A DNA stretch of 64,000 bases, from positions 2,346,010-2,410,009 of the forward strand of contig NC_049981.1 in assembly GCF_000003815.2 (NCBI RefSeq). The letters are read 5' to 3'. A program made the position numbers and the translations under genes. Shown here one piece after another: positions 1-64,000 of the stretch (position 1 is the first letter of the stretch; the number at the start of each line of letters is the position of its first letter). Source of the DNA: Branchiostoma floridae (taxonomy: Eukaryota > Chordata > Leptocardii > Amphioxiformes > Branchiostomatidae). The notes under the pieces are model-generated. The model did no database searches. It saw only the letters and a list, made by a program, of their open reading frames with translations, and had not been told where the DNA came from.

Positions 1-2170
1 ACAAGGAAGACAACTTTTTTTTTTTCATTTGCACGCTCACATCAGTTTGGGGGTTCCCATGGGATGTCATGCCGTATAATCAAATAAACATAGCATGATG
101 TAAAGACAAAGAGGGTGAATATGACCGGCCGGAAGACTTTGTGATCGACGTGTGAGTTTTGGGGTCTATTGTTCTGTTCGACGTTCGGAGACACGCCAAT
201 GAAAATAATCCAGTCGCAAATGTCACGAACTTTCGTCCTGCTAATTTTGTCTAAAGGAAACACTTTACATGAAGTCATAAAAATAAAATGTTTCAGACAA
301 TCCTGAGAAACATACGAGATAATTTTTAAGGTTAACGATCAGAATTATTATTTTTTTAATCCAGTCGCAAATGTCACGATCTTTCTTCATTTCCCCCTGC
401 TAATTTTGTATAAAGGAAACACTTCTTCATGAAGTCATAAAAATAAAATTTTTCAGACAATCCTGAGAGACACACGCGGTAATTTTTAAGGTTAACGATC
501 AGATTTATTTCATATTTCCTGGTTTGCGGGTCACGACGGCAAATATTCGAGCAGTAAATCTCTGTATTTCTCATTTCACCCGGTGGAACTGTTTGTCTGC
601 CTCTCCCGTAACTGTTTGAAAATGACGTCCGACCTTTTTGTTGCCCCATCTGAAGTTTTACGGCCCAGTCTCGTGTCCGGACGACGCCAAGACGATCTGG
701 AATTTCTATGAATTAATATCGAGAACGGCCGAGTGAAAACTATCCACTGTTTAAAGGACTGTAAAGAAGTTTTTATCTTCGACCCAACACATTGAACTCC
801 CACAAATATTTCTTCATGTTCTTACCTTCTTCAGTGCTGCTGGCCCCATAGCTCAGAAAACATGACAGACATCCCGAATGTGGTACGGGTCATAGGTCGT
901 TGGAAGTTGGTATCGGCCCCCGTCTTAGTGTAACGAAAGTCGGCATGCCCTGTTTTGTTGCTTGAAAGATACTCAAAGCGACCACGTATTTTTCTCACAT
1001 ATGGATGCTTTATCCAATCTATGATATTCATTGCTTAATTACTTTATACTTTTTATTTTCTTCTTTAATAAATGACAAGGTATCTTTTAGCAGGTTGAAA
1101 TCTATCTATTGGAATAAACTTCGAGGATGAGAATTGTGTCTGTGACTGCTGTGAACTTTGTATGTTTTATCATTTGTTTGTATGTCTTAATTCGATTCAT
1201 GGAACTAATTCTTGAATCCATCGAGTGACAGAAGTAGCCATAGTTTCAAAATATTATGAATATGTCACTCTTTTTGCCTACCAACTTGCCCAAAGGCAGA
1301 AGAAAAAGAACTAACCCTCCAACCCGCGACTCGGCTGACTTCGCCTTCCAATATCGTGCCCTTACGGCCTCAAAAATGTCTAAGGGACTACCTTTACCTT
1401 TTGTCTGTTCGTTGTATGTGATATAGTTCAAATAAGTTATGAAATACTAAAAAAAAAAAAAAAAAACGCGAAATCGGAGGGAATAACTGATGTAGTTCGG
1501 CCCACCCCTCTTGACTCGCCCGTAGTACAGTCCAAACATCCCCATCGTGCGGCGATTATTAACTCATAACCCTGGAGTGTCGGAGCGGCTCTATACAGCA
1601 GTATAAACATACGGTGGGCGGACAGGGCACTTCTGCGGGCAAACAGGTCTGTATAAAGGCACTACACAACCTGGGCAAGAGTCAGGAGACAAGTAACTGT
1701 TGCCTCGCGTCGCTGCCATCAAAACGTCTTACAAAACGTCTAGGTCTTGAAATCTTGCAAACTTTTTGGTACGTTCTCATCTATCAAATCCAACTTGAGA
1801 TCTCCTCAACCTCTACTCAAACCCGGCCGGTAGGAAGAGGAAAACTGTGACATCTATCCGTGCCGTCGTCGCCGAAAACGTTTCACTTTAGATCTTGCAA
1901 AATTCTAATCTAAAAGACGAAATCTTCGCAGACTTTTCTCAAACCCAGGTGAGAGTCAGGGTTTAAACGAAGTGTATCGGTTTCAAGTCGTCCTGAAAAA
2001 CATCGAAGTCTCCAGATCTTGCAAACATTGTAGGTGCGTATTCAATTCACGCCTGGTAGTCTCGTAACCGAACTTTCTTCAGAGACGCCAAAGTCTTCAA
2101 CTTCTACAAAACGCATACGTTTTCACGTCCAAGTGTAAACCTTTCAGGCATCCTGCGAACCGTCGTACGA
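1..2170. other. Upstream flank of the neuropeptide gene, no gene found
   Basis: No open frame here looks coding. The stretch holds a direct repeat of about 150 bp (206-354 and 357-510). Its first 100 bases resemble the 3' flank of the fibrinogen-type exon at 6.5 kb. A TATA-like TATAAAC at 1602-1608 is a possible core promoter for the downstream precursor gene, which would leave a 5' UTR of about 540 bp. The short phrase ATCTTGCAAA recurs near 1753, 1893 and 2017, so part of this leader is itself built from decayed repeats. The transcription start is an inference. Confidence 0.4.
206..510 (+). repeat. Two-copy direct repeat, about 150 bp
   Basis: Both halves start with AATCCAGTCGCAAATGTCACGA. 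Both then share TAAAGGAAACACTT, CATGAAGTCATAAAAATAAAA, TTTCAGACAATCCTGAGA and TTTTTAAGGTTAACGATCAGA in the same order. The copies differ by scattered substitutions and one short insertion. The unit has no coding capacity and no recognised family. Confidence 0.8.
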
Positions 2171-5065
2171 ATGTCTGCTATGAGCTGGTCTGTGTGGGTC
2201 TTACTTCTGGCTGTGACAGCGAGCTGTCAGGTAAGTTCCTGTTTATATTTAAGATTGGTCATGTACTGCTTCACATGTTTTAATTCATTGGTATGACTGC
2301 GTTGCATTTCTTGTTGTTGCATTCCTTGTTTTGCATTTCTTGGCACAGTTAAGAACACATGCACTAACGTACTAAGTGCCCTAAAGTCGCAAAATCATCC
2401 CTTGCAGATGATGTGTTTTTTTGAGAGGATGTTTATCGATGGAAAGAGTAAAATTTAATGTATTATCTGTCTTCCGTCGTTTCCCCGGCCTAGCTAGTAC
2501 TGATTATGACCGTTACATGCACTGCGCATGCAATATGACGACAGTATACTGTAATATCGCGGCCAGTGTTACCAGTATAGTAAATCCGCAATCGGATACT
2601 CTATGTATATACTTTTATAGTTCTGCGTTTGCCCCAAAGTACAAGCTATGGATGGTTGCTCGAAGTTGTCTTCATAACCGAGACATATGCCTTAGTCAAT
2701 CTGACTTTAATTTTGAACTTCAACTTCAGTTATTATATTTCAGATGTTAATACTATGGCAGCTGTAGACAGATTGTATGTTTACAAGGCACTTATAGTTG
2801 GATCAGAACGATTAGGAACGTGCAGTACGTGTTTTATAAGAATAAAGCAGCCGACAATTCTCAAGTACTTTTGTCCAGTGTTCAGTCCACGGTTACTATA
2901 GTAGTTGTGTGCAGCCGGTCTTTTCACATATCGCTACTTAAAGGATCCTATTGTAGGTTTGAAACGTTCTACATACAATGCGTGCCTCTTAAGAATAAAA
3001 AAAATACCTATCGTGTGAGTATTAAACAAAGGACCTGTTAAATGTAAGTTAACTATTGACAGCTGGTATGGTCACAGGGTGGCTATGGTAATAATGGAAT
3101 GATTAGAAAGTTCTACAGCACATGCCTTAAACTTTCAAGTTGTGGCGCACTAAAACAGCTGACCGGCTATTAATAAGATCCCATGGTTATGGCTATGGGG
3201 CTAGGTGAGCGGGTACAGGCAACATACAATACACAGTTTCAGGATATTCAACAAAAGTTGCTTATTGTTATTTCGTGTTTTTCACTCCTTTTTGACAGGC
3301 TGCACCCAGTGTGGTCTCTGATAACGAGAGTCTCGTGAGAAATGGCGAGATAGATTTGGACGACCGCATTTCACCTGTGGGGTGGACAGGTGTCGTAGAT
3401 GTGCTGCCACCTGACCTGGCACCCCTGCAAAACAATGGTAAGTACCGAGAAAGGAATATTGTCGTCAATTGAAATGAAGAATTGAAAATGTATAACAACG
3501 AGACGTGCAGATTCTGAAAAGTATTTCTTGTAATAGTCTGCTTTCTTGAAGGATAGTACAAATGTATTATCATTATGGAGGTTTTTATCAATTTGTTAAC
3601 AGCTATTAACACATTTTCACCAACATTTTCAGCTGATTCATTCAGTGTACCAAAGAGGCAGCAAAACCCACGCGACCCAATCCGGAACGGAAAGAGGCAG
3701 GACAACCCACTGGATCCAATCCGGAACGGAAAGAGACAGGACAGCCCATTGGATCCAATCCGGAACGGAAAGAGGCGGGACAACCCACTAGATCCAATCC
3801 GGAACGGAAAGAGACAGGACAACCCACTAGATCCAATCCGGAACGGAAAGAGACAGGACAACCCACTAGATCCAATCCGGAACGGAAAGAGGCAGCGCAA
3901 CCCGCTTGACCCAATCCTGAACGGAAAGAGGCAGCAAAACCCACTCGACTCAATCCGAAACGGCAAGAGGCAGCAAAACCCACTCGACCCGATCCGGAAC
4001 GGCAAGAGGCAGCAAAACCCACTCGACCCGATCCGGAACGAAAAGAGGCAGCAAAACCCACTCGACCCGATCCGGAACGGAAAGAGGCAGCAAAACCCAC
4101 TCGACCCAATCCGGAACGGAAAGAGGCAGCAAAACCCACTCGACCCGATCCGGAACGGAAAGAGGCAGCAAAATCCACTCGACCCAATCCGGAACGGAAA
4201 GAGGCAGCAAAACCCACTCGACCCAATCCGAAACGGCAAGAGGCAGCAAAACCCACTCGACCCGATCCGGAACGGAAAGAGGCAGCAAAACCCACTCGAC
4301 CCAATCCGGAACGGAAAGAGGCAGCAAAACCCACTCGACCCGATCCGGAACGGAAAGAGGCAGCAAAATCCACTCGACCCAATCCGGAACGGAAAGAGGC
4401 AGCAAAACCCACTCGACCCAATCCGGAACGGAAAGAGGCAGCAAAACCCACTCGACCCAATCCGGAACGGAAAGAGGCAGGACAACCCACTCGACCCAAT
4501 CCGGAACGGAAAGAGGCAGCAAAACCCACTCGACCCAATCCGGAACGGAAAGAGGCAGCAAAACCCACTCGACCCAATCCGGAACGGAAAGAGGCAGCAA
4601 AACCCACTCGACCCAATCCGGAACGGAAAGAGACAGGACAACCCACTCGACCCAATCCGGAACGGAAAGAGGCAGGACAACCCACTCGACCCAATCCGGA
4701 ACGGAAAGAGGCAGCAAAACCCACTCGACCCAATCCGGAACGGAAAGAGACAGGACAACCCACTCGACCCAATCCGGAACGGAAAGAGACAGGACAACCC
4801 ACTCGACCCAATTCGGAACGGAAAGAGGCAGCAAAACCCACTCGACCCGATCCGGAACGGAAAGAGGCAGCAAAACCCACTCGACCCAATCCGGAACGGC
4901 AAGAGGCAGCAAAACCCACTCGACCCAATCCGGAACGGAAAGAGACAGGACAACCCACTCGACCCAATCCGGAACGGCAAGAGGCAGCAAAACCCACTCG
5001 ACCCAATCCGGAACGGAAAGAGGCAGCAAAACCCACTCGACCCAATCCGGAACGGCAAAAAGTAG
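2171..5065 (+). CDS. Multi-copy amidated neuropeptide precursor (PIRN-amide type)
   Basis: Three exons give a 543-residue preprohormone: 2171-2230, 3299-3437, 3633-5065. Each junction is GT-AG and the phases agree (0, then 1). Exon 1 encodes a signal peptide: MSAMSWSVWVLLLAVTASCQ, with a hydrophobic core and a small-residue cleavage region. Exon 2 is an acidic spacer. Exon 3 opens with a short linker ending in KR, then 36 uninterrupted 13-residue units, consensus Q(Q/D)NPLDPIRNGKR, and a stop straight after the last unit (GKK). KR is a prohormone convertase site. The preceding Gly is the amide donor for PAM, and the leading Gln can cyclise. The predicted product is therefore pyroGlu-(Q/D)NPLDPIRN-amide, secreted by neurons or endocrine cells. 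I do not recognise the peptide family, and a C-terminal Asn-amide is unusual. A poly(A) signal follows 211 bp after the stop. Confidence 0.9.
3659..5062 (+). repeat. 36 x 39-bp coding tandem repeat encoding the peptide copies
   Basis: The array is exactly 1404 bp with no indels, so the reading frame is kept throughout. Twenty-four units begin QQ, ten QD, one QR (unit 7) and one RD (unit 4). Units 1-8 carry most coding changes: R for L in unit 1, S for N in unit 3, ILN in unit 7, S for P in unit 8. Unit 10 has Glu instead of Gly before KR, so its peptide should not be amidated. Later units differ almost only in QQ/QD and in synonymous sites, which suggests homogenisation by unequal exchange. 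Because the unit is 13 codons with no stop in several frames, the array also creates long spurious ORFs on both strands. Confidence 0.95.
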
Positions 5066-5275
5066 AGAGGAAATCTAAAAAGAATCTCACCTGAAGAGTC
5101 TGGAAATACTTAATGCAGCAAAAGTGAATTCCTGTAGTTGAAAGAAGCAAAAGATATGTTTATCATGATTTGCTGCTAAACATAATTTCGATGCGATTGT
5201 AATGATCCAGCATATATGAAAACCTAACCTGCAATTCTGCTTCCATGTCCAAAGCTACGTATTTTTTGTGCATTC

Positions 5276-5281
5276 AATAAA
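5276..5281 (+). promoter_or_regulatory. Poly(A) signal AATAAA of the neuropeptide gene
   Basis: This is the first AATAAA downstream of the precursor stop codon at 5063-5065. It is followed within about 30 bp by a TG-rich stretch suited to a downstream element. Confidence 0.6.
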
Positions 5282-6067
5282 GTAAAGGCGAAAAAGAAGA
5301 GAGAGTGTCTTGAGTCTTGATTTTCGACTTAAGTTATGATTTAGATAAGTCTTTTGGTTGTATGTAAATTTTGGTGATTTTCAAAACATGCAAGTGAACC
5401 CCTTGAGCATCATCTTAACTATCTATGACCTTGTTATTAATATGACGTTAAACAGTAATCGCTCTGTCGGATCTTGACCTGAGCCCGGACCAGTGCCCTA
5501 TGACGTAGTAAGAAACAACAACCGTGATGTTGTCAGTTTAGTTCAGTTTATCCTCAGTCAACAGCAAACGCCCGATGGGACTTTGGCTTACGTAAATAGA
5601 AGTAAAAACGTCATATATGTCCACGTATATGTAGAATGGTAACTTACTCCAGGGCCACACAAATTACTAGTTACGATGGCAGTTTTTGGCGCAGTAAAAA
5701 GATTTGCTCACTCAATAGGGTGCATTTCCCTATTTTTTCACTAAGCGGCGCCACTGCACGGGTTAAGTCATCAAAATGCCAGAACGTCATCATAACAGCA
5801 TCGTACAGTGTAACGTATCTACCTACCTAGACCCTTGACCTCCAGGTCGTAAATTGTAAACAACAGTGTAAACTACTGTTTGGTAAGATATACCATGAGG
5901 ATAGGGCGGAACATGACTAACTTAGTTAACGAATTGTCAGCCTTAAAATTGCAGTCACACGATATGTAGTCTGGCACTGACCACCTGGTACAGGCAATTT
6001 CAGGTCATATAAAAACAGTCATGTCGTCCATTTTAGGTCTTCAGGTTAACTCTAATTGTGTATTCAG
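5282..6067 (+). other. Intergenic stretch, nothing recognised
   Basis: There is no convincing coding exon. I looked here for earlier exons of the fibrinogen-related domain that follows and found none. Confidence 0.5.
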
Positions 6068-6430
6068 CAACAAGGTACCTACCTGAACAATCAGGCCTTC
6101 AGTGCTAAGGACGTGGACCGTGATGCATGGCATCCCGGTTCGTGTGCCAGCGGCCGCAGTATCGGAGGTACAGGTGGCTGGTGGTATAACTACAAGGCCT
6201 GTTCCTGGTCTTCCCTAAACGGTCCGTACTTACGCCCCTCCGATCGCACTGCAGCTGCTTATAGCGGCTGTGGTCTCTACTGGCACACTTTTGGTGGGCC
6301 TTATGATTCCTATCTGAAGAGGTCCAAAATGATGGTTCGTCCTGTTGACTTGTTGAATTCAAAGAAGAATTGTGAAGAAACAAGACTGAAGAATCTATTG
6401 TTTAGCATCTATACCCCTGATGGAGTTTAG
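6068..6430 (+). pseudogene. Orphan terminal exon of a fibrinogen-related domain (FReD)
   Basis: A 3' splice site (TTGTGTATTCAG) precedes an open frame of about 120 codons. It matches the C-terminal third of fibrinogen C-terminal domains: the YLNNQAFSAKDVDRDAW calcium-loop region, the Cys after WHPGS, GGWWYNYKAC, SSLNGPYL and the closing MMVRPV. Family FReDs act in secreted lectins, ficolins and tenascins. About 30 extra residues follow VRPV before the TAG. No upstream FReD exons are visible before it, and the neuropeptide gene intervenes on the same strand. It is either a decayed or duplicated exon fragment, or a terminal exon spliced from far away. There is no ATG in frame at its start. Confidence 0.6.
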
Positions 6431-7432
6431 TCACTTGTTCAACCCTGATGACCACTTAGATTTCATAATGAAGGCAACTTCTTTTTGGCAAAACTTTTCG
6501 CACGCTTGCATCAGTTTCTGGGGTTTCCAATCAAATCAACATGGCCTAGTATATAAACGGGAGGTAGAAGCGTCAGTTAACCTGCGGTGCCTTCATGTAA
6601 TATGTATGATTTATCAGACATGAAACATATTGGCTAATATAGACTTTTAAAAAGGCTAATATAGACTAGACACTTATCACTTAGCGCATGCTTACAATAA
6701 TTGCGGCACATGATAGTTAGCAGCGTGAAAACCTTTCTACCAAACGTGTGAATGTAAAAGATAAAGTACAAACTATGATTGACTCGAAAATAAAACAACA
6801 TGAGAAATAACAGCTCTGTCTTTCTAGATTGTGATGAAGTTAAACAATAAACAACCCTTGACTGAAGCTAGGGTCAAAGTTCTGACCAACAACAACTGTA
6901 CCCCGGCCATTTGTGGTCAGTGAGCTCGAGTTGAACTTCAGCACCCTGACGTCGGACGTTGTCCTGAGCTGCCCCTGTCCTTATATCACCCTTAATGGCC
7001 ATAGTTCGGTCCCCCTCAAACACCTGACGGACGTAAACAGCAGAAAAATGCCAGACAGGGGGAACAATGATAAATATAAAGCCCCCATCAGTAAAGAGTA
7101 GAATCCGGGTGAATACAAATTGACAAGAAGTTAAGAGTCGGTCCACGGGCAGGGTATTAAACATAAGTGCACGCGGGAATTGTTATTTCCGGGTGGCAAA
7201 CTCCCCTATATTCTCCCTTAACAGTCAGTGTAGTTAGACACCAGATGAACAACCCACCAGTAGAGTAGCAACGAACGCCCGGAGAGGGTGTCATTGGCCA
7301 CTTGAGCCCGCTCCGCGAACGGTAACAATAATAGCGCCGCTGTGGCCGGCTTGGAGTGACTCAGCGGTTTTCTCATAAAGGTTACAGTCTTGCAGAACAG
7401 TGGAAGGCGGTATGTAGCATTTCCCTTCTTTA

Positions 7433-7715
7433 CTCTGGGGTTCTGTATTTGAGCGGGTGGGGAGTCGACCCAGGGGTGGGTCCCTACCCGGGAGATGTCC
7501 GTACGTAGTCTTTCCAATTCCTAAGATCTCCTAACGCTGGTGTTCTTTAGATAGCTATGGGAATGGGTCCCGGGGGCTGGGGTTCCCACCCAGGGGAAGT
7601 CTGTAAGCCTTAAATCCCATTCCTTCGTCTGGAGTTCTATTGCTGTGGGGGTGGGGAGACGCCCCGCCGGGGTAGCGGGTGATCCTTACCCAGGGGCAGT
7701 CGGTACATTACTAGC
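7433..7715 (+). repeat. Three-copy degenerate GC-rich repeat, about 95-100 bp
   Basis: Each copy runs from CTGG(G/T/A)GTTCT, through a G-rich core, to ACCCAGGGG or a close variant, then (A/C)GTC(T/C/G)GTA. Copies start near 7435, 7537 and 7630. Identity is modest, and I recognise no family. Confidence 0.55.
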
Positions 7716-7811
7716 CTTCTACTCTCCATTCTAAATTGTTATTCAGTCATGTTACCATTTCCGCATATCTTAGGACCCCCAAACGTAATTGGTACGAACC
7801 CTTCAAATCTC

Positions 7812-8008
7812 TACTCTCCAAGCAGAGGTTAGGCTCCGGCTGTTTTTTAGTCGTTTTATCGGGCTTTCTATTTTTTTTATATCTTATTGTGTCAAAACCT
7901 AATTGCTGGCGTACTTCAAGAAAAATGACAAAATAGAAAGCCCGATAAAAACGACTAAAAAAAACGTTTAAAAAAACAGCCGGAGCCTAACCTCTGCTTG
8001 GAGAGTAC
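7812..8008. mobile_element. Fold-back MITE, CTCCAAGCAGAG terminal repeats, 8-bp TSD
   Basis: Inverted arms of about 60 bp begin TACTCTCCAAGCAGAGGTTAGG and continue through GGCTCCGGCTG. The right end carries the reverse complement. The direct flanks CAAATCTC (7804-7811 and 8009-8016) look like an 8-bp target-site duplication. There is no transposase. A relative with the same termini lies at 31.83 kb. Confidence 0.75.
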
Positions 8009-9370
8009 CAAATCTCGTCTTGGCCGAACCACTGCCAGAGGGTCGTCTTGTATATATAGATACGTCATAAAATTGACGTTTGCCACGAATGTAAGAATTC
8101 CGTATCACATTCTGATGAATTGCTAACTGAGTAACGTTACATGACGTTGAATAACAGACTGTTACAGATAGAAATATGATATTGTCGACGCGATCGGATA
8201 CTTCGTTGCATTAAGTAGATTATGGGTTACCGCTAGCAAAGGGACCAAATCTCGTTAATAGACTTAATTTTGACATTAACCAAGCGGTAGAGCAGCAAAG
8301 CTGACAAATTAAATGTGTTAAACATGAAACAAAACGCACAAATTTGCTCAGGCACAGTATAGTTAATGTGTCCTTTTGGGTACCTCCTTTTGTGCTTTCA
8401 TTTTGAAAGGACTCTGGTAAGACTTCGTACGTATACATCGCCACTCGTCTGACGTCGCAAATAACGTTGTTTTGATAAGTCGAACTGTTGTTTTTCACCT
8501 GGCTGTGGCGATAGCGATCTCTTTGGGTGAAAGGTCGACACGACAGGAACTTTTTATGACAAACATGTGCTGGCTCGAAAACAACACTCCTTGTCCAGTT
8601 ATGGAAAACAATGGAATTATATAAGTTCCTCTTTGATTCTGCAACTTCTGCTTGCATAACATGCATATCACTATGTATATCTTTGCCAACACTACCTGCC
8701 TGCCCCAAATAATGGAAACCCTTCGTTCCTTTCTTTAGTTATCCTCTTTGGAATGTTTTGACAAAAATGCCCCTGCAATTCCAAAATTCTATGTTTGGGG
8801 CTGAAACTTGCCCCACCATGTCTTGACGTCGAAAGCTACCTGCCACCCAAATGTCAAGACCATACCATATCCGGGACAAGAGTACATTAAAAAAAACTGC
8901 TGTGATAGAATATTCTCATCAATTACGCAAATGAATCCTAATTTTCATGATTTCTATTTCAATTTGTACATCTTTGTCAAAGCTACCGTTATTCGTAACT
9001 TGAGCTATCCTCTTAAGAGCTTTTTTTCTTATACAAAAATGCCCCTGCAATTCCAAGCCTAATCGCTAGGGGGGGGGGGGCTAAAGTCACGTCACTTCTT
9101 CCCGAGCGCAAGAGCTGCCTTGTTAAACACACAAAAAGCGTGACCATAGCTTGTTCAGAACGCGAGATATCAAAACGGGAAGTTCCGATGCAGTACCAAG
9201 GAAAGCCGCAAGTGTTTCCAAAATCGTATCATCCCTACCAACACACCATTGAAGTTTGATACTAAATCTTCAATACCGACGCCCCCTTTACCCCCAACAT
9301 CTCTTTACCATAGTTACTGACGCCCCCCGTTGTTCCATGTTGTTCCAAGAAGCCTTCCTGTGGGGGTCAC

Positions 9371-9405
9371 CGTGAGGTCAGCCGGTCAAAGGTCAGCAAG
9401 ATGGC
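9371..9405 (+). promoter_or_regulatory. SUOX proximal promoter/leader with NR half-site and YY1-like start
   Basis: TCAAAGGTCA resembles a nuclear-receptor half-site of the HNF4/ERR type. It is followed at once by CAAGATGGCGGC, the classic YY1 core-promoter motif overlapping the start codon. Nearly the same arrangement occurs at 31.66-31.69 kb. The regulatory role is inferred from motif knowledge only. Confidence 0.4.
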
Positions 9406-12400
9406 GGCGGCGCGGGCTGTATTGACGTGTGGACGTGTTTTTGCGCAATCAGCTGCTTCTTACAGCACCAGGTGAGTCCGTAAAACGCACCTGGGCAGGT
9501 GTAAGGTACGGGGAAGAGGCTTCAGAGATCTAAACACCTGTGTCTTAGTCTTAAGTGAGAGTGACAGTGGTGTAAACGACCTCAACATGCAACACGTCCG
9601 CCAGGAAAATTTTTACCTTAGAAATTCCTTTGGATAATTAGTCCGCAATAATTATGTGTGATTACGTGATTTTCCTTAATCTTCAAGAAGGAAAACCGTT
9701 TCCGAATGACACTGATCTAGGTTTGGCTACAGATAAATATATGGAAGTGACAGCTTTACTAACTAGTAGTAGATCTGCTTTATCTACGCAGAAACCGCAC
9801 AAATATTTATTTTTTACACACCCCGCCGCAGACAGTTCAAACAAGGAAGTTGATGCCTTTTTCAACCTCCTTGTACTCGCTGCACTAAAAGTCTTAATTT
9901 TTTTCAAAGAGTGACAGACGAGTAAGTAGACAAACTCAACAACTCTGCCAGGAAATTTACCTCAGAAATTCCTTTGGATGATTAGTCCGCAATTATGTGT
10001 AATTTTCCCTGGCGTAAATTCAAGAATGGAAAGTGTTTCGTAACGTTATATGAAACTGATCTACGTTTTACTGCAGCAAAACTTGTTGTTGTTGTCCTCA
10101 TTTAACGTCTATTATTTCGCTAGACGTGGCCTCTTGGTGCTGAGTAGCGCATGGTTCGCTTTTGAGTTAAGAGTCTCTCTTGGTATTTAACTCTTGGTTC
10201 CTTGTGCTTGAGAGTTGCTGGAGGAGTTTCTAGGAGAGTACGTCGAAACGGTGTGTACTCTCAATGTACTGGGAGAAGGCCATGTACATCTGTTTGTTGA
10301 AACATGTGAAACTTGTGAAGTGACTGGAAGTGACAGCTTTAGATCTGCTTATCTGTGCAGAAACCACACAAATATTTATTTTAGTTTTTTACACACCACC
10401 ACAGACAGATTAGAGTTCTTCGGTTATACTATAAGTATGATTGTCACTCCGGTTTAGAACTTTTCCACACCTGTGTACGTTTTTCCTGCCTGTAGAAACG
10501 ATGAAGGGAAGTTTTAGGTCTGACACACACGTCACTCCTTAAGCAAACATCAGTCTCAACTTTAAAAACAATCTTTCAGTTTTACCAGTATGAAAGTTCA
10601 TCAGTGTTGCTGACCTATTATTCAACTTATTGGCAGTTGAATGGGGGTAAAGTCCAGGTCGGTGTAACCTGTGAGTGGCGGACATGCAGGGGTCGGTAGG
10701 ACAGAGGATGACTATTTACCCGGATACACATGTACTAGTAGGCTAGCCCAGGTACAGGGCTTTCGCCAGCTCGAAATTTTTTTCCGTCAGCCAATTCCCC
10801 TTGTCGCGAAAACACTATTCCAGGAATTAGAGAGACTGAACTGAGACCTTGAAAAATGGGTTTTAATGAGATTATCGTATGCGAAAGGGCACCGACACAC
10901 ATTGTCAACAATCATAACAATAGCAAAACAGTGTGTGGCTTTTACGGCCGTGGACAGCGTCCCCAAGCAGCCTGTAGCTTCCACCAAGGAGCTTTTATCA
11001 GATTTTTGTCCGTCAAGGGTGACGGATTGTTATAAAATTTTTTCCGTCACATGCAGCAAATTTCCGTCAATTGACGGAAAAACGGACGCTGGCTAGAGCC
11101 CTGCCCAGGTACCATCCTATTTGATCGAGCTCCTTGCACTCGCTGCCCTAAGAATTTTTCTGTATTGTAAGAATTCAGAGGGGCCAGTAGGAACAGAATT
11201 GCAGAAAGAAACAAACATGCCGACACCCGGGATCGAACCCGGGGCGGCAGATTACAACCCAGCAGCGAAACCACTGCACTAGAAAAGGCTTACAGTATCT
11301 TATTTTTTTTCAGAGTGACAGATGAGTAAATAAACAAACGCAACACGTCCACTAGGAAATTAATCTCAGAAATTCCTTTAGATAATTAGTCCACAGTTAT
11401 GTGTAATATTTCCTGATGTTGATTCAAGAAGGGAAAGTGTTTCGTATATGTATCAGTATGATTATGAAATTGATTGGCTGCAGCTAAACTTGTGAAGTGC
11501 CTTGTTGTCGTTGTCCTTGCTTAACGTCTATTAACGTCTATTGGCGTTGTTTGTGGTGTAACTGGTAGAGCGATACACGCCGTGCCCCCAACGTTGTGCC
11601 CTTGGGAAAGCCACTTTACACGACCTTCCTCACTTCACCCAGGTGTAATAATGGGTACCTGACTTCGGTTGTGGAGGTAAAAGGAATGAGTACCTTTACC
11701 TTCCGTCTGTACTGAGTGCAATGCCACATAATTTGTCCTCGTCTGTCCAGAAAGCGAATAGAAAAATTGTCTAGATTTTTTTATTTCACTAGACGTGGTC
11801 TCTTGGTGCCGGATAACACATGGTTCAGTGACTGGATATGACTGGGTCTGACTGGATGTGACAGCATTAGAACTGCTTACCTGTGCAGAAACTGTACAAA
11901 TATTTATGTTACACACCACAGCAGACAGGTCAACCTTTACTGGCTTTAGCGTAGATTAGAGCAAGGACGTTGATGTAACGTCCTTGATTAGAGCAAGGAG
12001 GTTGATTCCTTTATCAACCTCCTAGATTAGAGGTTTTTTAGTTAGGTATGATTGTCAATCCAGTTAGAACTTTTCCACACGTGTGTACGGTTTTCCTGCC
12101 TGTTGAAATGATGAAGGGAAGTTTTAGGTCTGACACACGAGGTTTAAGCAAACATCAGTCTCAACGTTAAAAACAATCTTTCAGTTTTACCAGTATGAAA
12201 GTTCACCTGTGTTGGTGACCTGTTATTGGGAGTTTAATGGGGGTAAAGTCCAGGTCAGTGTAACCTCTGTGTGGCAGACATGCCGGGGTCGGTAGGACGG
12301 AGAATGACTACTGTGAATGCAGAAATGTTCGCAATGGTTTTATGTTCGCGTTTTTTTGCGGTGGCTACTTCACTGAGAATTTAAAACAACCGCAAACATT

Positions 12401-14329
12401 TTTCCACGACAGTAAGAGACTACAGTGCATGGCGCTACCACAAACTTAATACCACCGCGAAAATACTTTTTCCCGCTACTGAGAAATCAAATCCCCACAA
12501 ACTTAAATGCATTACAGTATTTACCTGGATACACATATAGACCCCATTTATGATGCAAAAATCAAAACGGTTCTCTATCCATGATTTAGCCTTACGATCA
12601 GAAAACAGTTTGCATTTTGCGTTCACGGTCGATGTAAACTTGTGTGGATATTTTTAAGCAACATGCTTTGTCTGTTTTTTGTGGTCTTTTTAAAAAAATG
12701 TATAATATGTGGCCCTGGGAACAAAAAGAAACACTAGGATAGTACAAAATACACCAGGACGGTGGCAACCAGAGATGACTGTAAATGATAGCAAACATGT
12801 CTGTAGGCAGGGAAACAGTAAATTCTGTGTCAGCGTAACGTGTGTATCTCATGATCAGCCATACCAGGTTTGAAAGGACAGAAGTACAAGTGTGGTCCAA
12901 TCCTACGTACCTTCAGCTTTCAGGAGAGAACGCCTAAGTTTTAAACAATTATACAAGTCCAGACGTGCTTTGCTTATGTCTCGGGGGACTTCAAATTTGA
13001 CATATTACTTATGCTATAGTGCATCAGACTTCTCTTGCTCAGTTGCAGTCACTGCGAACCAGCTTTTGTCCCTCTGCAGGTCGGCAGGGAAGACCCCCCT
13101 CTCCCAGAAGTGGACTGTTCTGCAGCAGACGGTAAGACAGAATGCTCGGCGCTACACCACCGGTCAGGCCGGTCGGGCGTACGTGTGGCCAGCCACCGCC
13201 GTCGGCGTCGCCTGCGGACTCGCGGTCGGAACGACCCTCTACCTGAGTCAGCGAGAGAAACCCGTCGGCGCCAAATCTGTCCCTACCTTCGAGCACGACC
13301 CAACCCCGGGCGGATTCCGTACGAACTTACCGGAGTTCTCACTTTCAGAGGTGGCAAAGCATAAAACGAAGAATGACCGCGTCTGGATCACCTACAAGTC
13401 CGGTGTCTACGACATCACAGAGTTCCTGGAGAGCCATCCGGGCGGTGCATCGAAGATCATGCTGGCTGCGGGCGGTTCTGTCGAGCCGTTCTGGGCGATG
13501 TACGCCGTGCATAAGGAGAACCCAGAAGTCTTCGAGCTCCTCGAGCCGTTACGCATAGGAAACATCAGCAAGAAAGATCTCATCGAGATGCAGCAGACCA
13601 AGAAGGCCGATCCGAATGACCCGTTTGCGTCCGAACCCGGTCGCCATCCGGCGCTGGCTCCAAGCTCGAAGAAACCGTTCAACGCCGAGCCACCGCAAGA
13701 GCTGCTGGTGGATAATTACATCACGCCTAACGAGCTGTTCTTCGTTAGGAACCACCTGCCTGTACCACAGGTGAGTCATACTATCACTTTGCCTCCCACT
13801 TACATACAGGAATGCATATACAAGTATCATGTTTCAGTAAAAGTATCAAAACAAAATTAAGTCTCTTGTATATTTCTTGACTGTCAACATATAAAAAGAA
13901 AGAGTTTGATGCATGTTATCATGTGACAATGCTTATATATATGTACTCAACTGTTTCATAATGTAAGTTAAATCCGTGAGCAGGCTTTTAGCCGGGCATT
14001 TGTCCATGCGTTTGGACGAACTGTTCTAAAAATAATGAGAAATTGGACGCACTAGGATCCTCTGACAAGCATAAGTTTCTGATTGATCAGGGATGCCACT
14101 TGTGGTCACACTCATCACAGTCTTCTACTGTGACCTGTTTGACAGTAATTTAGCCCCTCAAGATATCAATTAGAATGCACCATTTTGACTTAAACTCTGC
14201 ACCATGGAAGGTGGATGCCCCTGGACCCCCTTACAATATATCACTTGTTTCGACTCACCAAGAAATTTGGACCCTTATTACAATATGATCCTTGCTAAAA
14301 GCCTGGCCATAAGAAATGAATTGGAAATA

Positions 14330-14366
<37 letters not shown>

Positions 14367-17300
14367 CAGGTGGACATGAACAAGTACGTCTTGACAGTCG
14401 GAGGCGAGGGTCTGAAGAAGCACTCCTTCACCTTGGATGATCTTAAGGAGAAGTTCAAACATCGGAAGATGGTGGCCACGATCCAGTGCGCCGGGAACCG
14501 CCGATCCAACATGATGGAGGTGGGGCTGTTTGTTTGTTTGTTTGTTTGTTGAGATGCCCACTTGCAATTCACATTGTCTGGAAACCTTTAATATAACACA
14601 TTTTTCCACAGCAAACATGTGAAACATTTATTATTGAACACTGTGTGTTTTATGAATAAACTTTAAGCCTTACATGTAGAACAGAATAGGAAGGAGAGAT
14701 GTTGTTGCTTAGATTTTGAGCCCCTAGCACCGTTCTGTGGAACTGCAGCAGAATATCATACATGTATTTTGTAGATTTACCTGTTTTGGTAATGCGAAAG
14801 TCAAGGGGCATGAAATCCAGTACAAAATGTAAGACTTGAGCCCCTAGCAAGCTTCTCTGGTATTGCAGCAGAACTTGATATATTTTGTTAATAATTTTCC
14901 AGGTGAAGAAGATTAAGGGTCTGAGTTGGGGGATCGCAGCGATCAGTAACGCTGAGTGGACGGGCGTGTACCTGAGCGACATTCTCGCGCACGTCGGACT
15001 GTCCGACCCAGAGAACCGCGGAGAACTCAAGCATGTGCAATTTGAAGGTCTGGACCTGGACCCGGAGAGGGCGCCGTATGGAGGTTTGTTTCTTTTGCTT
15101 TTTTGTTTGTTTTTTAAGTAGAAGCTGTGTAACAACGGATTGTAATAAGTCTTGATCCACTCACAAGTTAGGAATGCATGTAATGATGATCATTGTAGTG
15201 CTATCTTATGTTGTAAAATCAATGCAATTCAGCCCCTACAGGGGCTGCAAAGTTGATTGGAAATAAGGTTGCAAAGAATGCCCCCTTCTCTTTTTGATGA
15301 GTGTGGAAGGTTCCAAACTCGAGGTGCATGTGGCTCTCCTCATACATGGGATCTACAGCTTTTATATGGCTTTTTGTCTGAGAGGATGTTCCTTCAACTG
15401 AAGGAAGGTATTCATTTTCATGTGAGCCGAGGGAAGAAGCAGTTGTTAAGTGTCTTTCCCAAGGGCGTATTATTGTGACCTGCTAGGGATTGGAACTCGA
15501 AACCTTCTGAGTCAACACCCCTTATCACAACACCACCCTTCCACAGGTTCCATCCCGATTGAGAAGGCGTTGGATCCGTCGGGTGACGTCCTGCTCGCGT
15601 GGGACATGAATGGAGAACCGCTCTCACGTGATCACGGTTTCCCCCTCAGGGTCATTGCGCCAGGAATCATCGGCGCCAGGTCAGTTCCGAAGTTCCAGTT
15701 GGCATAGTTTGATTTTTCCCCCAAACTCTTTCAACCAGCACGTTTCTTTCTGGGGGTAACTATGTGTTAGAATATGCAGCTTGTGATATTTTTTGTGTGC
15801 ATAATCTAGTCAAGAATGTCTTGTTTTTTGTTTTTTTCTTTGTTAATTTGTTGTTGGCAGAAGTGGCTGTGTAAAGTTTAGGCCATCCCAGATGAGAGTC
15901 TGTCCCTCTGTATTAAGTTTGTTTATTTGTTTGTTTGTTTGTTTGTTTGTTTGTTTTAGGCAGGTAAAGTGGCTGAGCAAAGTTTGGGCCAGCCCAGACG
16001 AGAGCCCGTCTCACTGGCAGCAGAACGACTACAAGGGTTTTGCTCCGCAGGTAGACGTCTTAAATTGTTTTTAAACAATTAAAAGAAACATCATAATGAA
16101 TGTAGTTATACATAGTTTTAACTATGTATAACTACATTCATTATGATGTTTCTTTGAGTTGAGTCGTAAATGCCTTGAAGTTCACAGGGATTTGATTTTG
16201 CAGTAGGGTGAAAATGGAGTGCTTCTGATTTCTATACTGAAACAATATGGGGTTGGTGGACAGAAGACAACAATGTTTTTTATTCAGTATAAACATGAAT
16301 CCTTATCACAAGATGTTAATAACAAACCACTTAAGACTTATAAACAGTAGTAAGTAATCTAATAAAACAATTGCATAATAACTAGCATTGAATCATTGAA
16401 ATTAATCATTTTTGACAGTACATGTACACATCAAGCATTTTCACAGTTGTTTTAAGTTCGCTGTCACTGCAAAAGTTGCGAACATTAACCCACCATCAAC
16501 ATATATATTGTCAGTAATACCTTCTTTCCTGTTTGGAGATGCTTTTAGTAAGTATGATACAGTACTTTTACATTGTACTTTAAAGCCTGTGATCAAGTAG
16601 ACTAGTTCATCTTAAGGTCTTTGCTGAATAAAAGAAGTTCATCCTCCTCCTCAGGTGGACTGGGACTCTGTGGACTTTAAGAAGTCCCCAGCGATCCAGG
16701 AGTATCCTGTCCAGTCCGCCATTTGTGAGCCGAAGGACGGAACCGTGTGGGACGATGAAGAGGAGGTGAGATCACCCCCGTATGCCACTCGAATGGTCTG
16801 GGTCATGTGCAGATTCAATTGGATATGGACCACGCCATCTGATAATTGGGGGATTGGCATTTTTTATTCCGTTTAAGATTTGTTAGGTTGTAGGTAGCTT
16901 TTTGTGGAACCCCCATTTAGGAAGTGAACTGATCTGAAATTGCACAGTTTGTTGTTGGTTGTTGCTGCCTTGTTGTTAACCGTTGCTACTTACAAATGTA
17001 AAGTGTTGTTGTTTACCTGTTGCTAGGAGACAGTGAAAAGGTTATGTGTTGTTGTTTACCTGTTGCTAGGTGACAGTAAAGGGTTATGCGTACAGCGGCG
17101 GGGGTCGGGAGATTATCCGCGTAGACGTGTCGGCGGATGGTGGGAAAACGTGGCACCCCACGGAGCTGGTGGCAAAACCAAACCAGGGCTACAACCGCAC
17201 CTGGGCCTGGACACTGTGGGAGGCCAGCGTGCCTCTACCGAAGGACGCTAAAGGTCAGTTATTCATTTATAACCATTTCCTTATTTTGTAATTGTTTCCT

Positions 17301-17912
17301 TATTTGGTAATAGTTTCCTTATTTGGTTACCATTTCCTTATTTGGTTACTATAATCAAACCTGGGCCTGGACACTGGGGGTGGCCAACATAACCATTTCC
17401 TTATTTTCATATCTGGTAACCATTTCCCTATCTTTTCTGTACACTATGGAAGGCTACTTTTCAACTGAAAGATGCTGGTTGGGTTCTGACATTACATATT
17501 TGGTTACCTGCCATGTTCTTATTTGGTTACCATATCCTTATTTGTAGCCTAGTTGCCCTATTTGGTCATCAGTTCCATATTTGGTGTTTTCTTCTGTTCC
17601 AGGAAAGAAGGTTGAGTTGTTTGCAAAAGCGTACCCTATTTGGTCATCAATTCCATATATGGTGTTTTCTTCTATACCAGGAAAGAAGGCTAAACTGTGT
17701 GCAAAGTTGTACCTTATTTGGTCATCAGTTCCATATTTGGTGTTTTCTTCTTTCCAGGAAAGAAGGTTGAACTGTGTGCAAAGGCAGTGGACTCAGCATA
17801 CAACACCCAGCCAGAGTCATTCAAACCGTACTGGAACCTTCGCGGGGTCGTGGCCAACGCCTGGCACAGGGTGCACATCACGGTGGAGCCACCAGAGGGC
17901 GACGATGACTGA
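9401..17912 (+). CDS. SUOX: Sulfite oxidase, mitochondrial (cytochrome b5 + molybdopterin)
   Basis: Nine exons encode 588 aa: 9401-9471, 13080-13770, 14370-14519, 14903-15083, 15547-15679, 15960-16050, 16655-16765, 17070-17253, 17758-17912. All introns are GT-AG and the phases close. The enzyme oxidises sulfite to sulfate and passes electrons to cytochrome c in the mitochondrial intermembrane space. Residues 1-30 look like a targeting peptide ([16 protein letters not shown]), followed by a hydrophobic stretch. The cytochrome b5 domain has HPGG (His143) and a second haem ligand in YAVHKEN (His168), 25 residues later as in known sulfite oxidases. The molybdenum domain has [13 protein letters not shown] and the Mo-ligand Cys294 in IQCAGNRR. 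The dimerisation domain ends in [11 protein letters not shown]. At 588 aa it is slightly longer than vertebrate SUOX (about 545). I see no broken residues. Confidence 0.95.
10755..11103. mobile_element. hAT-like MITE with perfect 8-bp TSD
   Basis: The ends are CAGGGCTTTCGCCAGC and the reverse complement of CAGGGCTCTAGCCAGC. The duplicated flank CCCAGGTA at 10747-10754 and 11104-11111 is exact. CAGGG termini with an 8-bp duplication are typical of hAT elements. Internally it has TTTTTCCGTCA repeats and no transposase. It lies in SUOX intron 1 between triplication copies B and C. Confidence 0.85.
11219..11283 (-). repeat. tRNA-like SINE head or tRNA fossil
   Basis: Read on the minus strand, the stretch has an A-box-like TAGTGCAGTGGTT and a good B box GGGTTCGATCCC inside a CCCGGG stem, as in tRNA T-arms. 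The anticodon and acceptor stems do not close cleanly. I therefore call it a tRNA-derived SINE relic rather than a functional tRNA. Confidence 0.55.
11546..11690 (+). mobile_element. tRNA-derived SINE copy (intron 1)
   Basis: The body phrase TTGTGCCCTTGGGAAAG, then CACTTTACACGACCTTCCTCACTTCACCCAGGTG, is shared with copies at 29.9 kb, 63.1 kb and, in part, 15.4 kb. The upstream GGTGTAACTGGTAGAGCG is A-box-like. Confidence 0.7.
12311..12517. mobile_element. TA-flanked MITE (CTGTAAATGC family), copy 1
   Basis: Terminal repeats CTGTGAATGCA and CTGTAATGCA (inverted) are flanked by TA on both sides. Triplication copy B preserves the empty site GACTATTTACC, whereas copy C reads GACTA-element-TATTTACC. 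The insertion is therefore exact and postdates the duplication. A TA target points to Tc1/mariner-type mobilisation. A second copy is at 47.87 kb. Confidence 0.85.
14334..14366 (+). repeat. (GATT)n microsatellite at SUOX exon 3 acceptor
   Basis: About eight GATT units run straight into GACAG at the 3' splice site of exon 3. They replace the usual polypyrimidine tract. Confidence 0.9.
14526..14551 (+). repeat. (TTTG)n microsatellite just after SUOX exon 3 donor
   Basis: The tetranucleotide run starts six bases after the exon 3 donor GT (14520). Confidence 0.9.
14717..14880 (+). repeat. Direct repeat in SUOX intron 3
   Basis: TTGAGCCCCTAGCA followed by TTCT(G/C)TGG(A/T)A(C/T)TGCAGCAGAA occurs at about 14717 and again at about 14837. 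The period is 120 bp. Confidence 0.7.
15424..15542 (-). mobile_element. SINE copy in SUOX intron 4
   Basis: The minus strand carries the family body (cf. CCCTTGGGAAAG, then CACTTAACA) and a degenerate B-box-like TCGAGTTCCAATCCC. It ends just before the exon 5 acceptor at 15546. Confidence 0.55.
15914..15957 (+). repeat. (GTTT)n microsatellite forming the exon 6 polypyrimidine tract
   Basis: About nine GTTT-type units end in TTTTAG, the acceptor of SUOX exon 6. The intron's 3' tract is therefore entirely microsatellite. Confidence 0.9.
16082..16155. repeat. Perfect 36-bp hairpin in SUOX intron 6
   Basis: The arm AAAGAAACATCATAATGAAT and its continuation to CATAGTT is followed, after a 2-base loop, by its exact reverse complement. 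It begins 31 bases after the exon 6 donor. A zero-mismatch stem of this length is likely recent. Confidence 0.95.
17003..17069 (+). repeat. Duplicated 3' splice site of SUOX exon 8
   Basis: TGTTGTTGTTTACCTGTTGCTAG occurs twice, 43 bp apart. The first copy is followed by GAGACAGTGAAAAGGTTATG. The real one is followed by exon 8, GTGACAGTAAAGGGTTATG. The upstream copy is thus an acceptor plus exon-start decoy. Confidence 0.9.
17271..17580 (+). repeat. TTTCCTTATTTGGTTA repeats and exon 8 relic in SUOX intron 8
   Basis: A phrase of about 20 bp, (A/G)TTTCCTTATTTGGT(T/A)A, recurs through the intron. Embedded at 17348-17391 is a copy of part of exon 8 encoding [12 protein letters not shown], against [13 protein letters not shown] in the exon. 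The relic has lost bases and is not a usable exon. Confidence 0.8.
17565..17790 (+). repeat. Three tandem copies of the exon 9 3' splice site
   Basis: The unit runs from TTTGGTCATCA(G/A)TTCCATAT through TGGTGTTTTCTTCT to CCAG, then GAAAGAAGG(T/C)T(A/G)A. The acceptor-exon junction occurs at 17602/17603, 17680/17681 and the genuine 17757/17758. The period is 77-78 bp. The two upstream copies are potential cryptic acceptors. Confidence 0.9.
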
Positions 17913-18504
17913 GTCCTGTTCTCACACCTCACCTTGTAGCAGGGTCATTTTACACTTAACCCGTTCCCTGCTGCCTTAGTCCTTATCCAAACACGTCAGG
18001 TGCCAAAAGGCTAGACATGAATGTTCACAGCAGGGGCAGGTTAAAGAGTGCAATCATGGAAGTCTACTTGGTGTATAATAGGGATGTCTGAGTGTACATT
18101 GATGAGTTAACCATCCCCTGCTGCAGGCAGATGTACCATGTACATGTATGCACCACTTTGTGTTGGTTACAGCAGGACTTAGCAGCTAGGAGGTTAATTT
18201 GTCATGGATTTCTCACTACTTTTGTCTCCAATCTAAAAAAAAGGATTTCTGTTCATTTTTCTATAAAATGAAGTTTATAGGGATTTAGCACATGAACTTG
18301 TTGTGTAAAGGTAATAGGGTTTTACTTATAGTAGTGATGAGCTGTGGGGTTGTTAAAGGAAATGATTATATGCTGAAGAAACTGCCTTTTGGTGTAATAT
18401 TGGTGTAATTCTACAGGTGTCTACAGTAATTCTGTATGGGGGTTTGATGTCTCAAATGCTAGTAAGATTAAGAATTAACCATGTATCAAAGGTGTTAGAC
18501 TTTC

Positions 18505-18805
18505 CAGGGCTCGAAATTCATTTTGGGGATTAGGTGCACTGGTGCACCCAGCTTAAAAATTGGGTGCACAAAATTTTTTTGGGTGCACCACTTAAATTTA
18601 AGTCAAAACCTAATAAGACTTCTTATACAACTACCACAACAGACATTTTTATTATCTTTCTAACACTTGGATGTCAAGAATATGATTTATATTAGTATAC
18701 TTGATATCTTTACATAGTATTACATAAACCTAATAAAATATTTGGGTGCACAGTTCCAATTTTGGGCGCACCTGGGTGCACATGCACCCAGTATTTCGAG
18801 CCCTG
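18505..18805. mobile_element. CAGGG-ended fold-back MITE in SUOX 3' UTR
   Basis: Ends CAGGGCTCGAAAT and ATTTCGAGCCCTG are inverted, and inner arms contain GGTGCAC-rich repeats. The direct flank CTTTC at 18500-18504 and 18806-18810 suggests a 5-bp target duplication. The termini are hAT-like. The element lies between the SUOX stop codon and the candidate poly(A) signals. Confidence 0.8.
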
Positions 18806-19517
18806 CTTTCTAAGTGTGTACTTTTATACAGAGATGAGAGAAATCATTGTACAGATGATTTTGTAGGGATGACCTTGTAGAATGATTTTGGATGACCTTG
18901 GAAAGATGACCTTGTAAGAATGAATGGCAACTTTCAACCTTCTTGTTGCCATTGTTGACTAGTTTCCAGCATTTGGTATTTGAGAAAGTTGAAAAGGGAA
19001 GGTGGACTTAGTAACATAACATGAAGTTGTCAAAAGTTGTAAGGAAGTCAAATTTAAAGCAATGGCTCTTTACAGCGAACCATGGCCAAATAATGTGACT
19101 TGCTATTCATGCAAGGACCTGGAAATGTGTGAACATTGCCGACAGATACTGTGTGAATTAACAGTAATTGATAGCTCTATCACTATTAGCAGGGATGCAA
19201 GTAGTGCTGTGTACCTAAATTCAGGTCAATGTATGGAAGGTTTTTGATGGTTGACAACAAAACAGACAATTTAAGGATCTTTAAGCAGAAGATAGTTTTT
19301 GCAAGTCCTAAACTGGTTCCTGACGTTTACTTTTTTGGAGAGACTGAACCTTAACGTGTTTTTTTTTTTTTCAAATTAAGTTCTGGTCAGATGTACAGGT
19401 ATGCAGGTCTAGTTGTAGGACAGGAAAGGAGTAAATGTTACTGTAGGTGTGGCACACTGCAGATTGGGAATGTAAGAAGTCTGATTACCTTTGGTTAATA
19501 TTTAATATAGTTGTAAT

Positions 19518-19705
19518 TAATAAAGTATTAACTTTGGACATGCGATTTGCAGAGCTTGAACAACAAGAGATAACATTTTTTTTCCTATGACTACTAAGTG
19601 CTGAAAATTGCTCTTTCAAGTTTCATCTTGTGGAAAATCTGTAATACAATGCTTTTTGATGTTTCATGTCGAAAGAGGAATGAAAATATATAGTTTCTCA
19701 ATAAA
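19518..19705 (+). promoter_or_regulatory. Candidate SUOX poly(A) signals
   Basis: AATAAA occurs at 19518-19523 and 19700-19705, giving a 3' UTR of about 1.6-1.8 kb. The next signal, on the opposite strand at 20043, belongs to the convergent gene, so the two genes end about 340 bp apart. Confidence 0.55.
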
Positions 19706-20042
19706 GGGTATAGCAGAGATTTGACTCGTTCTTTTTTTTTTCAGGAAATACATTATTATAGCTCAAACACATGGAATGCTGGTTGAAAAATTGTATTCGA
19801 ATTGAAATTTTCTGTTTGAAATTTTAGGAGGCCACAGTTCTTAGGCATCAAAGAGTGACAATGTAAAAGAAGTGTTAAGTCAGGTTATAGGTGTTTATAT
19901 ATTAATGTTGAAAAAAGTCAAAGCCAAAATGTTGGAAGTCATATACCTTCAGTGTAAACTGCTTGATCTATGGTTTAATAATTAATTTATCCATACATGA
20001 AAACAGACAGGAAGACAAACCAGATCGATACTGGGTGAAATA

Positions 20043-20048
20043 TTTATT
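20043..20048 (-). promoter_or_regulatory. Candidate poly(A) signal of the RS gene on the minus strand
   Basis: TTTATT on the plus strand reads AATAAA on the minus strand. It implies a 3' UTR of about 1.85 kb after the stop at 21894. Nothing else coding is visible in 20049-21893. Confidence 0.5.
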
Positions 20049-21893
20049 TTACAACATGAAATGAAAATTTCAGGATCTTGGAATGAGTTCATTCACTTCC
20101 TGGAAACAGGCTTTCCAAATGGCTACCGATAAGCATTATCTACACTAACTGGATCTTCTGACCTTACAAAGCCAAATCATAACAGTTTTGCTCAATAAGT
20201 GCTCCTGATCTACAACTGAAACCATGCAGAATGATTTTACAGTTTACAAGCGCTTACAGGAATTAGCTGAATTGACTTTCCAGTGTTTTGCTGTACATAC
20301 AGAATTCAAGGATTTTCTTACAATATTCTCTAAAGCACTTTTTACCATATCCTAAAAAATCACAGATCACTTAAACAAAGTGTAGCAGTTCATCCACAGA
20401 TGATTTTGCAAAAGCTATAGAACATCATACTCGAGTTACAGGTCACATGACTTTGGCAACTTTCTACAGCAACCATAACACATCTAGCCTTGTTGCCAGG
20501 CTTTTTCCAGCGCCTACACTGGCCAGCTCCTTGGCTCCAGGGCCAATAATTTTACCAAAGGCCCTGGCCTCAGTCATTTCTAATTAGAGTCAGTCAAAAT
20601 TGGGGGCTGCGGTAAATTTTCTTTTGGCAAATGTTGACCCTAGAGCTGAGGAGCTGGTCTGTGCATGTAGGCTGTGGAAGAGGGCTATAACACATGATTT
20701 TCAACAATTTGCTTTGAATTACCCTTGACTGACACTACTGAGCTTGATACTTGATAAATTGATGATGCAATGCAGTATTTGCAATGGAGTCATTTTATAC
20801 ATTAATCATTCCGGCTGACTATGAAAATATCTTGAAACATAAAGTTACCTAATACATTACACAATTACATTATGCACCTCTGCATCAAAAATACTTCGGT
20901 CTTACAAACCTAAACTAGGAAACAAACTTAAACAGCAAGAAATCTTTGAACAGAGAAATAAAAGAAACAAGAATCTACTGTCACCAATAAAGCTCACATT
21001 TCTCCTTCACATCTTGTTATCCTTGTGAGACTACAAGGTAGCACTGTAACTGATGTATACAAAACATGGTGGCTTATTCCATTAATAAATGAGGCTAAAA
21101 ATCTGACAAAATGAACTTAGTATCCCTACCAAGCATTATCAAACGTTCTCCCTAATTCTAACTGACAATAACGATTCAAATTTGGTGCAGAACGACTACC
21201 TAAGCAGGCCGAACGTTACCCATACTACAGGTCATTGGACTCAGAAAACTATAATACTGAACTCAAAAATCAAAGCAGAGTCTCTAGTTTCAGGGAGTCT
21301 GATTCAAGTTTTTCTATTAACTTTCTTTTAACCTCTTGCAGGATTTTACATAATTGAAACATTGAATTGTCTTGGTCTTACACTGCAGTTAACCTTCCAT
21401 CTGTAGCCTAGCACCAGAACAAATAGAGATTATTGGTAGCCAAAAGTCTACTATAGTGTGCCAAACAAATGGGTTATTTGAACTTTGACAACAGCATCTT
21501 GCAGAGTATACCACTGTCTTCCATAGGAGTTTTCAGTCAAGTGTCATACGGAATATAATCATAGTGTAGACATCGGTACCTCCGACACAGACTATCTTCA
21601 GACATTGTCCAACTCAAGCACACATCAAAGTCAAGTCAAACATCAACACATGCCAATAAAGTTGGTTCAAGCATTTTAGGTAATGTTAGAAGGGATCAGT
21701 TTTTTTTACTTATCATAGAGCTGGAGGTTGGATCTGTTAGAAGATATAAAGCTGCAGCTTTGTGGAACTGTTAGAACATGTAAGAGTATGGGAACCATGG
21801 GTCTACTGCTACCTTGACTATCCTGCAGGATGATTTTGAACCCCTCAGCTAGTCTAGTGAGCCCCTCAGTTGGCCCTGTGAGCCCAAAGGCTG

Positions 21894-24800
21894 TTACTGA
21901 CCCCCTTGGCTAGTCCCTGGAATCCCGACATTAGCCTCTGGAGCCCCGAGTGTGTTCTTAATCTTCCCCATCAGTTCTTGGTTCTCGATGATCTTGTTGA
22001 CTACCTCCGAAGTGATGGGGACGCTGATCTGCTGCAGGTACCGCTCCACCAGTTGGCGGTCCTGAAGGGGGGTCCAGAAGATCCTCTCGATGCTGTCGAG
22101 AGCCTGTTGGTTCTGTAGAACCCCTTCTACAGTCTTGGGCGTTGCCTGCACCCCCATGCTCGACAGGTACGCCACGACCATCTGATGTTTATCAGCATTC
22201 CCAACTGAAACCTTCTCTACTGTCTGGGTATTCAGTGTAGAAGTCTGCCCTCCTGCGGAGGTACTTGGCACAGTCCGGAGCATTTCTCCATCCACAAATG
22301 GTTTCGGATTTCTAGTTTTCATTCCCAATGATTCCTTTTCATTTCCTGATGTCACGTCGATTATGACTTTGAAAATCTCCTCTGTAACTTGGACACCATC
22401 GTCGGACAGAACGTGCTGGCACATCTGCCGGACTCTCTCTCTTGCGACCACGGTTTTCTTGGGCAGACAGTCTACCGTAACTCTCCGTAAGAGTTGGAGT
22501 TTCCAGACAGACCCAGGAGGCAGTTGCAGGTGCTGTGCCAGCTGCTCGACCATCTTGTCATTGTTCTGTCCATCTCTCCAGACAGACTCAGACTTTCCCT
22601 TCAGCTCTTCTTCAAACGTGTTAATCCTGTCAACAACCTCCTCCTTCATCACTTCCCCATAGGTTCTCTCCACAAAACCAACCAACTTCTTACAAAATGG
22701 TAATAAAATTACAGTGCCTTCCCTGGTCTCTCTCAGGGCACCTGCAAAGTTTTGGGTGGCTCTTTGTGAGGCTGGACCAGGCAGCGCCAGGGTACTGACT
22801 GGTTGTGACTGCTGACCAGTTTGAACTAACAGGTAGGCTGGTTTACCTTCGGAATACAGAATGCCTGCCTGACTTACAGCTGGGCTTGCTGTTGTGCCCT
22901 GCTGTACACCGTGCTGTGTCCCCTGCTGTGTGCCCTGTCGTGTGCCTTGCTGTGCGCCCTGCTGTGCACCCGTCAGTGTGCCCTCTTGTGTGCCTTGTTG
23001 TGCGCCCTGTGACGCAGCTAGGTGTCGATGGGCCATGGTGTTCCTGATGTTATGCATGACCTGCTCATTCTGCAGTATCCCGCGAATCCCCTCCTCAGTG
23101 GCGGACATACCCTGCTGCTGCAGATAGGTCTTCACCATGTTCCAGTCCTCCCAGTTCTGGGCTTGGCCCATATCTTGAGACTTTGTGGCCCAACTGGTTG
23201 AGTTTTGGCCCATTTGCTGTCCCACAGCACTTGGAGCCTGTAGAGGCCACAACTGGGTGCTTGCAGTCTGCTGTTGTTTGGGGAAATATTTTGGGCCTCC
23301 CATCTCTCCTGGGCCCTTTTTGCTGCCTCTGGGACTTGGACTGTCACTTCTCTGTCGCTTTGCACTGTTTTGGCTGTTTCTGCCAGTCTGTAATGGTTTA
23401 TCTGGGATGTTGTGATGACTGGATTGAGACCTGTTTTGAGAACGATCCCGTGACAGACCATGACTGCTGGATCTGTGATCTCTTCTTTGACTCTGAGTGC
23501 TGGACCTATGATCTTTACTTTGACTTTTACTTCTGGATCTGTGATCCCTTCTACTACTGGATCTCTTATCTCTACCTTGACTTTTGGATCTGTGATCTCT
23601 ACCCTTGTTTTCATTACTGGGTCTGCGATCCCCTCTTCGACTGCTGGATCTATCCTCTCTACTCTGACTCTTGGATTTGTGATCCTCTTTCCTACTTTGA
23701 CTGCTAGATCTATGACCTCTATCCTGGATCTGTCTACTGGATCTCTTATCTTTGCCTTGACTCCGACTGTCAGATCTGTGATCCCTTCTCTGACTTTGGC
23801 TGTTGGATTTTCGATCTCTATCCTCCCTGCTACTCTTCAGGCTTTGATCTCTATCCTGTTTTTGGCTCTTACGTCTGCTCTCATCTCTGTCACTTCGATC
23901 CCCTTTCTCTGGTTCTCTTCCAAACTTGTCTTTTGCAGAGGAGCTTAGACTTTCTCTTCTGGGCTCCTGTTGAAGTCTTTTCTTGCTCCCAGGTAAATCT
24001 GTCCTTTCACTGTAAGAATCTCTCCTCTCTTTGTCCCTGCTACTAGTTTCATCACATGAGCTCAAGATAGTCCACTCATCTGCCCATGCCATCTCAGGCT
24101 GACTCCCTTGTGCAGCCCCACTGCCTGTTGTGTCTCCCTGTGCAGCCTCCCTGACTATGGCACCCCCCTGAACAGCCCCCCTGCTTGTGATCCCCCCCTG
24201 TGTCATTCCACTGTCTATGGCATCACCGAGGATGTCTGACAAGCACTCTTTGCCCCTGTCCGATCTGTACTGGTCCTTCTGCTGCAACAGGAAAGGGCTG
24301 GGGGTTCGGCTGATACTATGGGGAGGATTATCACCATGGATGCGGTCACCATGGAAACCTTGACCAGCAATTGGTCTTGCATACTCTTCATGGGGTACAG
24401 GGGCAACTCGCCGATCATATTCATCCAGGGCAGAGTGAGGACTTTGGTCTGGTGGCAAATTGCTCAAGTTCTGGAGCGTCGGCTCCTCCCTTCTGTCGCT
24501 CCCCATGTACGGAGCATCGCGTCTATCTGGTGGAGACTTATCGTGGGCCAGTGACCCACGTGCAGGATCATCTCCATAACTCCCTGCAGCTTCCTCAGGT
24601 CTGTATGGCTCTCTATGTCCATCGGCTGAGGCGTCTCTTCTGTATGGATCATAGTGGAACTCATCTTCTTCCCCCCTTTCCCTGGAACGGCTTCTTCCCC
24701 GCCGGTCCTCATTGTATCGTGGCTGCCGTCTGTAGTACGTGTCTCTCACATCTCCTTCACGTGACCAATCACGTGGTGCTGTGTCATCAGGGTGCGTCAG

Positions 24801-27701
24801 GGGACTGTCATCACGGCGAGGATCTCCATGGCGACTCCTGTGGTCGTACTGGGGAGGGCTCCTGTCATCATTGCGATGGTCTCCATAGCGACTCTTACGG
24901 TCATACTGGGGTGGGCTCCTATCGCCATGGAAAGATTCGGGACTCCTGTCCCTCCTGCTCTCTGATGTCATCGGCAAACTTCTATAATCTACGTCATGAT
25001 TAGCTGACATCTGCTGCTCAATGTGGTCTCCGTGGCGATCAGCCTCCAAGTGGGGGGCTTCTCGCAGGGCCCGCTCATCATCCAATGCTTTCCTCTCCTG
25101 AGCTAGACGCTCCCACTCTTTCTGCAGCAGCATTTTCTCAGCAGCAACATCCAACTGCGGAGCACCTCCCAATGTCTGCCCAGTCTGTGGCTGTAACTGT
25201 GACTGTTGCCCTGGTGGCTGAGGCCACTGCTGTTGCCCTGGTTGCTGAGGCCATTGCTGCTGTCCTGCTTGTCGAGGCCATTGCTGCTGCCCTACTTGCC
25301 GAGGCCATTGCTGTTGTCCTACTTGCCGAGGCCATTGCTGTTGCCATGCTGGCTGAGGCCATTGCTGCTGTCCTGCCTGCCGCGGCCATTGCTGCTGTCC
25401 TGCTTGCCGAGGCCATTGCTGCTGTCCTGCTTGCCGGGGCCATTGCTGTTGCCATGCTGACTCAGGCCATCGCTGCTGTCCTGCTTGCCGTGGCCATTGC
25501 TGCTGTCCTGCCTGCCATGGCCATTGCTGTTGCCCTTTTTGTCCCCATCTCTGTCCAATCTGTTGATGCTGCCCTCCCTGCTCCTTTTCACGCCACTTCC
25601 TGCACCGTTCTAACCTCTTAGCACAAAACTGCTGACTGTTAAATGCTCCCAGGTCCCCTACAATGACTTCGCTTATTGCTAAGAACTTGGACCCAAACTC
25701 CTCCCTTAACAGATTTTGACAGAGTTGCCCAGTTTTCTGACGGGCAAACTCAGTTTTCTTTGGCAAACAGTCAACGACAACCCTCTTTAACAGTTGGAGT
25801 TTCTGGACGGAACCTGAAGGCAGGTTCTGTTTGTCTGACAGCTGCTCAATCATCTTGTCGGTCGGGTGCCAGTTTGAGCAATCCTTCCCGTTCAGCTCCT
25901 CTTCAAACTCATTGATCCGCTGCTCGACCTGGAACTTCATTTTCATTGGGTAGTTTCGCTTTGCCAGTGAAATCACCCTTTGAGCAAATGGTTCTGAGAT
26001 CAAAGAGCCTCCCCCCGCTTCTCTTTGAGACCCAGCAGGTTGTTGGGTGGCTCCTTGTGAGGATGCACCAGGCAGGGCTGGTTGTGACACCTGACCGGTT
26101 TGATCTGAAACTCTGCCTGGTTCTTGTACGGCTGAGTTTCCACTTTGCTGTGCAGCATTTTCCGGGGTCTCTATGACATTACCTGCATCCCCTGCTATGA
26201 CTCCGGTTAGCGTGAAGAACTTGGGACCAAACTCCTCCCTTAAAAGGTCTCGACAGAACTGCCAAGATTTCAGCCACGCGGTCTGATTCATCTGCGGTAA
26301 ACAGTCAACGACGACCCTCTTTAACAGCTGGAGTTTCCACACAGAGCCCGAAGGCAGTTGCTGTTTAACTGACAGCTGATCAATGATCTTGTCGGCAGGG
26401 ATCAAGTTTACGCGATCGTTTCCATTCAGCTCCTCTTTAAACTTGTTGATGCGTTGTGCAACATTGAACCTCATCCTTATAGGGTAGTTTCTCTTCACCA
26501 GTGAAAGCAACTTCTTACAAAATGGTTCTGAGCATAAACTGCCTTCTGAGGTTTCTTTTTGGGCGGTTCCTTGTGAAGACAGACCAGGAAGGGCTGGTTG
26601 TGTCGACTCCTGGCTGGTTTGATCTGAAACTCTGTCTGGTTCTGGTAAGGTTGGGTTCCCGCTTTCCCCTGCGACATCTGTTGGGAGCTTTACGACAGTT
26701 GTTGCATTCTCTAAAATGACTGGGGTTAGTGTGAGGAACTTCAGCCCAAACTCCACCCTCAACACCTCTTGACAGAACTGTTGACATTTCTGATATGCCG
26801 TTTTAGTCTTCTTCTGGAAACAGTCGGCAATGACTCTCTTTAGGAGCTGGAGTTTCCACACTGACCCTGGAGGTAGCCGATGTTGGTTTGACACCTGTTC
26901 GAGTATCTTATCGCCTGGGTGCAAGTTTACGCGATCATTTCCACTAAGCTCCCACTCAAATTTGTTTATCCGGCATTCCACCTTGTATTTAGACCTAATC
27001 GGGTAGTCTTTCTTCACCTGTGCGAGCAACCTCTGAGCAAACGGTTTTAAGATCAAAGAACCTTCCTTGGGTTCTTTCTGCGTACCGGCATAGTGTTGGG
27101 TGGTTTCTTGACCGGTTTGATCTGAAACTCCACCTGGTTTTGGTGAGAATACGTTTTCAGTTTGCCGGGTGGGATTTTTTGGGACTGTGACAAAAATGAC
27201 ATCTAGCGTGTCTGGGATGTTTTGCTGCCTGATTTCCCCCTGCAGGACTTGCTCACACAAAATGCGAGCTCTCTCTCTCTGGAAGGTATTATTTATTGAG
27301 AGGCAGCTTGTAATCACTCGCCGTAAGAGACGGATTTTCCACACAGCACCAGCAGGAAGCTGAAGACGCTCTGCCAACTCGCGGACTAACCTGTAGTTCT
27401 GCGCACCCACCCAAGGAAGATCTACACTTCCTCTCATTTCATCTTTAAACTTGTCGATAAAGTTCCCAACTCTTGTCTTTCTATTTGCTGTGTAGTTTTT
27501 CTCCATCAAAGTAAGCAACTTCTGGCAAAATGGATCTTGGAGTAAAGGGCCTTCTGGCATGTTCAGTCCTGGGCTGTCTTGCCCCGGCCTGTTCTGCTCC
27601 CCTGACATGTCCTGGTCAGATCTGGTAGACTCTAATGTCTCCTGATCCAACTTGCTGTCCTCCTCACTTTCCTGTGTCTGTTCTTTTTCCACATCACCCA
27701 T
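21894..27701 (-). CDS. Intronless RS/RD-rich protein with five repeats of an unrecognised domain
   Basis: A single open frame of 1935 codons. Residues 57-170, 219-333, 392-506, 570-683 and 1668-1783 are copies of a ~115-residue, probably helical domain. Its hallmarks are PF(C/A)(K/Q)(K/R)L, RIN(K/T)FE.EL, DK..(E/D)QL and LP.GSVWKLQLL(K/R)RV..DCLPK. Copies 2-4 also share a VSDQTGQ linker. Between copies 4 and 5 lie GQQQWPRQA repeats (about 723-831), D/R/S-rich sequence, an RS/KS block (about 1290-1430) and GTQQ repeats (about 1567-1606). A ~35-residue motif, YLQQxGVxxTxExVxxILxNQ, occurs at about 1520, 1841 and 1886. The RS content suggests a nuclear, RNA-associated protein. I do not recognise the family. 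It is paralogous to the gene at 51.8-57.1 kb. Lack of introns over 5.8 kb is odd beside intron-rich SUOX and SAFB. Confidence 0.88.
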   Translation of the reverse strand: MGDVEKEQTQESEEDSKLDQETLESTRSDQDMSGEQNRPGQDSPGLNMPEGPLLQDPFCQKLLTLMEKNYTANRKTRVGNFIDKFKDEMRGSVDLPWVGAQNYRLVRELAERLQLPAGAVWKIRLLRRVITSCLSINNTFQRERARILCEQVLQGEIRQQNIPDTLDVIFVTVPKNPTRQTENVFSPKPGGVSDQTGQETTQHYAGTQKEPKEGSLILKPFAQRLLAQVKKDYPIRSKYKVECRINKFEWELSGNDRVNLHPGDKILEQVSNQHRLPPGSVWKLQLLKRVIADCFQKKTKTAYQKCQQFCQEVLRVEFGLKFLTLTPVILENATTVVKLPTDVAGESGNPTLPEPDRVSDQTSQESTQPALPGLSSQGTAQKETSEGSLCSEPFCKKLLSLVKRNYPIRMRFNVAQRINKFKEELNGNDRVNLIPADKIIDQLSVKQQLPSGSVWKLQLLKRVVVDCLPQMNQTAWLKSWQFCRDLLREEFGPKFFTLTGVIAGDAGNVIETPENAAQQSGNSAVQEPGRVSDQTGQVSQPALPGASSQGATQQPAGSQREAGGGSLISEPFAQRVISLAKRNYPMKMKFQVEQRINEFEEELNGKDCSNWHPTDKMIEQLSDKQNLPSGSVQKLQLLKRVVVDCLPKKTEFARQKTGQLCQNLLREEFGSKFLAISEVIVGDLGAFNSQQFCAKRLERCRKWREKEQGGQHQQIGQRWGQKGQQQWPWQAGQQQWPRQAGQQRWPESAWQQQWPRQAGQQQWPRQAGQQQWPRQAGQQQWPQPAWQQQWPRQVGQQQWPRQVGQQQWPRQAGQQQWPQQPGQQQWPQPPGQQSQLQPQTGQTLGGAPQLDVAAEKMLLQKEWERLAQERKALDDERALREAPHLEADRHGDHIEQQMSANHDVDYRSLPMTSESRRDRSPESFHGDRSPPQYDRKSRYGDHRNDDRSPPQYDHRSRHGDPRRDDSPLTHPDDTAPRDWSREGDVRDTYYRRQPRYNEDRRGRSRSRERGEEDEFHYDPYRRDASADGHREPYRPEEAAGSYGDDPARGSLAHDKSPPDRRDAPYMGSDRREEPTLQNLSNLPPDQSPHSALDEYDRRVAPVPHEEYARPIAGQGFHGDRIHGDNPPHSISRTPSPFLLQQKDQYRSDRGKECLSDILGDAIDSGMTQGGITSRGAVQGGAIVREAAQGDTTGSGAAQGSQPEMAWADEWTILSSCDETSSRDKERRDSYSERTDLPGSKKRLQQEPRRESLSSSAKDKFGREPEKGDRSDRDESRRKSQKQDRDQSLKSSREDRDRKSNSQSQRRDHRSDSRSQGKDKRSSRQIQDRGHRSSSQSRKEDHKSKSQSREDRSSSRRGDRRPSNENKGRDHRSKSQGRDKRSSSRRDHRSRSKSQSKDHRSSTQSQRRDHRSSSHGLSRDRSQNRSQSSHHNIPDKPLQTGRNSQNSAKRQRSDSPSPRGSKKGPGEMGGPKYFPKQQQTASTQLWPLQAPSAVGQQMGQNSTSWATKSQDMGQAQNWEDWNMVKTYLQQQGMSATEEGIRGILQNEQVMHNIRNTMAHRHLAASQGAQQGTQEGTLTGAQQGAQQGTRQGTQQGTQHGVQQGTTASPAVSQAGILYSEGKPAYLLVQTGQQSQPVSTLALPGPASQRATQNFAGALRETREGTVILLPFCKKLVGFVERTYGEVMKEEVVDRINTFEEELKGKSESVWRDGQNNDKMVEQLAQHLQLPPGSVWKLQLLRRVTVDCLPKKTVVARERVRQMCQHVLSDDGVQVTEEIFKVIIDVTSGNEKESLGMKTRNPKPFVDGEMLRTVPSTSAGGQTSTLNTQTVEKVSVGNADKHQMVVAYLSSMGVQATPKTVEGVLQNQQALDSIERIFWTPLQDRQLVERYLQQISVPITSEVVNKIIENQELMGKIKNTLGAPEANVGIPGTSQGGQ
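25200..25530 (-). repeat. Coding 27-bp repeats: GQQQWPRQA array
   Basis: About twelve 9-residue units, GQQQWP(R/Q)(Q/P)(A/V/P), lie within the RS protein. The array is nearly in-frame perfect and is the source of several spurious ORFs on the opposite strand. Confidence 0.85.
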
Positions 27702-28154
27702 GGCGACGCTTCACAGCCCCACCCTTCCTGCCCTGTGACAAAGGAACAAGTGTCTTCAAACTTTCACTCAAGGCAGAGACAACACTCGAGAAGCCCCTTG
27801 CAGAATTGTCCAGTTTGTACCCTCCCTGTCACATCTACCTGCAGGTAGCCATACATGTGTAATTTTATGACTAAAAGTCCGAGTCATGTGACTCACAACT
27901 TAGTGATGGCATCTGTCAATCATCGTAGGATGCCCGCCAATCCCTGCACACAGCCCGCGTGCAGGAGGCTCAAGTTCACTGTTGCTTTACTGGATGTTGA
28001 TTGGCTTCTCTCTGACAACTTTTGTCAGTGAACTGTGAAGAAGTCCTCAGCAGTTGAACAGCGTTTTCTTGCTGAAAATTCCTTCTCTGGAGGACCTGCA
28101 AAGAAAAGGCAGAACAGAGTGAGGGGTGCATACATAACATGGCAGGAGCAGCTA

Positions 28155-28820
28155 CCATGTGTCAAGCATGTGACTAGTACAGACTACCATGTGTGTCCAG
28201 CCTATAACTGGCATGTTCCCAGCATATAACTGATATGTGTCCAGCTTATTACTGACATGTGCCCGGCATATAACTTACATGTGTCCAGCATGTCACTGAC
28301 ATGTCCCCAGCATGTAATGGACATGTTCCCAGCATATAACTGACATATTCCCAGGATATAACTGACATGTATCCAGCTTATAACTGACATGTTCCCAGGA
28401 TATAACTGACATGTGTCCAGCATGTCACCGACATGTGCCCGGCATATAACTGACATCAGCCCAGCATGTGACTGACATGTACCCATGGCCAGCATGTCAA
28501 TGACATATCCCCAGCATGTGACTGACATGTGCCCAGCATAGTATGTGGGTAAGGACAAACTCAAGCCTCAAGTTCACACTTACGCCATAACTTCAGAAAA
28601 GACGCTAGAGCCGCATGCTCCCCATTTAGGAACTTTATTCGAACCGACACACAACAAACATGTTTTGCCGTGTAGCTTCCTCAGTGTTATGGGCTTGAAC
28701 CCAGCATATACCCAGCATGTCAATGACATGTCCCCATCATGTGACTGACATGTGCCCAGCATATAAAATGAGCCCAGCATGTGACTGACACGTGCCCGGA
28801 ATGTCACTGACACATACACA
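28155..28820. repeat. CATGTG/CCAGCATATAAC minisatellite, about 19-20-bp unit
   Basis: Units resemble ACTGACATGTGCCCAGCATA, with T/C variants and alternating CATATAAC or CATGTG. About 18 units run from 28155 to 28545. A unique insert follows (about 28546-28692), then further units to about 28820. The array lies upstream of the start of the minus-strand RS gene. Confidence 0.85.
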
Positions 28821-29901
28821 TGACATACCCAGCATGTCAGTGACAATGACATGTGTGTGTTGATAGTCACAATACAACATTACTGAGGTATCTGAGCCAC
28901 TACTAAGGAGTGTATAACTAACATGGCAAAAAACAGCTACCATCTGCATCATCACATGCAAGGCACATGACCATTATGTGTCCACCATGTGACTAACAGC
29001 GGGCAGTCACTGACAGCAAATGCTGTCTGAAACATTTGACTGTTCCCCAATACATGTGTATTATCCAGTTGCTTGAACAACTGCATGTCATTGGCATTTG
29101 CTCATTGCCAAGTATAAACTATATAGCATATTAAGCACTTACAAAACATCTGCATGCAGTCAAGTGTCACACTCACATACATGCTGCTGCTACACGTACA
29201 TATGTACAGGCCTGTATTCCAGGCATACGTACAACCATTGAGGTTCTAACCTCCTTGCTTCCTTGGTACAAGAGCAGAGGCTGCATCCTTTATTCCTGAT
29301 TCTTCAGCCCTGATATCAGTGAGAGACATTCTGGATAGGACGATATAAATTGTGAACTTATATTGAATCAGATAAACAAATCACTTTTTCCAAGCAAGGA
29401 GTTTGTATCCCATATAAACTCCTTGTTCCAAGGAAGCTTACTGAAAAAAACAAGCTGCTAAGGCCCTTAGTAATGGGGCCCGAGCTGACATTATTTTGCC
29501 CTTACATCAAAAGCTATCTGCCTCCAAAGCATTGCATGTCCAGGACAAAAGATACAAAAAAGACGTCCTGCTGCAGTACAAAGTCAGACACCAGGAGGCC
29601 AAAAACTGACCATGACCTTTGTCTTGAACGCCATATTAAACAAATAGAACCTCCTAACATTCTATTTAGAACATCTCCATCAAAAACAGCCCCAGTGGGA
29701 CAGAAATGGTTGATGAAAAATGCTATCCCACCTTTGTTTAAGACTACACCCACCGAATATACTAGTAGTTGTTTTGGGTGGGAGAGCAACTGCAGAGCAT
29801 TACTTTGTTGGTAGGCAGGATGCCTTCATCTTCTTTTCTTCTTCTTTCGTTTTGAGGCTACAGTACCAACTTTAACTTGCTGAAGACTTTTGTAGCCTAT
29901 A

Positions 29902-30040
29902 TACTCATTTTTCACTTGAGTGAAGTGAGGAAAGTCGTGTTAAGTGCCTTTCCCAAGGGCACAAGATCAGTGACACGCAGAGTTCGAACTCAGGACCTTC
30001 TGGGCCTGAGTCAAACGTGCTGCCGATTGCGCCACATGGT
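29902..30040 (-). mobile_element. tRNA-derived SINE copy
   Basis: On the minus strand it has an A-box-like TGGCGCAATCGGCAGCACG, B box GAGTTCGAACTC, and the family body CTTGTGCCCTTGGGAAAGGC followed by ACTTTCCTCACTTCACT. It is the most complete copy in the window. Confidence 0.8.
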
Positions 30041-31679
30041 ACCTAGGTATGTACAAGAGATGGGACTCTGCACTAGCAGGCTTTGTAGAAGGGTCCTATA
30101 GTTGCACGTAGTACACACTCCCACTCTGCCAGTGCCCTAGCTGCTGTCTTTTCAATGTCATTATTGTCATGAGCATGCATGCAGCTGTTATATGCATGCA
30201 ACAAATGCAGTACTTAGAAATCTGTCACAGATATACGTTCCTTTACGTAAACCGACTGCCGACATGGTAAATACAGAGTCCTCCCCAGAGGATGGAATAA
30301 CGGAGGCCCTCCACTATACTCCTAGCCCAGCTCCACTATACAACTTTTGAAATTCAATGTGTTTCTTACCTATTTACTTTGTAAGTTTTGCTAAAATTAA
30401 ATTTTGTGCCAAGTGGCTTCACTTTTCCTTGTGGCATTGCCTGTAAAAACTTGTACATGGGCAATGATCAAAACAATAGTCCTTTTGCCACTTCACAACA
30501 AAGGAATCACTTTAACATATTATACTTGTAGTATTTGACATCCTCTGTCATTGCAAAATGAACCCATATTAATGAAAGTGCAGTGTGTTGTTGTTTTTTT
30601 TTTTGGCAGCCCCTCCACTATACTAAAAACTTTTGGGGCAAACCCTGTAAATACTAATGCTACAAGGTGCAGTCATGTCGCAAACTGACCGTTAATTGGT
30701 CCTGCACGTAAACTGGTAACCTTAAACGTTTTTATGTGACGCCTACCACTTTCGTTTTAACTTATACTAAAGCGTAACCTCCTCTGAACCCAGTGAATGT
30801 AACCTTCAAAACAAAAGGTGGTGTTACTTTTTCTGTCCATTCTGAGAGGATTTCAGGGCCCAAAAAGTTCAACTGTTCAAATTAAGTTGGTATTATCAGG
30901 TACATAGTGGCTGCTGCCCATTACAAAATTAATGAAATACAAAGTGGTTCTAGATTAATGTTGTGAACCACAAATATCCAGAAACTCAAACATACAGATA
31001 CATCGAAAACAATACCTCCATTTTTCATGTAGGTAAAAAAAAGGGGGGCCCTAAGGTGGGAGGGGGGCAAGCACACAACTTAGTAACGCTACGGTGTGCA
31101 TGCAGCAGCAGTCTGTGCCCTCTGAAGGGCATACTTCTTGTCTTGCAGTTCGGTCACAACACTATATATATTAAACTGAAATTTGTACAAACATTTACAA
31201 AATCCTCGAGGCGACCTTTAAAAGTTATCTATTCTAAGTTCTAACTGCCCACCAAACATCCACCCACCCACAGTGTCGCGCAAATCAGAAGTGAACTATA
31301 TAATTTGAAACCAGTGCGCTTATGATGAGGTTGTTTCAACATTTCATACAGCAGAGCCCATGTAAGACCGTGGTTTCCTTTGTTTGCCCTGTTTACCATA
31401 ATTTTGGAACAAACACGAAAATTTCGACCATCGGATCAGCAGCTTGCAGCAAGAACGTTTCAGTCTCTCGAACTACTTTTGGGTAAACTCTGCGATAAAA
31501 TGTTAATGTAGGTTACCAGGTGTTTCTTTATGGACTGTCAAACCTCCTACAGGTGTACAAGTACCTGTGCATACGGCTCAAATCTCCGGATTTGCGAAAG
31601 AAATCCTTTCAACTCCGTCTTTCTTCTTCCCTTCCTTGCGCTTGGGTCGCCGGAAATATGCATGTCAAAGGTCATCAAG

Positions 31680-31853
31680 ATGGCCGCCGCTTGGGTCTCT
31701 TGTATTTTTTGGCGACGCTCTCAGGCAGCGAGCCCAAATTATATTAAAGCGGAAATTGTCCACGTTGACTATGAAAATGCTATGGCACCAGACGCGTTAG
31801 CTAGCCGAGGAATACACCTAGGCATAATATCTTATTCTCCAAGCAGAGGGTAG
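31680..31853 (+). CDS. Candidate first exon of an unidentified gene (MAAAW...)
   Basis: The ATG lies in a YY1-type CAAGATGGCCGCC context just after GTCAAAGGTCA, almost the same as at the SUOX start. The open frame starts MAAAWVSCIFWRRSQAASPN. It has an N-terminus with Arg, Ser and Ala and no acids, as in mitochondrial targeting peptides. It then runs into a fold-back element at 31835 and stops there. I see no clear downstream exons. It may be a real short exon, a decayed gene start or chance. Confidence 0.25.
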   Translation: MAAAWVSCIFWRRSQAASPNYIKAEIVHVDYENAMAPDALASRGIHLGIISYSPSRG

Positions 31854-31950
31854 GCTCCGGCTTTTCTTTTACGTTAACTGGCTATATTTATTATCTATAT
31901 TTTGTACCTTTGTCTGTCTCATGGTCAGAGCCGTAACTCTGCTTGGAGAG
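31835..31950. mobile_element. Second CTCCAAGCAGAG fold-back element
   Basis: The left end TTCTCCAAGCAGAGGGTAGG continues to CTCCGGC. The right end is a diverged inverse, GTCAGAGCC followed by ACTCTGCTTGGAGAGAA. It is shorter than the copy at 7.8 kb and has no clear TSD. Confidence 0.65.
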
Positions 31951-32090
31951 AAATGATATATATATATTACTTCCTGGCGACCTGTGGCGCCTGATTTAGG
32001 CTATCAACATATATCCAAATATGGAGCATGACAAGCCATGGCTGTGAGAGCATATTTTGCTTCAACTTCTACATAGCTGCATGTAAAAGT

Positions 32091-32160
32091 AGCCTGGGTA
32101 CCATCCGATTTCTACCAGGGCTCCTTACACTCACTATCCTATCGGATGGTACGCAGGGTA
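32091..32160. mobile_element. Short AGCCTGGGTACC fold-back element
   Basis: AGCCTGGGTACCATCCGAT is matched at the other end by ATCGGATGGTACGCAGGGT in inverted orientation. It is related to the elements at 49.6-50.7 kb. Confidence 0.6.
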
Positions 32161-33689
32161 AAAGGCTACAAGGAACAGATTGTACCTTAATAGTCAGCTA
32201 GGGAGATGCCATATATTACTTTAAATCCTTGGTTAAGTTAAGATGATAATTGATCAGACTCTCTATATCTGTTGTCCCAACAAACGCCTTGAAGAGTTAC
32301 TTCATACATATGTACTCTGTAAACTGTCTTTGCTAGGCCTCTATCGACGTAAACACCATGATGGTCAGTAGTAGACTCAGGTCTGATAGTTTCTGTTAGC
32401 TGGATATGTATTTTTTTTGCCAAGGTTATGTTCTCATGCGTGTCTGTGTGTCTATCTGTGATTGAGAACAACATTACTCAAGGTGTCATCGATGGATCTT
32501 CATGACATTTGGTATGTTGGCTGCAGGCCTTCCACTTCAGATATATTCTGGACATGCTAAGTATTATGGTCACAGGTAGATAGCTCTTCGGCTCCATCAG
32601 TTGTGACTGAGGTTTGGCTGACTGTAGGGGCTGATTTTGTTTTAAACTTTGGACGGAGCATCTGTTATATAATTCAAATTTGTTCATACTTTAAAATAAG
32701 ATCTATATGATTTGCATAATACTAGTTCACTTCTTGCATTGATATCAGTAGGTCTTTGCATCTAGTGCTTTGTAAAACAGATGCTTAGTCAATCAATACC
32801 ACAACAATCTAATATCATCAACACCAGATCACGTGAAACATTGACCCAACTTTATTTCCATTTCTTTTCCTCATCGTTGCAGCTGATTTGTCTTGTACAA
32901 ATGTAGTCATGACAAACAATACACTGTCACGGCCCTCACGGGTTTGCCATATGCCTTAACTGGGCCACACCACAAACGTAAAGTGATACTTAAATAGGTC
33001 CACAATTTTATGGCGGCCCACAAAAATGATTGCAACTTAAACAAAACTTATATCTGAAACAGATTAAAAGTCACACCCTATTTGACAGATGATGTTACAC
33101 AAGACTTTTGAGCATTTACTGACACAAGTTCCAGCTAGCGGTGCTGCCTTTAACATAGAAAATGCCCAAGTACGGTAGAACTATTGGCGTTCATGAGGCA
33201 GAGTGTACAGCATTACAGGAACAAGTCTACAGGTACATCTAACCTTAAATAGTAACACTGTCTTAGAATTTATTATCATCTCAAGATGTATCTTTCAAGA
33301 ACTCAGCATTGCCTGAAGGTCAACAATAATAAAGTCGGACAAGTTGATACCACTAACCACTTACAGGTTGATACCCTTTACACACTGGCACTTACAGAAG
33401 TCACTATGTTTCTGACTCTAGGAAAGGAAATATAAGTAAGCGTTTTCCACAACTTTTTTGGTCCACGTCTCAACAGAAACTACTTCTAAGTAGACAAAAA
33501 CATGGGAATAACGCAGCTATAGACATAAAGGTCTGACAAATGATTGATGTTTTTACTTTTTACTCCAACCACATAAGGAAGCAAGGAAGGAAAAGAAAAA
33601 CGCACCTCATTTTCCTAACCTCAATGGTACATTGTACAAAGCCTATTTTTGAATACTGGGTGATCATGTTTCACATTGTTTAAAATATC

Positions 33690-33695
33690 TTTATT
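33690..33695 (-). promoter_or_regulatory. Candidate SAFB poly(A) signal
   Basis: Minus-strand AATAAA, 131 bp downstream of the SAFB stop codon. Confidence 0.5.
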
Positions 33696-33825
33696 TGAGT
33701 CATCATTTAAGTACTCACATATCAGGATCAAAATTTCAAATTAAAGTGTAAACTATTACTCCAACTAAGGCAAGTGAAAAAAAAACCTACTGAAAACATC
33801 CCTCTCTACACTACACCCTGCAGTA

Positions 33826-36800
33826 CTAGTACCTGCGGGCTGGTGGCGCCCTACTGTAGGGGTCAAACCTGTTGTCCTGTGCAGGCTTGTGCCTGTCAGG
33901 CCCGCCAAAGCCTCCGACGGCTGGCGCTCTGCTGAGGAGCTGGGTTGCCGGGGGCGGCTGTGCATGGTGCTGAGGTGCGGCACTGATGTAACCTCCCGCT
34001 GTCCGCTGGTGCTGCGACATCGTTCCCGCGCTGACGGCCAGGACTCCCCGCGCACCACCTCGGGACTCCACCTGCTGCTGCCCCATGGACCCCGGCCACC
34101 GCTCCCCCAGCCGGTTCACTGTCGGGTTCTCCAGCCCGCCCATCGGCCAGCCGTGTCCATCCGTCCCCGGCTGGCGCTGAGGCTCTGCCTTCCGCATCCG
34201 GTCCCCACTGCTCCAGTCGCGGGAGTCACCCCCTCGGGATGGGGCACTGCCTAACAGCCCAGGCCGGTTGTCACCCACACTCGAGATCTGCCGGTCATTG
34301 TAGGAGGATGCTGATGCTCGTGGTGCCGCTGCCCGGCTCCTGTCGTCAGACGGGACTGGACCCCAGTCGTCTCGCGGTGGGCCTGGCTCTCGGGGGCGGC
34401 GATCATCTAGGGGAAAACGGGAGTCGTGACTTTGCATTCCTACTGGAGCTGGCTCCCTTCCCCCATACGACATACTGCTAGTGGGATTACTCATACCTTT
34501 AGAGATGGGATCCATACCTCCTCGCATGGCGGCACTGCCCGCAACACGGGCTCGCCCGTCACGCCTCTCGCTCGGTAGGCTCCTCTCTGACTTCCACTCT
34601 TCCCGGGTCGGCCGGGGACTGCTACGGCGGTGTGGGCTGCGGGACCGGTCAGGGCGTTCTGCTGGGCGCTCTCTAGGTGGGACCCGGGTGCCGCGTGGCA
34701 TCCGGTCTGGTTCAGGGGCGTGACCCCGGTCAGGACGGGCACCTCTATCCCGCGGTCCCGGTGGCGTGCGGCGGCTGGGAACGGTTGGGGTTCTGCGGTT
34801 GTCACGGTCACGGATGTCTCGCCGAGGCTCATCCCGCCGGGCTGGCTCATCACGGCGGGGAGGAGGCAGGTCATCTCGCCTCGGAGGGACATCTCGCGAG
34901 TTGTCATTGTAGCGGGACGGGGGCTGGTCGTCTCTGCGTTGTGTGTTGTCACGGCGATCATACCGTTCGACTCGGCGTTCGTACGGGTCAGGAGGAGGGG
35001 CAGCTGAACGGTGGTCAACATCACGTGTGTAGCCTGGGCCACGGTCACGGTTATCGTAGTCATTAAAGCGGTTTGTTTCTGGTGCGTTACGGTGGAAGTC
35101 ACCCTCATATTGTCTCTTTGGTTCGCTCCAGTAAGAGTCCCTCTCACGAGGGGCCTCGAGCGCCCGCTTCAGCTGCCTGCGCTCCTCCTCAAGCTGAAGC
35201 TGGAGCCGCCGCGTCTCCTCCCGCTCACGAGCGATCCTCTCCTGCTCACGGGCACGCTCACGCTCAATCCGCATCCGTTCCCTCTCCAACCGCTCTCGTT
35301 CCTGCTTCTCCCGCTCCAGTCGCTCCCTCTCTCTCTGAAGTCGCTCCCGCTCTCGCTGGAGTCGCTCCCGTTCCTCCCGCTCACGCTGGATGATCTCCCT
35401 CTGTCGCTCACGCTCTCGTCTCTCCCTGTCAGCGCGGCGGCGCTCCATTTCTCGCAGCTCTCGTTCACGCTGACGCTGCCGTTCACGCTCTCGCTGCTCC
35501 TTGATCTTATCGAACGACAGGATCTCCCCCTGCTTCTCCTTGCTGCCTTTGCGAGGCTGCTGGCCATCCTTTTCCTTCGACTTAGAGTCCCGTTTACCGT
35601 CTTTCACTGTTACCACAGGCTCCCCCTTCTTCTTGTCCATGACAACAGTGCGAGTTCCTTCCTTCCCGTCCTTGTCTGTTCCTTCCTTCTCACCAGCCTC
35701 TTTGTCCTTTGCTGCTGTCAAGAAAGAAAAAAAAAAAACTGTTTGAACAGGATGACAGCATTGACTTTTCTAATTTTACTACAAGAACATAATACAATGT
35801 GGCACACAAGGAGCATGCATGCTGTATAGCACACATTACAAGCATACCGCATACAAAACAATGACAAATTCAAAACTCTTTAAAAAGAAACTGAGGATCT
35901 GAATGACTATAATTATTTAAATATGTATCAGTGAAAAAAAACAAGATAACTGAAAAGTTTTCATCAATCTAGTTTCAAGAAAGGCACCAGGGGTATGAAA
36001 CCAGCACCCAAGAAGCAAGACAATGCAAGTGCTAAGTTAGTTAATGTGAACTTGATGCAGTCCATTTTACCTGGAGCAGCTTTGTCCCCGGTACTGCGGC
36101 GGGTCTGAGACGATGAGCGCTTCTCCTCATCCTTCTTCTCCTCCTTCTCATCTTTCTTGTCTTCAGGCTTCTTCTCTGCCTCCTTCTTGTCCTTGTCCTC
36201 CTTCTTGGGTGCTGGTTTCCGGGTGTCGGCAGATGGTTTCCGGGTGGAGCTGGAGCGGAGGTCTCTTTTCTCTGGCTCCTTCTTCTCAGGAGGCTTCTTG
36301 GAGGAGCTGGAGGGGTCGTTCTTAGCCTGCGGGGTTCCAGAGAAGGAAGTTTAGTTAATGCTTATTTATAAAAAATCATGCCTCAGAAAATTTTCTCCAG
36401 ATTGTGCTTGTCTGTACCAGCTAGCAATAGTTTGTTCCAGCCTATGCTAGAGTGTACTTGTGCCAGTTGGTTTTCTATTACCCTATAGCATTCCTTAACA
36501 GTCAACATTACTACACTGCTGCAGTAGTCCTACTTACCCTCTCCACTGAGATCATTCGCCCGTGCAGCTCAGTACGGTGGAGGTGGGTGATGCATCGCGC
36601 AGCTTCTTCACTGGACGACATGGTCACAAAGCCGTAACAACGGGCACCTGGGCTGCGTGCGTTGGTCACCACCTTTGCCCCCACCACCTGTACATAGGCA
36701 GAACCACAGTGGTGAGAATTTCCTCTCAGCAAAGGCCCCATACGGTAGAATTACACTGCTGGGGAACATATCCTTTCAACAAAGACCCCAAAGGATACAC

Positions 36801-39800
36801 TTTGTGCATTACTTGCGAGCATTTCCTTTCAGCATAGAACCCCTATGATACTTTTGGCAGGCTGAATGTAAGTTTTCAATTAGAATTATATCCTTCCTGA
36901 TGTCTTTCTGAGGGACGACTGTGGTACAGACTCCCCTATGATACTTTGGACATCACCTCGTGACCTCATACACAAAAGAAATATCCCTGGCCCCTGAAAA
37001 AAGGTCATGAAGAAAACTAGACCCCCTAGACACCTCACCTTGCCATACTTGCTGAAGGCAGCCTTCAGGTCGGTGGCGCGAGTTGTTGAGGAGAGGCCGC
37101 TTACCCAGAGGTTCTTACTGCTGGAGCTGGAGCTGCTGTGGCGCGCTGGAACGACGGGGTAAACAAACAAACATTACACTTCCAACAAAAACTGGATATT
37201 ATATATATATGCAAAGGGTCTGGACCTGAACCTCTGGAACTGAATTTGGATGTGAAACCGAACATGACTTTAGGTAAGCAGCACTACCACACACTACTCT
37301 GACACAAGCCAATATCATATGGATGGTAACAGTAACAAAGTTAACATTGGCTAATATAACATCATATCTTACCCTTCTCATCCTTGTTCTGCGGTGCTTT
37401 CGTGTCCTTTGCATCTTTACCACTGGCGCTATTCAGGGGAAGGAAGGGAGGACAACAGAATGTGAGCACGAGAAACTGGCACAATGTCTAGTATACAAAC
37501 TCAGCGCTGAACCGATTTACGAGCCAAGATGGACACAACAAAACGACTGAAAGCTGTGAGAGAATCGTGTTGACAAGATTTAGTGTGCGTTTGTCTGCGC
37601 AGGTTTGCTAGTTACTGGGCTTGATTACTGAAACCTTAACTTTATGTTCTAAGATGTTTCTTCTAGTTCTACCATAATTACTTGAGCGGAAAGAGCAGAG
37701 ACAGAGGGAAGACAATGGTATTATCTCTGAGGGCTTTCTCTTGTTGTCAAATGATCTGCCAAAGTCTTGAGACTATTCAGTGTCGCCTAAGAAATAGTTG
37801 TTAGATCTAAGGTTTTCTAGCTCCATGGCTTATCGGGACAGTCTTTAAGTGGTTGGTTCTAGTGTTAGGTGGAGAATGGCACAAGTTGGCGATGATGATA
37901 CTAGACTGCCTGCCACCGCGTCGGACCATTGCATGCTACCATGGCAACCGGGCACCACACGTCTTCGACCTTCGCCAAGGGCACCCCTGGCAGGCCAGGT
38001 CACTATACAAGGTCAGGGGTCAAAGTTGAGTTCGAATCATCTCATTTCACCTTGTCCGGGCGTTACAATAGTTTAACTTAGAACTGAGTACGGGAACTAT
38101 AGGTACATGGAAAAAAAGGGTGGAATTTCACCATCAATGTAAGCAAGCATTACCACAAGCAGACCAACCTCCGAGTCCTCGCGCTAACACTCGGGCTTTT
38201 CTTGGCCGAGTTTTCTTTGCTCTTCTCTCCACCTGCCTCCGCAGCTTTCTTCCCTTCCTCGCTCCCTTTCCCCTCCTCAGCCTCCTTCTTGGCGCCCTCT
38301 CCTTCCGGGAGGTCGGCAGCCTCCTTAGTCGTCTCTTCAACCTTTTCCTGCTCCTTGCCTGACTCCTCGGCAGCGGGAGCACCTTCCACAGAAGACTCCG
38401 CGTCCTTGGGCGTGTCCAGGAGGTCGGCGTCAAGGTCAGCGATCATCTGGTCGTCGGCGTGAACCACCAGCGAGATGTTCTCTTCTTCGTCCTTGGAGGC
38501 CGTCGGCGCGTGCATCTCAAGCAGGTCCTTGGTCGTCAAGGGGAACGGAACGGGGGCATCTCCCGGGGCGATGACCTTTGCCCCGGCAGGCTTGGCTGGC
38601 TCCTCCTTGGGTGCTTTCTTGTTGTTGCTACCTTCTTTGTCTAAAACAAGTGAATGGATATTAAATGGTGTGAGACCCACATGCAAGTCTGAGGGAGCTG
38701 CCCAGCACGACCACAACGTCTTAGGCCTGCTCAAAAACGTCTTAAAGAAAATAGTCAATTCCTTACAACCAGAGCTAGCAACAGCTTACCATGTGAACTT
38801 ACCTCGCATGTATTACTGTATCTACATGAGGTATGGCAGGGGGACGTTAAATACTGCAGATACTGTGTTGCTGAACTGTGCAATGCTGTGTGAACTTTAA
38901 CCTTTAACCTGTAACCTTGTCAGGGTCCCAGATGCTGCAGAAAGCTTGTTCCTCACATTCAGACATGACTGCCCCCCCTCCCCCTCTCTTCCCTGTGTCT
39001 CTCATTGCTCCTTCTCTGTAGCCAGTCAGTGTTCCAACATTGCCATGACGACCCTTGGTGTAAGCTGCCGGGATGGTGGAGTAGCTACCCGATGCTGTTG
39101 TCTTCTCAGTAGTCTCAACAAATGTCTCTGCCAGTCCAGCTGACCCTGAAGGATTCCTGGTGTGGTAGATTGTCTGGAAAGAAGCCTTGGTGACAGCGTG
39201 TTGAAAAGTTCCCATGATGGTGAGAAACATTTTTCTTCTGGACAAAGTTGCCAAAGGCCACCAGATGTCCTGTTCATTTTCAAATCTTCCTCTTCTCAAA
39301 GTCCTACTTGTCTTCTTCTCCCCGCCCCTCTTCCAAGGAAGTTCCCTTTGAGAAGTTTCCACCTTGTTCTTCTGGCAGTTCCTAAGGATCAAAAAGTCTG
39401 ACTCGTTGCTTGTTCTACACAGAAAGTCCCCGCTCTGCACAGAGACAGCAAAGTCACGTCATGTTGGTCGCTGCCAATCCTGTCCCCGTTTTCACAACTC
39501 TTTTGGCGCTGCACACCTTTGGGTTACCATGGTGATGATCTGCATGTTGCCATGGCGATGATTTCTCTAGTGGTTGTCAACAACGTTTGGTTGTTTCCAT
39601 GGTGGAGCAAAAATGTTGACGAAAGGCACGGCAGACACCATGGAGACCGCTGGTAGTGACCGTTGTTGTGGCAACGACCCCTTCATCGCTATGGTGGCAT
39701 CACCATGGAGACGGAGCTTGAGAAGAGAAATGTGGAGGAACAAGCTTTCTTGCAGCTCCCCTAAAAAGGTCTATTGTATTACCACCTCCCTTGTTATTTA

Positions 39801-42800
39801 CCCAGGCCATGGGGACATTGCACAGGGATGTTCAGTTGGACCAATCCTGTGGTGAGCTAAGGTAGGGCCACTGGTTTACTTTACGGATGTTGGGATTCTC
39901 TTAGGACACTGGGGTTACCTAAGGACACTGGGGACACCTATGGACACTGGGGTTACCTTTCTCCTCTGCGGGGGGTTCTGCCTCGCCCTCTCCAACCTCC
40001 TGAAACAGGTCACATAACTTCTGTTAAAAATCAGCACAAGATTTACAGGCAGATGGCCAAACCCCTTACCACTGATCTTCTGAGTTACAGGAATGACAAC
40101 TTTGGGATGAACAGTCATAATGGTTCCCACAGGGGGTTGAAAACATGTCAGGAGTTGAACAGTTCCAGCATAAGAATGTGACAGCAAAAAAACAAAACTT
40201 AAGACTACAAAATAAGAAATCCAGCTAAAAATATGTTAAACAATGGAATCTAAATGTAGCAGAAATACAAACATCAATACAAGTAAATCAATAGCAACAT
40301 GAAAAGCAATAATGACAGGCTACAGTTCAGTTCATGCCTTTCTACAATATAAAAGAAAACACGAAAGAAGTCAACCTTTTAGGGAAGCAACGAAAACAAA
40401 TAAGATGGCATAGAAAGCAACAAGAATGAAGATTCCTTAGATGAGAACTATGGAGCATATCACTCATAAAAATGTCATTTTGCTACTAACACATAAATAG
40501 ATTTGTTGTCTTCAATGCGCAAGGCTTTGCAGCAGGAAAAAAATACAAAAGTTCAAAGGTCAGCAGAAGAGAGCATGATGGGAAGAATGGCATGACACTC
40601 ACATCCTCAGTAAGAAGTTCTTCTTCCTGTTCTGCTGACAGGGCGACATCGTCCGCGGTCTCTTCCGTTTCGTTTAGAACCTGCACACAAACACAGGACA
40701 ACCCTGTACCACTATTTTGTAATGTGCACAAACACACAAGACAACCCTGAAGCACTGATCTCTACTCCCACCAGTCATACTGTACAATAACTACAGTCAT
40801 ACATAGAAAATAATGAATCCAGGTATGAATATTCTTTAGTCCTAGATGTACACTGGACAAGATTCCTGTGATTTTACACAGATGTCTGACATCTAAAACA
40901 TCTGCAAATTCACAGAATTCTAGAAGTATTAGTATTATTCATTTATTGTTATCTATGACAGCAACAAAAATGATGTGATTGTCAAAACAAGTATGTAACC
41001 ATTGAAACAGTTGTATTTAACTTAAGTAGGACTAAACCGATTTGACTCATGGATGACATCCGCTACACCCCCCACAACTGATGGGAGGGTACAAAGAAGG
41101 CTCAACAAATGGCTAAACACACAGAACACTACATACCAAACATTCTTTATTTCTGATCTTTCACATCTTCCTTGATTTTGGAATTGAATTTGGCACTCTA
41201 TTCTCTGACATTTTTGCCTTACTACTAACTTGAAGCACAAATTTGCTTGTTTTATAATCTCTTTGCACAAATTACAGTGTGGTCAAAAAGTTTCTTAAAC
41301 AGGCATAATTTGATTCACATGTCATCCATACAATCAAGGCAGTAAGGCCTTAGTACTATGTCCTGCTTCCCACCCTGTTGTGCAATGGAAACTCAGTCGT
41401 CAGACTGATACCATAAACAAGTTTGGCACAACTTGACACCCTTGCTTTGACTATTGCAACATTCCCAAAGAGAGAATGGATGGTACAGGTAGTTTGGAAT
41501 GTCTACCGGGCCAGTGAAGGTATGAAAGGAAAGAAGTATTGCATTAGAAGAAATGTTCGCCGTGACTTTTTCCCCCACAAAAATTGTCTTCTGCCCCCCT
41601 ACCCACTTGTTTCCAAATTTCCCTTTTTAGTTCTTATGGTATTTTCTGTACTCTGTAAACATACCAATTGCAACGTCTTGCAATATCTCTTGGTATTGTA
41701 TTGTTGATACTGAGTTTTGTGATCTGGATGTCTTGCAAAAATGCCACAAAATACATGTAACACCAAAGGAAGACAGACACTGGGACTAAAGAAAAACTGT
41801 CAAACTTGTTCCTGAATGTATCCTGGCAGTATGCTTTCAACTGGATGCTAATCATACAGCAATTTCTGTATTTGCACTATGGCTTTAGAAACACTTCAAA
41901 ATTTATAGGATTTTCTTAACTCCCAGTGCATTTTCATACAATAACAACAGTATAACATTAAAACGATATCAACGGGCCCAGCTGAACGGGCCACAAGATC
42001 AGCAATGTCAAAAAACAGGACAACAATATGATTTACAAAAAAAACAAAACTTAGCCAAGTTTATTGTTGACTGTGTCTTTACAAAAGGCTTTGATGGAAC
42101 AAACTTTCTCAGCTTTTGATATCAACAAGAAAAGGTACAAAGTTAAAAACAACAGCAGTCCAACCGTCAAACAATGAAGCCTAAGCAACATTGTAACTAA
42201 AACTAAGTAAAAGCACTACAAGGAACTAAAACACTGGTACATTTGAACTGAACATAAAACAGCATCACGTGCAAACCAAACTGTGTTCTGACCACAACCC
42301 TTTACCTGTCTGTGGTGCTTCTGGATATGGCTTCATGGGGACGACCAAAGGGCAAGTCTGATCCCTAACCTGGGAAACCATGGTTCGATTCCACAGCTGT
42401 TCACCATGATGTGGAAGACCTGGGCTTGATTACCTGGTTATCTATCTTAAAATCTCCTTTTCACCTGCCAAGGTAAGGCTATGTGTTTCTCCACCACAGC
42501 ACAATGTTCCTTACCCAAATTAAACATGTACAGCAGTTGTAGTGTTCAGACTACATCCTATAGTTGGGCTGGAGCGCCACTAATCTCTTAAACAAGGTAA
42601 ACCTAGAACGTGCAGAAGCGGCCCCTGCAGGCCATGGGCAGTACTGCAGAGCTGGCTTTACCTTGTCCACCAGGCTCGCAGCATCCATCTCCGTTTCTGT
42701 GGCCTCCTGGCTGTCCTGTGCAGTGGCGCCTTCTGGCACCTGCCCTTCCCCTGCGGCTGCCGTGTCCGGTGGTGCTGCGGTGGATTCGGCCGCCACGTCA

Positions 42801-45800
42801 GCGGTTTCAGAACTCGGAACCTCTGCACTCTCTTCAGAAACTTCCCCCTTCCCTTCCTCTCCATCTGTCGGCGTGGTAACAGTCTCCGGGGCGTCGCCAG
42901 TTTCCATAGAAACCGCATCTGCAGGAACCTCCTCTGGAGGGACCTCATCCTCCCCGTTCACAGTGGAGGTTTCCTCTGGCTCAAGGTCGTCCTCTCCAAG
43001 GTCGTCGATCGTATCCATCTCCTGCTTTATTGCACAACATCGGTCACTATGGACACCACCCATAACCATGGAAACCACCCATATCACCCTCTCATCAACA
43101 ATCCAACCATTCTCAGCTTGATACTTAAATGCGATTGGACTGCACAAATGATGTGTTACTTCATTTCTACATATTGGGGTTGAACTAACTGCATCTACCA
43201 TACAAGCCGACTTGGCAGCAAGGGGAGTTGAGCTTATCAAGCAGAAATCAAAAAGAACTGAAAAGCAGTGCAGGGGAGGGTATAGAAATGTCCCCAGAAC
43301 TATCAAAGTCAGGTTTAGTCTGCCTGTTAGGACAACACTTTTCTCCAGAATCATATCTATATAACAGCCCAACTGACAGTACTAAAACCTTGGGGCCCCT
43401 CTTCTTTACTCTCCATGGAAAAATCTCACCCAACCTCTTTCAACAGAAACAGTTCAATCTTTGAAGCGTAAAAGGGGGCTTGCCAACTGGAGAATTTTAA
43501 AAGAAAAAGGGTCCCACGATGTAGAATCACAACTGGAATTTCAAAAACTTCCCTTAACATGATTTGTACTGACATGAAGTATTCCACCTTGAGTCTTGAA
43601 CGACTTGAAAATCACATGATCAACGTTTACAACAGAGTTAAGGTAACGCCTGCACCGGACAGGGAACGGCACTATTCTCATTGGCACTACAGCGGGTCAT
43701 ATTCATGCATGAGGTATCTGCGCAACCCCTCATTTCCACTAGAGGCTGGAATCGCTGTGCAACCAAACATTTGACAGGTTGCTCATCTACTCCATAAAGA
43801 ACAAATCTTTCTTTTTTAAGTTTTTGTGTGCTTTGTTGCCATTTCATATCCCAATCATAAAATCAGGGGTCACAAAATTCAGATATGGGTTTATCAACAA
43901 CGGCTCAGCGATGGCTGTCTAGTGGAATGAGGGCCTAAGCGAGTGGGCCTCTAGAATTAGAACAGCCCTGAAGCATCAGACTCTGTCTTGAAGGTCATAA
44001 CGCTGTCCTGAAGGTCGTACCTGATCTATGGAGTCTTCCTCGTCAAGGACATCCAGATCATCCATAGGTTCATCCTTCAGTGACAGGCTGTCGGGAACGT
44101 CAGCCGCCTCCGTCTCCATTCCATCTTCAGCCGGCTCTGTGCTCGCTTCTTGTTCTTCTTTCTTAATGCGGCCTGGGATGGGCGGCAGATACAAATACAG
44201 TCAAACCTGGTCTACCGACCACCTGTGCATAACGACCCACTGTCCACTACGACCGCCGAAAAGCGGTCCCTTGAATTTTCCCATAGACGTAAGCATTAAC
44301 ATTTCTGTATATGACGACCACTGTCCATCGCGACCACGACCACCACTAAAGGCGACCGCACGTTACCTAAACACTGCCAAAACGACCGCGGCATGTGATT
44401 TTGTCACGCTACTTTAATGTTCACGGCGAAAAATGAGCGTAATTACCACAAATTATGCCCCCTCCCATTCTCATTACTTCTGGATCGGCACTTCACTATA
44501 CAAATTTTCGGTGGCTTCGTGATGAGAATCTCAGGCTAAAATGCCATTATATCCAGGGAGCAGACATGAAAGCGTTTAGTTTCACCAGGCTTTTCGAAGA
44601 TAAACTAAAAAAACGCATTTTCTGTCATAATAAAACATCTGACTCGCTGTTCTTCCCGAGAAATACGTATTTTGCACAGCGCGGTTCTGAATCGCGGCGT
44701 CTGCAGGTCGGAAATACGCTCCTCTGATTGGTTGAAACCACCAAAACAACAACAACTGCATGTATAATATCGGGGAATCCCCGGCAATCTCGCGCTCTGA
44801 TTGGTTGGAGCGGTGCATCATGGGAACTTTGCTGCCAGCTCGACGCCATCTTGTTTCAAAGACTTACGTTTTAAAACGCAAAAGAACGCTATTTTCCACG
44901 ATTACGTAGCACCATCCTAGTTGAAAATGCATAATCCAAAGAACTTTTCGTGGAAACATGTGTTAATATGTGAATTTATGGTGTCTCAAGCGTAATTTTG
45001 GGTTTCGATGCAGCCGTAAAGTGTGCTGAGAGTTAGCGTGGGTTTCCAAAATATACCCCGAAAATAATGTCGCATTTTTCATGTCACACAAAAACAAAAC
45101 TCCCAAAAAGAAGAAGCCTGCAACATTTTCTGATCATAGCGATTACGTTTTGGGTAGAAATGTTCGTCGATGTGCCGGCGTGCAGCTGCGTGATACCTCA
45201 GTTACAGAATATTTGTTGTCACATTAGGGCCGCGGTATGAGAAAAAATTATGCCAGCCCCGGCACGGCACGCTGCAAAAAGCCAGACGAATTACCACCGT
45301 TTTTCTTTTTCAAATTATTCTTATAATATATCTATTATAAATATCATTACAAATATAATGCTTTTTAATACGAAGAATAACATAAGTATACGTAATTTTA
45401 GCATTATATAACATCGTGTTATCTTGTAAATAATAAGAAAGACAAATGCGTTTCATGCATAAATTATCGATGTTCTGACTTGTCAGTTTCTTTACTGTCG
45501 CCACGTTGTTTTCTATATAAAGACCACCTATGTATGAAGACCACTTTTGCTGGGTCCCTTGAGTGGTCTTCTTATACAGGTTTGACTGTACAGTCAATTC
45601 TCTTAAATTTACTATATCTATTTCATCTAGTCACACCATGCCATTTCTTGGTTGTCGGATTAAAAAAGAAAAATACTGAACTGTAAAAACAACAGGAAAA
45701 CGGAGGATGATGGAAAGGACGCATAGATTGATAGAGCAAACATGGCTGAAATCAGTTTTCGTCCCAGCCCTTCCCAATACTTTCTTCTAGTTCCTGGTTA

Positions 45801-48709
45801 CATTCGAAATGCATGTTCGCTTGTCAAGAACTCACAGACACAAAATACAACGAACGCAAAAGATTCACAAATTGACAATTATCAATAACCAGCTGCAACC
45901 AGAAGCCTGTTCAGCTAGTGCGTTGCACACACAGACTGTGATATTACCAGAAGTAGCTATCAACACAAGCCCAAAGCTGTAACTAAACCTGGGGACCCGT
46001 ACTTGTACCTAAAATTCGCTTGGGTGCACAGCTCTACCCCTGGGGGTTTTCTGATCTTTACTTACGGACAGGTGTTCTTCTGGCTCCTGCTGCCTTCTTA
46101 GCTGACGCAGGCTTCTCCCCAGCCTCAACCTCAATCTCATTAGGATCTCCTCCCTCATCTTGGATAGCCTGGGCAGGGAATAAAGTTTTTTTGTAACATG
46201 CTGAGTATGTGTGAACACTAACTCTGAGACAACAAGAGTTACACAAGAAGCCAGATTGGTGAAATTAGTCAAACTGCAGGTTAAATAGTTTTGAACTAAC
46301 TGCAACTAAGTTTTTCACTGAAACTACGCAGCTCTTATTGAGGGATTGTTAAGGTATCTCGGTTGGCTAAATTAGCATTTTGACCTTCCACTGTTTTCTT
46401 ATTAATGAATTAAGAAAGAATGGAGCCATAACGAATGTTGATAGATGGGCATTAAAGAATTCTAAATCTGATTTTTTGGGGCCAAATTGATGACGTCATC
46501 ATTTTTATTACCTCTGATATTATTTTTTTCTATGACAAAACACAGCACTTTGGTACATACCACAGTAATGAAACTTCGTTTTTCGTTGCATAATGATGGA
46601 AGCTACAACCGTAGTGTTGCGCAAACTGATATCTACTAACTATCTGTAGTTATTAAGAATTAAATTTTTTTAATTAGATGAAAACAAACATTTTCTTATT
46701 ACTACAGATCATTAGTAGATATCAGTTTGCGCAACACTACGGTTGTAGCTTCCATCATTATGCAACGAAAAACGAAGTTTCATTACAGTGGTATGTACCA
46801 AAGTGCTGTATTTTGTCATAGAAAAAAATAATATCAGAGGTAATAAAAATGATGACGTCATAAATTCGGCCCAAAAAAAATCAGATTTAGAATTCTGTAA
46901 TGCCCATCTATCAACATTCGTTACGGCTCCATTCTTTCTTAATTTATTAATAAGAAAACAGTGGAAGGTCAAAATGCCAATTTAGCCAACCGAGATACCT
47001 TAAGTCTTATTCTATTCAATCTTAGAAACATATGGGTAGGGGCTAAGCAGTATTAGAAGCAGATGAGTCCTTTCAGCTTGTAGTGTACCTGTTGATGTGT
47101 TGGACAGACAGACTTCAAAAACTTCTTTTTTTTTCTCAAGAAATGTGTAGAAACTAGGAGAAATGTCTGAGGGGAAAAAATCTGAAGACTCAAAAAAATA
47201 TCATACAGTCTGAATTACAAGTAGCTTTTTTCCATCTATCTGTTTTAACTTTGTTCTCTTTCTAGATCATCAATGTATCATTAAAATCTTTGCACACAGC
47301 TGCTGATCAGGCTTTTTGTACGCCAGCAAAAGGAAATACATATACAAAGAAAATGGATTACGAGACAAAGGAGCCAGATGAAGGAAGAGGAATATATAAT
47401 CCCAAGCTGTTAACGTTTGATTCAATCATGCGAACGTAAGCTTCCCAACATCTGGTTTTCAGATTGATACAGGAAAGTTGTGTTTAAATAATAATGGACA
47501 GGAAACCTCTCCTAACCAGCAGCAGAGATAATATTGTACTTTCTCCTTTAATGTTTCTCCATGCTGACGTAATGCCTTGTAACAGGTGCACGATAATTTA
47601 TACATCTTAGGCACTCTCAATTAAACAGCTAAAACAGTTTCTAATTCAGTAGTAATTGTGTCACGTCACAAACTGCAAAGTCTACTTGCCAAACCTGTGA
47701 TTTTATGGGTGTTAATAACTGCTATATAGAAATATATAAATAAAAAAGGATGCAGTGGAACAGCTGAAACTGACTATTCTGAAACGGATATCTAAATCAA
47801 ACATACAAAATTGACTAGTTCACATATTAGTGTGTACGTATCCATGTGCCATCATGTAACAGTGACTACTGTAAATGATATCGGGTGTATTTTGCAGCCA
47901 GTAGGTACCCAAAGTGAGGGTAATGAGGCTGTTTAACGTGGTCGAGGCACCTCCTCGAGCACGGGACCCCCGTTGAATTCAAATTCGCAGGGATTTAATT
48001 TCGCGGTAGCGGGAAAAATGAGTTTTCGGGGTGGTTTTAAACCACCGCGAAAGTTTCTGCATTTTTACAGTATATGGTAATATTTAGATACCTTGATATA
48101 ATTTTAGATAATTTGTATCAAATTCAAAAGCTTTCACAAACATATCAGTCTATTTGATTTAACAATCATTGTCATCTTCTGTTTTAAAAGTAGAAATCGC
48201 ATAAAAGACAAACGGAACCCTGGTATTATTCTTTAATTTCATTATTTTTGTACCATGTGGGGAGCCATCTGATCACGTGGTCACGGTTGGCGCCACGAAA
48301 TGGCGTGTTTATTTCTCAAATAATTAGCTTCGAAAAGTCGCTGAAAAAACGCTGCTACAGCAGCTTGAATCTCACACACCAGGTTCCAAAATAATCTCTA
48401 TAAAGTACAGTCTCATGTAAATACAGAATGAGCGCTAAAAATATCAATATATTCTGAATTTCTCTGATTATCGGATATTTTTCTAAGCCCAACCCACGCC
48501 GGCGTAAAGAAACAAAAGGACCTGCCATGTTGGTCGTCACTCGAGAGAAAATTTTACCTGAATAAAAGTCAACATAGCCAAAACCTTACCTTCTTTAATC
48601 TCTCTATCAGTACGGGCTTTGTTCCTCCCTTTTCGAGGCCTCTTTTCTCAAGTTCTTCCCTCAAATCGACGACTCGAAGCTCGCTGAGTTTTTTCTTCTC
48701 AATCGCCAT
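33826..48709 (-). CDS. SAFB: Scaffold attachment factor B-like protein (SAFB/SLTM)
   Basis: Twelve exons, in transcript order: 48709-48590, 46168-46066, 44172-44021, 43024-42662, 40680-40603, 39999-39957, 38640-38169, 37428-37373, 37145-37039, 36687-36538, 36326-36071, 35714-33826. The phases close to 1262 aa. Exons 1-2 encode a SAP DNA-binding domain ([18 protein letters not shown] to [12 protein letters not shown]). Exons 3-8 are acidic and Lys/Glu-rich. Exons 9-10 encode the RRM with RNP2 LWVSGL and RNP1 CYGFVTM, closely matching the SAFB family ([17 protein letters not shown]). The last 1.9-kb exon has the long Arg/Glu helix, the SYWSEPKR...[12 protein letters not shown] region and an RG-rich tail. 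SAFB proteins bind S/MAR DNA and RNA in the nucleus and affect transcription and splicing. A single gene here fits a pre-duplication orthologue of vertebrate SAFB, SAFB2 and SLTM. Confidence 0.93.
44198..45588. mobile_element. 1.4-kb TA-flanked non-autonomous DNA transposon
   Basis: Inverted ends CAGTCAAACCTG are flanked by TA at 44196-44197 and 45589-45590. Sub-terminal GACCAC(C/T) motifs occur in both arms. TA duplication and these ends fit a Tc1/mariner-pogo-type element. No transposase frame is visible. In SAFB transcript order it ends about 25 bases before the exon 3 acceptor. Confidence 0.8.
46349..47003. mobile_element. 655-bp near-perfect palindromic element with TTAA ends
   Basis: Arms of about 290 bp start TTAAGGTATCTCGGTTGGCTAA and are near-identical inverted copies around an AT-rich centre. 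TTAA at both edges suggests a piggyBac/Kolobok-type target. It lies in SAFB intron 1. Confidence 0.8.
47869..48070. mobile_element. TA-flanked MITE (CTGTAAATGC family), copy 2
   Basis: It starts CTGTAAATGATATCGG and ends TGCATTTTTACAG, with TA on both sides. The interior shares TTTCGCGGTAGCGG and ACCACCGCGAAA with the copy at 12.3 kb. It is in SAFB intron 1. Confidence 0.8.
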
Positions 48710-49620
48710 TTTATCGTCTGAGGGAAGTGAAAATGTCCCGGATGTTCATTCCCAGGGCTCTGTGCGAAGTCAGAATGTACCATACTAGTATTTAGATGGG
48801 GGTGTTTGCTGCAAAGGTAAAATAACATTATGTTCGTTAGGTTCATAAGAAAGCATGTTTTGGAATAAGAAAATATTCTTTTATATCACAATTATTCATT
48901 TGTTATGCTGATTTTTTGTTTAAAAGGACTTTCCATTATTTGTGACTACCTATCTCTAATTTAGTGCCCCTACCTCTACATGGACTCGCCTTGATGTTAA
49001 GGTCACAAAGACCCAAGGAAAAGGAGAAGAAGACGATTTGGAGGAAGTCTCGAGGAAATTTTGCTGTGCAAGAAGGTCTTTGGGCATCTGTGGTTGTTTC
49101 TGGAACAGTCGAGCTATGTTTTAGCGCTGATAGAGGTGGTTATGTGCAAGTGTAAGGCGATGTGTGTGGTACGGTATATTGTGTTTGTGTGACCAGGAAC
49201 GTGCTTGCTTTTTTTTTGTGGGCCGCATGCATGATCAGTCTCCTCTTCAAGCAGATGTATGATATGATGGACACCACGTGTTCGCTTCTCTCGTTTTCAA
49301 GTAGTCAGTTTGCGCCATGCCATAGACGCCCCACAAATACCCTCAAGACACATATTGCAACCATACATCTGCCTGAAGGTTATGGTTGTGTAATACATTG
49401 CCAAAATCACAATGAGCTCACAAATTTCCTAACGTTATATCTGACTGACTAAGCATTTGATCATGTCTCTTCTGCCATCGTCCACATATTTTGTTTTCCT
49501 TGATCATATTTAAAGCCGTGGGAACTCCATGAGGGTGCATTTGCTTATATGTATGATAAAGAAGCAAATACGCCCTCCCAGAGTTGCCATGGTTTCAGTG
49601 CATTTTGCGTTGTGATGTAA

Positions 49621-50100
49621 CCTGGGTACCATCCAGATTGTAGTTCGCTCCTATGTTCTCTTCTGCTATCCGTCTGAACATTTTACCTCTTCGTGATTAC
49701 GGCAGTTTAATAATGAGCATAATAAGGAATGGGTTCTAGAGTACTAGTACTCGTTCGATGACAATAGGCCATCCAGCAAACGGACGTCACGGATGGCGTT
49801 TTGGGTGTTGGAACACCTGTTTGACCGAGCACTTGGACCCATTCCATAATGCACGCTTGTGGGGACTCCTTCCTACGGCCGTTGAGGCTATGGGACCGGT
49901 GAGGTGAAGTGAGAGAGGGAACCAATCAGCGCCTGCGTCCAAAATTTGGACGATTCCAGACGTTAAGATGGTCCGCGTTCTCAGACGGAAACACAGACAA
50001 GCGACTGTATATAGTGTATAATGAATGCCAGAGCTAGAAGCGACTGTATATAGTATATATTGAACATCATAGCGAACTACTTTCCGGATGGTACCCAGGC
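49621..50100. mobile_element. 480-bp fold-back MITE, CCTGGGTACCATCC ends
   Basis: The left end reads CCTGGGTACCATCC then GTAGTTCGCT. The right end is the inverse, AGCGAACTAC then GGATGGTACCCAGG. Inside, a GCGACTGTATATAGT phrase is repeated. Confidence 0.75.
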
Positions 50101-50351
50101 TAGTTGTGATTATGATAATTACATTATTTTTACTGGCTTTTGGGCAACTTTTGTTTTGATGAATAACGAAATGTAGGCTATTAGCACTGTGCCATGTTCT
50201 ATGTCTTGTAAGTTGTACTTGTAGCAAGAATGAACTTCCTTCTGAGCTACAGGGAATCATCTTGCCTTATGACTTAAAGGTCAACATGAAGAAAGGTCTC
50301 TCCTAAGGAAGTTTACCTACTTGTTGTAACTGAAAATACACACGTGTTCAC

Positions 50352-50462
50352 TAGCCTGGTACCCAGCAGTGTTTACAGCTCCTGAGTCTCGTCTGTCTTT
50401 GCCACAAATACAGAGGGGACAGAAGAGACTCTGGAGCTATGATGCTGCTGGATACCAGGCTA
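50352..50462. mobile_element. Short fold-back element, TAGCCTGGTACCCAGCAG ends
   Basis: The right end is GCTGCTGGATACCAGGCTA. The element is about 111 bp and has no coding content. Confidence 0.75.
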
Positions 50463-50630
50463 TGTGAGCATATGTATTGAATTTGCAAATACCATGCATT
50501 AAATACTTAATAACAATATAAACTGAACTAGAAAGATATAATTGATTTATTTATAACAAATGAGGGATTTTGAGCAATGATTTGATTTCTCATAAGGTTG
50601 CATTGCAAAACCTCCGACATTTCTGAGTGT

Positions 50631-50726
50631 TGCCTGGTATCCAGACCTATTATACTGTAGCTGCTGAGTCACTTTTGTCCTCTCTGAGGAGAGCAACTGA
50701 CCAGCTAAAATGTGGATACCAGGCTA
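50631..50726. mobile_element. Short fold-back element, TGCCTGGTATCCAG ends
   Basis: The right end is GTGGATACCAGGCTA. It is a near relative of the preceding element, about 170 bp away. Confidence 0.65.
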
Positions 50727-51781
50727 GAGTTGATGACTGTTGGATACTAGTACTTGATTTACACCATTAGCTATAACACAATTTGTAAGTGCAGTTTTGG
50801 TTATTTGGTTGCTACTACAATACACTCGCAGGCACACACACTATAACACACACATACATACATACAATATATATGTAACATATACAACACACAATTTACA
50901 AGTAAATACAAGTTGTGATGATAGAATATCCTGTTTGTTTTTGTTCTATCTACATGTGTCGGTTACTGTTACGTTATCTGACTCTGAAGATTTCACCTTT
51001 CAAATCATTCTTTTTACTTTTCAGGATGAAAGGCTCAGTTCCCATATAGCATACATTACTGTGCGCAACTTACAGAATGGTTCAAAAGTAGCTGATGTCT
51101 TTTGTATACCAATCTATTTGTTATCTTCTGCAAGTTGATCATGGAAAGAACATTTACTTACATATACTTGTTGGTATCCCAAACAAATTTATGCATTTTC
51201 AGCATTTTTCACAGCTAGCTTTGAACCCTGCTGCATTCTGTGTCCTGGCATGGTAGTTCCCTGGATGCTGCAGTCATGTGACTGTTATATGTTAACCACA
51301 TGTTAATCACATGATGGCCACATGACAGCAGGCCCTGCCATGCCCTGTGCCACAGTTAGGGTCTATTTCTCACACTATGCTCTGCTTGGTTTTGCAGGAC
51401 CAATTGGCAGGAATTTTGTTTCTGCCTGGTGACCATCCTTGACGGCAAACAAACAAACAAACAAATATTCAGCACAGCCAGGGTGGAAGTCCATACTCCT
51501 GCCATGCTGTGTGTTGATTAAGTGCATGTGTCAAGCTCGCAGCGTGCTAACCAAATGCAGTAGTTTTGGTCAAACTTCTCACAAAGCCACTGGGACAACT
51601 TCATAACAGGAGAACCTTTAGGTCGCACTCTGAGGACACAACTGAAAAACCCTCACACTTTGAAACTCCTGCATGTAGCTCCGAATCAAATGACAACATC
51701 CAGTCTTCATGATGGGATTCCACCACTGTAGCATAGAACTCTGAGTCTGAGAGCTTGCTGATCTGAAGTCTGAGAAGCAGC

Positions 51782-54700
51782 ATGAGTCAGAGGGTGGTGC
51801 AGAACCGTCAGGGGTGGAACAGACGGGGTTCCAACCGACCCGGGCAGAACCCAGGCAGGGGACCCAACCGACCCGGGCAAAACTCAAGCAGTGTCCACAG
51901 CAGGCTGGGGGTACCACGAGCAGGGAACGGGCCAAACCCTGGGGCCAGGAGGTGGCAGAACGTGGACCGGAGAACTGGAAGAGAGGGTGGGTTCGTTCAA
52001 GACGCGAGGGATCGTCTGGAGGAGAACAGACGGGCCTTGGAGTATGACCAGCCTGGCTTCCAACAAGCCTTAATCCAAGACAGCATCTTTGTTGTAGAGA
52101 ACCAAGTGTATGGCCAAGACACGGCTGAAAACCAGGTGTATGGCCAAGATACCAATGAGGCACTGCCTTTGCTACAAGTGGAGACTGCGGCACAAAGTGA
52201 CGTGGACTATCGCCGCGACAATTCCTTACAGGTAACAGTGGAGCCCGGGCACCACGATGTGGACTACCGGCGCGTAAAGGTCAAAACCTCTGAGGCAGGA
52301 AGCTACGAGCGGGAACCAAGCCCAGGTCATCATGGCTATGACCGTTCCTATGACGACCCGCGCCAAGAACCCTACCAGACCTACCCTGGTGACTATCCTG
52401 AAGTTACTACCCGTGAGAGGTCTACTGAAAGAGATTTCATGGATCCATATGACAGTCGTATTGCACGCAGAGAAACTCCGGAACGAACCAACCTGGATAC
52501 ATTCGCTATTGGGGCCGAAAGGGCAGGGGTCAGAGATAGAAGCCGATCTCGAACCCGTGACGACAGACATCGGTTTTCCCAGGACAGAAATAGGCGCTCC
52601 AGGGAAGGTGACCAAGAGCGGGACAATGACAGGCGCTCTAGAAATTCTGATAGGGGAGAGGACAGGCGCTCCAGAGAAAATTATCAAGAACGTGACAACA
52701 ACAGGCGCTCCAGGGACGTAGATGTAGGATTAGACAATGACAGGCGTTCTGGAGAAGTGGGAGCAGGGTCTGACTGGGAGGCTCAGCTGCGAGAAAGAGC
52801 GCGGGAGTTTGGGAGGCAGCAGAAAGAGGAGGAAAGGAGACAAGGGCGAAGCAGCCAGGAGAGGCCTGACCCGTGGAGGGGGTCATCTCGTGAGGGGCGT
52901 GACAGTCACAGGGCTAGTCAAGAGAGACAACAGAGGAGCCGCTCGTATGACAGAGTACAGGCAGATACGTATGACAGAGTACAGGTAGACGCGTATGTAC
53001 TGGGAGACACGTATGGCAGAGATGCATATGGCAAGGTACAAGAAGATCAGTATGATCATGATCAGTACAGGAGGGAAGAGTTGGTAGATCCCAGCAGAGA
53101 TTACCATCCTGAAGAGGCTGCAGGGAGTTACAGAGATGACCGACCCTACCCTGGGCCTGGGTCACCACCCTACAATGACCCTGCCTTTCCAGCTGAACCT
53201 TCCGCAGACAGGCGTGATGCTCCATACAACAGAAGAGACAGAAGGGGGGACCAGACACTTCAACAAGCCAGTCACGACGACGTCTTCAGGAACTTGCCAC
53301 CGGACCAAACTCCTCACTATGCCGTAGACGAATATGGTCGTCCAGTTGCCCCTCTACATCACGAAGAGTATGTGAATCCCCCTTCGGGTCTGGGTATCCA
53401 TGGCGACCGTATCCATGGTGACCGCAATGCCAGGAGCAGCAGCCGAACTCCCAGCCCTGTAGTGTTGCATGGGCGACAGGAGGACCTGTATCAACTTGGC
53501 AGGAGGAAGGACCACTCCTCCGACAGTCTGTACTCCGAAGTCAGCTCCAAACACAGCCCGGATCTGGACACCAGGGGGGAGTACAGGCCTGCAGACAGTA
53601 GGGCAGATTACAGACCTACAGATAGGAGGGGGGAGTACAGACCTTTGGACACCAGGGGGGACCCTTATGGCACGGACTATGGGGACATGGATAGACAGGA
53701 ACAAGACTATCTGTATGATGTAACAGAGATGCGAGGTGGGGAAAGGAGAGGAAGTCCAGAGTATCGGCCTTTAGGAGAGCCTGGTGGGGGAGAGCAACAC
53801 TACCCAAACAGCCGAGACGACAGAAGGGAGGGGATCGATGAGCAGCACTCCTGGAACAGCCAAACGGAAAGAAGGGGCAAGCAGCACTCCTGGAACAGCC
53901 GAGAGGAGAGGAGGGAAGGTAGAGATGCCAGGGCCCGAAGTGATGCAGGAAGGAGAGAGAGACACACTGAAGAGAAGTTAGGGACAACAGAAAGAGACAG
54001 AGACTCAAGGAACCGGTATGGGAGGGAAGAGGATCCGGAGCAATCACGGAGCCATGATCAAGGCAGGAGGGACTCACAAGGCAGGAAGGAACAACGTACA
54101 TCCTCCCGGGGTGGAGATAGAAATAGAAGTAGGGATGGAAGAGACTATGAACCAGAGAGTGATTTACAGAGAAGTTTAGCAGATGAGATCAACAAGATTC
54201 GGCAGGAGCCCGATCATAGGGACAGACAGCGGGGAAAAGACCGCAGGGGAAGTAGCAGGAGTGGTCGTGAAGACTCCCAGGGCCGTCAGCGCAGTAGCCG
54301 CGGAGATTCCCGGGACCAGCAGCGCAGCAGCCGCGGAGATTCCCGGGGACAGCAGCGCAGTCAGCAGAGTTACCACAAGGACTCAGAAAAGTCCACAGTT
54401 GGCAGCAGTGTCAGTAGAAGTAACAAGCAGCAGTCACCATCAAAGCCGACAGATAAAGACTCAAGAAGTGCGAAGCGTAAGAGGAGTCCTAGCCCAAGAC
54501 GTAAGTCCGGTAGGAGACAAGAGGACTTGAGTGGAAGTCGTAGCTCGAGAGACATGCCACATGGTAAAGAAGGATATGCCAGAAGACAACGAAGCACAAA
54601 AGACGACGTTCGTGGAAAGGACAATGACAGAAAAAGACATGAGGGCTCAAGAGGCCAGTCTCTTGGAAGGAAAGAAGACACCAGACAAAGGAGAACTCGT

Positions 54701-57145
54701 GGTTCCAGTCCACATGACCAACCCAACCGAAGTCAGCAGCAGGGTGCAGATGAGGAAAGCAGTCAGCTGTGGCCTCTGCAGCCCCCCAGTACTGTGGCCC
54801 AACAGCCGGGCCAGTCTGCCTCCGATTGGGCCCTGGAAACCCCAGAACTTCAAGGAGGCCTGCCACCATGGCAGCCTGTTAATACGCAGGGAAGTTACCA
54901 GGACTTTGGGAGGGATGCAAGGTCTTTTTACCAGAGCACTCAGCAGAATGTAGGAGAGGGGAGAGAAAGGGGGAGAACTATTGTGGAACTACAGCCAGCA
55001 GTGGAAATGGGTGATGCCAACACCCCTGGTACAACAGCAGACCAGTGGGAACAGAAAAATGCGGGAAGCAAAACATCAGAATCCCTGCCACACCAGTCTC
55101 AGGCAAGCCCTACCTCACAGAAGGGTGCAACTCAATCAAACCTGGTGGAAATACCTTCCTTTCAACAAGCCCAGGAAATGAAGAAACAGAAAAACAAGAA
55201 GTCCCTGGTGGTACCGTCCACCCCCCAGCGCTTCCCTCCCAACATGAGCTTCCCAGAGAAGCTGCTGGTCCTGGTGGAGAGCTACGGTGGGCGGACCCGA
55301 CAGGAGGTGGAGACGCGCATCCACAAGTACGAGAAGGAGGTGAAGGACAACTACCTGAATTTAGGGAAGGATGAGAACAACGACGACAAGATGGTGGACC
55401 ATCTTGGGGAACACCTGCCTCCTGGTGGACTCTGGAAGCTCAAACTCCTCCGCAGGATCATTGTCGAGTGTCTCCCCAAGAGAACTGTAGAAGCCAAGAA
55501 CAAAATCCTGTGGATGTGCAAGCAGCTGCTGTCGCCAGAAGGAATCGAAGTGACAGAGGACATCTTCACTGCACTGATGGCAAAGAGAATCACAAAGTTT
55601 GGCTCTAGGACTCCCACTCCAGCCACTGGAGCAAACTTGCAGCAGTTCGAGCCCAAACAGGTAGAGAATGAGGAGAAGCGAGACATGGTGGTGGAGTATC
55701 TGCAGAGGCTGGGCGTGCCGGCGACGCGCGAGGCCGTCAACGGGATGCTGAAAAACAACCAGATGTTGGAGAACATTGAGAAAACCTTCTGGATCCCGCA
55801 TCAGGACCGCCGATTGGTGGAGCGGTACCTGCAGCAGATCAATGTCCCCATCACTCCCGAGGCCGTCGACAAGATCATGGGAAACCCAGACATCATGTTC
55901 GACTTGCGGAAGACGTTTGAGGATCAGGAGTCCAAGGAAGAAGGGACCATTTCCCAGCAAGGTAAGGATGATGATGAACAGAGCAGCTCCATGGCAACAA
56001 GCTCCATGGCAACAAGCTCCACGGCAACACCATCACACAGACCACCTGCAAGCGTGTCAATGACTCAGCCAGGACCTGCCATCAACAACACCAAGTCTGA
56101 CACCTCAAGTGCAGGCTCCTACAAGTACCTCTTATCCACTGCTCATCATCATCAGGAAAGTCCTCCAGCAGCTTCTGCAGGAAGCACTGCAGCCTCTGTC
56201 ATGTACACGCAATCCTCGTCTCACATGTCCCAGGCCTCTACTCGGGGCCTGGCTGAGACAGACTCCCACCAACAGCGAGCACAAAACAACCCTTACATAA
56301 GGATGATGTACAGTGAGCAGCAGAGACAGCTGGACAGTTCACAGCGGGGTTACAGTGAGGCCCAGCAGAGAGCAGAGGTGCAGCAGAGATCAGAGGCGCA
56401 GCAGAGAGCAGAGGCGCAGCAGAGAGCAGAGGTGCACCAGAGAGCAGAGGTGCAGCAGAGCGGGTTGTACAGAGGTTATAACAGAGGCGACAGCCTTCAA
56501 CAGAGTGCATCAGTAGAGTCACGTGGGAGAGCTCCCGGAATGCCAGCTCAGCAGCAGATGTACGCAACCACTGCAGCACCCCAGCAGCCCATCTCTGATC
56601 GGCTACAGCACCTCTCCGGGCAGCCCATGGCAGGGACAAGAGCCATCGGACCAGCTACTGCGGGACAGTTCCAGCACCAAACTGCACCTGTAGGATCAGG
56701 TGTTTCAGGACAGTTCCAGCACCAGGCTGCAGTTGCGGGGTCAGGCGCCATGGGACAGTTACAGCACCAACATACAGGGGCAGGAGCAGCATTTATGGGA
56801 CCAGCTCCTGGGGTACCAGGTGCTGCAGGATGGTTACAGCACCAGGGCCCAGCCACAATGGGGCAGTTTCAGTACCAGGGACCAGGCACTGCAGGACAGT
56901 TACAGCACCAAACTGCAGCTATGGGACCAGGTGGCATGGGAGAGAACCTGGAGAGCCTCCGCATGTTCATCATGGACGTGTTTCGGCAGGTGAACCTTTC
57001 CTGGGTACCGGAGTCCACCGTGCAGGAGATCCTGAGGAACCCGGAACTTGTGCAGCAGATCCAGCGATTCCGCGCCGTGGGCATGCCACTCGAACTGCTC
57101 GTCAACTACCTGAAGCAGTGTCTACAACTGGTCAACCGTCCATAG
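51782..57145 (+). CDS. Intronless RS/RD-rich protein, paralogue of the gene at 21.9-27.7 kb
   Basis: A single open frame of 1787 codons starting MSQRVVQNRQGWNRRG. The order is: RG-rich N-terminus; duplicated NQVYGQDT; a long R/D/S-rich region; a basic KRKRSPSPRRKSGRR stretch near residue 900 (likely nuclear signal); one copy of the shared ~115-residue domain (about 1156-1270, with LPPGGLWKLKLLRRIIVECLPK); two YLQxxxVPxTxEAV motifs (about 1301-1380); QQRAEA repeats (about 1525-1560); GQFQHQ repeats (about 1628-1716); and a C-terminal helical motif with EILRNPELVQQI. The paralogue match is strongest at EEAAGSY, RRDAPY, LPPDQ(T/S)PH, HGDRIHGD and SRTPSP. Nuclear RNA-related function is inferred from composition only, and the family is not recognised. 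Confidence 0.88.
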   Translation: MSQRVVQNRQGWNRRGSNRPGQNPGRGPNRPGQNSSSVHSRLGVPRAGNGPNPGARRWQNVDRRTGREGGFVQDARDRLEENRRALEYDQPGFQQALIQDSIFVVENQVYGQDTAENQVYGQDTNEALPLLQVETAAQSDVDYRRDNSLQVTVEPGHHDVDYRRVKVKTSEAGSYEREPSPGHHGYDRSYDDPRQEPYQTYPGDYPEVTTRERSTERDFMDPYDSRIARRETPERTNLDTFAIGAERAGVRDRSRSRTRDDRHRFSQDRNRRSREGDQERDNDRRSRNSDRGEDRRSRENYQERDNNRRSRDVDVGLDNDRRSGEVGAGSDWEAQLRERAREFGRQQKEEERRQGRSSQERPDPWRGSSREGRDSHRASQERQQRSRSYDRVQADTYDRVQVDAYVLGDTYGRDAYGKVQEDQYDHDQYRREELVDPSRDYHPEEAAGSYRDDRPYPGPGSPPYNDPAFPAEPSADRRDAPYNRRDRRGDQTLQQASHDDVFRNLPPDQTPHYAVDEYGRPVAPLHHEEYVNPPSGLGIHGDRIHGDRNARSSSRTPSPVVLHGRQEDLYQLGRRKDHSSDSLYSEVSSKHSPDLDTRGEYRPADSRADYRPTDRRGEYRPLDTRGDPYGTDYGDMDRQEQDYLYDVTEMRGGERRGSPEYRPLGEPGGGEQHYPNSRDDRREGIDEQHSWNSQTERRGKQHSWNSREERREGRDARARSDAGRRERHTEEKLGTTERDRDSRNRYGREEDPEQSRSHDQGRRDSQGRKEQRTSSRGGDRNRSRDGRDYEPESDLQRSLADEINKIRQEPDHRDRQRGKDRRGSSRSGREDSQGRQRSSRGDSRDQQRSSRGDSRGQQRSQQSYHKDSEKSTVGSSVSRSNKQQSPSKPTDKDSRSAKRKRSPSPRRKSGRRQEDLSGSRSSRDMPHGKEGYARRQRSTKDDVRGKDNDRKRHEGSRGQSLGRKEDTRQRRTRGSSPHDQPNRSQQQGADEESSQLWPLQPPSTVAQQPGQSASDWALETPELQGGLPPWQPVNTQGSYQDFGRDARSFYQSTQQNVGEGRERGRTIVELQPAVEMGDANTPGTTADQWEQKNAGSKTSESLPHQSQASPTSQKGATQSNLVEIPSFQQAQEMKKQKNKKSLVVPSTPQRFPPNMSFPEKLLVLVESYGGRTRQEVETRIHKYEKEVKDNYLNLGKDENNDDKMVDHLGEHLPPGGLWKLKLLRRIIVECLPKRTVEAKNKILWMCKQLLSPEGIEVTEDIFTALMAKRITKFGSRTPTPATGANLQQFEPKQVENEEKRDMVVEYLQRLGVPATREAVNGMLKNNQMLENIEKTFWIPHQDRRLVERYLQQINVPITPEAVDKIMGNPDIMFDLRKTFEDQESKEEGTISQQGKDDDEQSSSMATSSMATSSTATPSHRPPASVSMTQPGPAINNTKSDTSSAGSYKYLLSTAHHHQESPPAASAGSTAASVMYTQSSSHMSQASTRGLAETDSHQQRAQNNPYIRMMYSEQQRQLDSSQRGYSEAQQRAEVQQRSEAQQRAEAQQRAEVHQRAEVQQSGLYRGYNRGDSLQQSASVESRGRAPGMPAQQQMYATTAAPQQPISDRLQHLSGQPMAGTRAIGPATAGQFQHQTAPVGSGVSGQFQHQAAVAGSGAMGQLQHQHTGAGAAFMGPAPGVPGAAGWLQHQGPATMGQFQYQGPGTAGQLQHQTAAMGPGGMGENLESLRMFIMDVFRQVNLSWVPESTVQEILRNPELVQQIQRFRAVGMPLELLVNYLKQCLQLVNRP

Positions 57146-57390
57146 GATCTGAAGCAGTGTCCACAACTAGTCAACTGTCTGTAGGACCTGAAGCAGTGTC
57201 TACAACTTGTCAATCATCCGTAATACATACCCGAAGCAGTGCTTACAACTCGTCAACCGTCCATAGGATTTGAAACAGTGTCTACAACTGGTCAACCATC
57301 CATACAATCTGAAACACACAATGTCTACAACTCGTCAGCCATCCATAGGATCTGAAACAGTGTCTACAACTGGTCAACAGTCTGTAGACA
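57107..57390 (+). repeat. C-terminal coding unit tandemly repeated into the 3' UTR
   Basis: The last codons (CTGAAGCAGTGTCTACAACTGGTCAACCGTCCATAG) recur about six more times after the stop with a period of about 40-47 bp. The downstream copies have decayed and many keep a TAG in the same place. Confidence 0.9.
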
Positions 57391-60299
57391 ATTCAGCTGC
57401 CTACCTTTTGTGGCTATATCAGTCAAACATGTCACATGTTATCACTTCAGAAAGACCAAGGAGGTGCTCTCATGAAACCTTCTGGGATATAGATGCCATA
57501 TTTGGCTGCCTACTGAGTCTTAATACATCAGATACGTCTTCATAAAGGTAACTCTGTTCAGAGAACTGTTGGCAACTACAAACTTACTGTTATAAAACAA
57601 ACTAATTTTTTTTCCATGAACAAATCAGCCAAGAACCAAATATGGTATCTGGGAAATGATGACATGATCCATTATTAGTTTATTGAGGAAGAAGGATGGA
57701 AGATGGACAAATAAGTTAAGAAGGTAAGTAGAGGGCATGAAGCAAGGAACTTTTTGACAGTCGGAACCCAATTCAAGAGGATGTAAGGAAGGTTCATCTT
57801 TGGAGAAGAAAGTCCTTTGATTAAAGGATCCTTGTGCAAAAGACTTGAGGTGCTGTTGGACTGTAGAATGCAACACTCTGGAAGATACGACTCCATCCAG
57901 CTTCAGCAAACTGCCCAGATCCTCTGGTCACAGCAGGTCCACCGCGGGAACAGTTCAACTACTGGTATCAAAGGACTAAGGACTCACTCCACACCTCTGT
58001 TGTGCATATTGTCATTGGACTAATGAAAGTTTCAGTGTTGTCCTGAAGTCGAGGTTATCCAAGTGATTTTTGTTGATATTGAAAGCCGGGGAAATACACG
58101 GCACTTGTTACCTCACTTGAACATTTCTAAAATTGGAATGGTGAAACCATCTGTAGACTTTGTTAGTTGTATAAGTGTATGTATCTTACTTTAGAACGAT
58201 TACATTTACTAAGTAATGATGGGAGTGTTGATAACATTTCCTTCACTTTTTCTACAAAGAATCTCCATGACATACTTCAGGTTACATCCTGAACATGTAA
58301 ATGACTATCTGCAACATTTTCTATGGAGTAGCTTAAAGTCATTACTCAAATTCAGACAGTGCCAAGTATCAGAAAGGTGTAATAAGTGATCCGTCTAATA
58401 TTTAGTTTGCATTGTACTTAGAGATGTATTGGGCAATGAAGCCCTTAATGTTATTTAGATCTCATAATGATGGTACATGGTGGTTGTATAGATCTACAGC
58501 AGTGTGACTAGTTTAGAGGCCATGTATAATCCTAGTGAATTTGTTGTGCCTGTATCTCTAGCATACACGATCATAATTGAAAGAAAGACAAATTTTATAG
58601 CAGTTGGAGAGTGCAATTCATGGCAGCTCTTAGTTTCCAGCAGATCTGTTGTAGTTCATTATTGTTTAAGTTATCTGTGGTACTCTGAACTCTGTACTAA
58701 AAGGAAGCTGCAAGACAGATTGGCAGAGGTAAAGAATCATCTAGAAATCCTTGGACCAGAATCGACATGTTTAATGATGTTTCAGTAAGATTTAATCATT
58801 GCTGAACACCTTTTTTTTTTGTTTCTATAATGGAGTGCCCTGAGAGCAGTGTTTTATAGTTGTCTTTTACAGTATCTGCCAACATTCTTTGTGGTACTTT
58901 CGCCATATTGTCATACAACGTACATGTTATAACTGTTATATAACTTGATGTACTCTTAAGAGCACAAGGAAGGGTCAGCAAAATAAGCTAGTTCATTGAA
59001 ATGCATATGAAAATGTCAAAGTTGAAGGCCCCTTGCAACATAAAAGGATTTGCCTTCAACTTTGACAAGTTCCCTACAATGCTGTAAATCTTACTATCAT
59101 AATGTTAGAAGATGTAACAAACAGTGGTAACAGGCAGTGATGTCTACAGATGCCAATCCGATACATGATGGTATCAAGTTGTCTGAACTCTGATACATAA
59201 TATTGTCAATTTGATATTCTAGATCTTTACTCCGCATATAGCAGCAGGTTGTTAAAAACAAGTGAACATTCTTGCGCAAATGTTGCCACATATAATCTCC
59301 AAGCAGATGTAAGGGACAGGCACATTCTTTGTGCTTTATGCTAGTTTTTACAACATTTGGTACGCTTTTCGGGTACTCCCTTTTCTATGTACTCCATCAG
59401 AAGAAGAAGAAGCCAAAGAACTCAATGTTGCAAAAATATGTTACACACAAAAAATGAGCCTACAATAATCTTCTGGTTCCTATCTTCAGACAGTAGTGTT
59501 GCTTGGCACAGCAAATGCACCAAAGGTCATGGCCTATTTAATCTGATAAAGGCTAGACATGATTAACAAGGTATCCTTTGCACAAACCTTCCCTTTGTTT
59601 CATCTGTGTTGATATTTTACATTGTTGAGTAATAAGCTGTGATCAGACACAACAAAGGAGCAGTTGCTTGCTGTGTTTGGTCTCAGTTTATATCTCGGAA
59701 AACTGTGTTTAATCTTTTCTGTTATTAGTTACCAATTGTGAGGGTAACTCTGGTGACTGTGCAACCAAACCTTACTTCAAGGTTGCTTACAGCTATGAGA
59801 ATGAACAGATAGCACTGCCATGTATGTGTGTCTGTTTCTAATAACCGTTATATATTATAGTGTTTATAACATGGGCCACTGTAACTACAGTTCTTGTTAG
59901 TCATGTATCCCACCAATGGCTCCAGTATACTACAGACAGGCGTATGTTTTGTATTTGTAAAGCGGAACTTGATCTTAAACAATAATACAGCAGCCAAGAT
60001 GTTATATAGATCAGACAAGTCCAGACATTTGTGCTAAGCTTGGTTGTATATGAGCAGCTGAGATGCCTCAGTGTCACACATTGCAGCTACATTTTGTTAT
60101 GTTGATTATTTAGTATGTGACCACCAGAGTTGTACGCCTGTTGTGTAATGTCCTACACAGCTGTTGTAGTATCGTGCGGCAATGATAAGGCCTGTGCTCA
60201 GGACTCCAGTGTGTTATATAGTATAAAGTATAGTCATGTTCTAAACAGATTATACAGTAAGCGAGCAAAGTTGTACAACTGTGGAAAGACAGAATAAAG
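57391..60299 (+). other. Long 3' UTR of the second RS gene
   Basis: There is no coding exon. The first AATAAA after the stop is at 60293-60298, which would give a 3' UTR of about 3.15 kb. A fragment starting CTCCAAGCAGATG at about 59296 is repeated at about 60371. Confidence 0.45.
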
Positions 60300-60460
60300 T
60301 TGATGCTCGTGAAGTGTTTTGTGAAGTGTCATCTGGTCAGTTGGAACTCGAAATCCCCTCCCTCTGTAGTCTCCAAGCAGATGCAAGAATTCAGTTCATT
60401 CTTTGTATTTTATGCCTGTTCTTTCAACATTCAGTACTCTTTTCTTAAGCATTGTATTGG
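59296..60460 (+). repeat. Two copies of a ~90-bp CTCCAAGCAGATG repeat
   Basis: The copies at about 59296-59385 and 60371-60460 share CTCCAAGCAGATG, CATTCTTTGT, TTTATGC and CAACATT in order. The opening phrase matches the tip of the CTCCAAGCAGAG fold-back elements. Confidence 0.6.
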
Positions 60461-60994
60461 TTTCAAAGGTTGGTCTTTTCATACTATGTATACTAACATA
60501 CTAGATAAAGTATTTGATGTCATAACGTCTAAAATAAAGACATCAATGAAAAGTAGCTTTCCGGATCATCGAGATTCTGGGAGAGTCCTATGGACTACAA
60601 GCCTTGTAGAAACGTAACTAATTTTTATCAATCAAATGGCTTCTACTTTCCATCCACGACTTCTCCTATTGAAGTGATAAAAATAACGCACACTTTGTAA
60701 TCTTGACGCCATATGCCGTTTGAAAGTTAATCATATAGAGTTCTATTAAAAGTTATTATGTAGATACAACGCGAAGTACCTCCAAAACATTATTACGCAT
60801 TGTAGCAAGGTATTAAAACTAAAAGATTTTTTGAAATCCAAACGACTTTCAACAATCACTTAATGTCACTTCTTCACTTTATGTACATTGAGTCATCCTG
60901 AAGTCATAACCTCTAACATCAAGACAACAGTGAAATGCTTTCCAAATCATGGAGATTCCAGGAGAGCTGACAGTTTTCAAGCCTTGTTCTACTG

Positions 60995-61143
60995 TTTGAA
61001 AATGAAACCCCCTATCTGTTACAGTAGGCTCGCCCAAAGTTCTTATCTGTGAAAATGGACCCCCTATCAGCTACAGTAGGCTCGCTCAAAGTTGTAATCA
61101 GTGAAATGGAACCCCCTATATGCTACAGTGGGATCGCCCAAAG
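60995..61143 (+). repeat. Three-copy tandem repeat, about 52 bp
   Basis: Each unit contains GAAA(A)TGRA(A)CCCCCTAT, then CTACAGT(A/G)GG(C/A)TCGC(C/T)CAAAG. Confidence 0.85.
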
Positions 61144-61522
61144 CGGGAAAGCGGTGCACGCTGGGAACGAGCAGCCATTTTCATAACCTTTGACCCATAT
61201 GCTTCCTTTTAAACTGCATGCACAAGCAATTCAAGACGACTTTGGGAGGAATTATTGCCGAAAATAGCACGTTTAAAGGTACCTGGAGATTAGTAACAGC
61301 TTTGTAAAGGGACTGAGAGTAAACATTGGTGATGAAAAGTTCAGGAAAAGAAGCTGTGGCAAGGAAATGGCTGGGATCGCCATCGTACGTACGTGCATGG
61401 CATGGGTTTCCATTTTTGTTCAGTTTTGGGAAAATAGAAAAAAAGATTTTATTTATGAGGAACACAACTTAATTTTCCAGTTAGTTTTCCATTCTTTAGT
61501 GTCCTGTTTGGTAATGCTTGTG

Positions 61523-61546
61523 TGTGTGTGGGGGGGGGGGGGGGGG
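61523..61546 (+). repeat. GT microsatellite running into a poly-G tract
   Basis: TGTGTGTGTG is followed by about 17 consecutive G. It could form a G-quadruplex on the plus strand. The length may be affected by sequencing. Confidence 0.8.
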
Positions 61547-62267
61547 TACATATCAGGACAGTGCGAGTGTGGCATAATTTTGAGGTGTCATGGACTGCTA
61601 GACGCGTTGTTGATATATCCCCCCGTGTGGCCCCAGAGCCAGTTTACTCACCTGAAAATGTGCAGAGTGACTTGTAAAACCATTGGATATTATTTGACGT
61701 CCTTGGTAAAACAGATTTTTAGTATTTCTTTCCTTGTTTTTGTTTTACATGAAAAAGTGTGGAATCACTGGTTGTCACCTCTTGAGCTGTTGTTTTTCGT
61801 GAGAATGCTATGAATGGGTTTGGCAATAAGGTTGCATACCGCCTTGAACATGAATGTAATTTGTTAGTGGTGCCTGTTGTCTTCTCTAGGCAAGGTTGGG
61901 CCAGCCAAGAGATAATGTTGTAGTGCAATGTTTGCTGATTGAGTTTCTGTAGTCACCAGTGACAAATCTAGCAGCTAACTGCTATACGTTACACAAACAT
62001 ACAGACTCCAGTTTACGTCAAGGAAGGTCAGACATCCAGGTAATGAAATATACCAAGTAGCGCAGCAACTACATGTACACAAACAACTTGATATGAGTTT
62101 CCAATGTCATGTCCAGTTGCTTTAACGTTTAAGTAATTGCTACTTGGTGAGATTTCAGATTGTCTTCTAGACAGCTAGTTTACATGTCTGACTGAGTCTG
62201 TGAGGATGCATAGATATAGATGTATCCGTAAATAGTGTCATCAGGTTGGTAAATTACTTATATACTA

Positions 62268-62909
62268 ATATAGTAAGGTTCTTTGTTACACAACCAAATT
62301 TGTACTCACTTCCAACGTTTTGATGTCTGTCAGACACCATCATCAGGATTAGAATGACTAGGACAGCATTCTATAAGTAGCAGCAAGAACCAGACCTAGT
62401 CATTCTAACCCTGATGATGGTGTCTAACAGTAACAGACATCAAAACGTTGGAAGTGAGTACAAACAGGGTTAGACAAGTTTTCAAAAATTCACTTGTCCT
62501 ATCGGGCAAGTACATTAAAAATTTACTTGCCCGTACCAGATTTTCACTTGCCCGAAATTTTAATTACATTTTTCTATGTGTTTTCCCTTTCATAAATTTT
62601 CTCTTTTGTTAAGAGACCATGTCTAGCGAAATAATAGACGTTAAACGAGGACAACAACAACAACAAAATCCATGTCTCTGATGGCTTAAAAATGACATGG
62701 TCAATATAGGCAGGCATTCAGCCCCATGTGCTGTCACACTCAGTGGTAATTTGAGCGGGTCACATCTGGAAATTTTTACTTGCCCATCGGGCAAGTGGGG
62801 AAGCACTTCTGCTTGCCCGAACAGCACTTTTACTTTCCCGGGACAATCGGGCTAATGGACTTGTTTATCCCTGACAAATTTGGTTGTGTAACAAAGAACC
62901 TTACTATAT
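62268..62909. mobile_element. Palindromic MITE with a nested transposon in its right arm
   Basis: The left arm starts ATATAGTAAGGTTCTTTGTTA and includes CCAACGTTTTGATGTCTGT. The right arm is its inverse but is split at GTACAAA by another element. Rejoined, each arm is about 95-110 bp. The 15-base phrase AGATATAGATGTATC lies outside both ends (about 62212 and 62911). Confidence 0.85.
62465..62873. mobile_element. CAGGG-ended element nested in the palindromic MITE
   Basis: The ends are CAGGGTTAGACAAGT and the inverse of CAGGGATAAACAAGT. The target ACAAA is duplicated (62460-62464 and 62874-62878). The uninterrupted left arm of the host element shows the empty site GTACAAATTTGG. Internal ACTTGCCCG repeats lie in both orientations. 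Confidence 0.85.
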
Positions 62910-63049
62910 GAGATATAGATGTATCTTGTAAACTGCTATATTAAAAGGTTGCAGTCACTAGTAAGATATTATTGAACAGCTACGTATGATCATGACTGGT
63001 TAAGCTTGAATGTTGAACATTACACGTATGATGATTTGCTGGTTGGATT

Positions 63050-63230
63050 GCATGGGGCAAACAACAGCACATTGAGCTAAGGCCCAATAGGTCAGGAGTT
63101 CAAATCCTGCTGTGTCACTGATCTTGTGCCCTTGGGAAAGGCACTTTGCACAACTTTCCTGACTTCACTCAGGTGAAAATGAGTACCTAGCATTGCTTAG
63201 GACATTAAAGGGAGGTCCCGTGTTTGGGAA
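63050..63230 (+). mobile_element. tRNA-derived SINE copy
   Basis: B-box-like GGAGTTCAAATCC is followed by the family body TGTGCCCTTGGGAAAGGCAC, then AACTTTCCTGACTTCACTCAGG and TGAAAATGAGTACCT. Confidence 0.75.
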
Positions 63231-64000
63231 GAGTAGGGGCATGCCCCGGTGTGCGTTGGTGGAAATCCTTCTGTCTGGAGTTAGTGATTCACTTCAAATC
63301 ACCCGGATGGAGGTCTGGCAAACCTTCTTCTCGTATCAACCATACCTTGATTTACACCATTCACCCAAACAGGAGACCTGGCGCATCCATGTCTTGTAAT
63401 CAGCCAGCGAAAGGGTATGCCACCCTGTATGTGTAAGGGGCAGCATAACTATGTTGTGCGTAAGCACGCCGATCAATGATGATCGTGATCATCATCATGA
63501 TTCTCTTGTGCAGGAAAGTTTTCATGTCATCTATTGCTAGAATGTGTAAAAGATAAAATCTACATTGTGAAACCTTTCTGTAGATATCTGAGGTGCTGCT
63601 CCTTCTTTACACACTTACACAGCCTTCTTGGCCTGAGGAGTGATTGAACTGTGACTATAGATGCTTCATAGTCATACATACACCGCTCATGATGGTTACA
63701 TGCTGGATGTGTGATTGTCATGCACTGAGCACATGTTAGCAACATGATGTTGATATGCTCTTCAAATGAGAATCACATGCACAGCACATGGCCATCATTG
63801 GACCTGCTATGTCCCGTCCAATATTAGGTATATAGGCTTCTAACTTTGTGTTCTGCATTTGCTTTGCAGGTGTTTTATTGCAGTGGTTCAGATGTCTCAG
63901 TCATGGCGAATCATGTGAACATCACGTCATTGTGTGCTGGGTACATGATAGCCCATGCTTAAAGCCTACGTCACCCTTCCAAACCTGGGCCCGGCTAGGC

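Follow-up and report, generated by a model that had tools for sequence, protein, structure and literature searches.

The gene described here, in a window of 64,000 nucleotides from Branchiostoma floridae (the whole stretch of DNA that was analyzed), probably encodes a secreted multi-copy prepropeptide for a neuropeptide or hormone, the predicted product being pGlu-(Q/D)NPLDPIRN-amide. This product had been proposed in a preliminary description of the locus, and we keep it as the reading of the repeated unit. As judged from its sequence, the gene is very likely a true precursor of multiple amidated peptides. It forms a branch of a small family of lancelet peptides that we could not match to any named family. 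Precursors of this kind are known, and what may be new is the peptide sequence family. The features of the gene and its closest relative are collected in Table 1.

TABLE 1 Features of the precursor gene (window positions) and of its paralogue
Feature	Position	Strand	Detail or basis
Two TATAAA boxes, possible core promoter	1602-1607, 1652-1657	+	Sequence and pattern scan
Coding exon 1, signal peptide MSAMSWSVWVLLLAVTASCQ	2171-2230 (60 nt)	+	Donor GTAAGT, phase 0
Intron 1	2231-3298	+	GTAAGT ... TTTGACAG
Coding exon 2, acidic spacer AAPSVVSDNESLVRNGEIDLDDRISPVGWTGVVDVLPPDLAPLQNN	3299-3437 (139 nt)	+	Donor GTAAGT; phase 0 in, phase 1 out
Intron 2	3438-3632	+	GTAAGT ... ATTTTCAG
Coding exon 3, short linker ending in KR, 36 peptide units, and stop codon TAG	3633-5065 (1433 nt)	+	
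Array of 36 x 39 nt, Q(Q/D)NPLDPIRN-G-KR	3659-5062	+	TRF and unit tally
Unit 10, Glu in place of the donor Gly, predicted non-amidated	4010-4048	+	Unit comparison
Polyadenylation signal AATAAA	5276-5281	+	Pattern scan
Exon of paralogous precursor	C14:6059411-6060655	-	Best E 4.1e-11, 48-51% identity

The three exons join into a single frame of 543 open codons, encoding a precursor of 543 amino acids, with GT/AG borders and introns in phases 0 and 1; the gene model of the preliminary description, with its agreeing splice phases, is thus borne out, as are the signal peptide, the spacer, the KR sites, and the Gly before nearly every KR, all of which are visible in the sequence. The signal peptide in exon 1 was judged by hydropathy together with its in-phase donor, against every ATG in the window on both strands. 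Of these 2382 ATGs, 1069 are open for 18 codons and 31 are equally hydrophobic, and the 2 that also have an in-phase GTRAGT donor both belong to exon 1. A possible minor start, the ATG at 3575 in intron 2, reads in frame into exon 3, but its hydrophobicity is 1.77 versus 2.6. The spacer exon, used as a query against the whole genome, matched only itself. Upstream of the coding sequence, in the presumed 5' untranslated region or promoter, ATCTTGCAAA occurs in three copies (at 1752, 1892, and 2016) and is absent from the rest of the plus strand of the window.

The third exon is dominated by an array that Tandem Repeats Finder (TRF) placed at 3652-5055, with 36.0 copies, 94% matches, 0% indels, and a score of 2339. 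The units are 13 residues long and lie head to tail, and all 36 close with a dibasic site, KR or KK, the last ending in GKK followed by the stop codon. Gln stands first in 35 units (the exception is unit 4, with Arg), the amide donor Gly precedes the dibasic site in 35, and 34 units have both; the exact sequence Q(Q/D)NPLDPIRNG is found in 30. The exception with respect to Gly is unit 10, which has Glu before its dibasic site, and so the 36 amidated copies of the preliminary description become 36 units of which 35 are predicted to be amidated. Units 11-14 and 16-19 consist of four unit variants in identical order, the trace of a block duplication within the array. A search of the genome (513,431,437 bases in 431 contigs) with a degenerate DPIRNGKR pattern, outside which units 7, 8, 10, and 36 fall, gave 32 matches, all inside the array, and the reversed-pattern control gave none.

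Tandem arrays with a period divisible by three easily stay open, and the minus-strand frames of this one are also long, which would fit a dead gene or a minisatellite whose frame is open only by chance. The pattern of variation among the units makes that reading very improbable. In the coding frame pN/pS is 0.21 (35 units, the last being excluded); four other frames give 2.0 to 7.3, and the minus-strand frame that has its third positions in common with the coding frame gives 0.29. Synonymous changes make up 11 of the 21 distinct single-site variants, where the null mean is 6.0 and at least 11 were reached in 0.48% of 20000 simulations; the 10 nonsynonymous variants include the Q-to-D change, counted as two, and eight that are each confined to one unit. 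This excess of synonymous change in the coding frame argues against a noncoding or decayed array, as do the signal peptide and in-phase donor of exon 1, a stop codon that comes only after unit 36, and a paralogue on C14 that itself varies mostly silently.

If the gene is expressed as modeled, the signal peptide would be removed, a prohormone convertase would cut after each KR, and a carboxypeptidase would trim the basic residues. Glutaminyl cyclase would then close the N-terminal Gln and an amidating enzyme would convert the Gly, so that each precursor might yield pGlu-(Q/D)NPLDPIRN-amide in 30 copies together with six variants. The predicted [M+H]+ values of the two pGlu/amide forms are m/z 1176.612 and 1163.580, and these masses make the peptide directly testable. 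The copper-monooxygenase model PF01082 has 72 matches in the genome, a number that cannot single out the amidating enzyme. Once released, the mature peptide may serve as a neuropeptide or hormone, and its receptor would probably be G-protein coupled. Alternatively, the same processing enzymes could produce a secretion made in bulk, for example, for defense, mucus, or reproduction. The very high copy number and the near identity of the units would fit bulk dosage, and two antimicrobial peptides from scorpion venom likewise end in IRN-amide (PMC4344621, excerpt). On the other hand, the peptide is short and carries one Asp and one Arg, which leaves it about neutral and sets it apart from cationic membrane-active peptides, and its predicted pGlu and amide ends are, judging from sequence, typical of receptor ligands. 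Overall, a role in bulk secretion appears unlikely. The preliminary description had also regarded 36 copies as a very high dosage; as a claim of rarity this is too strong, given the exact precedent of the Antho-RFamide precursor of the sea pansy Renilla, which likewise encodes its short amidated peptide 36 times (PMC7266959, in part). That peptide is a different one, from another phylum, and the likeness is one of architecture only.

The window gene is not isolated, because a paralogous precursor on C14 and a related cluster on C3 share its genome. A genome search with six units from the window gave 47 matches, of which 9 lie in the array itself, 3 fall in the C14 precursor, and 35 are weaker ones elsewhere (E values of 2.9e-4 and up); among these 35, the three on C10 were inspected and proved to be a simple repeat without KR units. 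A control query in which the letters were rearranged within each unit, with NGKR kept, missed C14; its best E was 0.85, and of its three matches two were the array itself. In line with the first search, the C14 sequence used as a query found the window array back with a best E of 1.7e-9. The homology between the two genes rests on an eight-residue core. Without gaps, 6 of the 10 residues before the Gly are identical between the window peptide and the C14 peptides, the common core of the two genes being PLDPIxNG; this number was reached by 187 of 200000 shuffles of the QQ form and 218 of 200000 of the QD form of the window peptide.

The C14 exon encodes 16 units of the form DPLSPI[V/S]NGQ-G-KR, with a pN/pS among the repeats of 0.077, and also the single peptides TPLDPIENGQY, SSPLHPMENGQF, LPLLSPIENGQL, and GVLSPIENGDYQ, as well as two stretches with a pair of Cys residues that end in Gly and basic residues. 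A candidate signal-peptide exon, MKTTVIAAAALCLLATTFAAPTGKHE, lies 11.6 kb upstream, ends in phase 0 with the donor GTAAGA, and was chosen as the best of three; exons may intervene. We propose the name PLxPIxNG for the family, after the core PL[D/S/H]P[I/M]xNG that precedes a dibasic site, by which the searches join the window gene and the C14 gene.

The C14 query also found five related peptide places between 350 and 394 kb on C3, with E values from 4.5e-6 to 1.5e-4 and 60-67% identity to C14 over about 42 residues; a further match, at C14:2589932, proved to be an unrelated tandem repeat. All five C3 exons encode [W/L]PLLSLIRNGQF-KR ([W/L]PLLSLIRNGQFKR). Four of them have a LLSPIANGQGNR-like stretch upstream, which is exact in two, ends in GNR instead of a dibasic site, and is missing from the fifth exon, at 359 kb. 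Compared with two C3 peptides alone, the window peptide shows no significant likeness (15761 and 11830 of 200000 shuffles). Five signal-peptide exons of the type MLFPVALVLCLCSMQAAGL lie among the C3 places. First-exon phases differ within the proposed family, being 0 for the window gene and for the C14 candidate and 1 for the C3 cluster. Under the splice rules used, no spacer or linking exon shared by the five C3 genes was found, and the phases seen there do not join directly. A Cys-pair peptide of the type QYDCSVDGTCDALGNGFP-G-KR occurs both in the C14 gene (6.06 Mb) and in four of the five C3 exons (350-394 kb), and the C14 gene has a second one, CLWDPSDSICF-G-KKKR. A Pfam search with the C14 protein (its repeats shortened) and one C3 cluster protein returned nothing significant, and the only PDB match by sequence to the C14 protein had an E value of 0.092.

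Among named families, the pedal peptides and orcokinins invite comparison. Like the window gene, their precursors hold many copies between dibasic sites, and the peptides have a local PLD-x-[I/V] (PMC5860471 and PMC4772807, excerpts). Given this core, the window gene could be a divergent, shortened member of that family, which would change its family name and is compatible with a secreted precursor. QQNPLDPIRN aligned with the Aplysia pedal peptide (sequence taken from the excerpt of PMC5860471) with a score of 19, equaled by 10 of 4000 shuffles (P of 0.0024 with 5000 shuffles), values that are uncorrected for the 16 comparisons of the 4000-shuffle set and the 28 of the 5000-shuffle set. In addition, both share the multi-copy KR architecture, and a lancelet pedal-peptide-like precursor aligns in register, PIDSIYGG over PLDPIENG (AAPIDSIYGGIGLPISGKR and others). 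Against the lancelet pedal-peptide-like set, however, 201 of 4000 shuffles did as well as the window peptide, and of eight family peptides that were compared, five gave 6.7% to 50% against that set and 20% to 51% against Aplysia. A profile comparison with hhalign gave a probability of 1.5% and an E value of 0.033. Genome queries at E values of 10 or below with the Aplysia and the lancelet pedal-peptide-like sequences missed both the window gene and its C14 paralogue among the matches listed (18 and 4, respectively). Moreover, the window peptide is shorter, its units end in PIRN-G-KR with a predicted Asn-amide, and it is missing the C-terminal SGFx seen in Aplysia and sea urchin (PMC5860471, in part). 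With neither the profile comparison nor the genome searches joining the two, the link to pedal peptides is weak, and membership seems rather unlikely. A separate precursor of the pedal peptide/orcokinin-like kind lies on C14 near 12690531-12691076 (extracted locus L051, 1351-1989, minus strand) and encodes AAPIDSIYGGIGLPIS-G, ASPIDSILGGNGLPIMN, SSAPIDAIIGGRGLPMSY, and others, mostly bounded by KR.

The Arg-Asn-amide end raises a different comparison. In vertebrates, neuromedin U carries PRN-amide at its C terminus (PMC7749107, excerpt), and homologues of the ecdysis-triggering-hormone receptor are substantially expanded in Branchiostoma (PMC6660194, excerpt), so the window peptide might be the lancelet ligand of receptors of the neuromedin U/ecdysis-triggering-hormone type. 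A genome search with the Pfam neuromedin U model gave five weak matches, the best with an E value of 0.75 over model positions 6-20, and no convincing precursor among them. No PRN-G-KR was seen in the listed frames around the two matches that were opened. Two of the five do pass the curated bit cutoff, so a neuromedin U precursor elsewhere in the genome is possible. The window peptide itself shares the Arg-Asn-amide terminus of the PRXamide peptides (PMC7749107, in part) but is without PRX and without an aromatic residue, ending in DPIRN-amide with its Pro one place early (I-R-N in place of PR-x). Its paralogues, furthermore, end in NGQ-amide, NGQY, NGQF, or NGQL, without RN-amide. The neuromedin U reading is accordingly improbable.

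The preliminary description had called an Asn-amide terminus rare. Such ends are indeed uncommon. Corazonin ends in Asn-amide. Other precedents make the claim of rarity too strong: apart from neuromedin U and the two scorpion venom peptides, a predicted copepod PDH ends in IRN-amide (PMC5655441, excerpt), and Antho-RNamide of sea anemones, which has the terminus [I/L]-R-N-amide in common with the window peptide, ends in LRN-amide (PMC7523074, excerpt). Antho-RNamide differs, however, in that its precursor has one copy, placed immediately behind the signal sequence, and in its phenyllactyl N terminus, whereas the window gene has 36 copies after a spacer, with an N-terminal Gln (PMC7523074, in part, for the former). 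The letters R-N-G are also common to the NG peptides and neuropeptide S, and the B. floridae NG peptide precursor contains two copies of SFRNGVamide (PMC5860471 and PMC5818035, excerpts). In that peptide NG stays internal to the mature product, while in the window units the Gly is the amide donor before KR (same excerpts for the former). A pattern of FRNGVG followed by two basic codons has three matches in the genome; its backward control gave four, so single matches carry no meaning, but on C4 two of the matches are separated by 153 nt in one frame, both reading KRSFRNGVGKR; the lancelet NG peptide is thus present in this genome, as fits a lancelet of the B. floridae type. Hits of the genome searches lie on C1-C19 and a few contigs of higher number, in keeping with 19 chromosomes (PMC7269912). 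The window peptide compared with SFRNGV gave a P of 0.21 and the C3 cluster peptide WPLLSLIRNGQF an uncorrected P of 0.025. The neurophysin domain of invertebrate NG precursors had no Pfam match in the window precursor, shortened to 11 of its 36 units. The defining features of the neuromedin U/PRXamide, Antho-RNamide, and NG peptides are thus absent from the window peptide.

Returning to the reading of the gene as a branch of the PLxPIxNG family, comparison of the paralogues suggests how its Asn-amide end could have arisen. In the C14 peptides a Q (or D) and more residues come after NG. Set against PLDPIENGQY-KR, the window form PLDPIRNG-KR is best explained by its having lost the two residues behind the core NG, the direction of this change being an inference. 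The window gene has KR directly after NG, and so the Gly becomes the amide donor and the Asn the amidated end. Tentatively, there may be a chordate PLxPIxNG signaling family, with pedal peptides as its possible ancestors, and the loss of the post-NG residues in one paralogue would have given rise to a new Asn-amide ligand, amplified to 36 copies and acting on an orphan receptor of its own; we regard this as possible rather than probable. If true, exposure of an internal Gly would be a simple route to a new amidated C terminus. Lancelets are key to judging which vertebrate peptide systems are old, and if the family has no relatives in other animals, it would provide, as a multi-gene lancelet family, concrete ligands for orphan receptors.

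The suggestion that the peptide matches no family is therefore only partly upheld, in that none of the known families tested claims the gene while related precursors exist in the same genome. The window, C14, and C3 peptide sequences were not found in the main texts of open-licence papers, a scope outside which lie supplements and two 2013 surveys that cover lancelets, and an earlier listing of the precursor in print is quite possible. Text matches to "dpirn" were in papers judged by title to be unrelated, and those to "irnamide" were the predicted copepod PDH and the scorpion venom peptides, not the window peptide. A Pfam search with the precursor shortened to 11 units gave one insignificant match (E 1.3). 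PDB searched by sequence with the array gave five matches, which we take as artifacts of repeats; repeats can inflate E values, and the best of the five, to lysostaphin at 2e-6, is meaningless. Rfam gave no match at the gathering score in the window. Scans of viral and prokaryote contigs gave 1 and 30 pattern stretches, respectively, none of them confirmed, and these collections are without animals, so that the negative scans say little.

Other features of the window lie downstream of the precursor gene. The open frame at 6056-6427 on the plus strand, which had no match in Pfam, bears a presumed likeness (GGWWYNYKACSWSSLNGPYL ... MMVRP) to the last part of a fibrinogen-related domain. At 7812-8007 there is a fold-back element, a 37-nt perfect inverted repeat with an inner perfect pair of 21 nt. 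Two RS/RD-rich open frames, of 1938 codons (21897-27710, minus strand) and 1792 codons (51767-57142, plus strand), match each other at an E value of 2e-66 and form an unnamed paralogous pair, neither having a Pfam match at an E value of 0.01. A sulfite oxidase gene occupies about 9400-17300 on the plus strand, its extent judged by eye, and positions 13081-13770 match sulfite oxidase structures with an E value of 5e-49.
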